Part shown: positions 1 to 64,000 of the stretch, piece after piece
Numbering within the stretch: the first letter of the stretch is position 1
Layout: each line of letters opens with the position of its first letter
Assembly (NCBI RefSeq): GCF_900112645.1
Contig: NZ_FOMO01000004.1
Location: 124,001 to 188,000, forward strand
Length of the DNA stretch: 64,000 nucleotides
Direction of reading: 5' to 3'
From: Phytopseudomonas straminea
GTDB taxonomy: Bacteria; Pseudomonadota; Gammaproteobacteria; Pseudomonadales; Pseudomonadaceae
Position numbers and translations under genes: made by a program
Notes under the pieces: generated by a model
Database searches by the model: none
Told to the model about the DNA's origin: nothing
Seen by the model: only the letters and a program-made list of their open reading frames with translations

Positions 1-1814
1 ACGGCGTCAAGGCCGAGCACAGCAGCGACTTCGCCGACTTCCTGGTGGACTTCGACAATTTCCATTCCACCCACTCGCCGGAAAACCGCGAACTGTCGGA
101 GTCGATATACAAGGCGCTGCGCGACAATGGCCACATCGCCACGCGCTCGGTGACCCAGTATTTCGACCCGGAAAAGGGCATGTTCCTGGCCGACCGTTTC
201 ATCAAGGGCACCTGCCCGAAATGCGCGACGCCGGATCAGTACGGCGACAACTGCGAGAAATGCGGCGCCACCTACGAGCCCACCGAACTGAAAGACCCGC
301 GCTCGGCGATTTCCGGCGCGGTGCCGGTGCTCAAGGACTCCAAGCACTTCTTCTTCAAGCTGCCGCAATTCCAGGACATGCTCCAGCAGTGGACGCGCAG
401 CGGCACCCTGCAGGAGTCGGTGGCCAACAAGCTCGCCGAGTGGCTGGACGGTGGTCTGCACGAGTGGGACATCAGCCGTGATGCGCCCTACTTCGGTTTC
501 GAGATTCCCGACGAGCCGGGCAAGTATTTCTACGTCTGGCTGGATGCCCCGATCGGCTACATGGCCAGCTTCAAGAACCTCTGCGCACGCCGGCCGGAGC
601 TGGACTTCGACGCGTTCTGGAACAAGGATTCCAAGGCCGAGGTGTATCACTTCATCGGCAAGGACATCGTCAACTTCCACGCCCTGTTCTGGCCAGCCAT
701 GCTCGAAGGCGCCGGCTACCGCAAGCCGACCGCCATCAACGTACATGGCTACCTGACGGTCAATGGCCAGAAGATGTCCAAGTCACGCGGCACCTTCATC
801 AAGGCGCGCACCTATCTGGATCATCTGAATCCCGAATACCTGCGTTACTACTACGCTGCCAAGCTGGGCCGCGGCGTCGATGACCTAGACCTGAACCTCG
901 AGGACTTCATCCAGAAGGTCAACTCGGACCTGGTCGGCAAGGTTGTCAACATCGCCAGCCGCTGCGCCGGCTTCATCCACAAGGGCAACGCCGGCGTGCT
1001 GGTCGCTGCCAATCCAGAGCCGGAGCTGTGGAACGCTTTCCAGAGCGCCGCGCCAGGCATCGCCGAAGCCTACGAGAGCCGCGACTTCGCCCGCGCCATG
1101 CGCGAGATCATGGCCCTGGCCGACCGCGCCAACGCCTGGATTGCCGACAAGGCGCCCTGGTCGCTGGCCAAGCAGGACAGCAAGGCCGACGAGGTGCAGG
1201 CGATCTGCGCCCTGGGCGTCAACCTGTTCCGCCAGCTGGTGATCTTCCTCAAGCCGGTGCTGCCGAACCTGGCGCGCGATGCCGAAGCGTTCCTCAACGT
1301 CGCACCGCTGACCTGGGCCGACCTGGCCACGCCACTGGCCGATCACCCGCTCAACCCCTTCACCCCACTGCTCGCGCGCATCGAGCCGGCCAAGGTCGAG
1401 GCCATGGTCGAAGCGTCCAAGGAAGACCTGGCTGCCGCCGAAGCCCCCAAAGGTAATGGCGAGCTGAAGAAGGACCCGCTGGCCGCTGAAATCACCTTCG
1501 ACGCCTTTGCCGCCGTCGACCTGCGAATCGCGCTGATCGAGAAATGCGAGTTCGTCGAAGGCGCCGACAAGCTGCTGCGCCTGACCCTGGATATTGGTGA
1601 CGAGAAGCGCAACGTGTTTTCCGGCATCAAGAGCGCCTACCCGGACCCGAGCAAGCTCGAAGGCCGCCTGACCCTGTACGTGGCCAACCTGGCCGCGCGC
1701 AAGATGAAGTTCGGCGTCTCCGAAGGCATGGTGCTGGCTGCCGGCCCTGGCGGCGAGGAAATCTACCTGCTCAGCCCGGACAGCGGCGCCAAGCCGGGCC
1801 AGCGGGTCAAGTAA
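1..1814 (+). CDS. metG: Methionyl-tRNA synthetase, 3' part (5' end outside window)
   Basis: Charges tRNA-Met with methionine in the cytoplasm. The reading frame is open from base 3, so the gene starts before the window; about 604 codons are present of a usual 670-680. Visible signatures are the zinc knuckle CPKC(x9)CEKC near the start, the KMSKSRGT class I signature at about 772-795, and a C-terminal tRNA-binding (EMAP/Trbp111-like) domain starting near [10 protein letters not shown]. The HIGH motif lies outside the window. Family assignment is secure. Confidence 0.97.
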
Positions 1815-1830
1815 ATAATCATCGCCTACC

Positions 1831-1856
1831 CCCGGCTCTCATCACCCAGAGCCGGG
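1831..1856 (+). terminator. Hairpin after metG
   Basis: CCCGGCTCT and AGAGCCGGG form a 9-bp perfect stem with an 8-nt loop, 17 bases after the metG stop. There is no strong T-run, so termination strength is uncertain. Confidence 0.5.
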
Positions 1857-1895
1857 AGCTGGTAATCAAGTGATAAGCGGCCGTTTGGCGGCCAA

Positions 1896-1966
1896 TTGTG
1901 GGAACGGGTGGGGACGCCTAGTTCACGCCCGCGATTTCGCGCGCATGGCGCGCTCCCACGAAAGCA
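1896..1966. repeat. REP-like imperfect inverted repeat
   Basis: The segment starts GTGGGAACGGG and ends GCGCGCTCCCACG, with CCCGCGATTTCGCGCGC inside. This resembles the short palindromic intergenic repeats common in Pseudomonas. No gene is evident between 1815 and 2056. Confidence 0.5.
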
Positions 1967-2056
1967 GGTCGATGTCCGCTATCGTCCCTTTGCTGGCGAA
2001 CATACGCGCTGGAAAGCCATGCGCGAAAGATCGCGAACTGTTTCCGAGGTGCAGGG

Positions 2057-2857
2057 ATGCTTTTCTCTAAATCCCGCTTTCTGACCACCGCTCTAGCCCT
2101 GCTGGCCCTGGTCGGCTGCTCGCCGTCTGGTGACGGTCGCGCACCGGCCGGCGCTGCGCTGCTTGGCGAAACGGCACAGCAAGGCGCCTTTCTCGCCTAC
2201 GAACACAGCGTCGGTATCCGCCTGCCGGTCGAGCAGGTCGAGCCGCGCCTGGCTGCCGTGCGTGAAGCGTGCAGCAGCCAGCGCTTCGGCCAGTGTGATC
2301 TGCTGGGCATCGAGCAGAGCCAGGGCGCTTACCAGGCCGCCAGCATTACCGTGCGCATCGTCCCAGCCGGCGTCGAGCCCATGGTCGGCTTTGCGGGCGA
2401 CGGCGGTGAGTTGCAAAGTCGGCATACGCGCGCCGAAGACCTCGCCCAGGCGGTCAGCGATACCGAGCAGCAACGCCAGCGCCTGGAACGCCAGCGCAAG
2501 ACGCTACTGCAGTACCAGGCCCGCACCGATCTGAGTGTCAGCGACATGCTCGCCCTGGCCCGCGAGTTGGCCGATGTGGAAGTGCAACTGGCCGGCAACG
2601 CCCAGCAATCGGCGCAGCAACAACGGCGATTGACCACCAATCTGCTGACCCTGAGTTTCAGCACCGACGGCGAGCCGGTCGGGCGCCTGGCGCGTATCGG
2701 TGCTGCCGCCAGCGGCATGCTCGACAACGCCACCGAGGGCGCCACCGAAGCCATCCGCCTGCTCGGCTACGGCATTCCCTTCGTCATCATCCTGTTCCCG
2801 CTCGCCCTGCTGGTCCGCTGGCTGTGGCGCAAGGCCAGCCGCGTTCGCAAAGCCTGA
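2057..2857 (+). CDS. DUF4349-type lipoprotein
   Basis: 266-aa envelope protein of unknown function. A signal peptide ends in the lipobox LVGC (Cys at about residue 21), so lipidation is expected. The middle (about residues 130-200) is a Gln/Arg-rich coiled coil, and a hydrophobic segment near the C-terminus (IPFVIILFPLALLVRWLW) is a membrane anchor followed by basic residues. This order matches DUF4349 proteins. The start follows GAGGTG at good spacing. The gene lies between metG and the rnfB-like gene with no sign of a shared operon. Confidence 0.75.
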   Translation: MLFSKSRFLTTALALLALVGCSPSGDGRAPAGAALLGETAQQGAFLAYEHSVGIRLPVEQVEPRLAAVREACSSQRFGQCDLLGIEQSQGAYQAASITVRIVPAGVEPMVGFAGDGGELQSRHTRAEDLAQAVSDTEQQRQRLERQRKTLLQYQARTDLSVSDMLALARELADVEVQLAGNAQQSAQQQRRLTTNLLTLSFSTDGEPVGRLARIGAAASGMLDNATEGATEAIRLLGYGIPFVIILFPLALLVRWLWRKASRVRKA

Positions 2858-3010
2858 CCCGTCGCCGTGCCCTGTACCGGGCGCGGCGCATGCCGGATAA
2901 TGGCCGGCTCACGCTTGCACCAGACCTGCTCCGCCGATGATCGACTTTCCCCACATCGCCTGTTCGTACCGTCATGGCTCGCGCCTATGCCGTCGAGCCT
3001 GGGTGCGCCC

Positions 3011-4126
3011 ATGAGCAATGCGCAGCGGATCGCTGCCATCGACGCCCTGCTGCCACAAACGCAATGCGGCAAGTGCGGGCACCCCGGCTGCCTGCCCTAC
3101 GCTGAAGGCATCGCTGCGGGTGAGGCGATCAACAAGTGCCCACCCGGCGGCATGGCGACCATCCATGCCCTCGCCGACCTGTTGCAGGTGCCCGAGCTGC
3201 CGCTGGCCTTGCCTGCCACGCCGGCCCAGGTGGCGGTGATTCGCGAGGCCGAGTGCATCGGCTGTACCAAATGCATCCAGGCCTGCCCGGTGGACGCCAT
3301 CGTCGGCGCCGCCAAGCTGATGCACACGGTGATCGGCGACGAATGCACGGGCTGCGAGCTGTGCATCGCCCCCTGTCCGGTGGACTGCATCGACCTGATC
3401 ACCCTGGCGCCAGCCGAAGCCGAGGTACAACGCGCCCATGCTGACCAGTTCCGCGCTCGTCACCAGCATCGCCAGGCCCGCCTGGCACGCAACGATGCCC
3501 GCCGTCGCGCGGCTCGCCCGGTACGCCCCGCACAGGTGGAAACGCCCGTCCAACAATCGGCCGCTACGCCCTCGCTGAAGCAGGCGAAGATCGATGCCGC
3601 CATGAGCCGCGCCCGGTGGCAGAAAGCCCAAAAGGCCTTTGGTGACTCGCCCAGTGATGACCAGCGCCAGCAACTCGCGGCGCTGCAACAGGCTGCCGAG
3701 CGCGATCAGCAGCGCCTCGCCGAGCTGCAGGCGACGCCCGCACAGGACGCGCCAAGCCCAGGCGAGCAGGCGCTCAAACAAGCCAAGATCGACCTGGCCG
3801 GCCACCGCATGGCCCTGAAGGCCGCCGAGCGCCGAGGCCTCGACGAACAGGCCTTGGCGCCATTGCGCAGTGCCTATGCCGCTGCCCAGGAGGCTCTGCA
3901 CCTGGCTGAAGAACGCTGCGGCAAGCCCGCACCTGCCCGTGTGCTGGTCGACAAGGCTGGGCTCGGCGCACCGCTGCGCCAGTTGAAGACCGACCTGGCC
4001 TACGCTCGCGCCGAACTCAGCAAATTGCAGCGCAGTGAGCCGGCTGACAGCACCAAGATACGCGATGCCCAAGCGCGCCTGGCAGAGGCAGAACGCCGCC
4101 TGCAGGCGCACAACAGCGCCAGTTAG
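3011..4126 (+). CDS. RnfB-like ferredoxin with long coiled-coil tail
   Basis: 371 aa. The N-terminus has the RnfB iron-sulfur motif CGKCGHPGC...C (4Fe-4S), then two ferredoxin clusters, [12 protein letters not shown] and [12 protein letters not shown]. It lacks the N-terminal membrane helix of classical RnfB. The last 200 residues are Ala/Gln/Arg-rich and contain three related helical blocks beginning [20 protein letters not shown] and [10 protein letters not shown]. No rnfA, C, D, G or E genes are adjacent in the window. nth follows within 30 bases. The electron-transfer role is inferred from the clusters; the partner is unknown. The start was chosen at [11 protein letters not shown], where family similarity begins. 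Confidence 0.85.
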
Positions 4127-4154
4127 AGCGCCACGACAGACCTGATGCCCGACC

Positions 4155-4793
4155 ATGAACGCCACCAAACGCCTTGAAATCTTCCGCCGCCTGCACGAAG
4201 ACAACCCCGAGCCCAAGACCGAGCTGGCCTACAGCACGCCCTTCGAGCTGCTGGTGGCGGTAACGCTATCGGCTCAGGCTACCGACGTCAGCGTCAACAA
4301 GGCCACGGCCAAGCTGTTTCCGGTGGCCAATACGCCAGAGGCCATCTACGCCCTGGGTGTAGAAGGGCTGAGCGAATACATCAAGACCATCGGCCTGTAC
4401 AACAGCAAGGCCAAGAACGTCATCGAGGCCTGCCGCATTCTTATCGAAAAACACGGCAGCCAGGTGCCGGACAATCGCGAGGACCTTGAAGCCCTGCCCG
4501 GCGTCGGTCGCAAGACCGCCAACGTGGTGCTCAACACCGCCTTTCGCCAACTGGCCATGGCCGTGGATACGCACATTTTCCGGGTCAGCAACCGCACCGG
4601 CATCGCCCCTGGCAAGAACGTCGTGGAGGTCGAGAAGAAGCTGCTCAAGTTCGTGCCCAGGGATTATCTGCTCGACGCCCACCACTGGCTGATCCTGCAT
4701 GGCCGCTACGTGTGCCAGGCGCGCAAGCCGCGCTGTGGCAGCTGCCGTATCGAAGACCTGTGCGAATACAAGCAGAAGACGTCGGACGATTGA
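4155..4793 (+). CDS. nth: Endonuclease III
   Basis: DNA glycosylase/AP lyase of base-excision repair that removes oxidised pyrimidines. At 212 aa it is the normal length. It shows the helix-hairpin-helix LPGVGRKTANVVLN with the catalytic Lys, the catalytic Asp in VDTHIFRVSNR, and the C-terminal 4Fe-4S loop C(x6)C(x2)C(x5)C in CQARKPRCGSCRIEDLC. It follows the rnfB-like gene as in other Pseudomonas. Confidence 0.97.
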   Translation: MNATKRLEIFRRLHEDNPEPKTELAYSTPFELLVAVTLSAQATDVSVNKATAKLFPVANTPEAIYALGVEGLSEYIKTIGLYNSKAKNVIEACRILIEKHGSQVPDNREDLEALPGVGRKTANVVLNTAFRQLAMAVDTHIFRVSNRTGIAPGKNVVEVEKKLLKFVPRDYLLDAHHWLILHGRYVCQARKPRCGSCRIEDLCEYKQKTSDD

Positions 4794-4900
4794 TGCTTCA
4801 TAGCTTTCTGATATGAGTTGATTGAAAAAATCTTTTTTACTCCCTTCACGTTTGCCCTTATAAGGTCGGCAAATGGCCCCTGTAGCCGGGAGTGAAGCGC

Positions 4901-5080
4901 ATGAGCAACGGCAAAGAAGACCTGGAACTGGACGACGACTTCGTCAGCGACGAAACGGACAGCAGCGAAGCCCCGGTGGAAGTGGCGAAAACCAACCTCA
5001 CTAAGCGACGCATCATCGACAATTTCCTCGAGGAGCGACGCCTGCACAAGCAGCTGGCCGAGTACGATTTCGATCTGTAA
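4901..5080 (+). CDS. PA3496-family small protein
   Basis: 59-aa acidic protein with a conserved basic tail around RRIIDNFLEERRLHKQL and ending EYDFDL. This matches the small protein next to nth in P. aeruginosa (PA3496 family, putative envelope integrity). ATG at 4901 is preceded by GGGAG at 8 bases; an in-frame GTG at 4892 is less likely. It is convergent with trxB across a shared terminator. Confidence 0.8.
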   Translation: MSNGKEDLELDDDFVSDETDSSEAPVEVAKTNLTKRRIIDNFLEERRLHKQLAEYDFDL

Positions 5081-5103
5081 ACCGGTCACCAGCGGCGAGA
5101 CAT

Positions 5104-5142
5104 GAAAAAATGCCCGTATCCATGGATACGGGCATTTTTCGT
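5104..5142. terminator. Bidirectional rho-independent terminator
   Basis: The perfect stem CCCGTATC/GATACGGG is flanked by A-run and T-run on either side. It ends both the PA3496-family gene and trxB. Confidence 0.9.
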
Positions 5143-5163
5143 TGCGCGACTCGCACCGGACAT

Positions 5164-6318
<1,155 letters not shown>

Positions 6319-6340
6319 TCACTTGTTGGAGACAACCCTG

Positions 6341-7108
6341 ATGCGCGCTCCCGTGCTGTCCGGCCCGCAATACCTGGGCGAAGGCCTGAAGCTGGTCATG
6401 AGCCCCGGCCTGCGGCTGTTCGTGCTGTTGCCGCTGGCGATCAACCTGATCCTGTTCAGCCTGATGATCGGCTTTGCCGTGCAGCAGTTCAGCGGCTGGG
6501 TGGATACATTCATGCCGTCGCTGCCGAGCTGGCTGAGCTTTCTGCAGTACCTCCTCTGGCCCCTGTTCGTGGTGCTGGTCATTCTCATGGTGTTCTTCAC
6601 CTTCACCATGGTGGCCAATATCGTCGCGGCGCCCTTCAACGGCTTTCTCGCCGAGAAGGTCGAGGTGGTGGTGCGCGGCCAGGACAACTTCCCGCCGTTC
6701 AGCTGGGGCGAGCTGATCGCCATGGTGCCGCGTACCCTGGGCCGCGAGGGGCGCAAGCTGGCGTATTTCCTGCCACGGGCCCTGGGCCTCTTGATCCTGT
6801 CGTTCATTCCGGTGGTCAACCTGGTCGCGGCGCCGCTGTGGCTGCTGTTCGGCGTGTGGATGATGGCCATCCAGTACATCGACTACCCCGCCGACAACAA
6901 CAAGGTCAGCTGGCAGGACATGCTCGCCTGGCTGCGCGAGAAGCGCTGGCAGTCCCTGGGTTTTGGCGGCATCACCTACGCTGCGCTGCTGGTGCCCTTC
7001 GTCAACATCCTGATGATGCCGGCTGCGGTGGCGGGCGCGACCCTCTTCTGGGTGCGCGAAGGTGGGGTGAGTTCAGGAACGGTCGCTGTCACGCAAACGC
7101 CACGCTGA
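6341..7108 (+). CDS. cysZ: Sulfate transporter CysZ
   Basis: 255-aa inner-membrane protein for sulfate uptake feeding cysteine synthesis. It has four or more hydrophobic segments and the family stretch [18 protein letters not shown]. The start [12 protein letters not shown] is preceded by GGAGA 8 bases upstream; an upstream open stretch of 39 codons is not family-like. The glycosyltransferase gene begins 15 bases after its stop. Confidence 0.92.
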
Positions 7109-7123
7109 TGTCACAAACGCTAC

Positions 7124-8353
7124 ATGACAGCAGCACAGACTGCTGTCATGAGCACTCCCCCGCTATTCATCGCCCTGGTCAGCGAGACCTACAGCCCGGA
7201 AATCAACGGCGTAGCCAATACCCTTAGCCATCTGGTCAAAGGCCTGCGTGCCCGCGGCCATCGCCTGCAGTTGATCCGCCCACGCCAACACCAGGACGCC
7301 CCCGCTGCCAATGACGACGACCTGCTGCTGACCCGCGGCTGGCCGCTGCCCGGCTACCGCGGCCTGCAGTGGGGGCAGTCGGCGCGCCACAAGCTGCTGC
7401 GCCTGTGGCGACGCCAGCGCCCTGATGTGCTGTATATCGCCACCGAAGGGCCGTTGGGCCTTTCAGCTCTACGTGCCGCGCGGCGTCTACAGATACCGGT
7501 GATCAGCGGCTTTCACACCAACTTCCAGCAGTATACCGGGCATTACGGCATCACCCTTTTAACCCGCCTGCTGACCAATTACCTGCGCTGGTTTCACAAC
7601 GCCTCACGCATGACCCTGGTGCCCAGCCTCAGCCAGCGCTGCGAGCTGCAACGTCGCGGCTTCGAGCGCCTGGAACTGCTCGCCCGCGGCGTGGATGCCT
7701 GGCTGTTCAACCCGGCGCGACGCAGCGATGAACTGCGCCGCACCTGGGGCCTGGGCGAGCAGGACATCGCCGTGCTGCATGTCGGCCGGCTGGCCGCCGA
7801 GAAGAACCTGGATCTGCTGGTCACCACCTTCCAGGCGTTGCAGCGCCAATCTGCCGGCAAGCGCCTGCGACTGGTGGTGGTCGGTGACGGGCCACTGCGT
7901 GAAAGCCTGCACAAGCAGCTGCCGGATGCGCTGTTCTGCGGCATCCAACGCGGCGAGGCGCTGGCGCAGCATTACGCCAGCGGCGACATCTTTCTGTTTC
8001 CGAGCCTCTCGGAAACCTTTGGCAACGTGCTGCTCGAAGCCATGGCCTCGGGGCTTGGCGTGGTCGCCTTCGATCAGGCCGCCGCTGCCCAGCATGTCGA
8101 GGATGGCCACAACGGCATGCTGGCCAGCGTCGATGATGAACGCACTTTCATCGACGCGGCCGGCTGGCTACTGGAGAACGGCGAGAACCTGCGTCGGGTG
8201 CGCCTCAACGCCCGTCAGCACGCGGCCAGACAAGGCTGGTCGAGTATCGTCGAACAGTTCGAACAGCACCTGTACACCGCGCAGCTGGATAGCAGCGTGC
8301 CTAAGGCTGGCCGCAAGCCAACCCTGGCGATCGAGAGCAAACGCGCGAATTGA
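7124..8353 (+). CDS. GT4-family glycosyltransferase (mannosyltransferase type)
   Basis: 409-aa GT-B fold enzyme. The N-terminal domain starts IALVSETYSPEINGVANT, typical of alpha-mannosyltransferases acting on glycolipids. The C-terminal domain has VLHVGRLAAEKNLD and the EX7E donor-binding motif in SETFGNVLLEAMASG. It is probably cotranscribed with cysZ. The acceptor substrate cannot be told from sequence. An alternative start lies at 7148 (MSTPPLFIAL). Confidence 0.88.
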   Translation: MTAAQTAVMSTPPLFIALVSETYSPEINGVANTLSHLVKGLRARGHRLQLIRPRQHQDAPAANDDDLLLTRGWPLPGYRGLQWGQSARHKLLRLWRRQRPDVLYIATEGPLGLSALRAARRLQIPVISGFHTNFQQYTGHYGITLLTRLLTNYLRWFHNASRMTLVPSLSQRCELQRRGFERLELLARGVDAWLFNPARRSDELRRTWGLGEQDIAVLHVGRLAAEKNLDLLVTTFQALQRQSAGKRLRLVVVGDGPLRESLHKQLPDALFCGIQRGEALAQHYASGDIFLFPSLSETFGNVLLEAMASGLGVVAFDQAAAAQHVEDGHNGMLASVDDERTFIDAAGWLLENGENLRRVRLNARQHAARQGWSSIVEQFEQHLYTAQLDSSVPKAGRKPTLAIESKRAN

Positions 8354-8392
8354 GACCGGGAAGATGACGGGCCGCAGGCCGCGGCCCGAGAG

Positions 8393-8875
8393 TCAGGCCA
8401 GGGCCTTCTCGATGGCCTGGATCAGCGCCGGATCATCCGGCGCGGTGCGCGGCGAGAAACGCGCGAGCACACGGCCATCCTGGCCCACCAGAAACTTCTC
8501 GAAATTCCAGGTGATGTCGCCGGGAAACTCCGCGCCCTCACCGGCCAGCAAGCGATACAGCGGATGACGACCGCTGCCGTTGACCTCCAGTTTGCTGCTC
8601 AGCGGAAAGGTCACGCCGTAGTTCAGGCTGCAGAACTGGGCGATGGCCGCCTCGTCATCCGGCTCCTGCCCGGCGAACTGGTTGCAGGGCACGCCCAGCA
8701 CGCTGAACCCTTGGGCGGCGTAGGTCTGCTGCAAGCGTTCGAGACCGGCATATTGCGGCGTGAGGCCGCATTTGGAGGCGACATTGACCACCAGCACCAC
8801 CTTGCCCTTGAGCGGAGCCAGCGGCAGCTCCTGGCCGTCTAATGCGTGCAGTGTCAGGTCGTGGAAGGCGCTCAT
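8393..8875 (-). CDS. Glutathione peroxidase-family thiol peroxidase
   Basis: 160 aa, full length for a bacterial GPx. The peroxidatic Cys is in VASKCGLTPQYAGLE, with conserved CNQFAGQEP and the WNFEKFLV block (Trp/Asn of the catalytic tetrad). It reduces hydroperoxides in the cytoplasm, probably with thioredoxin as reductant in bacteria. Its 3' end faces the glycosyltransferase gene. Confidence 0.93.
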   Translation of the reverse strand: MSAFHDLTLHALDGQELPLAPLKGKVVLVVNVASKCGLTPQYAGLERLQQTYAAQGFSVLGVPCNQFAGQEPDDEAAIAQFCSLNYGVTFPLSSKLEVNGSGRHPLYRLLAGEGAEFPGDITWNFEKFLVGQDGRVLARFSPRTAPDDPALIQAIEKALA

Positions 8876-8916
8876 GATGGGTGCTCCGGGTAAAGCGAGG
8901 CAGTGAAGATAAAACT

Positions 8917-8944
8917 AAAAAGGCGCCTGAAAAGGCGCCTTTTC
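8917..8944. terminator. Hairpin terminator upstream of gpx, downstream of slyD
   Basis: AAAAAGGCGCCTgaaaAGGCGCCTTTT forms a perfect 7-bp GC stem flanked by A- and T-runs, and lies just past the slyD stop on the minus strand. Confidence 0.88.
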
Positions 8945-9012
8945 ATGACTGCAGCTTAGCAGTCACTCATGACCATCTGCCAGCAGCGACCGATTCGCTG
9001 CCGACATACGGA

Positions 9013-9498
9013 TCAGTGGTGATGACCACCTTCGCCATGGATGTGACCATGGGCGATTTCTTCCTGGCTGGCGTCGCGCACGTTGACGACCTTGACCGCG
9101 AAATTCAGGCGCTGGCCGGCCAGCGGGTGGTTGCCGTCGACGATCACGTCATCGCCTTCCAGCTCGCGGATGGTGACGATCTGCATGCCGCCGTCCGGGC
9201 CGGAGGCGTGGAACTGCATGCCGACTTCCAGCTCGTCGACGCCTTCGAACATCGAGCGGTTCAGGGTGGCAACCAGTTCGGCGCTGTATTCGCCGTAGGC
9301 TTCTTCCGGCTCGACGGCAACCTTGACTTCGTCACCGGCCTGCTTGCCGACCAGGGCCTTCTCGAGACCGACGATGATGTTGCCGGCACCGTGCAGGTAA
9401 ACCAGCGGCGCGCCGCCAGCGGAACTATCGATCACCTCACCGGCATCGTTGGTCAGGGTATAGTCGATGGAAACGGCCTTGTTGGCGGCGATCTGCAT
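9013..9498 (-). CDS. slyD: FKBP-type peptidyl-prolyl isomerase SlyD
   Basis: 161-aa cytoplasmic prolyl isomerase and metallochaperone. It has the split FKBP domain (VSIDYTLTNDAGEVIDSS; GLEKALVGKQAGDEV) with an insert-in-flap region, and a His-rich tail (HGHIHGEGGHHH) that binds nickel or zinc. The start MQIAANKAVSIDY fits the family; an upstream in-frame ATG at 9624 adds 42 non-conserved residues. Confidence 0.93.
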   Translation of the reverse strand: MQIAANKAVSIDYTLTNDAGEVIDSSAGGAPLVYLHGAGNIIVGLEKALVGKQAGDEVKVAVEPEEAYGEYSAELVATLNRSMFEGVDELEVGMQFHASGPDGGMQIVTIRELEGDDVIVDGNHPLAGQRLNFAVKVVNVRDASQEEIAHGHIHGEGGHHH

Positions 9499-9810
9499 GG
9501 GGCGAACCTTTTGCTCGAGGAAAATGAACGTGTAAGTGTAACCAACGGCGGTGGCGAAAGCGACCCAAGCCCAGACGGGCGGGCCGCATCCGCGGTCGTC
9601 GTGGTCGGTTTTGAGCAAGATCATGACGGCTATTGGGTGGCTGTCCTATCCTGCGGCCATACTCAACACTTGCGCCATCAACCGCCCTGGCAAAATCGAG
9701 CCTGGGTGCTCGACGCCGCGCAGCGTCAGGCGAGAATCGGCACGAACTTCACCTGTGGCTGGTGTGTCGCAACATCAGTTCCAATGCTTCTGGATGCTAA
9801 GGACTTCTGA

Positions 9811-10995
9811 ATGCCCGCACGCAATATTCTGGTGATCAACTGCGGTAGCTCTTCCATCAAGTTCGCCCTGGTCGACCCCGATCAGCAGGCGTTCGCCATC
9901 AGCGGCCTGGCGGAGCGGCTCGGCAACGCCGATGCGTTGCTGCATTGGCAACTGGGCGGCGTCAAACACAGCCAAGCCATTCCCGGCGATGACCATCGCG
10001 CCGCACTGGCCCACCTGTTGCAGCGCGTGCAGGAGGCCACTGGCGGCCAACTGCACGGCATTGGCCACCGGGTGGTACACGGCGGTGAACACTTCACCAG
10101 CGCCCAACGTCTTGACGACGCGGTGATCGCCGCGATCCGCGCCGTCGCGCCCCTGGCGCCGCTGCACAATCCGGCGGGCCTGCTGGGCATCGAGGCGGCC
10201 CTGGCGCTGTACCCCGAGCTGCCCCAGGTGGCGGTGTTCGACACGGCCTTCCATCAGAGCCTGCCCGAGCACGCCTTCCGCTACGCGGTGCCGGAGCAGC
10301 TGTATCGTGATCACGGCGTACGCCGCTATGGCTTCCACGGCACCAGCCACCGCTTCGTCAGTGCCCGCGCGGCCGAACTCACCGGTCTGCCGGCGAGCGA
10401 CAGCGCCTGGCTGGTCGCCCACCTGGGCAATGGCTGCTCGACCTGTGCGGTGGTCAATGGTCAAAGCCGCGACACCAGCATGGGCCTGACGCCACTCGAA
10501 GGCCTGGTGATGGGCACGCGCAGCGGCGACGTCGACCCCAATCTGCACAGCCACCTCTCGCGCACCCTGGGCTGGAGCCTGGAGCAGATCGATCGCATGC
10601 TCAATCACGACAGCGGCCTGCTGGGCCTGTCGGGGCTTTCCAACGATATGCGCAGCCTCGAGCAGGCGCGTGAGGAAGGTCATGCCGGTGCCACCCTGGC
10701 CATCGAAGTATTCTGCTATCGCCTGGCAAAATCCCTGGCGGCCATGAGCTGCGCCCTGCCGCGCCTGGACGGCCTGATCTTCACCGGGGGCATCGGCGAG
10801 AACTCACCGCTGATCCGCAGCAAGACGGTGGCGCACCTGAGCCTGCTCGGCCTCAAGCTCTACGAAGCGGCCAACGCCCGCTGCCTGCGCGGCGTCAGCG
10901 GGCCGATCCACGCGGCGGACCATACGCGGGTGCTGGTGGTGCCCACCAACGAGGAGCGGCAGATCGCCCTCGACACCCTGGCGCTGCTCGACTGA
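9811..10995 (+). CDS. ackA: Acetate kinase
   Basis: 394 aa. Interconverts acetyl phosphate plus ADP with acetate plus ATP. ASKHA-fold motifs: [70 protein letters not shown]. It lies 14 bases before pta and is certainly in the same operon. Together they handle acetate overflow and acetyl-phosphate supply. Confidence 0.98.
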
Positions 10996-11009
10996 TTTCG
11001 GAGAACCCC

Positions 11010-13103
11010 ATGCACACCTTTTTCATTTCGCCGACCGGCTTCGGCGTCGGCCTCACCTCCATCAGCCTGGGCCTGGTCGGTGCGCTGGAACGCGCCGGCC
11101 TCAAGGTCGGTTTCTTCAAGCCCATCGCCCAGCCGCACCAGGGTGACGCTGGCCCCGAGCGCTCCAGCGAACTGGTAGCGCGCACCCACGGCCTGCACTC
11201 GCCCAAACCGCTGGCACTCGCCCATGTCGAACGACGCCTCGGCGACGGCGACCTGGACGAACTGCTGGAAGAAATCATCAGCCTCTACCAGGAGGCCGCC
11301 AAGGACAAGGACGTGGTGATCGTCGAAGGCATGGTGCCGACGCGCCAGGCCAGCTATGCAGCGCGGGTCAACTTCCACCTGGCCAAGAGCCTGGACGCCG
11401 ACGTGATCCTCGTCTCGGCTCAGGAGCAGGAAAGCCTTGGCGAGCTGTGCGACCGCGTGGAAATCCAGGCCCAGCAATTCGGCGGCCCGAAAGATCCCAA
11501 GGTGCTCGGCGTGATCCTCAACAAGATCCGCAGCGACGACGGCCTGGAGGCCTTCACCGCGCGCCTGCGCGAACAGTCCTCGCTGCTGCGCCACCCGGAA
11601 TTCCGCCTGCTGGGCTGCATCCCCTGGCTCGACGAGCTGAATGCACCGCGCACTCGCGACATCGCCGAACTGCTCGGCGCGCGCATCCTCAATGCCGGCG
11701 ACTACGAGCAGCGGCGCATGCTGAAAATCGTGCTGTGCGCCCGCGCCGTGGCCAACACCGTGCAGTTGCTCAAGCCCGGCACCCTGGTGGTCACGCCGGG
11801 TGACCGCGACGACATCATTCTGGCCGCCAGCCTGGCCGCCATGAACGGCATGCCGCTGGCCGGCCTGCTGCTGTGCAGCGACTTCGCCCCCGACCCGCGC
11901 ATCATGGAGCTGTGCCGCGGCGCCCTGCAGAGCGGCCTGCCGGTGATGACGGTGAGCACCGGCTCCTACGACACGGCCACCAACCTCAATCGCCTGAACA
12001 AGGAAATCCCGGTCGACGACAAGGAGCGCGCCGAGAAGGTCGCCGACTTCGTCGCCAGCCACCTGGATCACGACTGGCTGGCCGCCCGCTGCGGCAACCC
12101 ACGGGAGCTGCGCCTGTCGCCGCCGGCGTTCCGTTACCAGCTGGTTCAGCAGGCCAAGGCCGCCAACAAACGCATCGTTCTGCCCGAAGGCGCCGAGCCA
12201 CGTACCGTGCAAGCCGCGGCGATCTGCCAGGCCCGCGGCATCGCCCGCTGCGTGCTGCTGGCCAAGCCCGAGGAGGTGCGCAGCGTGGCCCAGGCGCAAG
12301 GCATCGAACTGCCACCAGGCCTTGAAATTCTCGATCCGGACCTGATTCGCGAGCGCTACGTCGAGCCGATGGTCGAGCTGCGCAAGGGCAAGGGTCTCAA
12401 CGCACCGATGGCCAGCGCTCAGCTCGAGGACACGGTGGTGCTGGGCACCATGATGCTGGCCCTGGATGAAGTCGACGGCCTGGTATCCGGCGCCGTGCAC
12501 ACCACCGCCAACACCATCCGCCCGGCGCTGCAGCTGATCAAGACCGCGCCGGGCTACAACCTGGTGTCGTCGGTGTTCTTCATGCTGCTGCCGGACCAGG
12601 TGCTGGTGTATGGCGACTGCGCCGTCAACCCGGACCCCAACGCCGAGCAACTGGCGGAAATCGCCCTGCAGAGCGCCAGCTCCGCCCAGGCATTCGGCAT
12701 TCCGCCGCGGGTAGCCATGCTCAGCTATTCTACCGGTGATTCGGGCAGTGGCGAGGAGGTGGAAAAGGTTCGCGAGGCCACACGCCTGGCGCGCGAAGCC
12801 AACCCGGAGCTCCTGGTCGACGGCCCGCTGCAGTACGACGCCGCGGCCATCGAAAGCGTCGGCCGGCAAAAGGCGCCCAACAGCCCGGTGGCTGGTCGCG
12901 CCACGGTGTTCATCTTCCCGGATCTGAACACCGGCAACACCACCTACAAGGCGGTGCAGCGCAGCGCTGACTGCATCAGCGTCGGCCCCATGCTGCAGGG
13001 CCTGCGCAAGCCGGTGAACGACCTGTCGCGCGGCGCGCTGGTCGACGATATCGTCTTCACCATCGCCCTGACCGCCATTCAGGCCGCCAACATGCGCCAC
13101 TGA
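11010..13103 (+). CDS. pta: Phosphate acetyltransferase, long form
   Basis: 697 aa. Converts acetyl-CoA and phosphate to acetyl phosphate. The N-terminal third is a P-loop/dethiobiotin-synthetase-like domain (MHTFFISPTGFGVGLTS), followed by a DRTGG regulatory domain and the C-terminal PTA/PTB catalytic domain (from about residue 380; VLPEGAEPRTVQAA, LVSGAVHTTANTIRPALQ, LSYSTGDSGSG). Normal length for the three-domain form. The strand opposite this gene is open over a long distance because of high GC, but that is not a gene. Confidence 0.98.
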   Translation: MHTFFISPTGFGVGLTSISLGLVGALERAGLKVGFFKPIAQPHQGDAGPERSSELVARTHGLHSPKPLALAHVERRLGDGDLDELLEEIISLYQEAAKDKDVVIVEGMVPTRQASYAARVNFHLAKSLDADVILVSAQEQESLGELCDRVEIQAQQFGGPKDPKVLGVILNKIRSDDGLEAFTARLREQSSLLRHPEFRLLGCIPWLDELNAPRTRDIAELLGARILNAGDYEQRRMLKIVLCARAVANTVQLLKPGTLVVTPGDRDDIILAASLAAMNGMPLAGLLLCSDFAPDPRIMELCRGALQSGLPVMTVSTGSYDTATNLNRLNKEIPVDDKERAEKVADFVASHLDHDWLAARCGNPRELRLSPPAFRYQLVQQAKAANKRIVLPEGAEPRTVQAAAICQARGIARCVLLAKPEEVRSVAQAQGIELPPGLEILDPDLIRERYVEPMVELRKGKGLNAPMASAQLEDTVVLGTMMLALDEVDGLVSGAVHTTANTIRPALQLIKTAPGYNLVSSVFFMLLPDQVLVYGDCAVNPDPNAEQLAEIALQSASSAQAFGIPPRVAMLSYSTGDSGSGEEVEKVREATRLAREANPELLVDGPLQYDAAAIESVGRQKAPNSPVAGRATVFIFPDLNTGNTTYKAVQRSADCISVGPMLQGLRKPVNDLSRGALVDDIVFTIALTAIQAANMRH

Positions 13104-13110
13104 ATACGGC

Positions 13111-13150
13111 CCGATCCGAACGCGGGTGAAACACCCCGCATTCGGATCGG
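13111..13150 (+). terminator. Long hairpin after pta
   Basis: CCGATCCGAacGCGGG pairs with CCCGCaTTCGGATCGG around a short loop. It lies directly after the pta stop, but there is no T-run. Confidence 0.6.
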
Positions 13151-13238
13151 CTTGCAGTTCCCCCGCCAATCGTTACCCTGTGCGCCATTCACGCCCGCTC
13201 TGCTTGCGGGCGCCAACCTGCCTGAGGTTCGCACGCCC

Positions 13239-14138
13239 ATGCTGCACTTTCTCCCTGCCCCCTTGCTTGGTCTCTTGGGCAGCCTTTCCCTGGCGCTGAA
13301 CACGCTGTTCTGGTGCTGGCCGCTGTTCGCCGTAACCCTGCTGCGTATCCTGCTGCCCCTGCCGCTGGTGCGGCGCGCCTGTGACCGGCTGATGATCTTC
13401 ATTCAGGAAGGCTGGATCGGCTGCAACCAGGCGTGGATGAACTTGCTGGGCAAGACCCGCTGGCATATCGAGGGCAACCAGAATTTCGATTACGAGCATT
13501 CGTACCTGGTGACCAGTAACCACCAGAGCTGGGTGGACATCCTGGTGCTGCAGTACCTGCTCAACCGACGTATCCGTCCGCTGAAGTTCTTTCTCAAGCA
13601 GGAGCTGATCTGGGTGCCGGTGATCGGCCTGTGCTGGTGGGCGCTGGGGTTTCCTTTCATGAAGCGTTATTCGAAGGAGTACCTGGCCAAACACCCGGAG
13701 AAGAAAGGCAAGGATCTGCAGACCACGCGCCGCACCTGCGCCAAGTTTCGTCACAACCCGGTGGGCATCTTCAACTTCGTCGAAGGCACCCGCTTCACCC
13801 CGGCCAAACATCAGGAACAGCAATCCCCCTACCGCTATCTGCTCAAGCCCAAGGCCGGCGGCCTGGCCTTCGTGCTCGACGCCATGGGCGAGCAGCTGCA
13901 CGGCATGATCAACGTCACCCTGCATTATCCACAGGGCAGCCCCGGTTTCTGGACCCTGCTCAGCGGCCAGTTGGACCAGGTGGTTGTGGTCGTCGAGCAG
14001 CTGGAAATCCCCGCCCGCTTCATTGGCCGCACCTACGATCAGGACGAAACCTATCGCAAGGATTTCCAGCAGTGGGTCAATGCGCTATGGGAAACCAAAG
14101 ACGCCCTGCTGGATGACCTTCGCCAGCAGCATTCCTAA
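13239..14138 (+). CDS. PlsC-type lysophospholipid acyltransferase (YihG-like)
   Basis: 299-aa inner-membrane acyltransferase. A long N-terminal hydrophobic region is followed by the HX4D motif NHQSWVD, then FVEGTRFT (the EGTR acyl-acceptor motif). The tail LQTTRRTCAKFRHNP and the overall length fit the YihG group, which acts on lysophosphatidic acid or related lysolipids. The start was chosen at MLHFLPAPLLG, where the hydrophobic domain begins. Monocistronic. Confidence 0.88.
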   Translation: MLHFLPAPLLGLLGSLSLALNTLFWCWPLFAVTLLRILLPLPLVRRACDRLMIFIQEGWIGCNQAWMNLLGKTRWHIEGNQNFDYEHSYLVTSNHQSWVDILVLQYLLNRRIRPLKFFLKQELIWVPVIGLCWWALGFPFMKRYSKEYLAKHPEKKGKDLQTTRRTCAKFRHNPVGIFNFVEGTRFTPAKHQEQQSPYRYLLKPKAGGLAFVLDAMGEQLHGMINVTLHYPQGSPGFWTLLSGQLDQVVVVVEQLEIPARFIGRTYDQDETYRKDFQQWVNALWETKDALLDDLRQQHS

Positions 14139-14343
14139 AGTCAGTCCGCCCTTTCTTGAAAGCGTACCGGCCCCGTTTAGCAGGCCTTCAGCTGCGCCGC
14201 CGCACGGGCGATACCGATACTGAAGCTAAGCGCGACAGCTCTCGTTCCAAGGTCAGTTCGACTGACTTGCACCGAGCGGTGCAATCTGTCGAGCCTCACA
14301 GCCTAGCCAGCACGCACCAGGCAGGCGACAGAAATGAGACAGG
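14139..14343. other. Intergenic, no gene seen
   Basis: The interval contains short inverted sequences (GGTCAGTTCGACTGAC; TTGCACCGAGCGGTGCAA) but no convincing coding frame. Confidence 0.5.
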
Positions 14344-14378
14344 CATTAGAACTCCCCGCCCATAGCGGGGGGTTCTAA
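14344..14378. terminator. Bidirectional terminator
   Basis: TTAGAACtCCCCGCccatAGCGGGGgGTTCTAA forms a strong stem between the convergent acyltransferase and OmpA-family genes. Confidence 0.75.
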
Positions 14379-14390
14379 TGGGCAGTTGAT

Positions 14391-15047
14391 CTACAGCGGC
14401 CGCAGGTTGATTTCCACGCGGCGGTTCTGTGCGCGTCCAGCTTCATTGGCGTTGCTGGCAATAGGCTGGTTCGGCCCGGCGCCGTAGGCCGAGATGCGCG
14501 AGGACGCCACGCCGTTGGCCGCCAGGTAGGACGCCACGCTCTGGGCACGGCGGGTGGAGAGGTTCTGGTTCAGTTCCGCCGAGCCGGTGCTGTCGGTATG
14601 GCCGACGATGTTCACACCGTTCTTGTTGAACTCCTTGAAGGTCAGCACCAGGGAATTCAACGTCGGGTAGAAGCTGCTGGAAATGTCCGCCGAATTGCTA
14701 GCGAAGGTGATATTGCCAGGCATGATCAGAGTCAGGTCATTGCCGTTACGCTGCACCTGCACGCCGGTACCCTGCAGCTGCTGGCGCAGCTTGGCTTCCT
14801 GGGTATCGACGTAGTAGCCGTAACCACCGCCTGCGGCACCACCCACGGCGGCACCGATCAGGGCGCCTTTCTTACGGTCCTTCTTGCTCGAAGTGGCGGC
14901 GCCGACGGCCGCACCGGCCAGCGCGCCCACACCACCGTAGATACCGGCTTTGCCCGCCTGGCTTTCACCCGTATAGGGGTTGACCGTACAGCCGGACAGA
15001 ACAACGAGAACGGCCGTTGCGGCAATCAGGGAGCGGCACTTGAACAT
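14391..15047 (-). CDS. OmpA-family lipoprotein with glycine zipper (YiaD-like)
   Basis: 218 aa. The signal peptide ends in the lipobox VLSGC. A Gly/Ala-rich segment of about 50 residues (glycine zipper) is followed by an OmpA C-terminal peptidoglycan-binding domain (NIVGHTDSTGSAELN, LSTRRAQSVASYL, AGRAQNRRVEI). It anchors the outer membrane to the wall. The integrated element carries a clear paralogue at 57633-58319 with the same order of domains. Confidence 0.92.
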   Translation of the reverse strand: MFKCRSLIAATAVLVVLSGCTVNPYTGESQAGKAGIYGGVGALAGAAVGAATSSKKDRKKGALIGAAVGGAAGGGYGYYVDTQEAKLRQQLQGTGVQVQRNGNDLTLIMPGNITFASNSADISSSFYPTLNSLVLTFKEFNKNGVNIVGHTDSTGSAELNQNLSTRRAQSVASYLAANGVASSRISAYGAGPNQPIASNANEAGRAQNRRVEINLRPL

Positions 15048-15173
15048 GGGTAATCCTTAGAGTCGTGTTACGGAATGGGGCAGTTTTATTCGCGGCTTCG
15101 AGCCAACGAACGCCGCCAAGTTCCCGACCAAGGCTAACAATCACCACGTAGAAAATCTGTAACCGCTTGTTTT

Positions 15174-15818
15174 TCAAGCCCGTACAAATGGATTTTCGCG
15201 CATCTCGTCACCCAATCGCGTGTCCGCGCCATGGCCGGTTACCACGGTGGCGTCCTCATCCAGGCGATACAGACGTTGCTTGATGGAGCGCTCGATGGTC
15301 GCATAGTCACCACCCCACAGATCGGTACGGCCTATGCCGCGGCGAAACAGCGTGTCGCCGGCAATCAACAGTTTGGCTTCGGGGAACCAGAAGCTCATGG
15401 AGCCCGGCGTGTGCCCCGGCGTATGCAGGGCCACACCGCAGCCGCAGGCCAGTGCCTCGTCATCGGCCAGCCATTGATCGGGCGCGGGTACGGGCGTGTA
15501 GGGAACACCGAACATCTGGCACTGCATCTCCAGGTTGTCCCAAAGGAACTGGTCATCCTTGTGCAGGTGCAGGGTGGCGCCGGTCTTTTCTTTCATCTGC
15601 CCCGAGGCCAGGAAATGATCAAGATGTGCGTGGGTATGGATGATGCTCACCACCTTGAGGCCGTGGGCCTCCAGCCGCGCCATGATCAGATCGGGATTGC
15701 CACCCGGGTCAACCACGATGGCCTTGCCGCTGACTGGATCGCCAATAATGGTGCAGTTGCACTGCAAAGGCCCGACAGGGAAGGTTTCACGAATTAGCGC
15801 GGTCTTTGCGGATTCCAT
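15174..15818 (-). CDS. Metallo-beta-lactamase-fold hydrolase; 5' end supplied by the element
   Basis: 214 aa, YcbL/glyoxalase II-like. Metal ligands HTHAHLDH, GHTPGSM, AGDTLF and the late His of VVTGHG are intact, so it should be active (thioester or acyl-glutathione hydrolysis is the usual activity; the substrate is unknown). The element inserted within its 5' end. The present first 13 or so codons (MESAKTALIRETF) come from the element. The original start (MQLTSPALIRETF) lies 45.7 kb away at 61513. AAGGAA sits 5 bases before the present ATG. Confidence 0.92.
   Translation of the reverse strand: MESAKTALIRETFPVGPLQCNCTIIGDPVSGKAIVVDPGGNPDLIMARLEAHGLKVVSIIHTHAHLDHFLASGQMKEKTGATLHLHKDDQFLWDNLEMQCQMFGVPYTPVPAPDQWLADDEALACGCGVALHTPGHTPGSMSFWFPEAKLLIAGDTLFRRGIGRTDLWGGDYATIERSIKQRLYRLDEDATVVTGHGADTRLGDEMRENPFVRA
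15752..15788. repeat. attL, left attachment repeat
   Basis: The first 28 bases match 61447-61474 exactly; 37 bases match with one difference. The repeat lies in codons 11-22 of the hydrolase gene (encodes ETFPVGPLQCNC) and marks the crossover region. Confidence 0.88.
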
Positions 15819-15839
15819 GGGTATTCCTTTATGATATTT

Positions 15840-15861
15840 GGCACAATTTTGTCACACTGAG
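15840..15861 (+). repeat. Subterminal direct repeat, left copy
   Basis: GGCACAATtTTGTCACACTG plus two bases recurs at 61303-61324 with one change. It lies between the divergent hydrolase and integrase starts and could be an integrase arm-binding site or operator. Confidence 0.55.
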
Positions 15862-15868
15862 ATTAGAA

Positions 15869-16981
15869 ATGGCGACCCTTCGCAAACGTGGCCCATCCCA
15901 GTGGCAAGTGCAGGTCAGACGTAAAGGATGGCCCCTGCAGACCAAGACGTTCAACACCCAGGCCGAAGCGAAAACGTGGGCAACCATGATCGAGCGCGAA
16001 ATGGATGCCGGCCTGTTCGTCAGCCGCAACGAAGCCGAGTCGACCTCATTCGCCAACGCCCTGGAGATGTACGCCGAACAGGTGACTTCAAAAAAGCGCA
16101 GCAGCGACTCCGAGCTGTCTCGCATTAAGGTCTTGCTACGTCACCCGCTAGCCCTCAGATCAATCGCAAGCATCCGAGGAGCAGACATGGCTGGTTATCG
16201 AGACGAGCGCCTCGCTGAAGGCCTAGCACCAGCCACGGTTCGCCGTGAGCTCGCACTGATTTCCCATGTCTTTACGATCGCTCGCAAAGAATGGCGCATG
16301 GAATCGCTGAGCAACCCCGTTGAGCTGATCCGTCAACCGAGCGTTGATGACGCCCGAGACAGACGAATCCTGAGTGCAGATGTATGGACGCTTCAGAACG
16401 ATGAACTGGTTTGCGAGCGCTTAGACGAGCTGGAAATGATCTGCCGGCACTCACGCTCAACAGAGCTTCCTCAGATCGTTCGATTCGCCGTTGAGACAGG
16501 CATGCGCCGCAGCGAGATATCTAACCTGCTTCGGGCCAATGTCGATTTGACAAAGCGGACCGCCCACCTGCCCATCACAAAGAATGGCTCATCACGCGGA
16601 GTGCCACTATCGAGCCGAGCGGCAGCGATCATTGAACACCAACCGAAGCTGGAGGACGGCCGAGTATTCAAAAGTCAGCCGGACACCATCACCAAGGCGT
16701 TTATGGATGCTCTGGATGATGCTCGTAACGCTTACGAGGGGGGGATGGAGCTGCACCTCAAATCCGAAGGGCTAGAGCAAGACCAGATTGCTGAGCAAAT
16801 TGCCAGGGATCCATTTCTAGTCGACCTGAGATTCCACGACCTTCGTCATGAGGCCACATCACGCTTGGCTGAGATCTTCCCACTGCATGAGCTGACCAAA
16901 ATCACCGGCCACCAGGATACTCGGATGCTTATGCGTTACTACCATCCAAGGGCAGAGGATCTCGCCAAAAAGCTGGCTTAA
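15869..16981 (+). CDS. int: Tyrosine recombinase / integrase
   Basis: 370-aa phage-type integrase, presumed to integrate and excise the element at the hydrolase gene. It has an N-terminal arm-binding region (MATLRKRGPSQWQVQVRRKG), a SAM-like core-binding domain and a C-terminal catalytic domain. Catalytic residues: Arg in TGMRRSEISNL, HDLRHEA (HxxR), TGHQD, and the nucleophile Tyr in MRYYHP. The start at 15869 fits the family; the frame also opens upstream within the hydrolase 5' end. It is divergent from the hydrolase, with about 50 bases between starts. Confidence 0.95.
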   Translation: MATLRKRGPSQWQVQVRRKGWPLQTKTFNTQAEAKTWATMIEREMDAGLFVSRNEAESTSFANALEMYAEQVTSKKRSSDSELSRIKVLLRHPLALRSIASIRGADMAGYRDERLAEGLAPATVRRELALISHVFTIARKEWRMESLSNPVELIRQPSVDDARDRRILSADVWTLQNDELVCERLDELEMICRHSRSTELPQIVRFAVETGMRRSEISNLLRANVDLTKRTAHLPITKNGSSRGVPLSSRAAAIIEHQPKLEDGRVFKSQPDTITKAFMDALDDARNAYEGGMELHLKSEGLEQDQIAEQIARDPFLVDLRFHDLRHEATSRLAEIFPLHELTKITGHQDTRMLMRYYHPRAEDLAKKLA

Positions 16982-17151
16982 GGGCACCGAGACACTTGGG
17001 CTAACAAGTTGACCATATCAGGCACGTTGAGTGACTCTACTTCACGTGCTTGCCAAGTGTGAATCCAAGCGGCCCTGGCGGGGCAATAAGAGTCATTGCA
17101 CCACAAGCTGAATTCAGTCAAATCAATACGAAGTTAAGGATAATTGAACGC

Positions 17152-19965
17152 ATGGCTAGTACCTACGAAGGGATGCGCTGGTTCAAATGCGACTTTCAGA
17201 TGCAGACCCCTGCTGATCGTCAGCACTGGCAAGGTGATGCTCTTATAGCGGGTTCCGAGGGTAAAGCTGCGGAAGCTTATGCCCGAGCCTGCTATGAGGC
17301 CGGATTAAATGCTGTAGGTATAACCGAGCACAATTTTCTAAACAAAGACTTCATGCCTTATCTGTACGAAGCCTTCTCGACACTATCCAAAGAGTTCAAT
17401 CGGGAGATAACCATTTTCCCAGGTTTCGAATTTGAGGCAGACGTTGGGAAAGGAATGCACGTCCTTTGCCTTTTCGAACCCGGAACCGACCTTGAAGACA
17501 TGGACCACATTCTAACTGAGTGCGGCGTTGCTCGACCTAGGGTGTCCGAAGGAGTGCTAGCAAAGTCGAGATTACAGCTCACCGATATTCTGAAAATTGT
17601 TCAAAAGCCAAATCCGGATGGATCTTGGCGCGGCATCGTTATCGTGCCCCATATATTTACAGATAGCCTTTTCGATAACGATCGAATTAGCGAATGGATC
17701 CAACGGGAAGAATTTATAAATCCTGATCTATTAGCAGTTGAAGTACCTAAACCAGTAGAGAAGATGAGCTTAGGTTTTCAACGCCTATTTGAATCAAACA
17801 AAGATTGCGCAAAAGAATGGCGTCGCGCGAGACCAATAGCGACGATAATGTCGTCCGACAACAAAATGCTACTAGCCAAAGATGAGGACGACCGCCCTAT
17901 GCCCAATAGCATAGGTTATCGCTACACTTGGATGAAGATGTCAGCGCCTTCAATTGAGTCACTTCGCCAAGCATTTCTAGATCCAAAATCCAGGATACGA
18001 TTACCCGTCGATGTAAAAAACGACCCTCACCCAGAATCACTGAACAATCACCCACATATTAAATCGGTAGATATAAAGGGGGTGACGTTCTTAGCCGATC
18101 AGCTAATCCACTTCTCACCTAATATGAGTAGCATTATCGGCGGAAGAGGCAGCGGAAAATCTACCGTCCTAGAATACCTTAGATTAATGTTAGGGAAATG
18201 GGACGATCTTGACCGCGACACAGCAGCCCGCATGCAGCGTATCAAAGACACTGCTGCAGGCGACGGCGTTTCATTAACGGTAGACTTTCAAAGCTGGAAT
18301 GGAGTCCAACACAGACTAATATGGAACGGCAAATCTCCGCATCTAGACGGCGTTGAACTTGAAGACCCCAAAACCTTCTTCAAGCAACTACCCGCACAAT
18401 TTTTCAGCCAGCAACAACTAAATAAAATTACCCAAGTGGATCCTGATGAAGGAATTTTACATACCGCAAAACTACTCGAATTAGTAAATGGCTTCAAGGC
18501 CAACGAACTAAAAGAACTAGACAATAAAGAACTGCAACTCCACCAAGAAATAACTGGCAAGTTAGAACGCAAGCACCAACTAATAGAACTTGAAGCGACC
18601 CTACGCTCATTGAAGCAAGAGAAAAGTGATCTTGACCGCCAATGGCAGGCACGCAATGACGTTCAGAACGAAGCCAAAACTCACGAAAACCTAAAAGCAG
18701 AAAAGCAACACATTGACTCAGCCGTCACACTAGCGACAGAGCAATCTGATCAAATATCTGCTACTGCAAAAGCACTTAAGGACAAACTCATTCCGTTCAG
18801 CAGAGGCGAATCACCTCATTTCGAATGGATATCAGAACTCGACACAAAATTTAGGCAAGCAACCGAAGAACTAGAAGCAGATATAGCACTACTAACCGCA
18901 TCATATCAGAAGAAAATCTCTGACATCTTTGAAAAGTCTTCTGCCTGGACAGCTATCTCCCGAGAGCTTTCAAATGCCGACGAGCAATTCTCTCAAGCCT
19001 GCCAGGCCAAAGGAATCAGCACAGAAGATGTTTCACAGCTTTCAAATCTAGCGATCCTTCGCACTCAAAAACAATCCGAGATAGATGATCAAATTAGTAA
19101 GATTGAATCCATAAAGCTTGATGTAATAGGCCTAGATGAGCAACAAGAAAACCTTACTCAAATATGGCACCAACAAGTTTTAGTACGCCAAGCAGCCGCA
19201 TCCAAAGCCAATACCCTAGCAGTACACGAAGAATCATCAAAACAATTTATTGATGTTTCGGTTAAATACCAAGGCGACAAGAAAAACTTTCTTGACCTAT
19301 GGGAATCCTTTGGCCCGACGGATGGAAGAACTAAACTCGGAAGATCTTGGAACGATCTTGGGGGAACGCTATTTAGTTTGTTTGAAGAAAATTCAAAACC
19401 ACCTGCTTCCATATGGAAATTTACGAACATCTGGTTTGAACAAGGCCATCTACAAGCACTAGGCGACATCTGGAGCGATGTTAGTACTTATATTGCAGAC
19501 AACTCCAAAGCTTGGGATCACCTGACAATTCAGAGAGTCCAAGACGCGGTTGACATTGCATTATTTAGACCAGATGGAAGTCTTGCAGGAAAAATCTCTG
19601 ACGGCTCATTATCAGATGGCCAACGTAATACAGCCGCATTAGCCTTGCTTCTTGCCCAAGATGGTGGCCCGCTAATAATTGACCAGCCGGAGGATGAGCT
19701 AGACTCCAATTTTGTGTTCAAAGAATTGATTCCAATGATTCGCAGGGTCAAATCGAGCCGCCAGTTAATCGTGGCCACACACAACGCAAACCTTCCTGTA
19801 AATGGCGACAGCGACTTGGTTTACGCTATTGCAGCTAAAGATGGACGAGGGGTCAAACATGCGGCTGGTGGACTGGATCAATTGGCAGTTACCAAAGCCG
19901 TTCTAGATATAATGGAAGGCACTGAAGAGGCTTTTCGACGCCGAAGAGAGAAGTATAATTTTTGA
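17152..19965 (+). CDS. PHP phosphoesterase-ABC/SMC-type ATPase (TrlF-like)
   Basis: 937 aa. The N-terminal PHP domain shows CDFQMQTPADR, VGITEHN and FPGFEFEAD with GMHVLCLF, the metal-binding motifs of that family. The C-terminal half is an SMC/Rad50-like ATPase: Walker A IIGGRGSGKST at about residues 327-337, a long coiled coil (about 430-700), signature LSDGQRN near 820, Walker B LIIDQPEDELDS near 840, and H-loop VATHN. The layout matches proteins annotated TrlF-family AAA-like ATPases, often found in defence islands. Function is inferred: a nucleic-acid-sensing ATPase with a nuclease or phosphatase head. Codon use is AT-richer than the backbone. The start is preceded by AAGGA at 12 bases. 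Confidence 0.82.
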   Translation: MASTYEGMRWFKCDFQMQTPADRQHWQGDALIAGSEGKAAEAYARACYEAGLNAVGITEHNFLNKDFMPYLYEAFSTLSKEFNREITIFPGFEFEADVGKGMHVLCLFEPGTDLEDMDHILTECGVARPRVSEGVLAKSRLQLTDILKIVQKPNPDGSWRGIVIVPHIFTDSLFDNDRISEWIQREEFINPDLLAVEVPKPVEKMSLGFQRLFESNKDCAKEWRRARPIATIMSSDNKMLLAKDEDDRPMPNSIGYRYTWMKMSAPSIESLRQAFLDPKSRIRLPVDVKNDPHPESLNNHPHIKSVDIKGVTFLADQLIHFSPNMSSIIGGRGSGKSTVLEYLRLMLGKWDDLDRDTAARMQRIKDTAAGDGVSLTVDFQSWNGVQHRLIWNGKSPHLDGVELEDPKTFFKQLPAQFFSQQQLNKITQVDPDEGILHTAKLLELVNGFKANELKELDNKELQLHQEITGKLERKHQLIELEATLRSLKQEKSDLDRQWQARNDVQNEAKTHENLKAEKQHIDSAVTLATEQSDQISATAKALKDKLIPFSRGESPHFEWISELDTKFRQATEELEADIALLTASYQKKISDIFEKSSAWTAISRELSNADEQFSQACQAKGISTEDVSQLSNLAILRTQKQSEIDDQISKIESIKLDVIGLDEQQENLTQIWHQQVLVRQAAASKANTLAVHEESSKQFIDVSVKYQGDKKNFLDLWESFGPTDGRTKLGRSWNDLGGTLFSLFEENSKPPASIWKFTNIWFEQGHLQALGDIWSDVSTYIADNSKAWDHLTIQRVQDAVDIALFRPDGSLAGKISDGSLSDGQRNTAALALLLAQDGGPLIIDQPEDELDSNFVFKELIPMIRRVKSSRQLIVATHNANLPVNGDSDLVYAIAAKDGRGVKHAAGGLDQLAVTKAVLDIMEGTEEAFRRRREKYNF

Positions 19966-20027
19966 CACGAACAGACAAATCAGAAACCTTCTTCAGCTCT
20001 AAGAACCTAGCCAATTGGGAACTGCGA

Positions 20028-20810
20028 ATGAGTGAGAACATGAAAATTGCCTGGCTGACTTCAGGCGCCGGCGTGCTTGCTGCCGTGATTGGATCAGTTA
20101 CGGCGCACTATCTCGGCTTATGGGGAAAGGAAGTAGCCGAACAGAAGCCCGCCAGCACTACAGCCACTCAAGTGGTAATCGACGCGCCTACTCCTCCCCC
20201 TGCAACTTTGCCGGTAGAGGACAACCCGGAAAGCAAGCTAGATTCAATTTTTATTGGCATGGGAAAACCCTATGTCGAAAAACTATTTGGAACTCCTATC
20301 GTGGAGCTTAAGCACGAGCTCGACAGCCTAACTGAAACAAACTATAAATTTGACAAGTTCTACCTACAGTTTATCTTTTCAAAATCAGGTAGCGTTCAAT
20401 TTTACTCTGTTGTCTCACGATCAGAATCGTTCAAGCCATGCATCCCCACACTCAACAAATGCCTTGGGAACACATTTGCGGAAATTGCAAGATCCGACCA
20501 AATGGACGCAAGCTTTGAGCATAACTATCTTTACAGCTACCTCACGTCCAAGCACTATGGTTACGGCGAGTACCTATACCTAGGCAATGCTGGGAATTAT
20601 CAAAATTTCTACCTAGGATTTAATTCACTTGGAGCCATGTACTACGACATCCGCCCTTTCACATTAAACGAAAGAAATCGGGCCAAATGGGATGAGTTCA
20701 GGAACAGGTACATGCCTAACTCTTATGGAGTCGGCGACATAGGCACTATATCCGACGACCAACTCTACTACGAAATTGGCCCTGAGTTTTACACCTTTAG
20801 AAATCTATAA
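20028..20810 (+). CDS. Membrane-anchored protein of unknown function
   Basis: 260 aa with one N-terminal transmembrane segment (WLTSGAGVLAAVIGSVTAHY), then a Pro/Thr-rich linker and an extracytoplasmic-looking domain rich in Tyr/Phe (NYKFDKFYLQFIF, KHYGYGEYLYLGN). Not recognised. It follows the PHP-ATPase gene closely. A TTG at 19962 would overlap that gene by 4 bases, so translational coupling is possible. AT-rich like its neighbour. A partner role in a defence module is inference only. Confidence 0.7.
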   Translation: MSENMKIAWLTSGAGVLAAVIGSVTAHYLGLWGKEVAEQKPASTTATQVVIDAPTPPPATLPVEDNPESKLDSIFIGMGKPYVEKLFGTPIVELKHELDSLTETNYKFDKFYLQFIFSKSGSVQFYSVVSRSESFKPCIPTLNKCLGNTFAEIARSDQMDASFEHNYLYSYLTSKHYGYGEYLYLGNAGNYQNFYLGFNSLGAMYYDIRPFTLNERNRAKWDEFRNRYMPNSYGVGDIGTISDDQLYYEIGPEFYTFRNL

Positions 20811-20828
20811 CATCTCTATGAGCACTGC

Positions 20829-22118
20829 CTACTCCAAGCCATCAAAGCAATCCTTTACATCTTGCCAACCTGGTAAAGGCTCATAAAGAATTCCAGGAGA
20901 GTCAATACTTATAGGCTCTCTTGAAACGTCCATAGCATCGAAGATCGATGAATGCTCTTTCGCAAACCATCGCAACGACTGAAACTCACAAGCAACCCTT
21001 AGAAGCAACTGCTCACTCAAACGCATTGCCCCCTTCATAAGGTCATCTGGGGCCACGCAAATCTGAATAGAATGCACCCCATCCATAAGGACAGTGGCAG
21101 ATATCCCATTCTCCATGAAAAGCCGCTTCAGAACCAGAAGATCAATCATCACAATCGCATGAACGACCTCCTGCATAAATAAAATTGAATTCCCCGCATT
21201 CAGAGAAAGCGTGAACGGATATGCTGGCAACCAGTTAATAGTGGGCGTCAACGCAACGCACAAGGTAGTCGGAGAAACATGACGCTTCAGCTCTTCGTCA
21301 ATCAGCTCAGATTTAGCCGCAAAACATTCACTGCTAATTGCGAAATACCTTAGCCCCTCTTCTGGAGAAACTGAGGAAAATCCCTCCTCAACTGCCCGCC
21401 TTAAAACCTCATTTGCATCCGCCTCGTAAGTTACTTCGGGGTTACGCACTTCAATACGCCGAGTATTTATAAACCCTCGAAAATTATCCGCCCCATCATT
21501 CGCAAAAAAATCTGCGAGCACTTGCAACTGCTCAATCTGGCGATCAGAGCGAGCATTACGGTTCTTTGAAGATTTCATTTCGACTGGTAGAGGATCTTCA
21601 CCTCCCAAGCCACAAACATCACCATGACGGATCATATTTGTTAAGTCTGACATGATAACTGGGACACCCATACGAATCCCAAGACGACAAGCACGATACT
21701 CTTGCAGAAAGCCAATTTTATCAGATAGAAATCCGGCATCTTGCTTGATGTTGTAATCAGCATCGTAAAGTAGATGCTTCAAGCTGTACTTCGACTGATA
21801 CACTGACGCGATACCATCACCAAAGCACTTCCAGAGGAATATTAAGTGGCGTATATCAAGGACTAGGTCATCTATCCCTTTTATTAGCCCTTTGACCGCT
21901 CTCGCCTTTTCCTTAGGCAACCGACAGCGAGACTTCAAGGCACTCAGTCGACCTCTTGCACTCTTCAACCGGCGAATTCGCCTTTCACATCGCGAGATTC
22001 GGCGAATTAACAGACGCTGCAACTCAAACACTAACTCAAGACGATCAGGGTCACTCTTGATAGCATGTAGAAGCAGGGCGGCCTGTGCGAACCCAATTTG
22101 CTCTCTAGGAAATCTCAT
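20829..22118 (-). CDS. Putative PD-(D/E)xK-type protein, unknown function
   Basis: 429 aa. The N-terminal third is basic and helical (Arg-rich, about residues 37-75). Residues 164-187 read HGDVCGLGGEDPLPVEMKSSK, i.e. Asp167 then Glu180-x-Lys182, the spacing of a restriction-endonuclease-like active site. The C-terminal half is not recognised. It is convergent with the membrane protein gene and overlaps a 39-codon gene upstream by 14 bases. Nuclease activity is inferred from one motif. Confidence 0.6.
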   Translation of the reverse strand: MRFPREQIGFAQAALLLHAIKSDPDRLELVFELQRLLIRRISRCERRIRRLKSARGRLSALKSRCRLPKEKARAVKGLIKGIDDLVLDIRHLIFLWKCFGDGIASVYQSKYSLKHLLYDADYNIKQDAGFLSDKIGFLQEYRACRLGIRMGVPVIMSDLTNMIRHGDVCGLGGEDPLPVEMKSSKNRNARSDRQIEQLQVLADFFANDGADNFRGFINTRRIEVRNPEVTYEADANEVLRRAVEEGFSSVSPEEGLRYFAISSECFAAKSELIDEELKRHVSPTTLCVALTPTINWLPAYPFTLSLNAGNSILFMQEVVHAIVMIDLLVLKRLFMENGISATVLMDGVHSIQICVAPDDLMKGAMRLSEQLLLRVACEFQSLRWFAKEHSSIFDAMDVSREPISIDSPGILYEPLPGWQDVKDCFDGLE

Positions 22119-22224
22119 CGACTCTTCCTAAGAAATCGCTCCAAGCAGCAGACGCATCATTGCGCATAACTTGCTCGGTTCGGGCAACAGGCCCATGCTC
22201 TTTGTCGCTAAAGTAGTCGCTCAC
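22105..22224 (-). CDS. Small protein, 39 aa, overlapping the next gene
   Basis: The GTG start is preceded by AGGAG at 7 bases. The product starts MSDYFSDKEHGPVARTEQVM and ends FLGRVDEIS. Its last 14 bases overlap the start of the 429-aa gene, which suggests coupling. It may also be the surviving tail of a longer gene cut by the IS-like debris just upstream. No family recognised. Confidence 0.45.
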   Translation of the reverse strand: MSDYFSDKEHGPVARTEQVMRNDASAAWSDFLGRVDEIS

Positions 22225-22229
22225 TGCCT

Positions 22230-22345
22230 CTCCTGCATGGATGTGTATTCCAGTGATGGTGGCAACCAATTCCAGTGATTGTGCGCCATCCGAGCCGCAG
22301 GTTCTGCCTAGCTAATCCAGTGGTTGTAATCCACTGCGCCGACGA
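22230..22345 (-). repeat. Degenerate IS21-end-like repeats
   Basis: TTCCAGTGATGGTGGC, TTCCAGTGATTGTG and ATCCAGTGGTTGTAATCCA resemble the reverse complement of the repeats downstream of the IS21 copy at 33143-33257 (CTCCAGTGGTTGTGACCCA). Probably the end of a lost relative. Confidence 0.45.
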
Positions 22346-22452
22346 TCCTGCCCCACCAAGCCATAGGTAGCGAACGTCGAAATTTCCTTGCACTTCTTTT
22401 GGAGTGAGAGCCGCTTCTGGGCGATTGCCGTCGGTGATGATGGGCAGTTATC

Positions 22453-22608
22453 GGCCCAGAGTGTGTAAAAACGCTAAAGTACGCACGTCTACGTGAAAAC
22501 TGAAATTTATCGACTCGTCAGCAGATACGGATTTCGCCCAGAGGCGCGATTTTCAGTCCGGTTCTGCGCACCTGTCGCACTCGAAAACGTTTTTACACAG
22601 CCTCGGCC
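22453..22608. mobile_element. MITE-like element, copy 1 (156 bp)
   Basis: The ends are inverted repeats starting GGCC and sharing TGTGTAAAAACG (17 of 21 bases match). The interior has no gene. About 80 percent similar by eye to copy 2 at 28974-29140 in the same orientation. Confidence 0.75.
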
Positions 22609-22784
22609 AAAAGCGGCCCTTCGTAGTAGTTAGGAGCAGACAAAAAGAAGTCGTTTTCACCGTTGCAGGGAGACTATTTTGAGGTTCGAAGGTCTCAGGG
22701 GCTCGGTACTGGAGTCGACCCATTCCTCACTGGCCTCCTCCGATTGGGTGAGCCACTGATCACATCCAAGGCTTGTAGGGGCTA
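22609..22784. other. Intergenic, no gene seen
   Basis: Sequence between MITE copy 1 and the pyrophosphatase fragment; no coding frame or signal recognised. Confidence 0.5.
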
Positions 22785-22945
22785 TGGTGATAACGGGTAA
22801 GGACAAATCACCAGAGCGTCGAGAGGATAGCCGTCATCCCTCAGCGTAGTTGGAACGAACCCGTAGTTGGCCGAGTAGAACATCAGTGTACTGAGGAAGC
22901 GGTCAACGAAGATCTGTCCGTATAGCTCATGTTCATAGCTCCGAA
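22785..22945 (-). pseudogene. ppa: Inorganic pyrophosphatase fragment
   Basis: About 50 codons resemble the N-terminal part of soluble family I pyrophosphatase: [39 protein letters not shown], then a stop. The first 25 or so residues and all of the C-terminal half are missing. The fragment overlaps the end of the DUF190 gene in another frame. It fits a fluoride-resistance operon that once ended in ppa; deletion at the MITE side is likely. Confidence 0.75.
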
Positions 22946-23286
22946 GTTTTGGACTGGGTATCGCTGGGAGGCGTTTTTCCAAGCGTGCCCATCTCGATTG
23001 GCGTCTTCGTGAAAAACACCGATATTTCCTCGCAGTCCAGTCGGTTGAATAACCGCTCTGACTCCTCCTCCGTGATTGCCAGGCGAATCTCCGTGGGTTG
23101 ATCAGCCAGCTCAAAAAAGTGCGATGAGTGAAGTTTTCCAGTGTGTCCAAAACCTTCGATTCCAGTGCACAGCGTGGCACCGCGCAGCCCCATTTCCTTA
23201 GCTACGTCAACGATCCATTCGCCAAGCATCTTTCCTTGGTAACGACGGTTTTGTTGGGTGAAGAAAACGACCATATAGCCTTTCAT
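22933..23286 (-). CDS. DUF190 family protein, CrcB partner
   Basis: 117 aa. Starts [19 protein letters not shown] and contains [15 protein letters not shown] and a ferredoxin-like alpha-beta pattern typical of DUF190 (PII-like) proteins found beside crcB. The last residues ([12 protein letters not shown]) look non-native and probably arose from the deletion into ppa. It lies 10 bases after crcB in the same operon. Confidence 0.85.
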
Positions 23287-23296
23287 TTTGATCTCC

Positions 23297-23680
23297 TCAG
23301 CGAGTACCAATCATTTGGTAAGACAGTAGTCCGGCAGCGGTCATCGCTAACGAACCTACGACGTGCAATGAAATTGAGCCAAGCGCCCACAGCAATCTTC
23401 CTTCTTGGATTAGGGCAACTGTTTCGGCTGAAAAGGTGGAAAAGGTGGTAAGTCCCCCGCAAAAGCCCGTGATTATCAGCAGGCGCCATTCGGGGCTTAA
23501 GGAGGGAGATGCGGCCAAGAACGCGATGGCTAGGCCGATGATGTACCCCCCGACCATGTTCGCCACCAAAGTGCCTGGGGGAATAGTTGGGAACAGCGCG
23601 TTGAGCTTTATACCCAGGAGCCAGCGCAACCACGCACCAAGTGATGCGCCGATGGCGATGACAAAGAGTGATTTCAGCAT
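23297..23680 (-). CDS. crcB: Fluoride exporter CrcB/Fluc
   Basis: 127-aa small membrane protein forming dimeric fluoride channels. Four hydrophobic segments; family motifs [40 protein letters not shown] (the conserved Thr/Phe fluoride path). The start [11 protein letters not shown] is preceded by AGAGGAG at 9 bases. Controlled by the fluoride riboswitch about 145 bases upstream. Confidence 0.95.
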
Positions 23681-23825
23681 GACTGTAAATCTCCTCTGAG
23701 CAGGTAGGGCCGAGGAGGTGCTGATAAACGCAGATTGCGATAGAGAGGTAATACGGAATTTTGAGTCAAGATCCTGTCCTAGATTAGCGGACAGGGAGCA
23801 CACCTACGCACCCTGTCCAGGGTTC

Positions 23826-23875
23826 ACGTAGGCATCATCAGCACGGGGCGGTTGTGAGGAGGAATGCCATCTCCT
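23826..23875 (-). promoter_or_regulatory. Fluoride riboswitch (crcB motif)
   Basis: On the minus strand the sequence begins GGAGATGGCATTCCTCC and ends GCTGATGATGCCTACG, the hallmark halves of the fluoride aptamer (stem 1, pseudoknot strand GGCAT/ATGCC, conserved CTGATGATGCCTAC). It precedes crcB. Fluoride binding should turn on the crcB-DUF190 operon. Confidence 0.93.
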
Positions 23876-23968
23876 TGGAAGCAACATATCACTCGCGCAA
23901 TTGTCACGTAAATAGTGCTTTGCAATCCTTGACGCGAGCACGGTTTCCCCTCGACGCCTAGAGACTAG

Positions 23969-24544
23969 ATGAATATCCAAGATACCCGCAGACATCATCT
24001 GTACTCCCAGCCTGTTGATATTCTAAACAACTGGGTAGATGCCCGGAGCCTGGGAACTAGACGACTGCCGTACTTTGATCCGATGGATGGTGGGGTCGAT
24101 GCCTCTGTACTGATATTGCTGGAGTCTCCGGCCAGGGATTGCTCGTGGCCACGCTTCGTTTCCCGAGACAACACCGGGCCTTCCCAACGCAACCTGAAGC
24201 GCTTTCTTGAACAGGCATGTCTCGCGCGTGAGCAGACCATCTTGTGGAATATTTATCCATGGCTGCCGGATCTGGGCAGTCCTGCCCAAGCCATCAGCCG
24301 CTTGAAAATCACAGAGGGCGTCACTCTGCTGAAAGAGGTAATGGATCTGCTCCCGTGCCTGCGCGCTGTGGTCTTGGCTGGGCGCGTGGCGCAGAGAGCT
24401 GCACCCGAAATCGAGCATCATCGCCCTGAGGTCAGGCTGCTCGCCATGCCCCACCCGAGCCCTCTTTCGGTGTGTCAGCATCCCGATGTCGCTAAAGACA
24501 TTGTCGCTACTCTGACCCGAGCGGCGCTGATGGCAAGTGTCTGA
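23969..24544 (+). CDS. Uracil-DNA glycosylase superfamily-like protein
   Basis: 191 aa. The core VLILLESPARDC, a WNIYPWLP block and LAMPHPSPLS near the C-terminus match the UDG fold (motif 2 HPSPLS). The usual catalytic GQDPY motif is not present in standard form, so base-excision activity is uncertain. It is divergent from the crcB operon and convergent with the TDT transporter gene. Confidence 0.65.
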   Translation: MNIQDTRRHHLYSQPVDILNNWVDARSLGTRRLPYFDPMDGGVDASVLILLESPARDCSWPRFVSRDNTGPSQRNLKRFLEQACLAREQTILWNIYPWLPDLGSPAQAISRLKITEGVTLLKEVMDLLPCLRAVVLAGRVAQRAAPEIEHHRPEVRLLAMPHPSPLSVCQHPDVAKDIVATLTRAALMASV

Positions 24545-24547
24545 TCG

Positions 24548-25720
24548 TTAGGCACCGGCGCGCTTGGCGTTCAGCGACGCGATGCAGGGCGATACAAACA
24601 GATTGCCACGGTATGCACCGACGGCGGTTTTGGTTGCAACCACCAGCCACATGATGGCCAACATCATCACCAAGATAACGCCCAGCACATCAAAAAAGAC
24701 CAAGTTCAGCGTCACACCGAGCTTGAGCGTTGTTACCGCATAGACGCCAAGCGGGAAAGTGAAGCCCCACCAGCCAAGATTGAAAGGGATGCCTCCTTTC
24801 GCATAGCGAGCGGTAATGAGCAGTGCCAAGAGCATCCACCACAAGCCAAGCCCCCAAAATAGAACACCCGATACCACCCCGATGCCAGCAGCTACCGCAC
24901 CTATGCCTGGCATGCCATGGGCGGCAAAGATGGCCGGTGCATCGTTGCCAATGACCAACATGCCCAGCGCACCGGTACCAATCGGCCCCAGCGATAACCA
25001 AGACGATGCCGCCATGCTCTCGTGCGGTAACTTATGAAGCGCCAGGCGCAGTACCAGAATAACCAAAATGCTCAAGGCCACCGGAACCGAGTAGGCCCAC
25101 AAGACGTAACTGGTGATCAGCATCGTGAACTGAGCGTTGGTATCGGCCAGATGCGGTGCGATGATACCGCCGCTCGCCGCTGCTACTTCCGCCGCTACCA
25201 CAGGAAGCAGCCATACAGCAGTCATCTGATCGATGCTGTGTTCTTGTCGGGTGAACATCATGAATGGGATAAGTACACCGCACGCCAGTGCCATGGCGAC
25301 GTCCAGCCACCAGAGCACATGGGCCAGGGCAATCACACCCTCTCCCCAGTTTGGCAGACCGTACTGAACCAGCCCGTTGATGATGGTTGCCAGGCCCATC
25401 GGTATCGTGCCGAAAAACATCGAAACCGTGGAATGCCCAAAGATCTGTTTTGCCTCATCGAAGAAGAACACCCAGCGGGCGGCGTACATCAAGGTAAAGA
25501 CGGTAAACAGCAGGATATTGAACAGCCAAAGGGCCTCGCCAACACCTGCAAGCAGCGCACTGTGACCCGGCAACTGCCCTAGGGCCAAGGCCAGAATGCC
25601 GGTGCCCATCGTGGCGGCAAACCAGTTAGGTGTGAACTGCCGGATCGCCTCTCTTGGATTGGACAAAGCCGCCAGTGGATGGCGGCCGCCCATAATAGCT
25701 GCGAGTCGTGTATCACTCAT
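24548..25720 (-). CDS. TDT-family transporter (TehA/Mae1/SSU1-like)
   Basis: 390-aa inner-membrane protein with about ten hydrophobic segments. The N-terminal FTPNWFAATMGTGILA is characteristic of the tellurite-resistance/dicarboxylate transporter family. Possible substrates are C4-dicarboxylate, sulfite or similar anions; sequence alone does not decide. The LysR gene upstream is divergent, implying it regulates this transporter. Confidence 0.88.
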   Translation of the reverse strand: MSDTRLAAIMGGRHPLAALSNPREAIRQFTPNWFAATMGTGILALALGQLPGHSALLAGVGEALWLFNILLFTVFTLMYAARWVFFFDEAKQIFGHSTVSMFFGTIPMGLATIINGLVQYGLPNWGEGVIALAHVLWWLDVAMALACGVLIPFMMFTRQEHSIDQMTAVWLLPVVAAEVAAASGGIIAPHLADTNAQFTMLITSYVLWAYSVPVALSILVILVLRLALHKLPHESMAASSWLSLGPIGTGALGMLVIGNDAPAIFAAHGMPGIGAVAAGIGVVSGVLFWGLGLWWMLLALLITARYAKGGIPFNLGWWGFTFPLGVYAVTTLKLGVTLNLVFFDVLGVILVMMLAIMWLVVATKTAVGAYRGNLFVSPCIASLNAKRAGA

Positions 25721-25836
25721 TTACGCGCTCCGTCTCAGTATGCGTTCAATCTGACATTACTGAAGCCTAGCGTGATGGGAATAGCTGTAAAAACGGATAA
25801 TATAGGTATTCATTACCGATTTTGAGGGTAGATCTT

Positions 25837-26733
25837 TTGAAGCTAAGCCTGCGTCAGCTACAAATTTTCTGCGCCGTTGCACAACACGGTAGCACCACCA
25901 ACGCAGCCGTATCAGTGTCACTATCCCAATCTGCAACTAGCGCCGCACTCAACGAGTTGGAAAACGCCTTGGATACGAGGCTGTTTGACCGAGTAGGAAA
26001 GCGTTTAGTGCTGAACGATAACGGCCACGCCTTACTGCCTCAAGCCAGAAGGATGCTTGAGAACGCACAACAGATAGAGGCCGGCTTCTTACCAGGCCAT
26101 GCTGGGATGAAGACACGCTTGCGGGTAGGGTGCAGTACCACTATAGGCAATTACATTCTGCCATTGATTCTCGGTGAGCTACGTCAATCAGCATCACATT
26201 TGAGGGTCGATATCGACATGGCCAACAGCATGGCTATCGCAAGGAGAGTCGCTGATTTCGACATTGATATGGGCCTGATTGAGGGGCCTTGCCACCTGCC
26301 CGAACTCCGTGCTGAGCCTTGGCTTGTTGATGAACTGCTTATTGTCGCAGGCCAACGGCACCCATTGGCGCTAAAGCAGCAGGTCACACTTAATGACTTT
26401 CGTACTGCTGAATGGCTACTGCGCGAGCCAGGTTCTGGTACCCGTGAAGAAGTCGAACAATTGCTGCTGCGTCATCTGCACGATCTCGCCGAAACCCGCC
26501 AGATCGGCAGTTCAGAGGCTATCAAGCATACCCTCGCACAAGGCATCGGCATCAGTTGCCTGTCCCGCTGGGTAGTTCGGGATCTACTTGCCTCCCAAGT
26601 CCTGGTTGAACTGCCGCACGCCTTGCCTGCACTGACCCGACGTTTTTTTCTGATCCGCCACCGGGACAAGTATATCTCGTCTGGGCTTGAGCGATTCTGG
26701 GAAAGCTGCAGTCAATTCGCGAGCCAGAAATAG
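25837..26733 (+). CDS. LysR-family transcriptional regulator
   Basis: 298 aa. N-terminal winged HTH (LSLRQLQIFCAVAQHGSTTNAA...SQSATSAALNELE) and a periplasmic-binding-like effector domain. The TTG at 25837 follows GAGGG; an alternative TTG is at 25822. About 100 bases separate it from the divergent TDT transporter gene, the classic LysR-target layout. Confidence 0.9.
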   Translation: MKLSLRQLQIFCAVAQHGSTTNAAVSVSLSQSATSAALNELENALDTRLFDRVGKRLVLNDNGHALLPQARRMLENAQQIEAGFLPGHAGMKTRLRVGCSTTIGNYILPLILGELRQSASHLRVDIDMANSMAIARRVADFDIDMGLIEGPCHLPELRAEPWLVDELLIVAGQRHPLALKQQVTLNDFRTAEWLLREPGSGTREEVEQLLLRHLHDLAETRQIGSSEAIKHTLAQGIGISCLSRWVVRDLLASQVLVELPHALPALTRRFFLIRHRDKYISSGLERFWESCSQFASQK

Positions 26734-26891
26734 CTTGATCTATTTAAAAAACAGGTAAGCGCTACAAAAACAAGTCGTTTCCGGAATTTATCAAAGACGC
26801 ATAAGGTCAACTCACTGTCCTGCAGCAATGAACGAGTTGTATTTGCCAAGGCGCGACTGAAGGCCTTGCTTACCCTTATGAGGAAGCTCTG

Positions 26892-27884
26892 ATGAATGTG
26901 ATAAATAAAACCGTCAAAGCCCTGACGCTGGGCGTTGCGTTGACCACAACGATGAACGCATTAGCCGCGCAAGATCGATGGACGTTTGACGGCGATATTC
27001 GCAACAACTCGCTGGCTGTCAGCCCAGATGAAATGACGGCGGTGGTCTCGTACAGTCAGCGTCCAGATGTAGTGGTCTATGATTTGAAAAACGGCAAGGT
27101 TCGGCAGGTTCTGAACGGATACGTCACGCCGCGAAATATTGTGTTTTCGCCAACTGGCGATGTGTTCTACCTCTCCGACAGCAGTTTGGGGGTCGTGCGC
27201 AAGATTGACACCAAGACTTTAAAAGTGATCGCAGATATTCCATTGGGCGCAGGTGCTTTTGGTACCACACTCAGCAAGGACGGAGGCTTGCTCTACGTCA
27301 ACAATGAAGCGGCCAGCACGCTGTCGGTCATTGATCTTGATCACCAGCGGCCAGTCGCTGTGGTACCTGGCTTCTCCCAACCGCGCCAAGGCATCCGATT
27401 AAGCCCTGACGGCAAAACCGTCTATGTCACAAACTTTCTTGGCGACAAAATCACCCTGGTCGACAGCAAAACTAATACGATCAAAGGTGAGATCACTGGC
27501 TTCAACAAGTTGCGCGCCATCTCCATATCAGCCGACGGTAATACGCTGTACGCGGCTAACAGTGGCAGTAACAGCATCGCAGTTGTCGACACTCGAAAAC
27601 GCGCAATCACAACCACGGTCATGGTGGGCAAAGACCCCTACGGCGCAGCTCTGACTCCAGACGGGCGGCACGTCTACTCTGGTAACCTGGGTGACAACAG
27701 CCTTTCAGTGATCGACACCAAAACGCTAAAAGTGACGACGACTGTGACCGGTTTGAAGGCGCCCCGCCAGGCCATTGTATTCAGCAAAGACAAGTCGAAG
27801 GCTTATGTCCTCAACGAGGACTTGAGTATCTCCACAGTCGATCTCGCCAGCAACAAGGTGGTTTCGACGCTCGAGGCCGACTGA
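26892..27884 (+). CDS. Periplasmic YncE-like beta-propeller protein
   Basis: 330 aa with a signal peptide (cleavage after LAAQ region, about residue 25). Seven or so repeats of the type SPDGKTVYVTN / SVIDTKTLKV form a YVTN beta-propeller. Such proteins bind other proteins or metals in the periplasm; the role is unknown. ATG preceded by GAGGAAGCTC. Confidence 0.85.
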   Translation: MNVINKTVKALTLGVALTTTMNALAAQDRWTFDGDIRNNSLAVSPDEMTAVVSYSQRPDVVVYDLKNGKVRQVLNGYVTPRNIVFSPTGDVFYLSDSSLGVVRKIDTKTLKVIADIPLGAGAFGTTLSKDGGLLYVNNEAASTLSVIDLDHQRPVAVVPGFSQPRQGIRLSPDGKTVYVTNFLGDKITLVDSKTNTIKGEITGFNKLRAISISADGNTLYAANSGSNSIAVVDTRKRAITTTVMVGKDPYGAALTPDGRHVYSGNLGDNSLSVIDTKTLKVTTTVTGLKAPRQAIVFSKDKSKAYVLNEDLSISTVDLASNKVVSTLEAD

Positions 27885-28180
27885 CTGGACAGCCCTGGTC
27901 TTCATCGGGGGACTGCTAATAATCCACGACTGGATAAATAATAATGAGTGAAAGTGATGAGTTCTGGTGGATGAGTCGCCTTCACTCATTGGGATTAGCG
28001 AGTGATGCTTGACCGTGAGCGGCGCGTTGCCCAATCGAGAAAGCACAGGGCCGGGGGCGAACAGGACTCCAGCAAAAATGATATCAGGACGTTTTTTCTA
28101 CGGCGTCTACTATTTAATCACGTGCTGCTCCAGATAGCAGGTGAGTCTCTAAAAGCTAAAAACACCAGAAGGGGATACGT
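27885..28180. other. Intergenic, about 300 bases
   Basis: No reliable gene. It is AT-richer near 28085-28150 and ends in AAGGGGATACGT before the next gene, a good ribosome-binding site. Confidence 0.5.
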
Positions 28181-28561
28181 ATGTTAAAAAAGATGATTTT
28201 CACCGTCGCTGTCACCGCCTGCTGTATGTCGGGTTTGGCGCTCGCCGATGCGCCAGTCAAGGTTGCTGAAACGGACAAGGGAAAAGTACTCGTAGACGCC
28301 AAAGGTATGACTCTTTATACCTTTGGTAAGGACTCCTCGGGCAAGTCGGCCTGCAATGGGCCATGCGCTGCAAACTGGCCACCTTTAGCGGTATCCGCAG
28401 ACGCGAAAGCGGAGCATGATTACTCTATCGTTACTAGAGACGATGGCACAAAACAATGGGCATACAAAGGCATGCCACTTTACAGCTGGGTCAAAGATGT
28501 CAAGCCAGGCGATACAACTGGTGACGGCGTCAACCAAGTCTGGCACGTTGCCAAGCCGTGA
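28181..28561 (+). CDS. Secreted repeat protein (COG4315 / Lipoprotein_15)
   Basis: 126 aa with a signal peptide ending near LALADA. Two copies of the short repeat GMTLYTFGKDSSGKSACNG and GMPLYSWVKDVKPGDTTGDG plus a CNGPCAANWPPL segment identify this family, common in Pseudomonas and often in stress operons. Function unknown; no lipobox Cys is obvious at the cleavage site. Confidence 0.85.
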   Translation: MLKKMIFTVAVTACCMSGLALADAPVKVAETDKGKVLVDAKGMTLYTFGKDSSGKSACNGPCAANWPPLAVSADAKAEHDYSIVTRDDGTKQWAYKGMPLYSWVKDVKPGDTTGDGVNQVWHVAKP

Positions 28562-28973
28562 CATCAAATAATTGATAGGCTAGCTCACGCCACTGGTTTT
28601 TCGGTGGCGTGAGTACGAGTACGTATCTGATATTTCGCCAGCATGTAGCTGCCACGTCTTAAAATGCTACGATGGATCTGGCCAACACCGAGTGGACTGC
28701 CATAGCAAAAATCATTAGAAAAATGCATGGGCGATAAGAAACTCATTTGGCCCGCGGAAATAATCATCACCGAGCTGATAGCCATCCTGGATGACACTGT
28801 GAAGGCCTGCCTCAATAGCTAACAATTTTTACGGTTATTGAACCAAGTCAAGAATGCAAAATCTGAGAGCGCACGCTCGGATTAACCAGAAGATCCACAT
28901 TCAATCGACTGTAGCAATGATTGCCGGGGCGGGGAGATCGAACCTGCGTCCTACGCATCGAAAGACAGCGATA
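28562..28973. other. Intergenic, no gene seen
   Basis: A GC-rich stem follows the previous gene (CTCACGCCACtggtttttcgGTGGCGTGAG, 28584-28612), a likely terminator lacking a clear T-run. The rest shows no coding frame I trust. Confidence 0.55.
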
Positions 28974-29140
28974 GGCCAAGAGTGTGTAAAAACGCCTCGC
29001 AAAAATTGAAGTGCGTGTGTCTACGTGAAATCTGAAATTTATCGGCTCGTCAGCAGATACGCATTTCGCCCATAGGCGCAATTTTCAGTCCGGCTCTGCG
29101 CACCTATCGCACTCGAAAACGTTTTTACAAAGCCTAGGCC
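28974..29140. mobile_element. MITE-like element, copy 2 (167 bp)
   Basis: Same ends (GGCC...TGTGTAAAAACG and CGTTTTTACAAAGCCTAGGCC) and same interior as copy 1, including GAAATTTATCG and GCACTCGAAAACG. The base pattern just outside its right end (GGCCGATTACTG) mirrors the outside of the left end of copy 1 (CAGTTATCGGCC). Confidence 0.75.
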
Positions 29141-29357
29141 GATTACTGCCGGTCGCGAGGGGGCGATTTAGACCCAAAGCGAACGCTCATTAGGGATGAT
29201 CAGATGTGAAGACCTACCAGCATTTCATCAGGGTTCATAATCGCGTAACCGTGACCTGCGTCCCGGCATCTGGGGAGGTAGCTGGCGGTTCTGTGGCTAG
29301 CTGCACGGGACGCCCTGCACCAGAGCGTTTACCGCCCCATTGCCCCCGCACTTTTTC

Positions 29358-30269
29358 TCAACATCGGTACCACCCCTCGGCCCGCATGAGCATTGGCCAA
29401 ATCAGAAGCGGATGGCCCTGCAGGTGCCTATTGATTTGTCGGTAAATCTGATATGCCTTGGGCGGCAGTCCGTCAGGGCTGTGCAGTAGATCAAGCAGCA
29501 AGCTAACTGCGTTTCCATCGTTGAGTTCTTGCTGACGCTCACTAAGCAATCGCCACAGCAGAGGACGGCGTTCGGTCAGCCAGATAGCTATATCCTGTTC
29601 GGGGAACAGCACGACGGGCGTGAAGAGCCCTTCATGAAACTCGGTCACTTCCTTGGTCAGAATACGATTTACTTCCTTATCGAACCGTTCTCTCTGGCGA
29701 ACACCTGACTTGTATCGCGCGGCAGCTGCCTGCGTTCCGACTTCGTCCTGAAGCGGAGCATTCGGTGCATGGTGTGCGCAGAGCTTTCTTCCTGTCAGTG
29801 GTTGTCGCCAGCACAAAGTGCAAAAGCTGAAAAGGTCAATTTGGGATCCGTCTTCTGCACGAATCATACCCTGAGCCGGGATTTGCAGATGGTTGCATAT
29901 GCTGAGGAAGTTCGTCACTTCAACGACGGTGGGGAAGGTGTATTCCCTTGGCGGCCATGTGGTGTTGGCATGGATCAGTTGCACTGCCTTCATCACTTCA
30001 AGTAGGCGAGGGTCGTTGCTCTGGCAAACAGCAAACCCTAGTGAGGCGTAAATCCCCCAAATGCCGTTCCACGTCGGCACCCGCTGCTTATAAAGCAAAT
30101 GGCAGTGCTCGGGAGGGATCAGGGGTTGCAGATACTGCCTGATCAGCCGAAGCGCGATGGTTGGCGTTACAGCCTCGTCAGAGGCGTGCAACCTTATTGC
30201 CCAGAGAGCAACTGCCACCTCCTCATAGGCGAGAGAGTCGAGAAATACGTCATCTATGTAGAGAGGCAA
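29358..30269 (-). CDS. Unknown protein with zinc-ribbon-like centre
   Basis: 303 aa, not recognised. A CTLCWRQPLTGRKLCAHHAP segment (CxxC...CxHH) near residue 150 could bind zinc. The flanks are helical and Leu-rich. The only in-frame start after an upstream stop is TTG at 30269, so the start is uncertain. The next gene upstream (30360, divergent) encodes a small HTH protein. Confidence 0.65.
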   Translation of the reverse strand: MPLYIDDVFLDSLAYEEVAVALWAIRLHASDEAVTPTIALRLIRQYLQPLIPPEHCHLLYKQRVPTWNGIWGIYASLGFAVCQSNDPRLLEVMKAVQLIHANTTWPPREYTFPTVVEVTNFLSICNHLQIPAQGMIRAEDGSQIDLFSFCTLCWRQPLTGRKLCAHHAPNAPLQDEVGTQAAAARYKSGVRQRERFDKEVNRILTKEVTEFHEGLFTPVVLFPEQDIAIWLTERRPLLWRLLSERQQELNDGNAVSLLLDLLHSPDGLPPKAYQIYRQINRHLQGHPLLIWPMLMRAEGWYRC

Positions 30270-30359
30270 ATCAAGTGTCCAATCTGGCTAGTAGTTAAGC
30301 ATCCGCCTAGTACCTAGCATGCGGCATCGGGATATTGCTGCCCACGCAAGGAGACAACG

Positions 30360-30551
30360 GTGGAAACGATGACACTCAAGGAGGTGAGCCAGATTCTCAG
30401 GATTTCTGAGCATACGGCGCGCAACCGGCTGAGCATGGGCTTACCGATGTCTCCATCGTTCCGTGTCAGCCGCCGCCGCTTATTTCTCAAGCAGGAGGTA
30501 GAGCGTTGGCTTGTAGCCCAGGCTGGAGTATCGAGCCACCATAGCAGTTGA
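30360..30551 (+). CDS. Small helix-turn-helix protein (AlpA/excisionase-like)
   Basis: 63 aa. MTLKEVSQILRISEHTARNR...SRRRLFLKQEVERWL is the MerR-like helix-turn-helix used by AlpA regulators and excisionases. The GTG start follows AAGGAG at 6 bases. It could act as a recombination directionality factor for this element or an older one, but it lies 13 kb from int. Regulation of the divergent 303-aa gene is equally possible. Confidence 0.75.
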   Translation: METMTLKEVSQILRISEHTARNRLSMGLPMSPSFRVSRRRLFLKQEVERWLVAQAGVSSHHSS

Positions 30552-30621
30552 GCCTCACAGAGCCATAGGGAGTCAGGTTATCGATTAGATCGTACAGGCA
30601 AACAAAAACTGTGGACGCAAA

Positions 30622-30657
30622 AAAGGCCCGGAGCAGCAACTCCGAGCCTTTTTCCAG
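30622..30657. terminator. Rho-independent terminator
   Basis: AAAAAAGGCcCGGAGcagcaaCTCCGaGCCTTTTT: GC stem with runs on both sides, between the HTH gene and the IS21 copy. Confidence 0.8.
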
Positions 30658-30776
30658 ATGACATAAGCACCTTCAACGCTTGTGAATTCTCAGCGTCCTT
30701 CTATCGGCTGTCAAGGCCGAGGGGCAGGTACTGCCTGCCGTTCAGCGCCCCACTCACGGGGTACGAAGGAGTATGG

Positions 30777-32336
30777 ATGAGAGTCCGGATTGAACCGCGC
30801 CTCCTGCGCGAAGCCGTGCGCTTGCACTATGGCACACGTCTATCAACGCGCGAAATTGCTCATAGCACTGGGCTTTCGCGCAACAGCCTCAAGCGCTTAC
30901 AACGCCATTTGGAGCGCATTGATCTCGACTTGGGTCAGCTTGCCGGGTGGAGTGATGAACAGCTCTATGATCATTTGGGGATCAAGCCATTCAGTGGCTT
31001 TCGCTTGAAAGCTTGTCCCGACTGGAATTGGGTGCATGCGGAGATGCGCAACCCCAGCGTCACCTTGGAACTGCTATGGCGTGAATGGCGGGCCACCGAG
31101 CCAGGCGGCATAGCCTATTCGCAGTTCACGTCCAGCTATCGCCGCTTCCTACAGCAGCAGCCATTGGCAATGCGTCAGCTGCATCAGCCTGGCGACAAGC
31201 TCTTTTTGGATTTCTCCGGCAAGACCATGCCGGTCTATCTGGACGGTCAATCAGAACCTCGGATGGCGCAAATCTTTGTCGGTGTGCTGGGCTACTCCAG
31301 CTACACCTTCGCCTGCGCAGTCTGGAGTCAACGGATTGAAGACTGGATGCACTGCCATGTGCAGGCTTTCAATTTCTTCGAAGGTGTACCCCGCCTGCTT
31401 GTTCCCGACAATCTCAAAGCGGCTGTGATCAAGCATGGCAAGAATGAGGTTCAGCTCAACCTGATCTACCAGCAACTGGCCCAGCACTACCAGGCCATCA
31501 TTTTGCCGGCGCGCCCGCGTAAACCTAAAGACAAGGGCAAGGTGGAGGCCGGAGTGAAACTGATTCAGCGCTGGCTGCTGGCAGCCCTGCGTCACCGTCG
31601 ATTCTTCAGCTTGGCAGAACTAAATCAGGCCATATTGGAATTGCTACCGGCATTCAATCAGCGCCCATTCAAGCGACAGCCTGGTTGCAGTCGGCACAGC
31701 CTGTTCGTCGAGGTGGAACAGCCTGCTCTCCAGCCACTGCCGATCCACGCCTATGAGCATGCCGATTGGCGCTTCAAGGTGCGGGTGCGCAGTGATTACC
31801 TAGTGGAGTACGACAACCATCACTATTCCGTACCGAGCCGATTGGTGCAGCAGCAAGTGGATGTGCGCGCTACGGGCGAGGTCGTGGAGGTCTTTCACAA
31901 CCATCTGCGTGTCAGTAGTCATCCCCGGCAGTATGTCTCTGGGATCAGCATGCAGCCGGAGCACAGGCCGCCCAACCACCAGTATTACGCTGAGAGTGAG
32001 CCCGCCGCATTGCTCGCTTGGGGCGAAAGGGTCGGGCCTGCGCTGCTACGTCACTTGCAGTATCACCTGACCGAACGTACCGATGTGGCCAACGGGTACA
32101 AGGCCGCCAGCGCTTTGCGTAAAGAGGCTCGTTTACATGGCGATGCCCGACTGGAGGAGGCCTGTGCCTATGCGCTGACCATTAATACCTTCGCCCTGAA
32201 AAGCCTGCAATCCATCTTGCGCGAGCAGCCCGACAAGCGTCCTGGTCTGAAAGCTCTGCCCAGCTCAACACCCGCTCACGAGAACCTGCGTGGTGCCCAC
32301 TACTTTGCTGATGAAAAGGATCGCTCGACATGCTGA
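30777..32336 (+). CDS. istA: IS21-family transposase IstA
   Basis: 519 aa. N-terminal HTH (LSTREIAHSTGLSRNSLKRL), an rve/DDE integrase core (KLFLDFSGKTMPVYL, FACAVWSQ, LVPDNLKAAV, KPKDKGKVEAGVKLIQRW) and a C-terminal beta domain (VEYDNHHYSVPSRLV). Full length, no frameshift, so probably active. Confidence 0.95.
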   Translation: MRVRIEPRLLREAVRLHYGTRLSTREIAHSTGLSRNSLKRLQRHLERIDLDLGQLAGWSDEQLYDHLGIKPFSGFRLKACPDWNWVHAEMRNPSVTLELLWREWRATEPGGIAYSQFTSSYRRFLQQQPLAMRQLHQPGDKLFLDFSGKTMPVYLDGQSEPRMAQIFVGVLGYSSYTFACAVWSQRIEDWMHCHVQAFNFFEGVPRLLVPDNLKAAVIKHGKNEVQLNLIYQQLAQHYQAIILPARPRKPKDKGKVEAGVKLIQRWLLAALRHRRFFSLAELNQAILELLPAFNQRPFKRQPGCSRHSLFVEVEQPALQPLPIHAYEHADWRFKVRVRSDYLVEYDNHHYSVPSRLVQQQVDVRATGEVVEVFHNHLRVSSHPRQYVSGISMQPEHRPPNHQYYAESEPAALLAWGERVGPALLRHLQYHLTERTDVANGYKAASALRKEARLHGDARLEEACAYALTINTFALKSLQSILREQPDKRPGLKALPSSTPAHENLRGAHYFADEKDRSTC

Positions 32337-33064
32337 ATCAGCAGACCCAAAGCAAGCTCCAGCAACTGCAATTGTCCGGCATGGCCAAGGCCTACCGCGA
32401 TCAGCTTGAGCAGCCGCGCATGCAGGAACTTCCCTTCGATGATCGCTTCGGCCTGATGGTGGATCGTGAACTCAGCGAGCGCGAGAACCGCAAACTGTCT
32501 CGACTACTGAAGCAGGCGAAACTGCGTTATGCCGCGCACCTTGAGGATCTGGATTACCGCAGCAGTCGCGGTCTGGATAAGCAAGTGATCGCCGGTCTGG
32601 CGGGATGCTCCTGGATCGCTCAGCAACAGAACCTGCTGCTGACCGGAGCCACCGGCACAGGTAAGAGTTGGCTCGCCTGCGCATTTGGCAGCCAGGCCTG
32701 CCGACAGGGCTACTCTGTGATCTATAAAAACGCATCGAAACTCTATGAAGAGCTGCAAATCGCCATTGGTGATGGCTCTCTACCCAAGTACCGAGCAGCC
32801 TTGAGCAAAGCTCACCTGCTTATCCTCGATGACTTCGGGTTGGCACCGGTGGAGCCCACGGTGGGATATACCTTGCTGGATATTGTCGATCAGCGGATGC
32901 AGGCCGGATCGCTGATCATCACTAGCCAATTCCCTACTGAGCACTGGCACAGTATGTTCAACGACGCCACGCTGGCCGAGGCCATCCTAGATCGTATCGT
33001 CCACCGGTCACACCGAATAGGACTCAAGGGCGAGTCACTGCGTAAACAAGCAGCCAAGACGTAA
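32330..33064 (+). CDS. istB: IS21-family helper ATPase IstB
   Basis: 244-aa AAA+ ATPase that directs IstA to target DNA. Walker A GATGTGKSWLA, Walker B LLILDDFGLAP, sensor ITSQFPTEHW. Overlaps istA by 7 bases, as is normal for IS21. Confidence 0.95.
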   Translation: MLNQQTQSKLQQLQLSGMAKAYRDQLEQPRMQELPFDDRFGLMVDRELSERENRKLSRLLKQAKLRYAAHLEDLDYRSSRGLDKQVIAGLAGCSWIAQQQNLLLTGATGTGKSWLACAFGSQACRQGYSVIYKNASKLYEELQIAIGDGSLPKYRAALSKAHLLILDDFGLAPVEPTVGYTLLDIVDQRMQAGSLIITSQFPTEHWHSMFNDATLAEAILDRIVHRSHRIGLKGESLRKQAAKT

Positions 33065-33142
33065 TCATCGATAACGAAGGGGCGATGGCCCCTTCGTCAT
33101 TTAATTGCGGTGACCTGTCGTGAGGGGGAGCAGATTTAGCGC

Positions 33143-33438
33143 TTGGGTGGAGGGTCAGCATCGTCAGCGTAGTGGGTCACAACCACTGGAGTGGCTGGGT
33201 CAGAATCACCAGCGCGAGTGGCTCAGGATCTTCGGAATAAAGTGTCAGAATCACTAGCCCCTACATGGATAGCAAAACCAGTCCTGATAAAGACAAAGTC
33301 TCGCCCCCGTAAACTTAATCAGTAGCCGAGCTTCAACCCTCTGATTCGTCTGCGAGTTCATCCATGGCAGCGCTGCTTGCATTTGACTGTGCTTGAAAGT
33401 CGCTAGGTCGATAACCTGAACACGCAGGCACCCTTTAA
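33143..33438. repeat. IS21 right-end repeats and adjoining spacer
   Basis: GTCAGCATCGTCAGCG, GTCACAACCACTGGAG, GTCAGAATCACCAGCG, CTCAGGATCTTC and GTCAGAATCACTAGCC are spaced roughly every 22-30 bases up to 33257. The rest (33258-33438) shows no gene. Confidence 0.6.
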
Positions 33439-33792
33439 TCATTTGCGAGCTGTCGCGCCCTCATCGAGGAGCTTCAGCAGCCGAGGGAGGGGGAGATTGA
33501 GTAGGGCTGCCGCTTCGTGGGTGGCCAGCAGGGCGGGGATAGCCTGGATGTCGACAGCGTGGCCCTTAGCAACCTGATCCAGGATCTCGGCTAGGGCTGG
33601 CAGGGCTTTGGCCGGGACCTCTAGCTGCAGATCATCGAGGTCTATCATTCCCCTCGCACGGGCAACCACGTCCATAGCCTTGGCGATATAGGCGGCGTCT
33701 CCCGTTTCCAAGGCGTCCGCGATGAACACAGCGATCGCCTCACGGCCCTCCAGGGCTTGCGTGGGATCGTAGTCGTGAATTGGATCGGTCAT
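33439..33792 (-). CDS. Antitoxin-like protein, apparently two halves joined
   Basis: 117 aa. Residues 1-50 (DYDPTQALEGREAIAVFIAD, GDAAYIAKAMDVVARARGM) match HigA-like addiction-module antidote proteins. Residues 85-117 (ATHEAAALLNLPLPRLLKLL) match the helix-turn-helix of excisionase-type antitoxins. No toxin gene is adjacent. GGAGG sits 6 bases before the chosen ATG. Could be a solitary antitoxin or a regulator. Confidence 0.6.
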   Translation of the reverse strand: MTDPIHDYDPTQALEGREAIAVFIADALETGDAAYIAKAMDVVARARGMIDLDDLQLEVPAKALPALAEILDQVAKGHAVDIQAIPALLATHEAAALLNLPLPRLLKLLDEGATARK

Positions 33793-33827
33793 TGCTGCCT
33801 CCATTCGATTTGCGCCCCGCGTTGGCG

Positions 33828-33856
33828 CAAAAAAGCCGCCCGTGGGCGGCTTCTTG
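33828..33856 (-). terminator. Rho-independent terminator for the 34624-33871 genes
   Basis: Minus strand AAGCCGCCCacGGGCGGCTTTTTT. Confidence 0.85.
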
Positions 33857-33870
33857 TGAACCGTTCGCTT

Positions 33871-34089
33871 TTAGGCGCGGGCGCCGGCCATCCGGCCGAC
33901 AGGTTCCATTTCCTTGCCCTTGGCTTTGGCGACCTTGAGGAAACGGAGCTGATTCTCGGACACCCGGCCAGCCAGGCGACGTGCTTCAGCCTCGAACTGC
34001 ACGATGGCATCGAGCTTAGCAATCAACGGTTTTGCTTGGCGCTTGGTGGTGATCATAGACACCTCAGTGTCGATAGGTTTGATATTCAT
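33871..34089 (-). CDS. Small unknown protein (72 aa)
   Basis: Basic, helical; starts MNIKPIDTEVSMITTKRQ and ends MEPVGRMAGARA. Its start lies 4 bases beyond the stop of the 176-aa gene, so the two form an operon ended by a terminator. No family recognised. Confidence 0.6.
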   Translation of the reverse strand: MNIKPIDTEVSMITTKRQAKPLIAKLDAIVQFEAEARRLAGRVSENQLRFLKVAKAKGKEMEPVGRMAGARA

Positions 34090-34093
34090 CGTA

Positions 34094-34624
34094 TTAGGCA
34101 TTGACCTGGATGACAAGTCGACCATCTTCTGTGAAGTCGAATCCAAGCTCGCAATACCAAGGAACTGCCAGGGGTTCAGGGTCTTGGACCTCGATCTCCG
34201 TGCATTTGATCATCCGAGCGTAGTAGTCGATGGCCAAGAGGGCCAATGGCGCGACTTCGCCCTTCAATGGATGCGACTGGTCGGGCTTGCCTTCAAGGAG
34301 AATGATTTTGATGCAGATGCTGCTCTGCTTGGGTGTTGCATAGCAGAGGCCGCAAAGCTCTGGCCCATACCACAGCGACAGGTCAAAGCCTTTGCGATCC
34401 GTCGCCTTCCAAGAAGAGACATCCTCCCATGGATACAGCTCGGACTCTTCGCCCCAGAGGTGACAGGCCTCGATAGCCTCATCGGTGATCGGCTCGAATC
34501 TAACCTGGTGCGGATCGATGCCTTCGCGTAGCAGGTCAGGCTGTTCGCGGAGAAGCTCAGCTGACAGATTCCGAGCCTGAGAACGGTACGTCTGATAGCG
34601 AATGTCGTTTTTATGGGACTTCAT
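34094..34624 (-). CDS. Unknown protein, GNAT-like C-terminal half
   Basis: 176 aa. The later part (ICIKIILLEGKPDQSHPLKG, VAPLALLAIDYYARMIKCTE, VPWYCELGFDF) resembles an acetyltransferase-like fold where YYARM and a late GF would line the acetyl-CoA site, but no canonical RxxGxG/A is seen. Function unknown. First gene of a two-gene operon. Confidence 0.65.
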   Translation of the reverse strand: MKSHKNDIRYQTYRSQARNLSAELLREQPDLLREGIDPHQVRFEPITDEAIEACHLWGEESELYPWEDVSSWKATDRKGFDLSLWYGPELCGLCYATPKQSSICIKIILLEGKPDQSHPLKGEVAPLALLAIDYYARMIKCTEIEVQDPEPLAVPWYCELGFDFTEDGRLVIQVNA

Positions 34625-34651
34625 GTCGAGACAGTTTCACTGGATCCATAA

Positions 34652-34682
34652 GCGAAAAAACCGGCGCTAGGCCGGCTTTTCT
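34652..34682 (-). terminator. Rho-independent terminator
   Basis: Minus strand AAAAGCCGGCctagcGCCGGTTTTTT, after the small gene at 34752. Confidence 0.8.
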
Positions 34683-34751
34683 CCCTCGCGCAAAATGGTC
34701 GCGCCATACCGATCATGAGGGTTAGTTGTCGGGCCGCAGTGTCGCGCAAGA

Positions 34752-34955
34752 TCAGTCCTGATGCAATGTCGCCTGCCTGCGCTCTTCCTTCCTGACCTCC
34801 TCCTGGAAGGCCTCATCGAGCAAGCTCGGGCGTTTCCTCCAGGGCTTGCGTTCTGGCTCTGGCTGAGCCGCGTACGTCACGACTTCGCCGCCGTAAACCG
34901 TTTCAAACCTCTGCCTCTGGCGCTCCAACTCGGCGCGCAGTTCATCTTTCGTCAT
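34752..34955 (-). CDS. Small unknown protein (67 aa)
   Basis: Charged helical protein, MTKDELRAELERQRQRF at the start and EEVRKEERRQATLHQD at the end. Start chosen because TTAGGAAC precedes ATG 34955 at 6-7 bases; the frame is open for 28 more codons (to 35039). Divergent from the periplasmic repeat protein gene. Confidence 0.6.
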   Translation of the reverse strand: MTKDELRAELERQRQRFETVYGGEVVTYAAQPEPERKPWRKRPSLLDEAFQEEVRKEERRQATLHQD

Positions 34956-35113
34956 GCGTGTTCCTAATTCCGCCAACTGATCCGGGTAGTAAGCTCCGTA
35001 CCCGGGCACATGCCCGTGCGTGACGTGAAAATGCTGCACCTCACTCGCAACTCCAGCATGAGCTATACAACCTGTGCTGGCACAGTGCCTGCGTCCCTAT
35101 GGAGCCAACTGAA

Positions 35114-36235
35114 ATGGACAAACGCTCATTCGCAATAGCCCTTACGCTTATATCGCTGCAGGTGCTCGCAGCAGAGCCCGACAACCAACAGATGCTTGAT
35201 ACGGAAATCTCAAACACCCAGCTTTCGTCCCCAACATCGTGCACGTTGAATAACGGCAACAATGTGGACGCCATCAAAGCCAAGTTCACCGAAGTCATTA
35301 GCTCAGAAAAAAGCAAAATTGAGCAGGAAGCTAAAGCAATTAAAGATGACATGCCAGAGCTAAATCCGGGTGAGGCTGCCATACAAGTAGATTTTACATT
35401 CCGTGACGAGCAAATGGAGCTGATCTTCGACCTTCCATCAGTCACGATGGTTGACACGCCTATGTCGATGGATTTTCCTGAAGTTACGATGAAAACCCAA
35501 ACGTGGTCGTGGGACGTGCCCCAGACGACAATGGAGCTCCAGTGCACACCAGGTGTCCCCGAAACTGTCGTCGAAGGTGGCACCTGCGAGGCGTTTGGAA
35601 TTTCCTTCAGCTGCCCGAAAGTTACCATCCGACCAGGTAAGGATATTTGCCTTCATGTCCCTGTGATCACTATGGCTCGGCAAGAGGCAAAGCTTGACGT
35701 TCCTGAGTTCACGATGAAAAGACAAGACTGGGTTATCGGCGTACCCGAAACACGAATGGAACGTCAGCGCGTTGTTTTCAACTACCCAGCGCTTGTTGTT
35801 ACAGATGTTAAAGCAACTAGCGCGGACATGGAAAAGCGTAGCCAGGAATTGACCCAGCGCTCAAAAAACACCTTCGCTGGCATCAGCACAGCAATGAAGT
35901 CGGAGATCACTCTGGCCTCCATGCAAAACATCAACAAGTCATTTAATTGCCAGAAGAAACAGCTGGCCGCTCAGGTTCGGAAAGCCTACGACGACCTCAA
36001 TGCCCTGAGTGCAGGGGCGCAGGCTTCCGTTGATCGAGCTCGCGCGATGAAGGCTACACCTGAGATTTTGAGCACTCTTGGCGCTTCGAGTGAAAAGTTG
36101 AAAGAGGCGAAAAAATCCTTGCTGACTCAATATGCAAAGGCGCGCCGCGATATTGAGGCAAAACGTAAGGAGGTGCTGGTGAAAATGAGCGACTCGCTTG
36201 GCGAGCAGCAGCACGTCGCAGCAGTGACACAGTAG
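35114..36235 (+). CDS. Secreted protein with short P-x(3)-M strand repeats and coiled coil
   Basis: 373 aa with a signal peptide (MDKRSFAIALTLISLQVLAA). From about residue 110 to 235 a 14-20-residue unit recurs about nine times, centred on patterns like LPSVTM, FPEVTM, VPQTTM, CPKVTI, VPVITM, VPEFTM, VPETRM, suggesting stacked beta strands. Residues 240-370 form a long coiled coil. Four Cys fall in the repeat part. Not recognised; periplasmic or surface location is inferred. An in-frame ATG at 35099 adds 5 residues. Confidence 0.7.
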   Translation: MDKRSFAIALTLISLQVLAAEPDNQQMLDTEISNTQLSSPTSCTLNNGNNVDAIKAKFTEVISSEKSKIEQEAKAIKDDMPELNPGEAAIQVDFTFRDEQMELIFDLPSVTMVDTPMSMDFPEVTMKTQTWSWDVPQTTMELQCTPGVPETVVEGGTCEAFGISFSCPKVTIRPGKDICLHVPVITMARQEAKLDVPEFTMKRQDWVIGVPETRMERQRVVFNYPALVVTDVKATSADMEKRSQELTQRSKNTFAGISTAMKSEITLASMQNINKSFNCQKKQLAAQVRKAYDDLNALSAGAQASVDRARAMKATPEILSTLGASSEKLKEAKKSLLTQYAKARRDIEAKRKEVLVKMSDSLGEQQHVAAVTQ

Positions 36236-36281
36236 ATCGGCTACCTGCCAGAGGCTCGTTAGGCAGGCGGTAACTGCCTGC

Positions 36282-37082
36282 CTAACTCTTCATTCTCAAG
36301 GTCGGGGCGACTGAGGAATACATCGGCCCTGTGTAGTGGATGGGTTCGCCGTTGATCTCCTCGGCCATTCGGTTTTTCGCGTCCATCCAGTCCTGAAACA
36401 CCTCGACGCGCTCATTGATCAGGGGGTGACCCTCGGCAGATGCGGCAACCAGAAACGCGATCGCCTGACCCACCTCAACACAGACCAGCAACCCTAGGTT
36501 GACGTGCCAACTGTTTCGCCCATAAACGCCCGTCAACGAAAAGCCGTGCATCTCATCTTCGAGTGGGCCGGTGTCCTCCAGGTGATCAATCACAGATTTC
36601 CGATTGGGGTGTGCGCCGAAGTCGATTGAGGCGTCATAGTGCGCCTGGACATACTCAGCCATCACAGGGTCGATCACCCTGAGCTCTTTCACGGCCTTCG
36701 CGACTGTGAACGTGTCCCGGCTGCTCTTATGAGCTTTCTCTGAATCATGCCGATGGAACCAGATGTCGGCCTTCGCTCCGTCACGGGCAATCAAGAATGC
36801 GTAGCAGGCTGATTCTAAGGCTGTGCGTGCAATTGGATACGTCGATACGACATGCCCCGACAGCGCCTGCCGTACTGCGCTCAGCAGCATGGTGTAGGCA
36901 TTCATCACCAACAGACAGGCCGTTGGGTGCACCTCGAAATCCTGAGCGAATATCTCACGCTGGAATATCTGGTCCATCTGCTCAATCAGGAGCATCAGTT
37001 GAGGTGGTTCGGATGCGTGATCCTGGGCATTTTCAAAGGTTGCGACCAAGTAGTCCTGCAGAGTGCCGGCGTTGATTTTCAT
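36282..37082 (-). CDS. Unknown helical protein (266 aa)
   Basis: Mostly alpha-helical cytoplasmic protein. A central HxHD stretch (IWFHRHDSEKAHKSS) and ARTALESACYAFL resemble DUF5677-type proteins seen near defence genes, but the match is weak. GGACGGAGCACG precedes the ATG. Convergent with the repeat protein gene. Confidence 0.6.
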   Translation of the reverse strand: MKINAGTLQDYLVATFENAQDHASEPPQLMLLIEQMDQIFQREIFAQDFEVHPTACLLVMNAYTMLLSAVRQALSGHVVSTYPIARTALESACYAFLIARDGAKADIWFHRHDSEKAHKSSRDTFTVAKAVKELRVIDPVMAEYVQAHYDASIDFGAHPNRKSVIDHLEDTGPLEDEMHGFSLTGVYGRNSWHVNLGLLVCVEVGQAIAFLVAASAEGHPLINERVEVFQDWMDAKNRMAEEINGEPIHYTGPMYSSVAPTLRMKS

Positions 37083-37141
37083 CGTGCTCCGTCCTTGTAC
37101 GCAAAATCACAGATATGTGATTAAGCGTACACGAAGCATCG

Positions 37142-37606
37142 TCATGCGGGGTTGGTTTTCTCGGCGAGAGCGGCGAGTAGGCGGGCATCCTGGAGGGCGT
37201 GGTGGGGTGGCTCGTCGCCGCTGTAGGTGGCGTTCAGGTCGATGGGCAGATGCCCAGGTTCCGGCTGTACGTTTGCCGGTAGGCCTGTAGGGCCTGCAAG
37301 CCACAACAGCAGGGGCCAGTCGTGATCGGGGGCGTCAGTGATTACCTCAACCGGCCCAAGGGCCTGCAGGAACGCCAGCAGCTCGGCCCTGGACTGGTCG
37401 GTGGTGCGACCGTATCGGGCGCGATCGAGGAGGGGAAGAACGGTATCTATCACAAACGGCGAGCAGTCTTCCGCTGACCAGGTATCGGTCAACTCGACGT
37501 AGAACTCTGGGCCTCCAGGAACTACCAGGGCGAGGCTGATCAGCTGTGCGCGGTAGCGGTTGAGGGTGGTGAACTCGGTATCTAAGTAGACGCGGTGTGT
37601 CGTCAT
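37142..37606 (-). CDS. DEDD-family 3'-5' exonuclease
   Basis: 154 aa. Catalytic motifs: Exo I VYLDTEFT (Asp, Glu), Exo II ITDAPDHDW (Asp), Exo III HHALQDAR (His, Asp), giving a complete DEDDh set. Family of plasmid- and phage-borne RNase T/DnaQ-like enzymes. The start MTTHRVYLDTEF was preferred because an upstream frame (to 37693) is not family-like. Confidence 0.85.
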   Translation of the reverse strand: MTTHRVYLDTEFTTLNRYRAQLISLALVVPGGPEFYVELTDTWSAEDCSPFVIDTVLPLLDRARYGRTTDQSRAELLAFLQALGPVEVITDAPDHDWPLLLWLAGPTGLPANVQPEPGHLPIDLNATYSGDEPPHHALQDARLLAALAEKTNPA

Positions 37607-37618
37607 CCGAGGTTGCTC

Positions 37619-37645
37619 CGTTGAGCTATGCACCGTGCATCGGTC
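37619..37645. promoter_or_regulatory. Partial palindrome matching the 38653 inverted repeat
   Basis: TTGAGCTATGCACCGTGCATCGGTC shares the core ATGCACCGTGCAT with the inverted repeat beyond the Abi-C gene. Lies just upstream of the exonuclease gene and within 170 bases of the Abi-C start; possible operator. Confidence 0.4.
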
Positions 37646-37792
37646 TTCGCCCCCATTCCCACCCGCTTTCGGCCCAAAGCAGACCATGGACACTCTATAT
37701 GCACGCCAGTAATGTGGGCATAGGTCATATCAGCTCGGAACAGCCAGTGGCTGCGCTTTTGTCTTAAAAGGTTAGGGAGAAAACCAGGCACC

Positions 37793-38617
37793 ATGGCAAA
37801 CCGACCTCCACTTACGGACGCTATTGTCGTAGCGATTTCACGCCTCGTTGATGACTCACAAACTGAAAAGCGTGAGCCCACCCACTCTGACATCGAGTTC
37901 CAGATCGATCAGGCCAAGCTCGCGTCCGCAGATCCTGGAAGGTTAAATAACAAGCCCACCGGAAAATCAAAACGAGTGCGCGGCACCCTGAGTTGGGCGC
38001 TATCGAATAATCCCGCTGCCGGCGAGTTGCTTGTTTCTGGTCTCATTTCTACTGTCCAAGGCTACGGCGGATTTCGCCCAACCTCCAGCAACTACTGCGG
38101 CACTGAGGCAATCACAAACCTCATCGCGGTATTTGCTGCACAAGGCTGGGTTCTTTCGTTGGATGGATCACTTCAGCCGCGAGTATTGGACTCACTGATG
38201 GGCAAGGCTCTTACTTCAGCGCTGCAGGCTTATGCTGACCGCGCACGGCGCGGTGCTTTGGACAGCCCACTGTTAGCTGGCACAGCCAAAGACCTGCTGG
38301 AGGCAACAGCTGCTCATGTGCTGGTGGAAAAGTGGGGTTCGTACCCAAGCACCTCCAATTTTCCAACGTTGTTAGGTCAAGCATTTACGGCCCTTGGCCT
38401 CGCCACGCCAAGCGATCCAGTAGTCGCTGGTGAACCTGTCAATAGGCGAATGGAGCGCGCCGCATATGACTTGGGCTGCGCCTTGAACGCTCTACGTAAC
38501 AAAGAGGGCACTGGTCACGGACGGCCTTGGATTAGCGGGATCAATCCCGCCCAAGCTCGTTTTTCCATTGAGTCCATGGGCAACATTGCGTCATTAATGC
38601 TTGACACGCTGACATGA
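37793..38617 (+). CDS. Abi-C domain protein (abortive infection family)
   Basis: 274 aa. The C-terminal ALNALRNKEGTGHGRPW and SMGNIASLMLDTL match the Abi_C domain (LRNxxGxxHG core). The N-terminal part includes a DUF-like helical region. These proteins accompany phage-abortive systems; mechanism unknown. ATG follows AGGCACC weakly. Convergent with the Ser/Thr kinase gene, which ends 95 bases away. Confidence 0.8.
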   Translation: MANRPPLTDAIVVAISRLVDDSQTEKREPTHSDIEFQIDQAKLASADPGRLNNKPTGKSKRVRGTLSWALSNNPAAGELLVSGLISTVQGYGGFRPTSSNYCGTEAITNLIAVFAAQGWVLSLDGSLQPRVLDSLMGKALTSALQAYADRARRGALDSPLLAGTAKDLLEATAAHVLVEKWGSYPSTSNFPTLLGQAFTALGLATPSDPVVAGEPVNRRMERAAYDLGCALNALRNKEGTGHGRPWISGINPAQARFSIESMGNIASLMLDTLT

Positions 38618-38655
38618 GATTTCCGTTTCGGTGGGTACGACGCATTTTCTAAGGT

Positions 38656-38693
38656 CGTCCAATTGACCTATGCACCGTGCATAGGTCAATTGG
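38656..38693. terminator. Near-perfect inverted repeat between Abi-C and kinase genes
   Basis: CCAATTGACCTATGCAC and its complement GTGCATAGGTCAATTGG abut around one C, giving a 17-bp stem without loop. It could be a bidirectional terminator or an operator. Confidence 0.7.
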
Positions 38694-38712
38694 TGATCAG
38701 TTGGTCCGTTAT

Positions 38713-40377
38713 CTAGCGAGCGAAGCCCTGCTGCAATTCTGACAAGTCGATGCGAGCTGCCTCTCTGTTTGCGGCCAGATGGCGTTGTCGGGTCCATTGT
38801 CCATCTACGATGACTCCGCTGTGATCACTGACATTTGGAAGATCAAGATGACTTGGCATGCTTGATCGTTTAGCCACCAGTAGCACGAAACTCGAACGGA
38901 GCACATCCTGAACCGTCTGGTCGCCTAAAACTCTCTCAAGTAAATGCTCTCGATGTACAACCGGCTGAGCGCAATCATAGACAATTGTGAATACCGGGAG
39001 ATTGAAGACGCGGGACAGTTCAATTGCTTCATCCCACGAATTTGTAAGGCGATCTCGGAGAACATGAAGTCCTGAAAACTCAGGGGTCAAATCTATCGGC
39101 TCATGCTTCATCACACGAAGTATGTCCGTGATGACGGCCTCCTCCAGGACGGAGGATGGTGACAACTTCTCTAGGTCAATGCCGATCTCTACCCGATGCA
39201 CCTCGCCTGAGAAGTTATGCCAAACAAGATCCCCGCCGGCTATCTCCACCCAAATATAGGTGCACAGCCGATAGGCGCCTTCCATATCCCAACGGATTCG
39301 CACAAAGCCGAGCTCAGCTTTAGGAACAATATCCACTTGCTGGGCAGTCAAAAGTCCATTGCTTTTGACTGCAACATCCTTGTACGCCGCCATTGCCCAC
39401 TCCAGCGCTTTACGTACAAGCTGTGATCGATCTCCACGGCTTTGAATGGACCGATCTTCCATAAGCCGCTGTAGCTGCTCATGCTTGTCGGCCGGCTCTG
39501 GCTCAGAATGCCTTGTGAGGATCTTGCGTAAACCGTCCTTCATTTGCTCTGCGGTCAGGAACCGTTTATTGACAGGTACCGCGAATGCTTTGTCGAAGAA
39601 GCTCCGAATGCCGCTTCGCTCAAACCCTGAGAAGTATCGCAGCACGTCCGCTCTCTGATGGGGAAGCTTCTCCTCCCCGTCTACTAGCTGGGTCGGATTC
39701 CTATGGGTGAAGAGAAAGAAGAAAACACCGGCAACCACCGTGAGATCGGAAACAGGGCTGCGCTTGTCTTTACTGCCCCCTTTCAACTCCGGTAGCGATA
39801 GGAATCTATTTCCAAGCTCATTACCCTCCAAAGTAAGTGGCTTTGGCATATCCAAGTTCTGATCGTATGCGATGCCAAAGTCAATCAGTACAGGGCAAAG
39901 CACATCACCCTCTCGCATGATAATGTTGTCCGGTTTGATGTCACGGTGGAGAACTCCTGCAGCATGCGCATGAGCCACCGTATCCAGTAGCTTGAGCGTG
40001 ACTTCGATCATCTGGTCGAGACTGAGCTTCCTATTTCGACTGAGCCAGTCACGCAGAGTGCTTCCTTCAATAAATTCGGTTGCGATATATAGTCCGACGT
40101 TTTTGTCAGCGTGAAGATGAGTATTGGACTCGATCATTCGAGGGACTTGAAGCCCTGAGAGCGAGTTGTAAGAGCGAGCCTCACTATAGAATCTGGCACG
40201 TCGTTCGCTACGATCCTCTTTGAGGATCTTTAAGAAAGCGATCTGCTGATCCTCCTTGCGAACAGCCTTGTGCCCTACTCCTTGACCGCCCTCACCGACC
40301 CCTTCCTCAAGAATCTCCCAGCGCTCGTTGAACGAAGCAGTATCAATCCATTGTTCGCGTGACGACTCAGGCTTCAC
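38713..40377 (-). CDS. Serine/threonine protein kinase, long C-terminal extension
   Basis: 554 aa. Hanks-type kinase domain: P-loop GEGGQGVG near residue 27, catalytic Lys in AFLKIL, HRDIKPDN near 143, DFG (IDFGIAY) near 163, plus an activation segment with a PELKGGSKD start. Catalytic residues are present, so active. The C-terminal 250 residues are unlike known sensors (contain SRVFNLPVFTIVYD and LVAKRSS). GTG at 40377 is preceded by AGGAG at 8 bases; a GTG at 40386 is an alternative. Opposes the Abi-C gene; anti-phage role inferred. Confidence 0.85.
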   Translation of the reverse strand: MKPESSREQWIDTASFNERWEILEEGVGEGGQGVGHKAVRKEDQQIAFLKILKEDRSERRARFYSEARSYNSLSGLQVPRMIESNTHLHADKNVGLYIATEFIEGSTLRDWLSRNRKLSLDQMIEVTLKLLDTVAHAHAAGVLHRDIKPDNIIMREGDVLCPVLIDFGIAYDQNLDMPKPLTLEGNELGNRFLSLPELKGGSKDKRSPVSDLTVVAGVFFFLFTHRNPTQLVDGEEKLPHQRADVLRYFSGFERSGIRSFFDKAFAVPVNKRFLTAEQMKDGLRKILTRHSEPEPADKHEQLQRLMEDRSIQSRGDRSQLVRKALEWAMAAYKDVAVKSNGLLTAQQVDIVPKAELGFVRIRWDMEGAYRLCTYIWVEIAGGDLVWHNFSGEVHRVEIGIDLEKLSPSSVLEEAVITDILRVMKHEPIDLTPEFSGLHVLRDRLTNSWDEAIELSRVFNLPVFTIVYDCAQPVVHREHLLERVLGDQTVQDVLRSSFVLLVAKRSSMPSHLDLPNVSDHSGVIVDGQWTRQRHLAANREAARIDLSELQQGFAR

Positions 40378-40513
40378 CTTCCCCACTCCTAGTTCATCTG
40401 TTGAAGGCTCATCGTACTGGAAGGCTTAGCGCTAGTGGCGTTGGAGGAACTGATAGCTGGCTATGCATGGAGAATTCTGTATTTCGATAGGCAAAGCCCC
40501 TCCTTCAGAGAAC

Positions 40514-40687
40514 TCAACCAGGCAACTGGGCCTTGATCTCGACGAGCAGATCGATGATCCGCGCTTGCTCTCGTGGGTCTGCCGGGGCTGCTGCCTTGGC
40601 TACTGCTTCCGGTTGTTCCAGCAGAGTTCGCAGCGCATCGCGGTCGTTTTCGTTCAGATCGAGGGCAAAAGTTGTCCGAACGGTCAT
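40514..40687 (-). CDS. Small unknown protein (57 aa)
   Basis: Starts MTVRTTFALDLNENDRDALR; helical. ATG overlaps the upstream stop (ATGA), so translation is coupled to the 139-aa gene. Possibly a small regulator. Confidence 0.65.
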   Translation of the reverse strand: MTVRTTFALDLNENDRDALRTLLEQPEAVAKAAAPADPREQARIIDLLVEIKAQLPG

Positions 40688-41103
40688 TTTAATTGCCCGT
40701 GCAATGTCAGTTGGATACCAGCTGTTTGGCACTTAGCCATCAGTGCCGAATTGTCGTAACAAAACAGTTCGACTCGATCCCGGACGCTGCTGGGCGCGTC
40801 GTCGAAAAGCGCGTTGCGCAGATCCAGGAGAACGGCCTCGGTCGGTGGCCACGGACTGAATAGCGCCAGGTGCCAGCTGGTGTTGGCATCACCTGGTAGG
40901 CCGAGGATGTGGCTCGGCACGACAAAGGCGGCGCTGACTGGAACCACGAGGTTGGCGATGGTCATGGTCAAAATGAACGGGCCGGCGAGGCCATTGCCTG
41001 GAGAGACACGCAGCTCCGCGAGCTGCGCCTCCAGGTTCGCGATTTGGTGATCGCGCATCTGTTCGGCTAAGTGCCGAATTTCAAGCATGGAAGTTTCAGA
41101 CAT
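40684..41103 (-). CDS. Unknown protein (139 aa), end of relaxase operon
   Basis: Starts MSETSMLEIRHLAEQMRDHQ with a short coiled coil and a hydrophobic, beta-rich centre (FILTMTIANLVVPVSAAFVV). Preceded by the leader CCACGAAAGGAAGAAACC. No family recognised; lies 49 bases after the Toprim gene and probably belongs to the transfer operon. Confidence 0.65.
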   Translation of the reverse strand: MSETSMLEIRHLAEQMRDHQIANLEAQLAELRVSPGNGLAGPFILTMTIANLVVPVSAAFVVPSHILGLPGDANTSWHLALFSPWPPTEAVLLDLRNALFDDAPSSVRDRVELFCYDNSALMAKCQTAGIQLTLHGQLK

Positions 41104-41151
41104 GGTTTCTTCCTTTCGTGGTTAAAAGGGGGTTGCCGCCCCCTGGGGGTG

Positions 41152-42309
41152 TTACATGCGGCGGGGCTCTGGCCGGAATTCGGCTTCATGCTCCGCGGCG
41201 TGTTCGGGTTCGGTGGACTGGGCCGGCGTAGCCGCTGCAGGCGCTTGTTCAATCTGTGCCGGCGTGGTCTTGATCTCGGTCGGCTCGGGGGTCATGCCTT
41301 GCAGGCGCTGCACGCCTTGGTTCGGGTCTTCGCCGAGCTGCAAGCCGATGCGCTCACGCACGTCCTCGATCTCAGCATCAGGAAAGCGCTCGGCCAGCCG
41401 AGCGGAACGCTTCGCGGTGAGGTTGTCGCCGCCTTGGTCGCGATCGTAGGCCAGGGAAAATCGGCGGATATTGTGGCGCTCGGCCAGGGCGATGATTGCC
41501 GCCTCGGTATTCGAACCAGGTTCGCCTGTGGTTCCCACGAACAGGATCCGCTGACGCTCTTCAGGGGTGGCCAGTTGATAGGTGCTCAGAACGTCTACGC
41601 CGCCTTCGCTGAAGCGGATTTCGATGGGGTTGGCACAGCGAGGGTTAGCGAGATAGATGCCTTTCTCTGTATCAGTCGTGAAGCCTTTGAACTGACGTAG
41701 TTCGCCGTCGATCATCTGAGCCCCGCGGTATTCATAACCGCAAAACTTGCCTTCCGCGTCGATGTGAGGGAACACAGCAGATCCGTGTTTGCTGGTACGC
41801 CAGCGCGTTTCCGCCAAGACTTCAGGCGAGATGCCCCGCTCCTGGCTCAGGTAGATGTCGCGCCGCCCCATGAATCCGAAAGCCCGATAGTGACCTTTCG
41901 TGCTGGAGGCGATTGTCTCCTGCCGTTCACGCTCCTTCTGCTGACGTTTCTCATCGCGTGCCCGGTCGATACGGGCCTGCTCTTCTGGTGATTTACCGAG
42001 CGACGGCAGTACGCCGCCCTGGAACGCACGAACATCGTCCTTGGCCTGGGCGAAGGTTCCGCCCCTGACCTCCTGGTAGAGCTTGAAGATGTCTCCGCTC
42101 TTGTCCGCATGACGGTCATGCCAGATCCAGTTGTCATCAGTGGCCTGGTAGATGTCGTATTTACCTGCACCGTAGCGAAAGACTGCATGGCCCTTGTACG
42201 AGGCCTGCTTGTCGTACTCCATACCCAAATGAGCGGCGTAAGCGGTCAGGTCAACGTCGAGCTTCATCGCGGCTATTTCACGGGCGTCGGCTGCTTTGTC
42301 GAATTTCAT
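41152..42309 (-). CDS. DUF3991/Toprim primase-like protein (or C-terminal domain of the long relaxase frame)
   Basis: 385 aa. N-terminal DUF3991-like region (YAAHLGMEYDK, HADKSGDIFKLY) and a Toprim core (ILFVGTTGEPGSN, FSLAYDRDQGGDN, with DRDxGG). It has its own ATG at 42309 with CGGGAG upstream, directly after the stop of the 129-codon gene. The reading frame is continuous with the relaxase 46047-, so readthrough could make a fusion. The C-terminus is Pro/Ala/Glu-rich. Confidence 0.7.
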   Translation of the reverse strand: MKFDKAADAREIAAMKLDVDLTAYAAHLGMEYDKQASYKGHAVFRYGAGKYDIYQATDDNWIWHDRHADKSGDIFKLYQEVRGGTFAQAKDDVRAFQGGVLPSLGKSPEEQARIDRARDEKRQQKERERQETIASSTKGHYRAFGFMGRRDIYLSQERGISPEVLAETRWRTSKHGSAVFPHIDAEGKFCGYEYRGAQMIDGELRQFKGFTTDTEKGIYLANPRCANPIEIRFSEGGVDVLSTYQLATPEERQRILFVGTTGEPGSNTEAAIIALAERHNIRRFSLAYDRDQGGDNLTAKRSARLAERFPDAEIEDVRERIGLQLGEDPNQGVQRLQGMTPEPTEIKTTPAQIEQAPAAATPAQSTEPEHAAEHEAEFRPEPRRM

Positions 42310-42317
42310 GGGGCGAG

Positions 42318-42707
42318 CTACTCCCGAATCAGGAACCGCCCGTCGCACTCCACCAGGAGAGTGTCGATCAGTGCGTGCATTACCGGGCAATAGACCCTCA
42401 CGTCGCCCTCCGGGATCTGCTGCCAAATCGCATGTGGACAACGTACGCAAACCGTCTGTGGGGGCTCGCCCTGCAGGGCGCTTAACGTGGCCGAAAGGAC
42501 GGGAGAAGGCTTCTTCGTTTGCTGCTTCACCGGCGCCGGCGGCGCGGTCAAATCGGCCAAGGCTGCCGGCAACGGTTTGGCTACCGGACTCGGTTCGGGG
42601 TTCGGATCGGGAAACTCCATCACCGGCGGCGACAGGTCGTCCGTCAACTCGGAGATATTTGCCGAGGCTGGCAACGGGGGCAGGTCGGGCAGGATCGATT
42701 CGGACAT
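42318..42707 (-). CDS. Small Cys-containing protein in the +1 frame of the relaxase
   Basis: 129 aa. Pro-rich N-terminus (MSESILPDLPPLPASANISE) then a compact Cys domain (VCVRCPHAIWQQ, VYCPVMHALIDTLLVECDGRF). The ATG has an ideal AGGAGG 6 bases upstream. The composition is protein-like, while the relaxase frame here is Arg/Gly-rich and unlike any domain. It therefore looks like the real product of this stretch. CxxC and YC suggest a metal site. Confidence 0.7.
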   Translation of the reverse strand: MSESILPDLPPLPASANISELTDDLSPPVMEFPDPNPEPSPVAKPLPAALADLTAPPAPVKQQTKKPSPVLSATLSALQGEPPQTVCVRCPHAIWQQIPEGDVRVYCPVMHALIDTLLVECDGRFLIRE

Positions 42708-45700
42708 AGCGGGCCTCCTGGGGCTCTGGCTTGATCGGTTTCAATTTCGTTGTGAAGAGGGCGGGTTTCATGCCCTGGAGCGTTTCGCACAGGTCGCGGC
42801 GGTGCTCGGGCGTCTCGGTCGCGCCGGGGTTTGTCCAAGGCACGATTTCTACGCCTGGAGCTGGGTTTTCAGCGGCGACTACGGCCACGCGGCGGGCATC
42901 GGCTGGCCAGGCCTGTTCGTCGGTGCGAAGGTCGACGACGGCAGCGCCGAAAGCCTTGGCGTGCTCGATCTCAGATTGCACGGGAAGCAGGACGGTGATG
43001 GATTGCCCGGTTTTTTCCTGCGGCAGGGCCTTCGCCTGGCCTGGGAATTGGAAGAGTGACGAAACATCCTGGAGGCGATCGAGGACTGATAGCTTCTGAG
43101 GGGTTAGCTTGAACGGCTGCCCGGTTTGTACGGATGCACGGATCGCTTCGCGGGCCTGCGGCATCAGGTCAAGGGCGTTGTCCTTGTAGACGTATTCCGC
43201 AGTCGACTTCTTGAAGGACAGCCAGTTGGCTTCACTCAGATAGGTTTTGCACCCATAGATCCCGCGCGTATAAGCCGTGTACCAGGACTTGAGGGATGCA
43301 TGCGCCGGCAAGTAGTAGGCGGCCATCACCGTGCAGCCTTGCGCTTTATGGCCGGTCAGACAGTATCCGAGCTGAAGCGCCTCGTACTCGCTAGAGTTGA
43401 TCTTGACCGTCTTCCCATCGTCCCGGGCGATGGTGAACAAAATGTCCTCGATCTGATCACCGTCGACTTCACGAGTGACACGCTCGATACCCAGAACAGT
43501 GCCGAGGTCGCCGTTGTAGACAGGTTCGCTCTGAGCATCCTTGGCCGTTTTGCGCAGCAGCAGTCGATCGCCAACAGCAACCTGGATCGTGAAGCGCTCC
43601 CCGGGAAGTACCTCCGTTTCGATACTCACGCTGCCCTCAACCCGCAATTCACCACGAGCGAATCGGGCATCACGGATCTTGTCGTTAAGCGCTCTAACCT
43701 GTTCGTTGGTGTCAGCCAGGACGAGGATCTGGGACCAGTCCAACTCTCGAACAACACCATCTTTTCCGGGTAGGCCGGTTTTCATGTCGGCAAAAACATC
43801 GCCAACCAGTTCGTCGGCCTCGTACACACCATCGGAGAAAACCTTGAGCTGATCGTCGCGCTGCATGTACCGAATTGCGTCGCTCACCTTGCCTTCGTAT
43901 AGGGCCTGGGCAGTCGGCTTGAACTGTTCAACCTGGCGGGCGATGGTTTCGATCTTGGCGCAACGGTCGCCAACAGCATTATGCAGAAGGCCGAACAATG
44001 CGGCGGTTTCCACCGCATCATGCTGGTTTCTGTCACCGACGCAGATCAGGCGGGCGCCCGCCTGATGGCACGCAACCACCAGGTTATGCATCTGGTAGGT
44101 ATCCAGCATGCCGGCCTCATCGCAAACGACAATATCGCCGCGACCGATGAGATCTTGCTGTTTGAAACGCTGCCCGGCCTGCTGCGCGGCAAGCGCGTTC
44201 TGGTGCTTGATCAGCAACGAATGGACGGTTTGAGCCTGGATTCCGGTCGACTTCGCCAGCTCCGTCGCTTGCTTGTTTGCGGGGGCAACGCCAATGACTC
44301 GCCGGCCCTGCGCTTTGAATGCTTCGGCGTAGACTCGGAAGGTCGGCGCCAAGGTGGCCGACTTACCCACGCCAGCAGCCCCCTTCAGGAATGTGTACTG
44401 GCCTGAGCCGGTCAGATCGTACGCGGCCTGACGCTGTTCCTGGGTCAGCTTGAAAGGCTTCTCTCCGGGCTTTTGGGTTGCCTGCTTTTCTGTTTCATAA
44501 GCGTCGATTACACGGTCAACCAAGGCGCGATCAACATTCCAACGGGGATCATTCAGACCGGCATAGACCGCCTTGAGGCAGTCGGCCTCCAAGGTAATGA
44601 ACTCCTTCGTCGTGTAACGCCGCGGCGGCGTCCGGCCGTTATCGTCCGGTTGCTGGGGGATCTCGATAAGGCCGAGCTGCGTGAAGATCTCCGACTTGGT
44701 TGCCGCGATTTGATCCAGTCCACCTTTACCGATGGTCAGGTGTGCGGCTGCGGAATCGATCGCGAATTCATCAATGACAGTGGAGCCGCGGAACACCATG
44801 CGCTGCAGTTCGGCCAGGCTCGGTGCCTTCAGGTCTGCTGCTGTGGATGCTTTCAGCTTGATTGTGGGGATCGCTTCGCGCCAATGGGCGTCCAGACTGT
44901 CGCCCAACTCGATGTCTTTCGCATCGCGACTTCGGACAGCGATCGCCTGAGCGGCCGCTTGGCCAGAGGTGGCCATCGTCTTCTTCTCGGTCTGGATCTG
45001 CTCGCTGCGCTTGGAGAACTCGGCTACGAGTTGCTTTGAGACTGACGCCTCGTTGAGGCGAAGACCGTGCCCGCTCCAGTCGACGACCATCGCCGAGGCC
45101 AACTCTGGTAGGCGTGCCTGGAGACGCTGAAAAAAGGCCACGTCGACGACTGCACCAAACTCCTTCTGGCTCTTGTACAGCCACCCCGCATCGAGGGTCA
45201 GGAACTTGCCATCGATGGTGCGAACGAAGTTCGGACGCTCCAGGTGTACATGCAGCTGAGGATCAGGGAAGTCCTGGCCGGGTGCGCGACGGGCAGTGCA
45301 GTGGGCATATGTGAGTGTGACGCAATCACCGGTGACCGACTCGGCCCCCTGGGCGCCTTCACGCCCGCGAATCCGGCCAGTGCGATGCTCATTCTCGATC
45401 GCATCGTTCACAGCACCCATCATGCATTCCTGGATCACTCGACGGGTTCTGTCGTCGGTCTGTGCCCAATAGAGGCTGATTGACTTCTGAAGGCTCACGC
45501 ATGAGGAGAAACCGAGAACAGGGTCCTTTGCCGCTTGTTCTTTGCTTTCCTTCTCCAGGCGCTCCAGATCACCGGCTTCGAGTTGCTTTTTCGAGGATGG
45601 ATTTGCCTTCTTCGATTCAGCTTCCTGAATAGCCTTGTAGATAGACTTTTGGCGCTTCTCGTCCAGGAACGCCTCGCCAGTCCGCGGGTTGATTCCACGG

Positions 45701-46047
45701 AAAAGCGCCAGATAGTCGCCGTCCTGAGGATGCTCACCAAGGCCCAGCTTTGCAGCCAGCGGGCCAGCAATTCCAGACGCTAGAGTGTCGTTACCGGACT
45801 TGTGGTAGTAGTCCTCCCGCCCCGTACCCTGGTCACCCTCAACCTGGCTGACGATGGAGGCGATCTCGGCATCGACTTTCGCCAGCTCGGCAGCCATGAC
45901 CGCATCTGTCACGCCGCGCTCTGCACCCAAAGCAATGCGCTCCTCGCGCAGTGCCTGGAGCTCCTTCAGCTTCTTTTCGAAGTAGCTGGCCTTGGCCGCA
46001 AAGTTGCCGGCCGTGGTCTTCTGGTTGCTCATCCCATAATGGCTCAT
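42700..46047 (-). CDS. MOBF conjugative relaxase-helicase (TraI/TrwC-like)
   Basis: About 1110 aa of recognisable protein; the frame stays open to 41152 (1631 codons). N-terminal relaxase domain: Tyr22 and the Tyr80-Tyr81 pair (ASYFEKK, EDYYHKS) and metal ligands LHVHLERPN near residue 265. Helicase domain: Walker A LKGAAGVGKS near 551, Walker B VVCDEAGML near 640. It nicks oriT and unwinds plasmid DNA. Unusually, about 50 residues separate the two Tyr motifs. Overlaps the accessory gene upstream (ATGA). The 3' boundary given is where homologous-looking sequence ends. Confidence 0.88.
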
Positions 46048-46478
46048 CGATCGATCTCCATGCCTGTCTGCTCAGCAATGAGCCGATCCATGACCATCGG
46101 TACCAGCCGATTGAGCATCGGCTCAACGGTGTCGGCGAGCAGTTCAGGCCGGCGCTCGGCCTGGCTGGCGAGAACCTGCAACACCAGATCAGGAAGAGCG
46201 GAGCCCAGAAGGGAAGCAACGGACTGGGTGATTGCACCGGCCATCGACGCCACAACCGGACCATCGAGGAGGATGGGAATAGGTCGGAAAGGCTCGGCAG
46301 AGAAACGCTGCGCCTCCAGGAAGCCGGCGATTTCTTCGTCTGTGCGCTGGGACATGAGGGCATCGAGCACGCGGCCTTGAGCGACGCCCAAGCGCGCGGA
46401 AAGGCGCTCCAGGCGCACGACCGCAACTTCATCTAGGTACTGGGTCGAGGTCTTTGCCCCGGCCTTCTTCCGCGCCAT
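46044..46478 (-). CDS. Relaxosome accessory protein (TrwA-like position)
   Basis: 144 aa. N-terminal MARKKAGAKTSTQYLDEVAVVRLERLSARLG resembles a ribbon-helix-helix DNA-binding start; the rest is helical. It precedes the relaxase gene with a 4-base overlap and follows the oriT-like region, the position of trwA in R388. Function inferred from place. Confidence 0.65.
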   Translation of the reverse strand: MARKKAGAKTSTQYLDEVAVVRLERLSARLGVAQGRVLDALMSQRTDEEIAGFLEAQRFSAEPFRPIPILLDGPVVASMAGAITQSVASLLGSALPDLVLQVLASQAERRPELLADTVEPMLNRLVPMVMDRLIAEQTGMEIDR

Positions 46479-46619
46479 TTTCCTTTTCCCTTCTGAGAAC
46501 GCTTCTCAGGTAGACAGCACTATGCCGGCGTACCTTGCTTTTGCTTTGTCTGCTTTCCGGCTTGGAGTCCGCGCTGTGCGCGGGATCCGGGCCGACGCGA
46601 AGCACCCGAAGGGTGCAGA

Positions 46620-46805
46620 TGTGTTAAGAAAACCCCAATGCAAAACCACAATAATCCAGTAAAACCACTTTAGCAATACCAGAAAAACCACAATATCCAC
46701 CACGCAAAACCAGAATAAACCATTGACGGCCAGATAAATCCAGCTTTAAATCGTCGCCAAGGGGTGTGTAAAACCAGATAAACCCACTAACATCCAGTTT
46801 TAGCC
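46620..46805. other. Putative oriT / Stb-binding region with repeats
   Basis: About seven degenerate copies of AAAACCAGAATAAACCA (e.g. at 46641, 46661, 46683, 46705, 46729, 46769) lie between divergent relaxase and stb-like operons. CCAAGGGGTGTGTAAAACC at 46757 resembles the F-type nic neighbourhood (GGGGTGTGG). A TTGACG at 46722 may be a -35 for the plus-strand operon. The remaining intergenic region 46479-46619 has no gene. Confidence 0.6.
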
Positions 46806-46833
46806 ATTAACAGCACACTGGAGGAGAACGGGA

Positions 46834-47376
46834 ATGTTCAAACGCCCTGAGGACCTGATCGCGGAACAACAGGAAGCCGAAGAGATGGCTGCAGAACTGG
46901 AGGCATGGCTCGCGAAAGAAGAAGCCACGGAGCAGAAAAATCGGCGGGGGGCGGGGTATCGCCTACTGAACCCGGTTCGAGCACAGATCGCTCTGCTGAT
47001 GCAGCGCGGGAAGACAGTTAAGGACATTCACCGTGCGCTCGATGAAGCGCTCGGCATCAAGGTGGACCTGAAGACAGTTCGCAAATTCATGGTCGACCAC
47101 ATGCCCGAGGAATACGCCTCGTACCTAGGCGCAACGAAACGCGGCAAGAAGGAAAACCGTGTTTTCAGGGATGAATCAAAGCCGACTGATGAGGAACTAC
47201 AAGCTCCGCTGACCCCGGTCGAGCAAGCTGAAGTAGACAAGTTTCTAGGGTCGGCAACCCTTGAAACACAAGTTAAACCCGCTGAACCGTCTGCAAAGAA
47301 ACCGCCGCTTACAGCTGGCGATCTTCGGGCCATGACGGGGCAGATTGACCCTGAGACGTACCGATCCGACGAGTAG
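46834..47376 (+). CDS. StbA-like DNA-binding protein
   Basis: 180 aa. A helical N-terminus and a region NPVRAQIALLMQRGKTVKDIHRALDE followed by VDLKTVRKFMVDHMPEEY resemble the DNA-binding part of StbA, which binds direct repeats beside oriT in R388. The location next to the repeats and stbB-like gene supports this. GGAGGAGAACGGGA precedes ATG. Confidence 0.65.
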   Translation: MFKRPEDLIAEQQEAEEMAAELEAWLAKEEATEQKNRRGAGYRLLNPVRAQIALLMQRGKTVKDIHRALDEALGIKVDLKTVRKFMVDHMPEEYASYLGATKRGKKENRVFRDESKPTDEELQAPLTPVEQAEVDKFLGSATLETQVKPAEPSAKKPPLTAGDLRAMTGQIDPETYRSDE

Positions 47377-47404
47377 TCGGGACAACCACGAAAGGAAGAG
47401 AAAC

Positions 47405-48127
47405 ATGCGCGTAGCACTCGTCAACCTTGGCGGCAACCAAGGCAAGACCACCCTCGCAGTTAACCTGTTCGCCCCGCGTATGCCGGAAGCGAAGATCCTG
47501 GCTGTTGAAACGATCAACGCTGCCGGTGGCGACCTTGGTGCTGCTGTTGAGCAGCTGAAGGGTGAGCAGTTCGCCCGTATCTATGCCGAACTCGCCGCGG
47601 CCGATGAGCTGATCCTCGATGTCGGTGCATCCAATATCGAAGACTTCCTGGTCGGCCTCAGCCGCTTCGAAGATGGCCACGATGAAATCGATCTCTTTGT
47701 CATTCCGTGTACTTCGGATACCAAGGAGCGCACTGAGGCCATCAAAACCGCCCACATGCTGAGCGCGCTCGGCGTCCCGGCCGAAAAGATCCAGTTTGTC
47801 TTCAACCGCGTAGTGGATGGGGTAGAAGCCGAATTCGGTGACGTGCTGAATTTTGCGAAGAAGACTGGTTTGGCTCAGGCCAATCCAGCATGCGTAGTCC
47901 CGGAATCCGAACTTTTCGCGCTCCTCAGCGACCGGAAAATGAACATCGTTCAGGCTCTGGCGGATACCACGGACTACAAGGCTGAGCTGAAAGCAGCAAC
48001 GCGCAGCGACGACAAAAAGGCCTGGCGTCGTGCAATGGACATGCTGGCCATTACCAAACAATCCAAGTCGATGGATCGCCAGCTCCAGCATGTGTTTGAA
48101 CTGCTGACCTCGCCGGTAGGTGCCTGA
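47405..48127 (+). CDS. StbB-like P-loop ATPase
   Basis: 240 aa. MRVALVNLGGNQGKTTLAVN is a ParA-type Walker A with GGNQGKTT. The rest matches StbB-type partition/transfer ATPases (LVGLSRFEDGHDEIDLFVIP; VIPCTSDTKERTEAIKT). The start at 47405 is preceded by AAGGAAG at 8 bases. Works with StbA in plasmid positioning and transfer by analogy to R388. Confidence 0.8.
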   Translation: MRVALVNLGGNQGKTTLAVNLFAPRMPEAKILAVETINAAGGDLGAAVEQLKGEQFARIYAELAAADELILDVGASNIEDFLVGLSRFEDGHDEIDLFVIPCTSDTKERTEAIKTAHMLSALGVPAEKIQFVFNRVVDGVEAEFGDVLNFAKKTGLAQANPACVVPESELFALLSDRKMNIVQALADTTDYKAELKAATRSDDKKAWRRAMDMLAITKQSKSMDRQLQHVFELLTSPVGA

Positions 48128-48128
48128 A

Positions 48129-48893
48129 ATGAGCGCGCTCCCGATGAATGTTGGCGATGCTGCTCTCACTCGGGAGCAGCTCATGCTGCGAGAACTGTTC
48201 CAGGATCACTTTAAGTTAGCTGATCAGTTCGAGGCTGCCGCACAGCAGGTCGCTGCTGTTGAACGCTCGCTGCACGGCACAGGCGAACAGGCCGGCTTGG
48301 CTGAGTTGCTCCTCGATGCCGCTGGGCAGATCCGTGGCGCAGCTTCGACCATTCAGGGAATGAACCTGGATGGTTTCTCCCAGGTGCTCGATTCACTCTC
48401 CCGTCAAATTGCAGGCCTGCCAAGTCGCCTACTGAAGCCGGCTGATGAGATGGATTTCCGTGCCTCGCTGCGCGAGGGGATCGCCCAGGTTCTCGCCGAT
48501 TCGATCATCGACGCGAAGCTCCAGGTCGAGAGTGAAGCGGTTGATGTGGCAATTAGCGATGTGGCTAACCGCATCAAAGCTGCAATGGCTCAGATGGGTG
48601 AAAGCTCGGCGAACTACTTCGCCGAGCGAAACCAACTTAAGGGCCAACTCGAAGCAGAGAGGGAGAAGAACGCCGCGCTTGTGAAGCGTATGGCGTATTT
48701 CGAACAGGACAAAGACAACGCTCTACGGCTGCTTTCCTCTGAATTCGCGAACGTGAGCAAACGCTCCGGTAGCGCTCGAATGGTCGATGTCGGAGTCGGT
48801 GCATTGATCGCGCTCGTGGTTTCGCTGAGCACCCTGTACCCAGCTGCTGAGCAGTACCTCAAAACCCCATCGCATAACCACCAACAGCGCTAA
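48129..48893 (+). CDS. StbC-like membrane protein
   Basis: 254 aa, mostly coiled coil (QFEAAAQQVAAVERSL; EAEREKNAALVKRM) ending in one transmembrane helix (VGVGALIALVVSLSTLY). It is third in the stbABC-like order. GTG at 48120 is an alternative start overlapping the previous gene. Confidence 0.65.
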   Translation: MSALPMNVGDAALTREQLMLRELFQDHFKLADQFEAAAQQVAAVERSLHGTGEQAGLAELLLDAAGQIRGAASTIQGMNLDGFSQVLDSLSRQIAGLPSRLLKPADEMDFRASLREGIAQVLADSIIDAKLQVESEAVDVAISDVANRIKAAMAQMGESSANYFAERNQLKGQLEAEREKNAALVKRMAYFEQDKDNALRLLSSEFANVSKRSGSARMVDVGVGALIALVVSLSTLYPAAEQYLKTPSHNHQQR

Positions 48894-48921
48894 CGCGCAC
48901 AACCTGCAGGAGAAAAATCGC

Positions 48922-49296
48922 ATGGGTACTCATAGCGATGATGAAGACTTTCGCGGCCGCAAAAAGCAGGCGCGCATTCTCGGCTACGACGCCGAGGCCT
49001 GGATCAAGGCCAAACGCGAGGAGCGCGAGCAGTTCAAGGCTGCCGAAGGCACCGACATGGACGGACTCGACAAGTTGGCCCGTGATCCCCGGATGGATGA
49101 GATCCATAAGGGCCACGTCGATCGGCAGGCCGCCTCGGACAAGGCGCATGAAAAAGCCGACTCGGACAAAGCGGAAGCGGCGGGCCAGCGTGAAAAAAAC
49201 GAGCGCACCCTCGTGCCGATGAACGAGATCAGCGAGTTGGAAAAGCAGGTAGTCCAGGGAAACGAGGAACAACAAGCACAACGGAGATCGATGTGA
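48922..49296 (+). CDS. Unknown charged protein (124 aa)
   Basis: Highly charged, low-complexity (MGTHSDDEDFRGRKKQARIL, HVDRQAASDKAHEKADSD). Probably intrinsically disordered. Overlaps the next gene by 4 bases. No family recognised. Confidence 0.65.
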   Translation: MGTHSDDEDFRGRKKQARILGYDAEAWIKAKREEREQFKAAEGTDMDGLDKLARDPRMDEIHKGHVDRQAASDKAHEKADSDKAEAAGQREKNERTLVPMNEISELEKQVVQGNEEQQAQRRSM

Positions 49297-49784
49297 TGGA
49301 TATGAAGAAAATTGCGGTGATGATCGCCGCCCTGTTGGCGAGCGTTTCTGTGTCGGCCTGCCCTCTCAGCGAGTGCATGCCCGAGCTGGCTGGCTCGAAC
49401 GAGGATAAGGCTTATGTCGTTGCGATGGGCAAAGACTGGTTCGAGCGGATGCAGGATCTGAAAGATCCAGTTCAGGCGATGCAACATACCGCGCTGATCG
49501 CATCGCGCCTGCAAGTGGCAATGATCCAGGCCGAAAACCGGGCTCTGCGGCGCGCCCTTGAAACAGGCAAAGAGCCCGACTTCACGAGCATGCGTCAGTT
49601 GCCTTCGTATCAGAGTCTGCATGACGCGATCGCTTCGGATGTGCTCCAGGTGCTGACGACTGGGCGCATGCCGCAGCTCGATCGACTCGATCAACGCATC
49701 CACGCGAGTGTTCTGCGATCGATGATTGAGGAAGCTGCTGAAGAACTAGGCCAGCCGCGTAAACCGCGCCGGATCATCGAGTGA
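49293..49784 (+). CDS. Exported protein (163 aa), unknown
   Basis: Signal peptide MDMKKIAVMIAALLASVSVS followed by Cys-containing ACPLSECMPEL, then helical sequence. Same operon as the preceding gene. Possibly a periplasmic transfer-associated protein. Confidence 0.65.
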   Translation: MMDMKKIAVMIAALLASVSVSACPLSECMPELAGSNEDKAYVVAMGKDWFERMQDLKDPVQAMQHTALIASRLQVAMIQAENRALRRALETGKEPDFTSMRQLPSYQSLHDAIASDVLQVLTTGRMPQLDRLDQRIHASVLRSMIEEAAEELGQPRKPRRIIE

Positions 49785-49792
49785 AATAGGTG

Positions 49793-49820
49793 GCTCACGA
49801 GAGCGGCAACTCTCGTGAGC
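49793..49820 (+). terminator. Strong hairpin between 163-aa gene and coupling protein gene
   Basis: GGCTCACGAGAGcggcaaCTCTCGTGAGCC is a perfect 12-bp stem; no T-run follows, so it may be an attenuator or mRNA-processing site. Confidence 0.6.
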
Positions 49821-49861
49821 CGGTTTCGCGGTAGGGAAAACCCACGAAAGGAAGAAATTAC

Positions 49862-52417
49862 ATGGTAACGCAATTTCAGAAGTATATGAAAAGCCTGCTC
49901 ATCTGGGTCACTGATCCAGAAGCAGCTAAGCGCGCCTGGCGGGAGCGCCGCACGCTGGCAATTCGCGCAGCTCTCGGCCCGCAACTCAGTGCTGACACCC
50001 GCGGTTGGCCGGTCAATCAGATCCTGCATGACGATGTGATCGAGCCTTTGCCGTCAGATCGTGCGGCGCTGACGCGCCGCGCCTTCTACGGCCGAGCTGC
50101 ATTTCATGCCGGCGCCCGCCTCCAGCGCCGACTGCGTGCCCGGAATTTTGCGCTCAGCATCGGCACGCTCTTTATCGTGTCTGCTACGGCGTACCTGCTT
50201 GGTCGCAACGGCTCCAGCCTTGCATGGCAGTGGGGCTCGACGGCTGCAGGTCTGTGCATTGCGGGCGCCGGCGCCTATGTTTTCCGCTTATCTCTCGGCC
50301 TTTCGCCTGCAGCTTGGCGGGCGATGGTCCCGGCCGGTGAGTTGCTGACCAGCGAAGAGATCCAGGACGTGAAGGAGTTCGGTGCTCGCGTGCTGCTGCG
50401 CGTCACGCCGCCACAGTCACCGGCCGACCTGGTGGGTTCGTATCGCTCCTGGACGTACGACCGCGACGGCAACCCTGTCGATGGTCAAATCGTCCCTGAC
50501 GATCTGTCTGTTTCGTATTTGCGCAAGGCGTTGGTTGATGAGTCGGTGCCGATGGCTGTCGCTGGCATTGCGATTCTGCTGGCCGGCCTGTTCGTGGCGA
50601 CAGACTCGTTGAGTTGGTTCATCGCGCCTGTTGCCGCCGGCGGCGCCGCTGTTTGGTCATTCCTGGCCATTTTCGATCTGGCGTCGATCGCTAAGACTCG
50701 CGCCGCAGCTGCTCGCGAGGCGCTCGCTGTAAGCGCTTACCCCAAGCTGATCGAACAGGAAGGGAAGTCGAAGTTTGCGGACTTTGATCGCGCCCTGGAT
50801 GAACAGCTCGAACGAGCGATGGCCGAAAAGTCGCTGTTCATCAACCTGGGCATTGCTACTGATCTCTTTGCTGAGCGACGTGATCCGTACAGCCCGCCTC
50901 AAGCGGGCATGCCATTTGGCCTGTCTGTTGCGGACCTTTCTACCCACATGCTCGCGCTGGGCCAAACCGGTACCGGCAAAACGGCTGCTGTGATCCGCCC
51001 CGTTGTATGGCAATGGCAGGTTGCCAACGCGGGTGGGCTGCTGGTCCTCGATGGTAAAGGCCAACTGCCCAAGGAGTTGGTTGGCCTTCCAGGCTTCCAG
51101 GTGATCAGCCCTGAAAACACTGCGTTCAATCCAATCCAAGGGCTCATGCCGGATGAGGTGGCGGAAACACTGTTCAAGCTCTTCTCGTCCGATAAGGGAA
51201 ACGCCGGCGACGTTGCCGGAAACGAATGGGAGCAATTTGCGCGGGAATTGCTGCGCAGCGCCTCTAAGGTTCTGGCAATGATGAATGCCATCGAGCCCGA
51301 TGAATGGCCGTGGACTCTGGGGTCAATCTACAAACTGGCATTCGAGTCGAACAGCCGCGCACGTGCTAAGCAAATCATCGAAGAGAACAGCAAGTGCTTC
51401 GATCTTCTCCCTGGCCATCTCCGCCGTGCCTACAGCGCATTCATGACTCGCCACATGGAAAAAGCGAACGAAACACGCTCTTCCATTGAGCTCAATCTGG
51501 AGACCTGGTTGGGTACGCTGATCAACGATCAAGAGCTCGGGGCATGGGCTGACACCGTTGAAGGCGTCGAGATCGAGGACTGCCTTTATGGCGCGATGCT
51601 CGGCCTGGCTCTGCCAGACAGCCAGACTGGCGTTGCCATCTCCGCTCTTGCCAAGCGCCGCTTCTACAGCTCGATCAAGCGCCGTGGCGATGGCTGGAAG
51701 GCTGAAGGCCAAGTGCCTGTGCTGCTGGTGATCGATGAGGCGCAGGATCTGGTGTCGCATGAAGAGTTGGCGATCCTGCCTAAAGCCCGTTCGCTCGGCC
51801 TATGTGCGCTGTATTCGACTCAGGGGCTCGATGGTCTGCAGGTTGCTCTCCAGGACGAACAGGCGACGATCATGCTGCTCGATCAGTTCCGTTCTGTAGT
51901 AACGCTGCAGGTCGGTTCTGAAATGACTCTCGACTACGTGTCGCAGCGTCTGGGCGCTGCGCCTCGCGTAGTGTTCACCGAAGTCGCTGCGAACTCCACC
52001 GACCCGGTGGCCACCGCCAATCTATACGGCGCCAATGCTGGTGGTTACTCCACCGGAACCCTGGCTGCTAAAGCGCAAACGTCGGACGAGATGATCAAAG
52101 TTGGCCGCTCCTATAGCCATGTTGGCCAGGCGATCAGCACCGTAGCCGAGTTGGCGAAGAAGCTGGGTGCCGAACAGGCTTGGCAGCAACTGCCCGCCGC
52201 GATTCGCCGCGAACGGCCAGCCGGCAGCGTGAAGATTGGCGAAATCCCGCTTGTTTCACCGGATGAGATCCGTTCGCTAACGATGAATAAATTCACGGCC
52301 CTGGCTGCAGTGAATCGCTGCGGCACAATTCGTCGCGCCCAGATCCGTTTGAGCCCGATGTTCGCCTTCCCAGTTGAGATGAAAACCGAACAGGCCACCG
52401 AGGAGGCTGCAGCATGA
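49862..52417 (+). CDS. Type IV coupling protein (TraD/TrwB family)
   Basis: 851-aa inner-membrane ATPase that brings relaxase-DNA to the secretion channel. Two N-terminal membrane segments (residues about 95-145 and 225-275), Walker A GQTGTGKTAA near 367, LLVLDGKGQLP, and Walker B VLLVIDEAQDL near 622. Preceded by CCACGAAAGGAAGAAATTAC. The 286-aa membrane protein gene overlaps its end (ATGA). Confidence 0.88.
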   Translation: MVTQFQKYMKSLLIWVTDPEAAKRAWRERRTLAIRAALGPQLSADTRGWPVNQILHDDVIEPLPSDRAALTRRAFYGRAAFHAGARLQRRLRARNFALSIGTLFIVSATAYLLGRNGSSLAWQWGSTAAGLCIAGAGAYVFRLSLGLSPAAWRAMVPAGELLTSEEIQDVKEFGARVLLRVTPPQSPADLVGSYRSWTYDRDGNPVDGQIVPDDLSVSYLRKALVDESVPMAVAGIAILLAGLFVATDSLSWFIAPVAAGGAAVWSFLAIFDLASIAKTRAAAAREALAVSAYPKLIEQEGKSKFADFDRALDEQLERAMAEKSLFINLGIATDLFAERRDPYSPPQAGMPFGLSVADLSTHMLALGQTGTGKTAAVIRPVVWQWQVANAGGLLVLDGKGQLPKELVGLPGFQVISPENTAFNPIQGLMPDEVAETLFKLFSSDKGNAGDVAGNEWEQFARELLRSASKVLAMMNAIEPDEWPWTLGSIYKLAFESNSRARAKQIIEENSKCFDLLPGHLRRAYSAFMTRHMEKANETRSSIELNLETWLGTLINDQELGAWADTVEGVEIEDCLYGAMLGLALPDSQTGVAISALAKRRFYSSIKRRGDGWKAEGQVPVLLVIDEAQDLVSHEELAILPKARSLGLCALYSTQGLDGLQVALQDEQATIMLLDQFRSVVTLQVGSEMTLDYVSQRLGAAPRVVFTEVAANSTDPVATANLYGANAGGYSTGTLAAKAQTSDEMIKVGRSYSHVGQAISTVAELAKKLGAEQAWQQLPAAIRRERPAGSVKIGEIPLVSPDEIRSLTMNKFTALAAVNRCGTIRRAQIRLSPMFAFPVEMKTEQATEEAAA

Positions 52418-53274
52418 ACAACACATCCGCTCATCTCCTCGCCCAGCACGGCGAGCTGCTCCAAGTCGGCCCAGTTGTCACCGGCCAGCCCCTACAGGGT
52501 AAATCGGGGCGATTCCTGAAAGCTCTTGGCGCAGCAGCTCTCTGCATCTCGATTGCCGCTGGCGCAGGATACGTAACCCAAGGTATCCGTGAGGAAGCTG
52601 CTCGTGTTGCTGCTGCGGAGAAGGCCGAGGCGGAACGCCTAGCCGAGGAACAGCGCATTGCTGCGGCGCAAGTTGCCGGCCTGCAGAAACGCCTGACGGC
52701 TATGCAGACCCAGATCAGCACCGAGCGTGATGCCCTGCAAGACCGTTTCCAGCGGCTGCTGGCGGACAAGGATAAAGACCCGGCCGTGGCCGAAATGCTT
52801 CGCCGTTATCCGGCGCCTTACAAACCGCTCCAGAGCATTGATCCCGTCGCCTTCGACGCATTTATTGATGCGGATCGCGATAGCTGGATTGCTGCTGGCA
52901 CAAGTCCGAAGCTCGATGAGCACTACCAGGTAGAGCGTGCCAAGCTGCAGGCCGGTGCTGATTACCTGCGGTACATCAACGAGGCCCTGGAACTGATCGA
53001 TCAGGGCAAGCGCCTGCCAGCCTGGATGGGTTATGAGCGCTTTGCTTCTGGCTCTGAAACCGAGACTCGTGAGCTGAAAGATCACGGGTCCCCGGCGAAG
53101 CCGGAAACTCTTCGCTCTGTGCCTGCGGCGCCGGCCGCGCCGGTTGCACCGGAGCCGGTGATGCCGCTGGAGACGCCTGCGGCATCAGCTCCAGCCGCTG
53201 CACCCGTACCGACGGCGAAGGCGCGCACGGCACCGACTGGTGTGCCTGGAAAGGTCCAGGTACTGGACTGGTAG
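52414..53274 (+). CDS. Membrane protein with coiled coil and Pro/Ala tail (286 aa)
   Basis: One N-terminal transmembrane helix (ALGAAALCISIAAGAGYV), a coiled coil (ALQDRF, RLAEEQRI), and a Pro/Ala-rich C-terminus. Overlaps the coupling protein gene (ATGA). Similar to TraP/TrbI-shaped periplasm-spanning proteins, but not a sequence match I recognise. Confidence 0.65.
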   Translation: MNNTSAHLLAQHGELLQVGPVVTGQPLQGKSGRFLKALGAAALCISIAAGAGYVTQGIREEAARVAAAEKAEAERLAEEQRIAAAQVAGLQKRLTAMQTQISTERDALQDRFQRLLADKDKDPAVAEMLRRYPAPYKPLQSIDPVAFDAFIDADRDSWIAAGTSPKLDEHYQVERAKLQAGADYLRYINEALELIDQGKRLPAWMGYERFASGSETETRELKDHGSPAKPETLRSVPAAPAAPVAPEPVMPLETPAASAPAAAPVPTAKARTAPTGVPGKVQVLDW

Positions 53275-53296
53275 CCTGGTCGGCTCGCGCCTTAAA

Positions 53297-53322
53297 GGAT
53301 CCCGGCCTCGGCCGGGTTCTTT
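53297..53322 (+). terminator. Terminator of the coupling-protein operon
   Basis: CCCGGCctcGGCCGGGttcttt: GC stem followed by a weak T-rich run. Confidence 0.75.
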
Positions 53323-53360
53323 ATGCCCGCTGTGCGGGCTTCAGCCCAGAAGGGAAAACG

Positions 53361-53471
53361 GTGTGTGCCGGATTCGTGTTGACGCCCAGCACCGCGGGCA
53401 ATACCCTTGTCAGCAAGAATAACCCCCACGCCTCGGGCCGACTCTGCCGGTACTGCGCACCAGGGGGTTAG
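53361..53471 (+). CDS. Small Cys-containing ORF (36 aa)
   Basis: The GTG start follows AGAAGGGAAAACG. The product begins MCAGFVLTPSTAGNTLVSKN and ends LCRYCAPGG. The stop is followed by TTTTTT, and the coding sequence itself contains a CCCCC/GGGGG pair that could act as a terminator stem. Existence uncertain; could instead be part of a structured RNA. Confidence 0.4.
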   Translation: MCAGFVLTPSTAGNTLVSKNNPHASGRLCRYCAPGG

Positions 53472-53476
53472 TTTTT

Positions 53477-53971
53477 TCAGCTCTGCCTCTCCTCGATCTC
53501 GTACCTGGCCAGCAGCGTGGCCATCTCCTCCAGGTGCTCGTCGTACTCATCCAGTAGCACCGGATCTGATGCCAGACCAAGCAGATAGTCAGGCCCGAAC
53601 TCTCCCGCAAGCGCACCTCTGAGCATCCAGTCCAGGTACAAGGGCCGTAGCACCCTCCACGCCAGCCCGGGTTTCCCGTCCGGCCAGTAAAAGCGGTGAT
53701 CTGTCGTCGACACGAAAGCGCACCTCTTCCCCCAAGTCACATAGTCCACTTCCCAGAAGATGCCGATCGCGTCCAGGTGAATCGCAAACCACTGCGAACC
53801 GCTGGGCTCTTTCGATGGCCATGCTTTCCAGGCTTGCGGGTAGGCGTTGCTGGCCAGGCCAGCGAAAGCCGCTCCCGGGTAGTAAATCATTCGATCTCGG
53901 CCTATCTGCATGACGGGCACGGTGCGGTCGATGTGATCGAGGAGAAGATCGGCGAGGTGGGGTTTCATCAT
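53477..53971 (-). CDS. Unknown protein (about 164 aa)
   Basis: Starts MMKPHLADLLLDHIDR; contains WFAIHLDAIGIFWEVDYVTW and a Trp/Tyr-rich middle. Not recognised. The frame is open to 54043. Opposite strand to its neighbours, so probably independently controlled. Confidence 0.55.
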   Translation of the reverse strand: MMKPHLADLLLDHIDRTVPVMQIGRDRMIYYPGAAFAGLASNAYPQAWKAWPSKEPSGSQWFAIHLDAIGIFWEVDYVTWGKRCAFVSTTDHRFYWPDGKPGLAWRVLRPLYLDWMLRGALAGEFGPDYLLGLASDPVLLDEYDEHLEEMATLLARYEIEERQS

Positions 53972-54314
53972 TGGCTGGATGCTACCGGGCCACCCTGCCC
54001 CGCTCAATTCCCAGCAGGATCGAAAATTCTCGATAAAATACATTATCGTTATAAATCTTCAGCTGCTCTGGGAGAGCACCAATGACATGGCGCGTGACCG
54101 TTGAAAAGGATGAAGTCCGGTATTAAACAAAACGCTCTCAAAGCCCCTTCCAGAGGGGCTTTTTTATGAGCGGCAAAAAATATTTTCAAACGATTGTTTT
54201 AATAATTTGAAAAAGGCCATAAAAGTTATTCTTTCGAGATTGCGTTAATAAAGCAGGTGATTTGTCTAGTGTTTACGCATGGTTGATAATTAATCCATGT
54301 AATGAGGACAAGTC
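53972..54314. other. Gene-poor interval with a terminator
   Basis: A 14-codon frame with GGGAGAG upstream (54082-54126) is followed by AAGCCCCTtccAGAGGGGCTTTTTT (54141-54166), a good terminator. This might be an attenuation leader. AT-rich after 54170, possibly the promoter for the 54315 operon. Confidence 0.55.
54141..54166 (+). terminator. Rho-independent terminator
   Basis: AGCCCCTtccAGAGGGGCTTTTTT stem-loop with T-run. Confidence 0.85.
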
Positions 54315-54575
54315 ATGGCAACAGAAAAACCAGAATCAGAGATTCTTCTCGATAGCATCGAGAAGAAAACACGCCGACTCCGAAAGCTCCCCAAAGATAT
54401 AGTCAACGCAACAAAGATTTTCGATCTTGTAAGCGGCGATATCGAGCGCCTTGCAACGCACGGCTATAGCTACAGAAATTCACTTTCGTACATAAACAGC
54501 CTGTTTTCAGACAGATTCGAGAAAAAAAGTTTAGCGACAATGTGGAGTCGATACAGAGGAAAATCAAATGCTTAA
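54315..54575 (+). CDS. Small unknown protein (86 aa), start of traY-like operon
   Basis: Helical, basic; end part HGYSYRNSLSYINSLFSDRF resembles helix-turn-helix plasmid small proteins. GAGGACAAGTC precedes ATG. Overlaps the next gene by 8 bases. Probably transfer-related by position. Confidence 0.6.
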   Translation: MATEKPESEILLDSIEKKTRRLRKLPKDIVNATKIFDLVSGDIERLATHGYSYRNSLSYINSLFSDRFEKKSLATMWSRYRGKSNA

Positions 54576-54804
54576 ACACTATATCGCTTATATAAAACAG
54601 CACCTTAAGCCAGAGCATCTGGCCAAAATTAAACTTGCGATTATCGTTTTTTGCTTGATGACACTAATTATCGGACCACCTCCAGCACCGCACTTGCATG
54701 AGCTCATTGAAGGCCATTCTATGAAACCGCAAATCAGCACACCTAAACCGGTAGTATTTGCTCAGATTCCTCCGCCTGAGTTGCCTTACTTCGCAAAGGA
54801 ATAG
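54568..54804 (+). CDS. Small membrane protein (78 aa)
   Basis: One hydrophobic helix (LAIIVFCLMTLIIGPPPAP) and a Pro-rich tail (FAQIPPPELPYF). Between the 86-aa and traY-like genes; unknown. Confidence 0.6.
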   Translation: MLKHYIAYIKQHLKPEHLAKIKLAIIVFCLMTLIIGPPPAPHLHELIEGHSMKPQISTPKPVVFAQIPPPELPYFAKE

Positions 54805-54808
54805 CGAC

Positions 54809-56980
54809 ATGCCGACTTTCTCAATGCTTGTGCTCTTGTGGTTATTTGGCTCTTGGATGTTCGTTGCTGGTGAAATTCCTGCGGAAGCCCTAGCCGAAGC
54901 GACGCAGATCACCCCGCTCACGATCTTCGCTAGCTACTTTTCCATCGTCGGCCTGACCGGCTTCGGCATACTGGCATCATGGGCAATGTTCCTGGGCATC
55001 TTCCGGCTCCGCCAGAACGGCAACTTCTTCGGCGCCCGAGACGGCAATGAAGCGTTCTTCTACCCGCTTCGAGTGGTGGCGGCCCTAATTCTCTGTGCAC
55101 CTGTTATTCCTGTTGGCAGCAGCCAGCATTCACAACAAATTGTTCTTACTCCTGGTCACCAACTGATAGCGGGGATCGCCAAAGCCGGAAGTAACGCAGG
55201 AGACGATGCTCAGATTCAATCGTTCAAAGCGATGCACGAATATAACCTGTTCACGAATCCAAACTACGAACCGCAGGTTAAGGAAACTGAAAGCCTGAAG
55301 ATGGCAAAAAACTGGAGCGCACTTGCATATTCAGCGGCAGGTTACTTCACACATAAAAACCCACACGATCAGCTTAAAGATTTAACTGCTGAAGAAATTG
55401 CAAAGCTGCTGATTGAATCGAAGTGGAGAAACCAATACACAAACCCAAACAGCTCTGCATACTACGGTTCCACAGAGGCCACGCCGCCAATCATTGAGTC
55501 AATTCTCAAATACACAAACATCCCTCTGATACCGCCTAGCGATGCAATTGCATCAGCCATACTTTACTCATCAAATGAGATCGACAGAAATTCGCTCGGC
55601 GAGCAAACAACAGAGTACGAAATGGGATCAGAAAGCGGCATATGCTCCTGGCTTGGTTCAGATTCTTCGTTGTGCTCGAATGAAGTGAACGCGTTGCGCG
55701 TACAAAATGAGAAAGCAATATCGGTTGCACTTGCTAAAGCTCAAAGAGAACTTTGGACAAGGCTGTACAAAACTGCCAACTCCGTTAATGCGACAATATT
55801 TGACCTTACCTATGAGCAAGAGCAAAAACTTGCGTCCGACATCAACAACTATTATGAAGCAGAAGCTAAGTGGTATACAGCAATTGCTAAAAGCACAATC
55901 CGCTCAAAGCTAATTGAAGTCAACATAAAAGCAAGCGAAGCTTTCTTTAGCAGCCTTGAACAATGGGGTTGGATGATGGGCGGGACATTCGTTCTACGCT
56001 CTGCAAATGATTTTTCACGAGCTCAAAAGTCAGCCGCAAGCAGCACGTCGAAAATTTATCCTACCACTGCTTTAGCTTCGCTAACTACTGGAGACGACCT
56101 AACTAAAATTGCTCAAGGCAAGCTTGAGCTATCTAATGAGAGAGTCATTCCCAATGTAAATATCAAAGAGCTGCTCGGTCTTAATATTCTCGAAAGCGAC
56201 CCATCAAAAGCAAACCTACATACTGTGTCTGGCTTTGGACGTGAACTTGCTGGTACAGGTCTAATGCTGATTTCTGGTACTGGCGCAGCTAAGTATCTAG
56301 GCTTTGATGGCGCGAGCTCTAAGGCACTTACAGTAATCGGTTTTGCTTTGCTACTCGCAGGCGCGATGATTGGCTACGTTCTGCCGGTCGTATTCGCAAT
56401 TTTCGGCCTCATGGGCGTCATCAGCTGGCTGACCTTTGTCGCATCTGCGTTCTTCGGGGTAACCCTATGGGGCGCAGCTCAGGCAGCACCAAAGGGAGAA
56501 GAGCATACGTCTCAGATGGCCGGCAAGGGATGGAACATTCTTGTGTTTATCGGCTTCTATCCAATGCTTGCCGTAGGTGGCCTTGCGGCTGCAGTGACCA
56601 TCACCAGCATCGGTCTGCCGATCGTGAACACCATGATGGGTGGCCTGTGGGGAATGATGGATAACGGAGTTGCCGATCTGACCCAGCCCTTTGACATGCT
56701 CGCGGGCCTTCTTATTGGCTCGGTCATGATGGTTCTGCTCACCTGCATGCTGTTCTGGTCGGTGTGCATGACCTCTGCATCCCTGATCACCAACTTCCCA
56801 CGCACCGTGCTGAACATGATCTCGTTCTCCGAGCCGGGCCTGAACCCGTACGAGAACACAGCGCAAGGCGTCATGGGCGGCGTTAGCAGCATGGTGAAGG
56901 CACCGCTGTCGATGGCTACGCAAGCAATTGCTAGGCGTTTCGTTGGTTCTTTCCCCCGAACGCCCCAAGCTGGCGGTTAA
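54809..56980 (+). CDS. DotA/TraY-like inner-membrane transfer protein
   Basis: 723 aa. The first 100 residues (LFGSWMFVAGEIP, GFGILASWAMFLG) and the C-terminal multi-helix part (LLAGAMIGYVLPVVFAIFGL, LLIGSVMMVLLTCMLFWSVC) match the DotA/TraY family of I-type conjugation and Dot/Icm systems; the middle (residues about 110-460) is periplasmic and AT-rich. No other I-type tra genes are seen. The start at 54809 fits the family; AAGGAATAGCGAC precedes it. Confidence 0.82.
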   Translation: MPTFSMLVLLWLFGSWMFVAGEIPAEALAEATQITPLTIFASYFSIVGLTGFGILASWAMFLGIFRLRQNGNFFGARDGNEAFFYPLRVVAALILCAPVIPVGSSQHSQQIVLTPGHQLIAGIAKAGSNAGDDAQIQSFKAMHEYNLFTNPNYEPQVKETESLKMAKNWSALAYSAAGYFTHKNPHDQLKDLTAEEIAKLLIESKWRNQYTNPNSSAYYGSTEATPPIIESILKYTNIPLIPPSDAIASAILYSSNEIDRNSLGEQTTEYEMGSESGICSWLGSDSSLCSNEVNALRVQNEKAISVALAKAQRELWTRLYKTANSVNATIFDLTYEQEQKLASDINNYYEAEAKWYTAIAKSTIRSKLIEVNIKASEAFFSSLEQWGWMMGGTFVLRSANDFSRAQKSAASSTSKIYPTTALASLTTGDDLTKIAQGKLELSNERVIPNVNIKELLGLNILESDPSKANLHTVSGFGRELAGTGLMLISGTGAAKYLGFDGASSKALTVIGFALLLAGAMIGYVLPVVFAIFGLMGVISWLTFVASAFFGVTLWGAAQAAPKGEEHTSQMAGKGWNILVFIGFYPMLAVGGLAAAVTITSIGLPIVNTMMGGLWGMMDNGVADLTQPFDMLAGLLIGSVMMVLLTCMLFWSVCMTSASLITNFPRTVLNMISFSEPGLNPYENTAQGVMGGVSSMVKAPLSMATQAIARRFVGSFPRTPQAGG

Positions 56981-57020
56981 GACTGCCCAAAACACTAAGG
57001 GCGCCCTATGGCGCCCTTAT

Positions 57021-57443
57021 TCATTGGTACTTTCTAAATAGACTTGGTATTTCAGCATAAAGAAAAGCTTTCACGCTGCTCGGAAGGTTATCTCCTGGAA
57101 ATACCCGATATCCATCATCACGAGTGTACTCGACATGCACTCCGTCAAACTGGCAGGGGTCGATATTACCAGGTAAAACTTGGACTGCACTACGACTGGT
57201 ATAATCCACTTGTATTCCGTCGACAAATGCCCGTGTTACACACGCGTAATTTCCTTCTTCCCGAACTACTTGAAGGTGGTACTTATCACCACGCAGACTC
57301 TTCAGTGGTGGTACGTTTTTATTGAAATACGCTGTTGCCTCTGCGTTCCATGAGTCAGGTCTTACTTCCGGACTTTTCTCGCAGCCGCTAACAGCAACCG
57401 CTACAGCAAAAGCGACCCCTATAACTCCGATTGCCGTCTTCAT
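57021..57443 (-). CDS. Small lipoprotein (140 aa)
   Basis: MKTAIGVIGVAFAVAVAVSG followed by a Cys forms a signal peptide with lipobox. The rest has VRPDSWNAEATAYFNK, and beta-rich sequence. Last gene of the OmpA operon on this element. Not recognised; an entry-exclusion lipoprotein is possible but unproven. Confidence 0.65.
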   Translation of the reverse strand: MKTAIGVIGVAFAVAVAVSGCEKSPEVRPDSWNAEATAYFNKNVPPLKSLRGDKYHLQVVREEGNYACVTRAFVDGIQVDYTSRSAVQVLPGNIDPCQFDGVHVEYTRDDGYRVFPGDNLPSSVKAFLYAEIPSLFRKYQ

Positions 57444-57474
57444 TTTTGATACCTCTACTTCTTGATATTCAGTC

Positions 57475-57633
57475 TTACCGCGTGGGTGGCAGACCCAGTA
57501 AGCGCAGCTTCTCGATTTCCTCCCGGCTGGCGGTCGCTGATTCAATCATCAGCGCAGCGTGCTCTAGGATCTCGCCCTGCATGAGAAGCAGGGCGGTATC
57601 GAGGCCTGGCAGCGGAGCCAGGCGCAGGGTCAT
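57475..57633 (-). CDS. Small ORF (52 aa) overlapping the OmpA gene
   Basis: Starts MTLRLAPLPGLDTALLLMQG. Its ATG overlaps the OmpA stop (TGATG), giving tight coupling; the product is helical, ending LLGLPPTR. Sits between the OmpA-like and lipoprotein genes in one operon. No family recognised. Confidence 0.6.
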   Translation of the reverse strand: MTLRLAPLPGLDTALLLMQGEILEHAALMIESATASREEIEKLRLLGLPPTR

Positions 57634-58319
57634 CAGCTGGCCCCCTGTTCCAGGGTACCCGGCTGGATCGGCGCTTTCAGGCGGATCTCAACGCGGCGGT
57701 TCTGCGCCCTCCCCTCCTTGCTCGAATTGCTTGCGATCGGCTGCGAAGGGCCGGCACCGTATACCTGGATGCGCGACTTATCGATGCCCTGGCTGATCAG
57801 GTGCTTGCCGACACTGATTGCGCGCTTCTGGCTCAGCTCGATGTTGCTGGCGTTGGAGCCCACGCTATCGGTGTGGCCGGTGACCTCGATGTTGTTGTCG
57901 CCGTACTGGCGGAAGCTGCCGGCCAGCTTATCGAGGTTGAATTGAGCTGCTGGGCTGAGCTCAGTCGAACCAGTGTTGAAAGTGATCGCGCCGGGCATCA
58001 CCAGCTTGATGTCGTCCCCCTGGCGTTGCACTTCGATCCCTGTGCCTGCGGTCGCCTTGCGCAATTCAGCTTCCTGTCGGTCGGCGTAAGCGCCATAGCC
58101 AGCGCCTGCCAGGCCACCGATACCTGCGCCGATCAACGCACCCTTGCCACGGTTGTCCTGGTTGATGAGCGCGCCTGCAGCTGCGCCGGCCAGGGTGCCG
58201 ATGCTGCCCCAAGTCAAAGTTTGATTGCGACTACCGTCCTGATCGGTCGGGCCAATGCCAGCGCAGCCAGCGAGAGAGAGGATGCTGAGGATCAGCGATG
58301 AGGTGATGAGTTTTTTCAT
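57633..58319 (-). CDS. OmpA-family lipoprotein, element copy
   Basis: 228 aa with the same architecture as the chromosomal gene at 14391-15047: lipobox LAGC, glycine zipper, OmpA-like domain (NIEVTGHTDSVGSNASN, GRAQNRRVEIRLK). Roughly half of the residues match by eye. On a mobile element it may modify the wall or outer membrane during transfer. Confidence 0.88.
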   Translation of the reverse strand: MKKLITSSLILSILSLAGCAGIGPTDQDGSRNQTLTWGSIGTLAGAAAGALINQDNRGKGALIGAGIGGLAGAGYGAYADRQEAELRKATAGTGIEVQRQGDDIKLVMPGAITFNTGSTELSPAAQFNLDKLAGSFRQYGDNNIEVTGHTDSVGSNASNIELSQKRAISVGKHLISQGIDKSRIQVYGAGPSQPIASNSSKEGRAQNRRVEIRLKAPIQPGTLEQGAS

Positions 58320-58631
58320 GTGTCGAGTCCTTTACTGCGACAGGTTGATTGAAGTTGCACGCGATTGCATGCGAAGCCGATTGAACGGCGGATCAACTTG
58401 AGGTCACAGCGAGCACTCGACAGAGCATTTCTTTTAATTGCCTAGCCTCCCCTGTCGCTGATCCTGGGAGGTTCGGTATATAGCAACTGCTCAAACAAAA
58501 AATCTTAACTTAATTATAATCCTCAAAACTCATCATACAAGCACCACAAACAAAAAAGCGATGACTTTTACACACTAAAAAAGTACCATTTAATTAACCT
58601 TTGAAACGCCAGACTTCGTAGAGTTTATCTA
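58320..58631. other. AT-rich intergenic region
   Basis: About 310 bases between divergent ompA and traX genes; very AT-rich from 58490 to 58620, probably promoters for both. No coding frame seen. Confidence 0.6.
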
Positions 58632-59366
58632 ATGAAAAATTTCGAAAGAGATAACTCTCTTGATCTACTCAAGTGGATCGCATTGATCACCATGATCATC
58701 GATCACTCCTGGTACATCCTGCCTGTTGAGTTACAAGAGACATTCCGCTGGATGCGCACCATCGGACGCCTCGCGTTCCCTCTCTTCTGCCTCGCAATCG
58801 CGGCGAATGTTTATCGGCAGCCGACAGGATACTCAGGCGGGTTGAAATATCTCGGCGGAATTCTTTTATTTGCACTGATTAGCCAGCAACCTTATTCGAG
58901 ATTTTTCGAGAGCAATTATTTAAATATCCTCTTCACCTTGGGCCTTGGTCTTGTCATCACTCAGGCGATACATCACCGAACGCCCTCACTGATCACTGCA
59001 GGGGTCGTAGCCTTGGCCGTCGCCGCAGCTTATCGACCGATTCTGAGCTACGGCCTTGCTGGCGTACTTCTGCCAGCCGTTCTGCTGGCCGCTCTCCAGG
59101 CGCGCGTCATTGAAACCAAGATCGTCACCTGGTCGACTGCAGCTCTGATCGCGGTTCTCGCGAACACCGGCGCCGGAATCATGCTACTGCCCGATCTGCC
59201 CGCCAGGGCGCTGGCCAGTATCTCTGCAGCCGCCCTGGCGCCGCTGCTCGGCCTGGCACTACTGCAATTCCGCGTGCGGTCGATCAGGCCGGTCAGCACC
59301 TGGATGTACCCGCTTTATCCGATTCATATGCTGCTGTTCAGCTCCCTGTCGCTCACCTGGATCTGA
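58632..59366 (+). CDS. traX: TraX family protein
   Basis: 244-aa inner-membrane protein of the TraX family, which acetylates pilin in the F plasmid. SLDLLKWIALITMIIDHSWY and MRTIGRLAFPLFCLAIAANV are the signature N-terminal helices. Multi-spanning to the end. Single gene; no pilin gene is visible, so the substrate is unknown. Confidence 0.92.
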   Translation: MKNFERDNSLDLLKWIALITMIIDHSWYILPVELQETFRWMRTIGRLAFPLFCLAIAANVYRQPTGYSGGLKYLGGILLFALISQQPYSRFFESNYLNILFTLGLGLVITQAIHHRTPSLITAGVVALAVAAAYRPILSYGLAGVLLPAVLLAALQARVIETKIVTWSTAALIAVLANTGAGIMLLPDLPARALASISAAALAPLLGLALLQFRVRSIRPVSTWMYPLYPIHMLLFSSLSLTWI

Positions 59367-59417
59367 AGCGGCGAAGCCGCCACACAGCTCCCAACCACTC
59401 CCTTTCCCTTCTGGGGC

Positions 59418-59442
59418 TCTAAAGCGCCGTAAGGCGCTTAGT
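59418..59442 (+). terminator. Hairpin after traX
   Basis: AAAGCGCCgtaaGGCGCTT, 50 bases after traX; followed by the origin region. Confidence 0.6.
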
Positions 59443-59470
59443 TGGGCAGGTATATCTGAATCCAACCTGT

Positions 59471-59686
59471 GCGCAGTAACCCCGACGCCGAAAATCCTGA
59501 ATCTCTGATGTTAAATACAATTTTAAAAACATGTTAGGGGCCCTACCTCATCGCTGGAGCCCGCGTGAAGACTGGTCTTCATCGTGTGTGTGTGCGCAGT
59601 AACCCCGATGATCCGCGCAGTAACCCCGAAGCAACGCGCAGCTACCCCGATGAGAGCTGCGCAGCTACCCCGACGCCTGTGGATAA
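59471..59686. other. Plasmid replication origin: iterons and DnaA box
   Basis: GCGCAGTAACCCCGAYG-type 17-bp iterons at 59471, 59594, 59615, 59636 and 59659 (two with GCTACC). The last four are spaced 21, 21 and 23 bases, about two helical turns. A perfect DnaA box (TTATCCACA on the minus strand) is at 59678-59686, touching the rep stop codon. An AT-rich stretch lies between the first and second iteron. Confidence 0.85.
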
Positions 59687-59687
59687 C

Positions 59688-60599
59688 TCATAGCCTCCTG
59701 CTTCTGACGTGAGGTATACGCGTCCATCGAACGATATCGCCTCCGATTGACCAATCTCTGATAACTCCCTCATTTTCTAATTCGCTAAGCGCACTCGGTA
59801 ATGCCCGGCAATTGAAGTCACGTGCGCGTCCTCGCGAACCGCTCCACACTCTGAGTTTGTCACAACCTATTCCGTGCCCCCCAACTTTATGTCCCGCAAT
59901 ATAATTTTGGAGATATTTTGCCAGAGGGCTTTTTAATCTCATCCGAACATCCATATCAATGAAAGCGAGATACTCATTTGCAAATATCGAAACGATCTCC
60001 GCATCCATCTCTATGGAGTACTGCCCACTCACGCCCCATCTTAATTTATCTATCAACCTAAAGCTTTCACCCCCCATTTGGCCTTGAACAAATATGGTGG
60101 CACTTGTAAGTCGCTCCATTGACTCATGAAGACGTCGATAACTCTCTGAAGAAAGATCGCTCCCACGACCAATTGCACGCAAGAATGATGATCGCTCGAA
60201 ATATACCCTTTCGCCTGGGAAAGCACCTTGGGCCAACTGAATTGTATGCAAAAAAACATCATTGTCATACATATCTAACTCCTCGCCTGACATTCTTACT
60301 AAGCAATCAGACCGCCCCTCAAGAACTTGATTCTTTAAAGTTCTCCGCTCTCCTTTCTTGAGATTTGAAAACAAACTAGTCCTAGTCCACTGCGTCGGCA
60401 TCGCTGATGCCATGACAGGTAGAAAGGGAAATTGATATTGAGAAGGCGCGGCCTCGCTGGTTTGGCGTCCAACTTCGGCTTGCATGGCATTTTTAGAATT
60501 TTCTCGTTCAGCAGCTTCTTGCAATCGCCTATGCAAAACTGCATGAACTCTTGAAGAGGTGCCGTGCGCAGCGTCTTCCCCCTGCCAAGGCTCATGCAT
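59688..60599 (-). CDS. TrfA-like replication initiator
   Basis: 303 aa, winged-helix plasmid initiator that binds iterons. RTSLFSNLKKGERRTLKNQ, YDNDVFLHTIQLAQG, YRRLHESMERLTSATIFVQG, FANEYLAFIDMD, LRVWSGSRGRARDFN align with the TrfA pattern in the same order. The ATG at 60599 overlaps the stop of the HTH gene upstream, preceded by GGGGGG. Suggests the element can replicate when excised. Confidence 0.85.
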   Translation of the reverse strand: MHEPWQGEDAAHGTSSRVHAVLHRRLQEAAERENSKNAMQAEVGRQTSEAAPSQYQFPFLPVMASAMPTQWTRTSLFSNLKKGERRTLKNQVLEGRSDCLVRMSGEELDMYDNDVFLHTIQLAQGAFPGERVYFERSSFLRAIGRGSDLSSESYRRLHESMERLTSATIFVQGQMGGESFRLIDKLRWGVSGQYSIEMDAEIVSIFANEYLAFIDMDVRMRLKSPLAKYLQNYIAGHKVGGHGIGCDKLRVWSGSRGRARDFNCRALPSALSELENEGVIRDWSIGGDIVRWTRIPHVRSRRL

Positions 60600-60888
60600 A
60601 CTGAGCCCCCCGATCCGCCAGCCTATTGCGAGCCAGCGTTTCGGACTTCCGCGGTCGCCCCGGCTTCCGCTTTTCGGGACTAAGAACAGGGTCATTGAGC
60701 CGGACGACGTGTTGCTGAAGCCATCGATCAACATCCTCTCGACGCCACAGCAGCCGGCCCGCCCCAGGAATGCGGCAGACAGGAGGTAACTTGTAGGGGT
60801 GCTTTGAGTGCTGATTTTTGATGGTGCCGGCCGACCGGCCTAAGATTTTGGCGAGATCATCGACTGTGAGAAGTTTTTCGAGAGACAT
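60592..60888 (-). CDS. Helix-turn-helix protein (AlpA-like) with AT-hook-like tail
   Basis: 98 aa. LTVDDLAKILGRSAGTIKNQ and LLWRREDVDRWLQQ form the MerR-like HTH; the basic RKPGRPRKSE tail resembles an AT hook. Coupled to the initiator gene by a short overlap, so it may control replication copy number. Confidence 0.75.
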   Translation of the reverse strand: MSLEKLLTVDDLAKILGRSAGTIKNQHSKHPYKLPPVCRIPGAGRLLWRREDVDRWLQQHVVRLNDPVLSPEKRKPGRPRKSETLARNRLADRGAQYA

Positions 60889-61441
60889 AACTCATCCTCC
60901 CCCGATCCATGCATTGCAGGATCAGGTTTGGATGGGTGCGCGGCAGCGCCGGCGATTGCCAATTAGAACTGCTGGTTCAGCTCTAGAATGGGAACCGTGC
61001 CCGACGCGGGGTTTTGCCCTCAGCTGCTCCCGCTCTCCTCCGTGTCTCACTAATTGGGTTCCGGCCCCATCAAAGCCGGTAGCTCGACATCATCAGGCGA
61101 TAGCCTCGTTCGAGGCATCCTTTCTTCCGTAGCAGGTACTTCCGCTTTTCCCCACTACAGTGCTGAACCGAGGAACCCTGCTAACTCGTTTAGCTACACC
61201 AGCCACTACCAGGTGGCAGATGCCGAGCCAGGGCATTTTTCGTACCTCGCCAGCGCGATCTAGGACAGAGTAATCATCGGCGGTAATTCTCGCAACCGTC
61301 GCGGCACAATCTTGTCACACTGAGCGTGTGATTTCAGATGACTCATCGTGAACATGGATTATTGGTTAACAGCCTTAGATCCTTGATTTACGAGGCTTAG
61401 ACACCTGAAAGCCAGGTCTCACATCGCTCGTAAAATTGCCT
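60889..61441. other. Right-end noncoding region
   Basis: About 550 bases with no gene I can support. Contains the subterminal repeat at 61303-61324 and probably the attP-side sequences. Confidence 0.55.
61303..61324 (+). repeat. Subterminal direct repeat, right copy
   Basis: GGCACAATcTTGTCACACTG plus two bases; one change from 15840-15861. Lies 123 bases inside the right end. Confidence 0.55.
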
Positions 61442-61513
61442 TTATTTGCAGTTGCACTGCAAAGGCCCGACAGGAAAGGTTTCGCGGATCAGGGCAGGTG
61501 AGGTGAGTTGCAT
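61442..61513 (-). pseudogene. Stranded native 5' end of the hydrolase gene
   Basis: ATG at 61513 preceded by AGGAAACCC; encodes MQLTSPALIRETFPVG plus LQCNCK then TAA. It is the original start of the 15174-15818 gene, cut off by integration. Confidence 0.85.
61447..61483. repeat. attR, right attachment repeat
   Basis: 28 bases identical to 15752-15779, 37 bases with one mismatch. Sits in the stranded native start of the hydrolase gene. Confidence 0.88.
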
Positions 61514-61639
61514 AAGGGTTTCCTGTAACGCGGATGGCAGGCGATAGCCGATTGTAACCGTCGCGCGCTGGAACGGCAGGTCACCTATCGCCGTCAGCTA
61601 CCTAGCACCCTAGCCTCAAAAGCCAGTCGAACAGGCAAC

Positions 61640-61668
61640 AAAAAGCCGGCCCGAGGGCCGGCTTTCTG
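61640..61668 (-). terminator. Terminator of the DUF1329 gene
   Basis: Minus strand AGCCGGCCctcGGGCCGGCTTTTT just past the gene end. Confidence 0.88.
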
Positions 61669-61682
61669 GTTTCAAGCAGCGA

Positions 61683-63050
61683 TCAACGCACGCCGGACTG
61701 ACGCAATGCTGCCGGAGTGTAGTCGCTCTCCTTGGCAGGATAATCGAACTCGTAGGCCTGCTTCTCCTCGTTCTTCAGGCCCAGGGCCAGATAGCGACCG
61801 GAGAGCAGATCGTGGATCACCTCGACGGCATACCACGGCACCTGCTTGTCGTAGTAGTACTGTGCGTGGGCTTCCGCCACGCGCCACAGAGTACCGCGAC
61901 CGTCGTAGTGGTCGATGGCAGCGGCCTGCCAGGTATCCTCGTCGATGTAGAAGTCACGCTTGGCATAGATGTGGCGCTCGCCCTGCTTGAGGGTGGCGGT
62001 CACGTGCCAGACGCGGTGCAGCTCGTAGCGGGTCAGATCCGGGTTCAGATGGCCTGGTTTGACGATGTCGGTGTACTTGAGCTTCGGCGAATCGAGACGG
62101 TAGCTGTTGTAGGGAATGTAGATTTCCTTCTTGCCCAGCAACTGCCAGTCGTAACGATCAGGCGAGCCGTTGTACATATCCAGGTTATCGGAGGTACGCA
62201 GGCCATCGGCCGCAGTGCCCGGACCGTCGTAGGACACCTGAGGCGCACGACGCACGCGGCGCTGACCGGCGTTGTAGAGCCACGCCATGCGCGGCTCCTT
62301 CACTTGGTCGATGGTCTCGTGCACCAGCAGTACGTTACCCGCCAGACGCGACGGTGCGGTTACCCGCTGCTTGAAGTAGAACAGGATGTTGCTCGGCTGA
62401 CTGGTATCGACGCCTTTCATCATGCTGCGGAAGGCGAACTCTTCTTCCAGGCTGACCGGGCTGAACGAGCCATTGGCCTGCGGCGTCACCTGCACCACAT
62501 GACGACGTACGCTGGCACCACGGTAGCGAGTGATGTGGTTCCAGATCGCTTCCAGGCCGTCCTTCGGAATCGGGAACGGGTTAGCGAACTTGAAGTTCTC
62601 CAGCCCTTCGCCCCCCTGGATCAGCTTGGTATTGGTGGCATTTTCCTTGGTCGCCGCGACGATGCTGTCCGGCACGTTCGCCGTACGGTGCGTGGTGTAG
62701 ACCGGCATCCGGTAGGTTTCCGGATAGCGCTTGAACATCGCGTACTGGCCAGGCGTCAGCTTGTCCTTGTATTGCTCGACGTTCTGCGCGGTGATGGTGA
62801 ACAGCGGCTTTTCGCTTGGGAACGGATCGGCCAGAAAGCCAGCCGAATCCACCGCACCGGCATTGACCGGCAGCCCGCCGGTCCAGGCCGGGATGCTGCC
62901 ATCGGCATTGCCTGCCTTTTCCGCACCAACCGGCGTCAGGGTGTTACCCAGCTTGGCCGCCTCATCCGCAGACACTGCCGCCATCACACCAGTGGCCAGC
63001 AGCGACAGGGTCAGAGCGCCAGTTTGCAACAGCCTTTTTGTTGTTTTCAT
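61683..63050 (-). CDS. DUF1329 outer-membrane/periplasmic protein
   Basis: 455 aa with a signal peptide (MKTTKRLLQTGALTLSLLAT). Beta-rich domain characteristic of DUF1329 (GSIPAWTGGLP; LRTSDNLDMYNGSPDRYDW; YIPYNSYRLDSPKL). Always paired with DUF1302 proteins in Pseudomonas, and often linked to lipid or hydrophobic compound handling. Second gene after the DUF1302 gene on the minus strand. Confidence 0.9.
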   Translation of the reverse strand: MKTTKRLLQTGALTLSLLATGVMAAVSADEAAKLGNTLTPVGAEKAGNADGSIPAWTGGLPVNAGAVDSAGFLADPFPSEKPLFTITAQNVEQYKDKLTPGQYAMFKRYPETYRMPVYTTHRTANVPDSIVAATKENATNTKLIQGGEGLENFKFANPFPIPKDGLEAIWNHITRYRGASVRRHVVQVTPQANGSFSPVSLEEEFAFRSMMKGVDTSQPSNILFYFKQRVTAPSRLAGNVLLVHETIDQVKEPRMAWLYNAGQRRVRRAPQVSYDGPGTAADGLRTSDNLDMYNGSPDRYDWQLLGKKEIYIPYNSYRLDSPKLKYTDIVKPGHLNPDLTRYELHRVWHVTATLKQGERHIYAKRDFYIDEDTWQAAAIDHYDGRGTLWRVAEAHAQYYYDKQVPWYAVEVIHDLLSGRYLALGLKNEEKQAYEFDYPAKESDYTPAALRQSGVR

Positions 63051-63078
63051 AAATACGTTTTCCTATGAATACGGGCGC

Positions 63079-64000
63079 TTAGAAGTTCATACCGAAGCTG
63101 AGGGCCAGGAAGTCACGATCGACAAGGGTGTTGTATTTGCCGCCGAAGAAGTCGGTGTAGGCGAGGCTGGCGGTGTAGGTGTTCTGATACTCAGCATCCA
63201 GACCCAGACTCACAGCTTTTGCACCTTCAGTGAACAAGCCATTGGGGCCATAGCCATTCACATCATGAGACCAGGCGACGTTGGGTTTAAGGTTCACGCC
63301 TGCAAATACATCTGGGTACTCCCAAATTGCACGTGCGCGATACCCCCACGAGGTACTGGTTACGAAGCCGTCGTTCTCACAATACCGGGAAACGTTTTTC
63401 CTTGACGCCCCACCGAGCGTAGAACCGTTTAGCGTTTCACATGTATTGACGACTGTCCCGGGTGCAACTTGTGTGGGCGGTAACGGCCCTGGGCCGAAAA
63501 CGGGATCACGGCCGTAACGAGCCTCGGATGTACTTTCCAACCCGCCTACATGCACAACACCTATTTCTCCAACAACTGTAAAGCGGCTAGCCCCCATTAC
63601 CTGATCAAAGAAATGCGTAAAAGTTGTCTGAAACTGAGTAACTTCCTTGCGCCGATAACCATGTAAATCCTGCCCAGCAGCACCATCCAACACAGATGCA
63701 TTACCGAATAGCCCGCCCAGAGACCCAACACCGGCAAAGAGAATATCTGTAGTATTCAGCTGAACAGGAGCATTGGGACGATAGCTGACTTCACCACTCC
63801 ACGCCGTACCAGTGGGCAATGTGGTAGAGAAGCTTAGACCGTAGAGCTGTATATTTTCGGGGTATTCAATAAAGTAACGAGAGGACCCAGCCACCGCTAA
63901 AGGCCTTAAGTTTGCCGGGTTATTAGCACCTAAAGCAGGAACGTTTGGTAACCCCGCATTAATCGCATTTAGTTGCGCTTGGGTAGCGCTAGTACCGCTA
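63079..64000 (-). CDS. DUF1302 family protein, C-terminal part (5' end outside window)
   Basis: The open frame runs through 64000 with no start in the window. Beta-barrel-like Tyr/Gly-rich sequence (YGLSFSTTLPTGTAWSGEVS, VAWSHDVNGYGPNG, LAYTDFFGGKYNTLVDRDF) ending LSFGMNF with a terminal Phe, typical of outer-membrane barrels. Partner of the DUF1329 gene 28 bases downstream. Confidence 0.88.
   Translation of the reverse strand, partial: SGTSATQAQLNAINAGLPNVPALGANNPANLRPLAVAGSSRYFIEYPENIQLYGLSFSTTLPTGTAWSGEVSYRPNAPVQLNTTDILFAGVGSLGGLFGNASVLDGAAGQDLHGYRRKEVTQFQTTFTHFFDQVMGASRFTVVGEIGVVHVGGLESTSEARYGRDPVFGPGPLPPTQVAPGTVVNTCETLNGSTLGGASRKNVSRYCENDGFVTSTSWGYRARAIWEYPDVFAGVNLKPNVAWSHDVNGYGPNGLFTEGAKAVSLGLDAEYQNTYTASLAYTDFFGGKYNTLVDRDFLALSFGMNF

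Follow-up and report, generated by a model that had tools for sequence, protein, structure and literature searches.

A TraH homologue predicted in the +1 frame of a MOBF relaxase-helicase-Toprim gene

In the 64,000 nt of Phytopseudomonas straminea DNA analysed here (the window), a single 1631-codon frame runs from a relaxase-helicase into a DUF3991-Toprim region, and a second open reading frame lies within it in the +1 register. The locus raises the questions of where the relaxase ends, and whether the nested frame is a gene. The first-pass annotation proposed either that three genes overlap, with the stop of the relaxase missing, or that readthrough generates a giant fusion. Overlapping genes are indeed supported, by a TraH homologue nested in the relaxase frame. 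Taken as a whole, the locus is very probably best explained as a MOBF relaxase-helicase-Toprim gene with this nested +1 homologue, which would yield three products. The support, all of it drawn from sequence, comes from homology, register, conservation of the TraH frame, avoidance of stops in the host frame, and a linker longer than in TraH-less relatives. Nested same-strand genes are, in our view, mostly treated as local accidents, and at loci with nested traH annotation often misses one of the pair.

Table 1. Features of the relaxase locus, in window coordinates
Feature	Position	Strand	Details
MOBF relaxase-helicase-DUF3991-Toprim gene (host frame)	41152..46047	-	1631 aa; open in relatives
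TrwC relaxase domain	44872..45831	-	residues 73-392; Pfam PF08751, E 3.4e-35
SF1 helicase, AAA_30 match	43837..44448	-	residues 534-737; Pfam, E 9.3e-40
DUF3991	41662..41853	-	residues 1399-1462; Pfam
Toprim_2	41383..41607	-	residues 1481-1555; Pfam
traH homologue	42318..42707	-	129 aa; +1 frame relative to relaxase; homology to pB8 TraH
AGGAGG ribosome-binding site of traH	42714..42719	-	6 nt before ATG
Possible separate DUF3991-Toprim product	41152..42309	-	385 aa; internal ATG, conserved; production inferred
Gene in the traJ place of IncP	46044..46478	-	end overlaps relaxase start; no Pfam match
Divergent gene in the traK place	46834-47376	+	no Pfam match
Divergent gene in the traL place	47405-48127	+	StbB-like; no Pfam match

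The host frame and its neighbourhood

Pfam matches bear out the earlier description of the long frame, on the minus strand, as a relaxase-helicase followed by DUF3991 and Toprim domains, with an ATG at 46047 and a stop ending at 41152. The protein combines a TrwC-type relaxase domain with a C-terminal SF1 helicase, both MOBF features, and scored 100.6 bits against the NCBIfam MobF cut-off of 100; the PF03432 Relaxase domain typical of MOBP had no Pfam match in it at E values up to 1. The frame continues through Toprim in five full-length relatives of 1630-1633 aa (L008-L012), and is open in eight of nine when L067, L076 and L077 are included, the exception being L013. The same fusion also occupies one frame in two Methylobacterium MOBF relaxases without TraH. 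With the relaxase stop placed after Toprim both in the relatives and in these TraH-less fusions, neither readthrough nor frameshifting is needed, and the suggestion of a missing stop was mistaken. The long frame of the window is best read as a real gene for a MOBF relaxase-helicase-Toprim protein, belonging to an element that carries conjugation genes.

The gene in the traJ place has homologues preceding the relaxase in L008, L009 and L013, and none was found in R751 or L017. Neither R751 nor L017 yielded homologues of the two divergent genes (46834..48127); the resemblance of the second to StbB reflects matches at genes that are annotated as stbB in L020 and L023.

An in-frame ATG for the Toprim region lies at 42309, 8 nt past the traH stop, and a GGGAG motif precedes this ATG by 11 nt. 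An in-frame ATG is found 5-8 nt past the TraH stop in all 13 MOBF-Toprim loci, which form three subgroups. This conservation suggests that a separate Toprim product is made from the internal ATG. Of the start that had been claimed for Toprim, the ATG is hence shared across loci, whereas the SD-like motif preceding it was seen, by eye, in the window only. The relaxase-helicase and the Toprim protein might even act as two proteins, with the fusion a by-product and Toprim made only from the internal ATG, its translation being coupled to where traH ends. This proposal is favoured by the presence of the ATG at every locus even though the residues following it differ among the three subgroups. It is nevertheless improbable, as the frame is open in nearly all full-length relatives, the fused form exists without traH in Methylobacterium, and the codon permutations described below indicate a stop avoidance that separate proteins would not need.

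TraH and its conserved register

The protein in the +1 frame overlaps host residues of about 1114-1243, within the linker between helicase and Toprim, and contains the motifs CxxC, C and CDG. It aligned to pB8 TraH with 33/110 identical residues by BLASTP (E 2e-9, for one comparison), and with a probability of 98 and E 2.1e-13 in a profile-profile comparison by hhalign. A CxxC-W-C-CD pattern, with its four cysteines, is invariant in 16 aligned members including those of the window and pB8. By homology, then, it is a relative of the IncP-type relaxosome protein TraH; the first-pass annotation was right that a real cysteine protein with an AGGAGG start is encoded here, but missed its identity. 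It has a net charge of -8. The N-terminal part is Pro-rich and probably disordered, and the four-cysteine C-terminal part of this acidic protein is possibly metal-binding. Structure prediction was poor (mean pLDDT 50.9, pTM 0.27, with seven sequences as input) and lends no support to a zinc fold, a profile search of the PDB returned nothing meaningful (best E 0.45), and neither Pfam nor NCBIfam has a fitting model.

The length of the +1 frame is at chance level: in 2000 shuffles of the synonymous codons of the host, the longest +1 frame reached 140 codons in 89% of cases. It is the relatives, which encode this protein in an unchanged register, that carry the case for the gene. Length by itself is what would be expected of a chance frame in Arg/Gly-rich, GC-rich sequence, and would not rule one out; homology does, with same-register homologues in loci of GC 0.27-0.66 and the four cysteines invariant, leaving the probability of chance negligible.

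Across the loci compared, TraH occupies the +1 register of a host frame that is open for 300 codons or more in 56 of 57 distinct stretches, the sole exception being a 20-residue fragment. A single register is hence shared by this protein family across three relaxase families (MOBP, MOBF and MOBQ among the classifiable hosts) and at several interdomain positions. The TraH protein has a net negative charge in 29/33 loci. SD-like motifs precede its start in 31/33 loci, and are five or six bases long in 16/33, counts biased upward by choosing the start with the longest motif at each locus. Not every copy preserves both products: the TraH frame of L076 has no ATG preceded by an SD motif, and the relaxase frame of L013 is interrupted. 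One further locus, L006, among seven matches in one search, had no TraH profile match, and was left out as probably a false match.

The constancy of the register could also be produced by a programmed frameshift joining relaxase to TraH, in which case the +1 frame would encode only a tail added by the shift and would have no independent start. This is very unlikely, given the AGGAGG 6 nt before the window ATG, the SD-like motifs at nearly all loci, and the annotation of a separate traH in two IncP records. The pB8 record places traH inside traI, and the label traH appears in just 2 of 60 listed plasmid records. The part of the literature that was searched yielded no report of TraH inside MOBF or MOBQ genes.

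Constraint on two frames and the origin of nesting

Replacements affecting only TraH were rarer per site than those affecting only the relaxase in 13/13 pairs. This is the reverse of the relaxase-frame conservation that the first-pass annotation had named as evidence against its +1 gene. Changes silent in TraH that would put a stop in the host frame numbered zero in 8/13 pairs; about 2.5 such changes were counted in L026-L082, the pair of greatest divergence. When codons were permuted, the probability of an open host frame ranged from 0.0009 to 0.65 across 15 loci, and was 0.049 for the window. The sum of ln P(open) was about -46.9, leaving out L022, whose row includes one host stop, the host's own. 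These patterns indicate that TraH is the more constrained frame, that the host frame avoids stops across the traH region, and that the relaxase frame mainly has to stay open.

The linker in the host frame is positively charged in 28/33 loci, with the acidic TraH codons GAN being read as NGA (Arg, Gly). Selection for opposite charges on TraH and linker was considered and rejected: synonymous shuffling yields the same linker charge (mean z -0.22), which is therefore a by-product of the code.

A further proposal is that traH is a portable cassette which can be read through in two frames and which enters interdomain linkers of unrelated MOBP, MOBF and MOBQ relaxases, always with traH in the +1 register and with nesting obligatory. 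One insert would then supply a spacer to the host and add a relaxosome gene, and nesting might be required for making or assembling TraH, for example beside the nascent relaxase. Between anchors 958 and 1298, the linker comprises 278-343 residues in six TraH-bearing hosts, and 160 and 165 in the two TraH-less Methylobacterium hosts. However, six hosts with TraH between LPD7 and TraI_C have a gap of 132-230 residues at that position, compared with 159 (L014) and 154 (L072) where TraH is absent; the gap from the middle to LPD7 is 216 in L015, with TraH, and 207-214 in L069, L071 and L080, without. TraH thus goes with a clearly longer linker at two positions, whereas two others show no such difference; this somewhat lowers the odds on the cassette, a tentative possibility that is less likely than not.

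In a tree of the TraH Cys-domain (33 rows, 66 columns), host family needed four changes where the minimum is two, and the starred branches force only one; MOBP was the default label for rows not classed as MOBF or MOBQ, and several of these lack a relaxase-domain match. The tree suggests that traH may have been transferred repeatedly between host families. The 19 position labels required six changes, the fewest that seven states allow; for L016, the label presupposes an unmatched relaxase domain.

Under the preferred reading of a MOBF gene with nested traH, ribosomes starting at the relaxase ATG would cross the traH region and continue into Toprim, others would initiate at the traH site, and some might restart at the ATG just past the traH stop, releasing free Toprim. 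The host-frame linker would be mostly spacer, the strict demand on it being the absence of stops. By analogy with RP4, TraH would then stabilise the relaxase complex at oriT. The relaxosome role of TraH is taken from RP4, which has a MOBP relaxase, and not from a MOBF element. These proposals bear on how the relaxosomes of MOBF elements are built; why TraH is nested, and whether a dual-frame segment can move between proteins as a module, are now testable questions.

Comparison with known systems

RP4 TraH is reported to be acidic, to be encoded inside traI but in a different frame, and to stabilise the interaction of TraI with TraJ at oriT (PMC7314908). The name TraH is shared by different proteins encoded on F and PromA plasmids. 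Like the traH of the window, those of the IncP plasmids R751 and pB8 lie in the +1 frame of a relaxase gene, have their own SD sequence and ATG, and encode homologous Cys proteins. The IncP relaxase is of the MOBP type, and in R751 traH is flanked by LPD7 and the C-terminal domain of TraI, whereas the window has a MOBF relaxase-helicase host, with traH between helicase and Toprim, and a possible third product.

The two Methylobacterium plasmid MOBF relaxases share the domain order of the window in one frame. Unlike the window, they have no TraH match, and their linkers are 113-183 residues shorter than those of the six TraH-bearing hosts. In RSF1010 (IncQ), RepB' starts at an internal in-frame codon, and MobB is a membrane protein not known to have the TraH-type Cys motif. 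In this plasmid, mobA/repB is described as joining a relaxase to a primase domain that follows it, and mobB lies inside it in another reading frame (PMC2200642). It is like the window in combining a relaxase fusion with an out-of-frame gene.

The nesting of traH in traI is already known, from one plasmid family (IncP, RP4). What is new, as far as sequence comparison can establish it, is a TraH nested in an unrelated relaxase, at another site and with its register unchanged.

The relaxase-Toprim frame and its nested ORF

The first-pass annotation had described a single frame running from a relaxase through a +1-frame ORF for a small cysteine protein to a Toprim domain, and all of this was present as described on the minus strand, as were the ORF's AGGAGG, six bases upstream of its ATG, and an in-frame Toprim ATG at 42309. 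Its conclusion that the relaxase stop was missing was not borne out. A search for related loci returned six Pseudomonas contigs, all encoding the cysteine protein in the +1 frame; the relaxase frame was open over 1630-1633 aa in five (L008-L012) and broken in the sixth, L013 (P. bharatica CSV86, 6001-10852), where the host frame has two interruptions and the nested ORF is intact. In the Methylobacterium plasmids L018 and L019, the MOBF relaxase, helicase, DUF3991 and Toprim share one frame, and a search with a TraH profile found no match. Hence the fusion exists without the nested gene, and no stop is missing.

Features of the relaxase gene and its surroundings in the window
Feature	Position	Strand	Basis
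MOBF relaxase-helicase-DUF3991-Toprim frame, 1631 aa	46047-41152	minus	
TrwC relaxase domain	residues 73-392 of 1631-aa protein		Pfam
AAA_30 helicase	residues 534-737 of 1631-aa protein		Pfam
DUF3991	residues 1399-1462 of 1631-aa protein		Pfam
Toprim_2	residues 1481-1555 of 1631-aa protein		Pfam
traH homologue, +1-frame ORF, 129 aa	42707-42318	minus	
Imperfect 17-nt inverted repeat, 3-nt loop, between divergent transfer genes; candidate oriT	46558-46594		
Protein with TraG/TraD-type coupling protein matches	49862-52417		
139-aa protein	40684-41103	minus	
Abi_C protein	37793-38617	plus	
Protein kinase	38713-40386	minus	

The length of the nested ORF is unconvincing taken alone, since in 89% of 2000 synonymous-codon shuffles of the host the longest +1 ORF ran to 140 codons or more. 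A tblastn search of 72,556 plasmid records with its protein gave four matches, in MOBP-type plasmids from Xanthomonas, Polaromonas and Paraburkholderia, and in all three examined the match was the +1 frame of an annotated gene. The same kind of ORF lies in the +1 frame inside traI of the IncP plasmid R751, and is annotated as traH within traI in the record of pB8 (IncP-1beta). The window protein and pB8 TraH were identical at 33 of 110 positions (BLASTP, E 2e-9 for a single comparison), with a profile-profile probability of 98 (E 2.1e-13). Four cysteines, one tryptophan and one aspartate are invariant across 16 diverse aligned members; neither Pfam-A nor NCBIfam contains a model fitting the family, and a sequence search of the PDB found no convincing relative. 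In excerpts of the literature, RP4 TraH is described as acidic, as read from another frame of traI and as stabilising the interaction of TraJ with TraI at oriT (PMC7314908), and the traH of an IncP-1beta plasmid is listed as a relaxosome stabilising protein (PMC3614916). The nesting of traH in a relaxase gene is already known; new at this locus are the MOBF host, the helicase-Toprim linker and a possible third product.

Spread of TraH and its hosts

At E values up to 0.01, the R751 TraH query hit 822 of the 72,556 plasmid records; of the best 60 of these 822, 16 were examined as loci and two have traH among their named features. In L021 (pP9Me2, 3911-7741), a 1277-codon host frame spans the traH region, and the record calls the TraH ORF a "hypothetical protein", annotating the downstream LPD7 part and missing the upstream relaxase part. 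The 999-codon host frame spanning this region in L086 (pDSJ05, 2444-5440) is likewise annotated for LPD7 downstream, with the relaxase portion upstream left out. Both plasmids are typed as non-mobilizable. The window protein matched 7 of 194 relatives' genomes, one of which, L006, gave no match to the TraH profile and is probably false. This profile had matches in 5 of the 369 genomes searched at class level, 21 of 398 at genus level and 6 of 398 at phylum level; the sets overlap, and each contains the window's own genome.

Applied to 93 sources, the window and 92 loci, the profile matched 57 distinct stretches. For 56 of them, a host frame open over 300 codons or more spans the match, which is read in the +1 frame relative to it; many of the stretches are close kin, and very different un-nested members could escape this count, the profile being derived from nested ones. 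The lone exception, L064 (= L083), is a 20-residue match (E 6e-4) with stops around it, and is probably decayed or false. Shine-Dalgarno-like motifs precede the TraH start in 31 of 33 loci (exceptions L076 and L082) and are five or six bases long in 16, counts biased upward because the start with the longest motif was picked per locus. In L076, from the same genus, the TraH frame (around 4733-4960) is N-terminally short, with no ATG that has such a motif, and the host frame remains open (1454 aa).

Pfam identified TrwC (MOBF) in the hosts of the window, L067, L077 and the Moraxella locus L020, while L008, L009 and L076 were assigned to MOBF on alignment. Within the 25-member alignment A4, 13 members have the MOBP Relaxase domain (Pfam), two (L025, L070) have MobA_MobL of MOBQ type, and 15 match NCBIfam TraI_MobP. 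The host frames of L016, L023, L026, L074 and L079 contain LPD7, with a helicase additionally in L016, and Pfam matched no relaxase domain in them; L068 has a weak LPD7 match alone and was given no relaxase class. The wider generalisation, possibly new, is that TraH is nested in one register across three relaxase families and several linkers.

Position within hosts and selection on the two frames

In MOBP hosts, ordered relaxase-TraI_middle-LPD7-TraI_C, TraH lies between LPD7 and TraI_C (L017, L027, L065, L069, L071, L080), between relaxase and TraI_middle (L014, 224-321; L072, 258-350), or between TraI_middle and LPD7 (L015, 287-357, where TraI_C was not matched). It overlaps the C-terminal end of the host in L022 and L066. 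Window-group MOBF hosts have TraH between helicase and Toprim, and L020 between relaxase and helicase (TrwC 23-296, TraH 312-393, helicase from 638).

Gap lengths fit the movement of TraH as a cassette at two of these positions, and lend it no support at two others. Firstly, two conserved anchors in MOBF-Toprim hosts are 278-343 residues apart in six with TraH, against 160 and 165 in two without it; TraH may instead have been lost in the Methylobacterium hosts, rather than gained in others. Secondly, the relaxase-to-middle gap is 121 (L014) and 188 residues (L072) with TraH at that place, 9-13 in seven MOBP hosts whose TraH lies further along (L017, L027, L065, L066, L069, L071, L080), and 40 in L015. 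By contrast, L014 and L072, which lack TraH between LPD7 and TraI_C, have gaps there of 159 and 154 residues, within the 132-230 of the six hosts that carry it. The middle-to-LPD7 gap of 216 in L015, with TraH, is similar to the 207-214 in L069, L071 and L080 without it there.

The conservation check proposed in the first-pass annotation found the +1 frame to be the more constrained over the overlap: per available site, relaxase-only changes exceeded TraH-only changes in 13 of 13 pairs, which share members. Between the window and L010, a Pseudomonas relative, these rates were 0.26 and 0.15, with synonymous rates of 0.45 and 0.50 and replacement rates of 0.11 and 0.09 in the flanks. Relaxase-only changes were also rarer than upstream synonymous changes in 12 of the 13 pairs, L077-L067 being the exception. 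Judged from these substitution rates, constraint is stronger on TraH, and weak on the host linker. TraH-silent changes that would stop the host frame were absent from 8 of 13 pairs, with 0 of 9 sites for window-L010 and about 2.5 of 8 sites for the most diverged pair, L026-L082. Permutation of TraH codons at 15 loci left the host frame open with P 0.0009-0.65 (0.049 for the window), and ln P summed to about -46.9 with L022 left out, which is no formal probability, since the loci are related.

A possible free Toprim product and parallels in other plasmids

A host-frame ATG lies 5-8 nt past the traH stop in all 13 MOBF-Toprim loci. These fall into three subgroups, and the window and its close relatives account for nine of the 13. 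The residues from this ATG vary by subgroup (MKFDK, MARFD, MSKPRR, MPKQRR), and the conservation of the codon despite these differences suggests reinitiation, which would yield a free Toprim protein.

Directly behind the relaxase gene is a 139-aa protein with homologues in L077, L009, L008, L076 and L067, and no match in a Pfam search. Near the relaxase gene are also an Abi_C (abortive infection C-terminus) protein and a protein kinase, possibly defence cargo. Immediately upstream of the relaxase lies one gene, followed by a divergent pair of genes that includes one for a StbB-like protein, with the inverted repeat between this gene and the pair. The proteins of the upstream gene and divergent pair gave no match to R751, and the arrangement resembles the IncP traJ-oriT-traK layout in position only. 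For the nesting itself, an excerpted description of RSF1010 places mobB in another frame inside the relaxase-primase gene (PMC2200642), a close parallel to the window in anatomy, the one feature compared.
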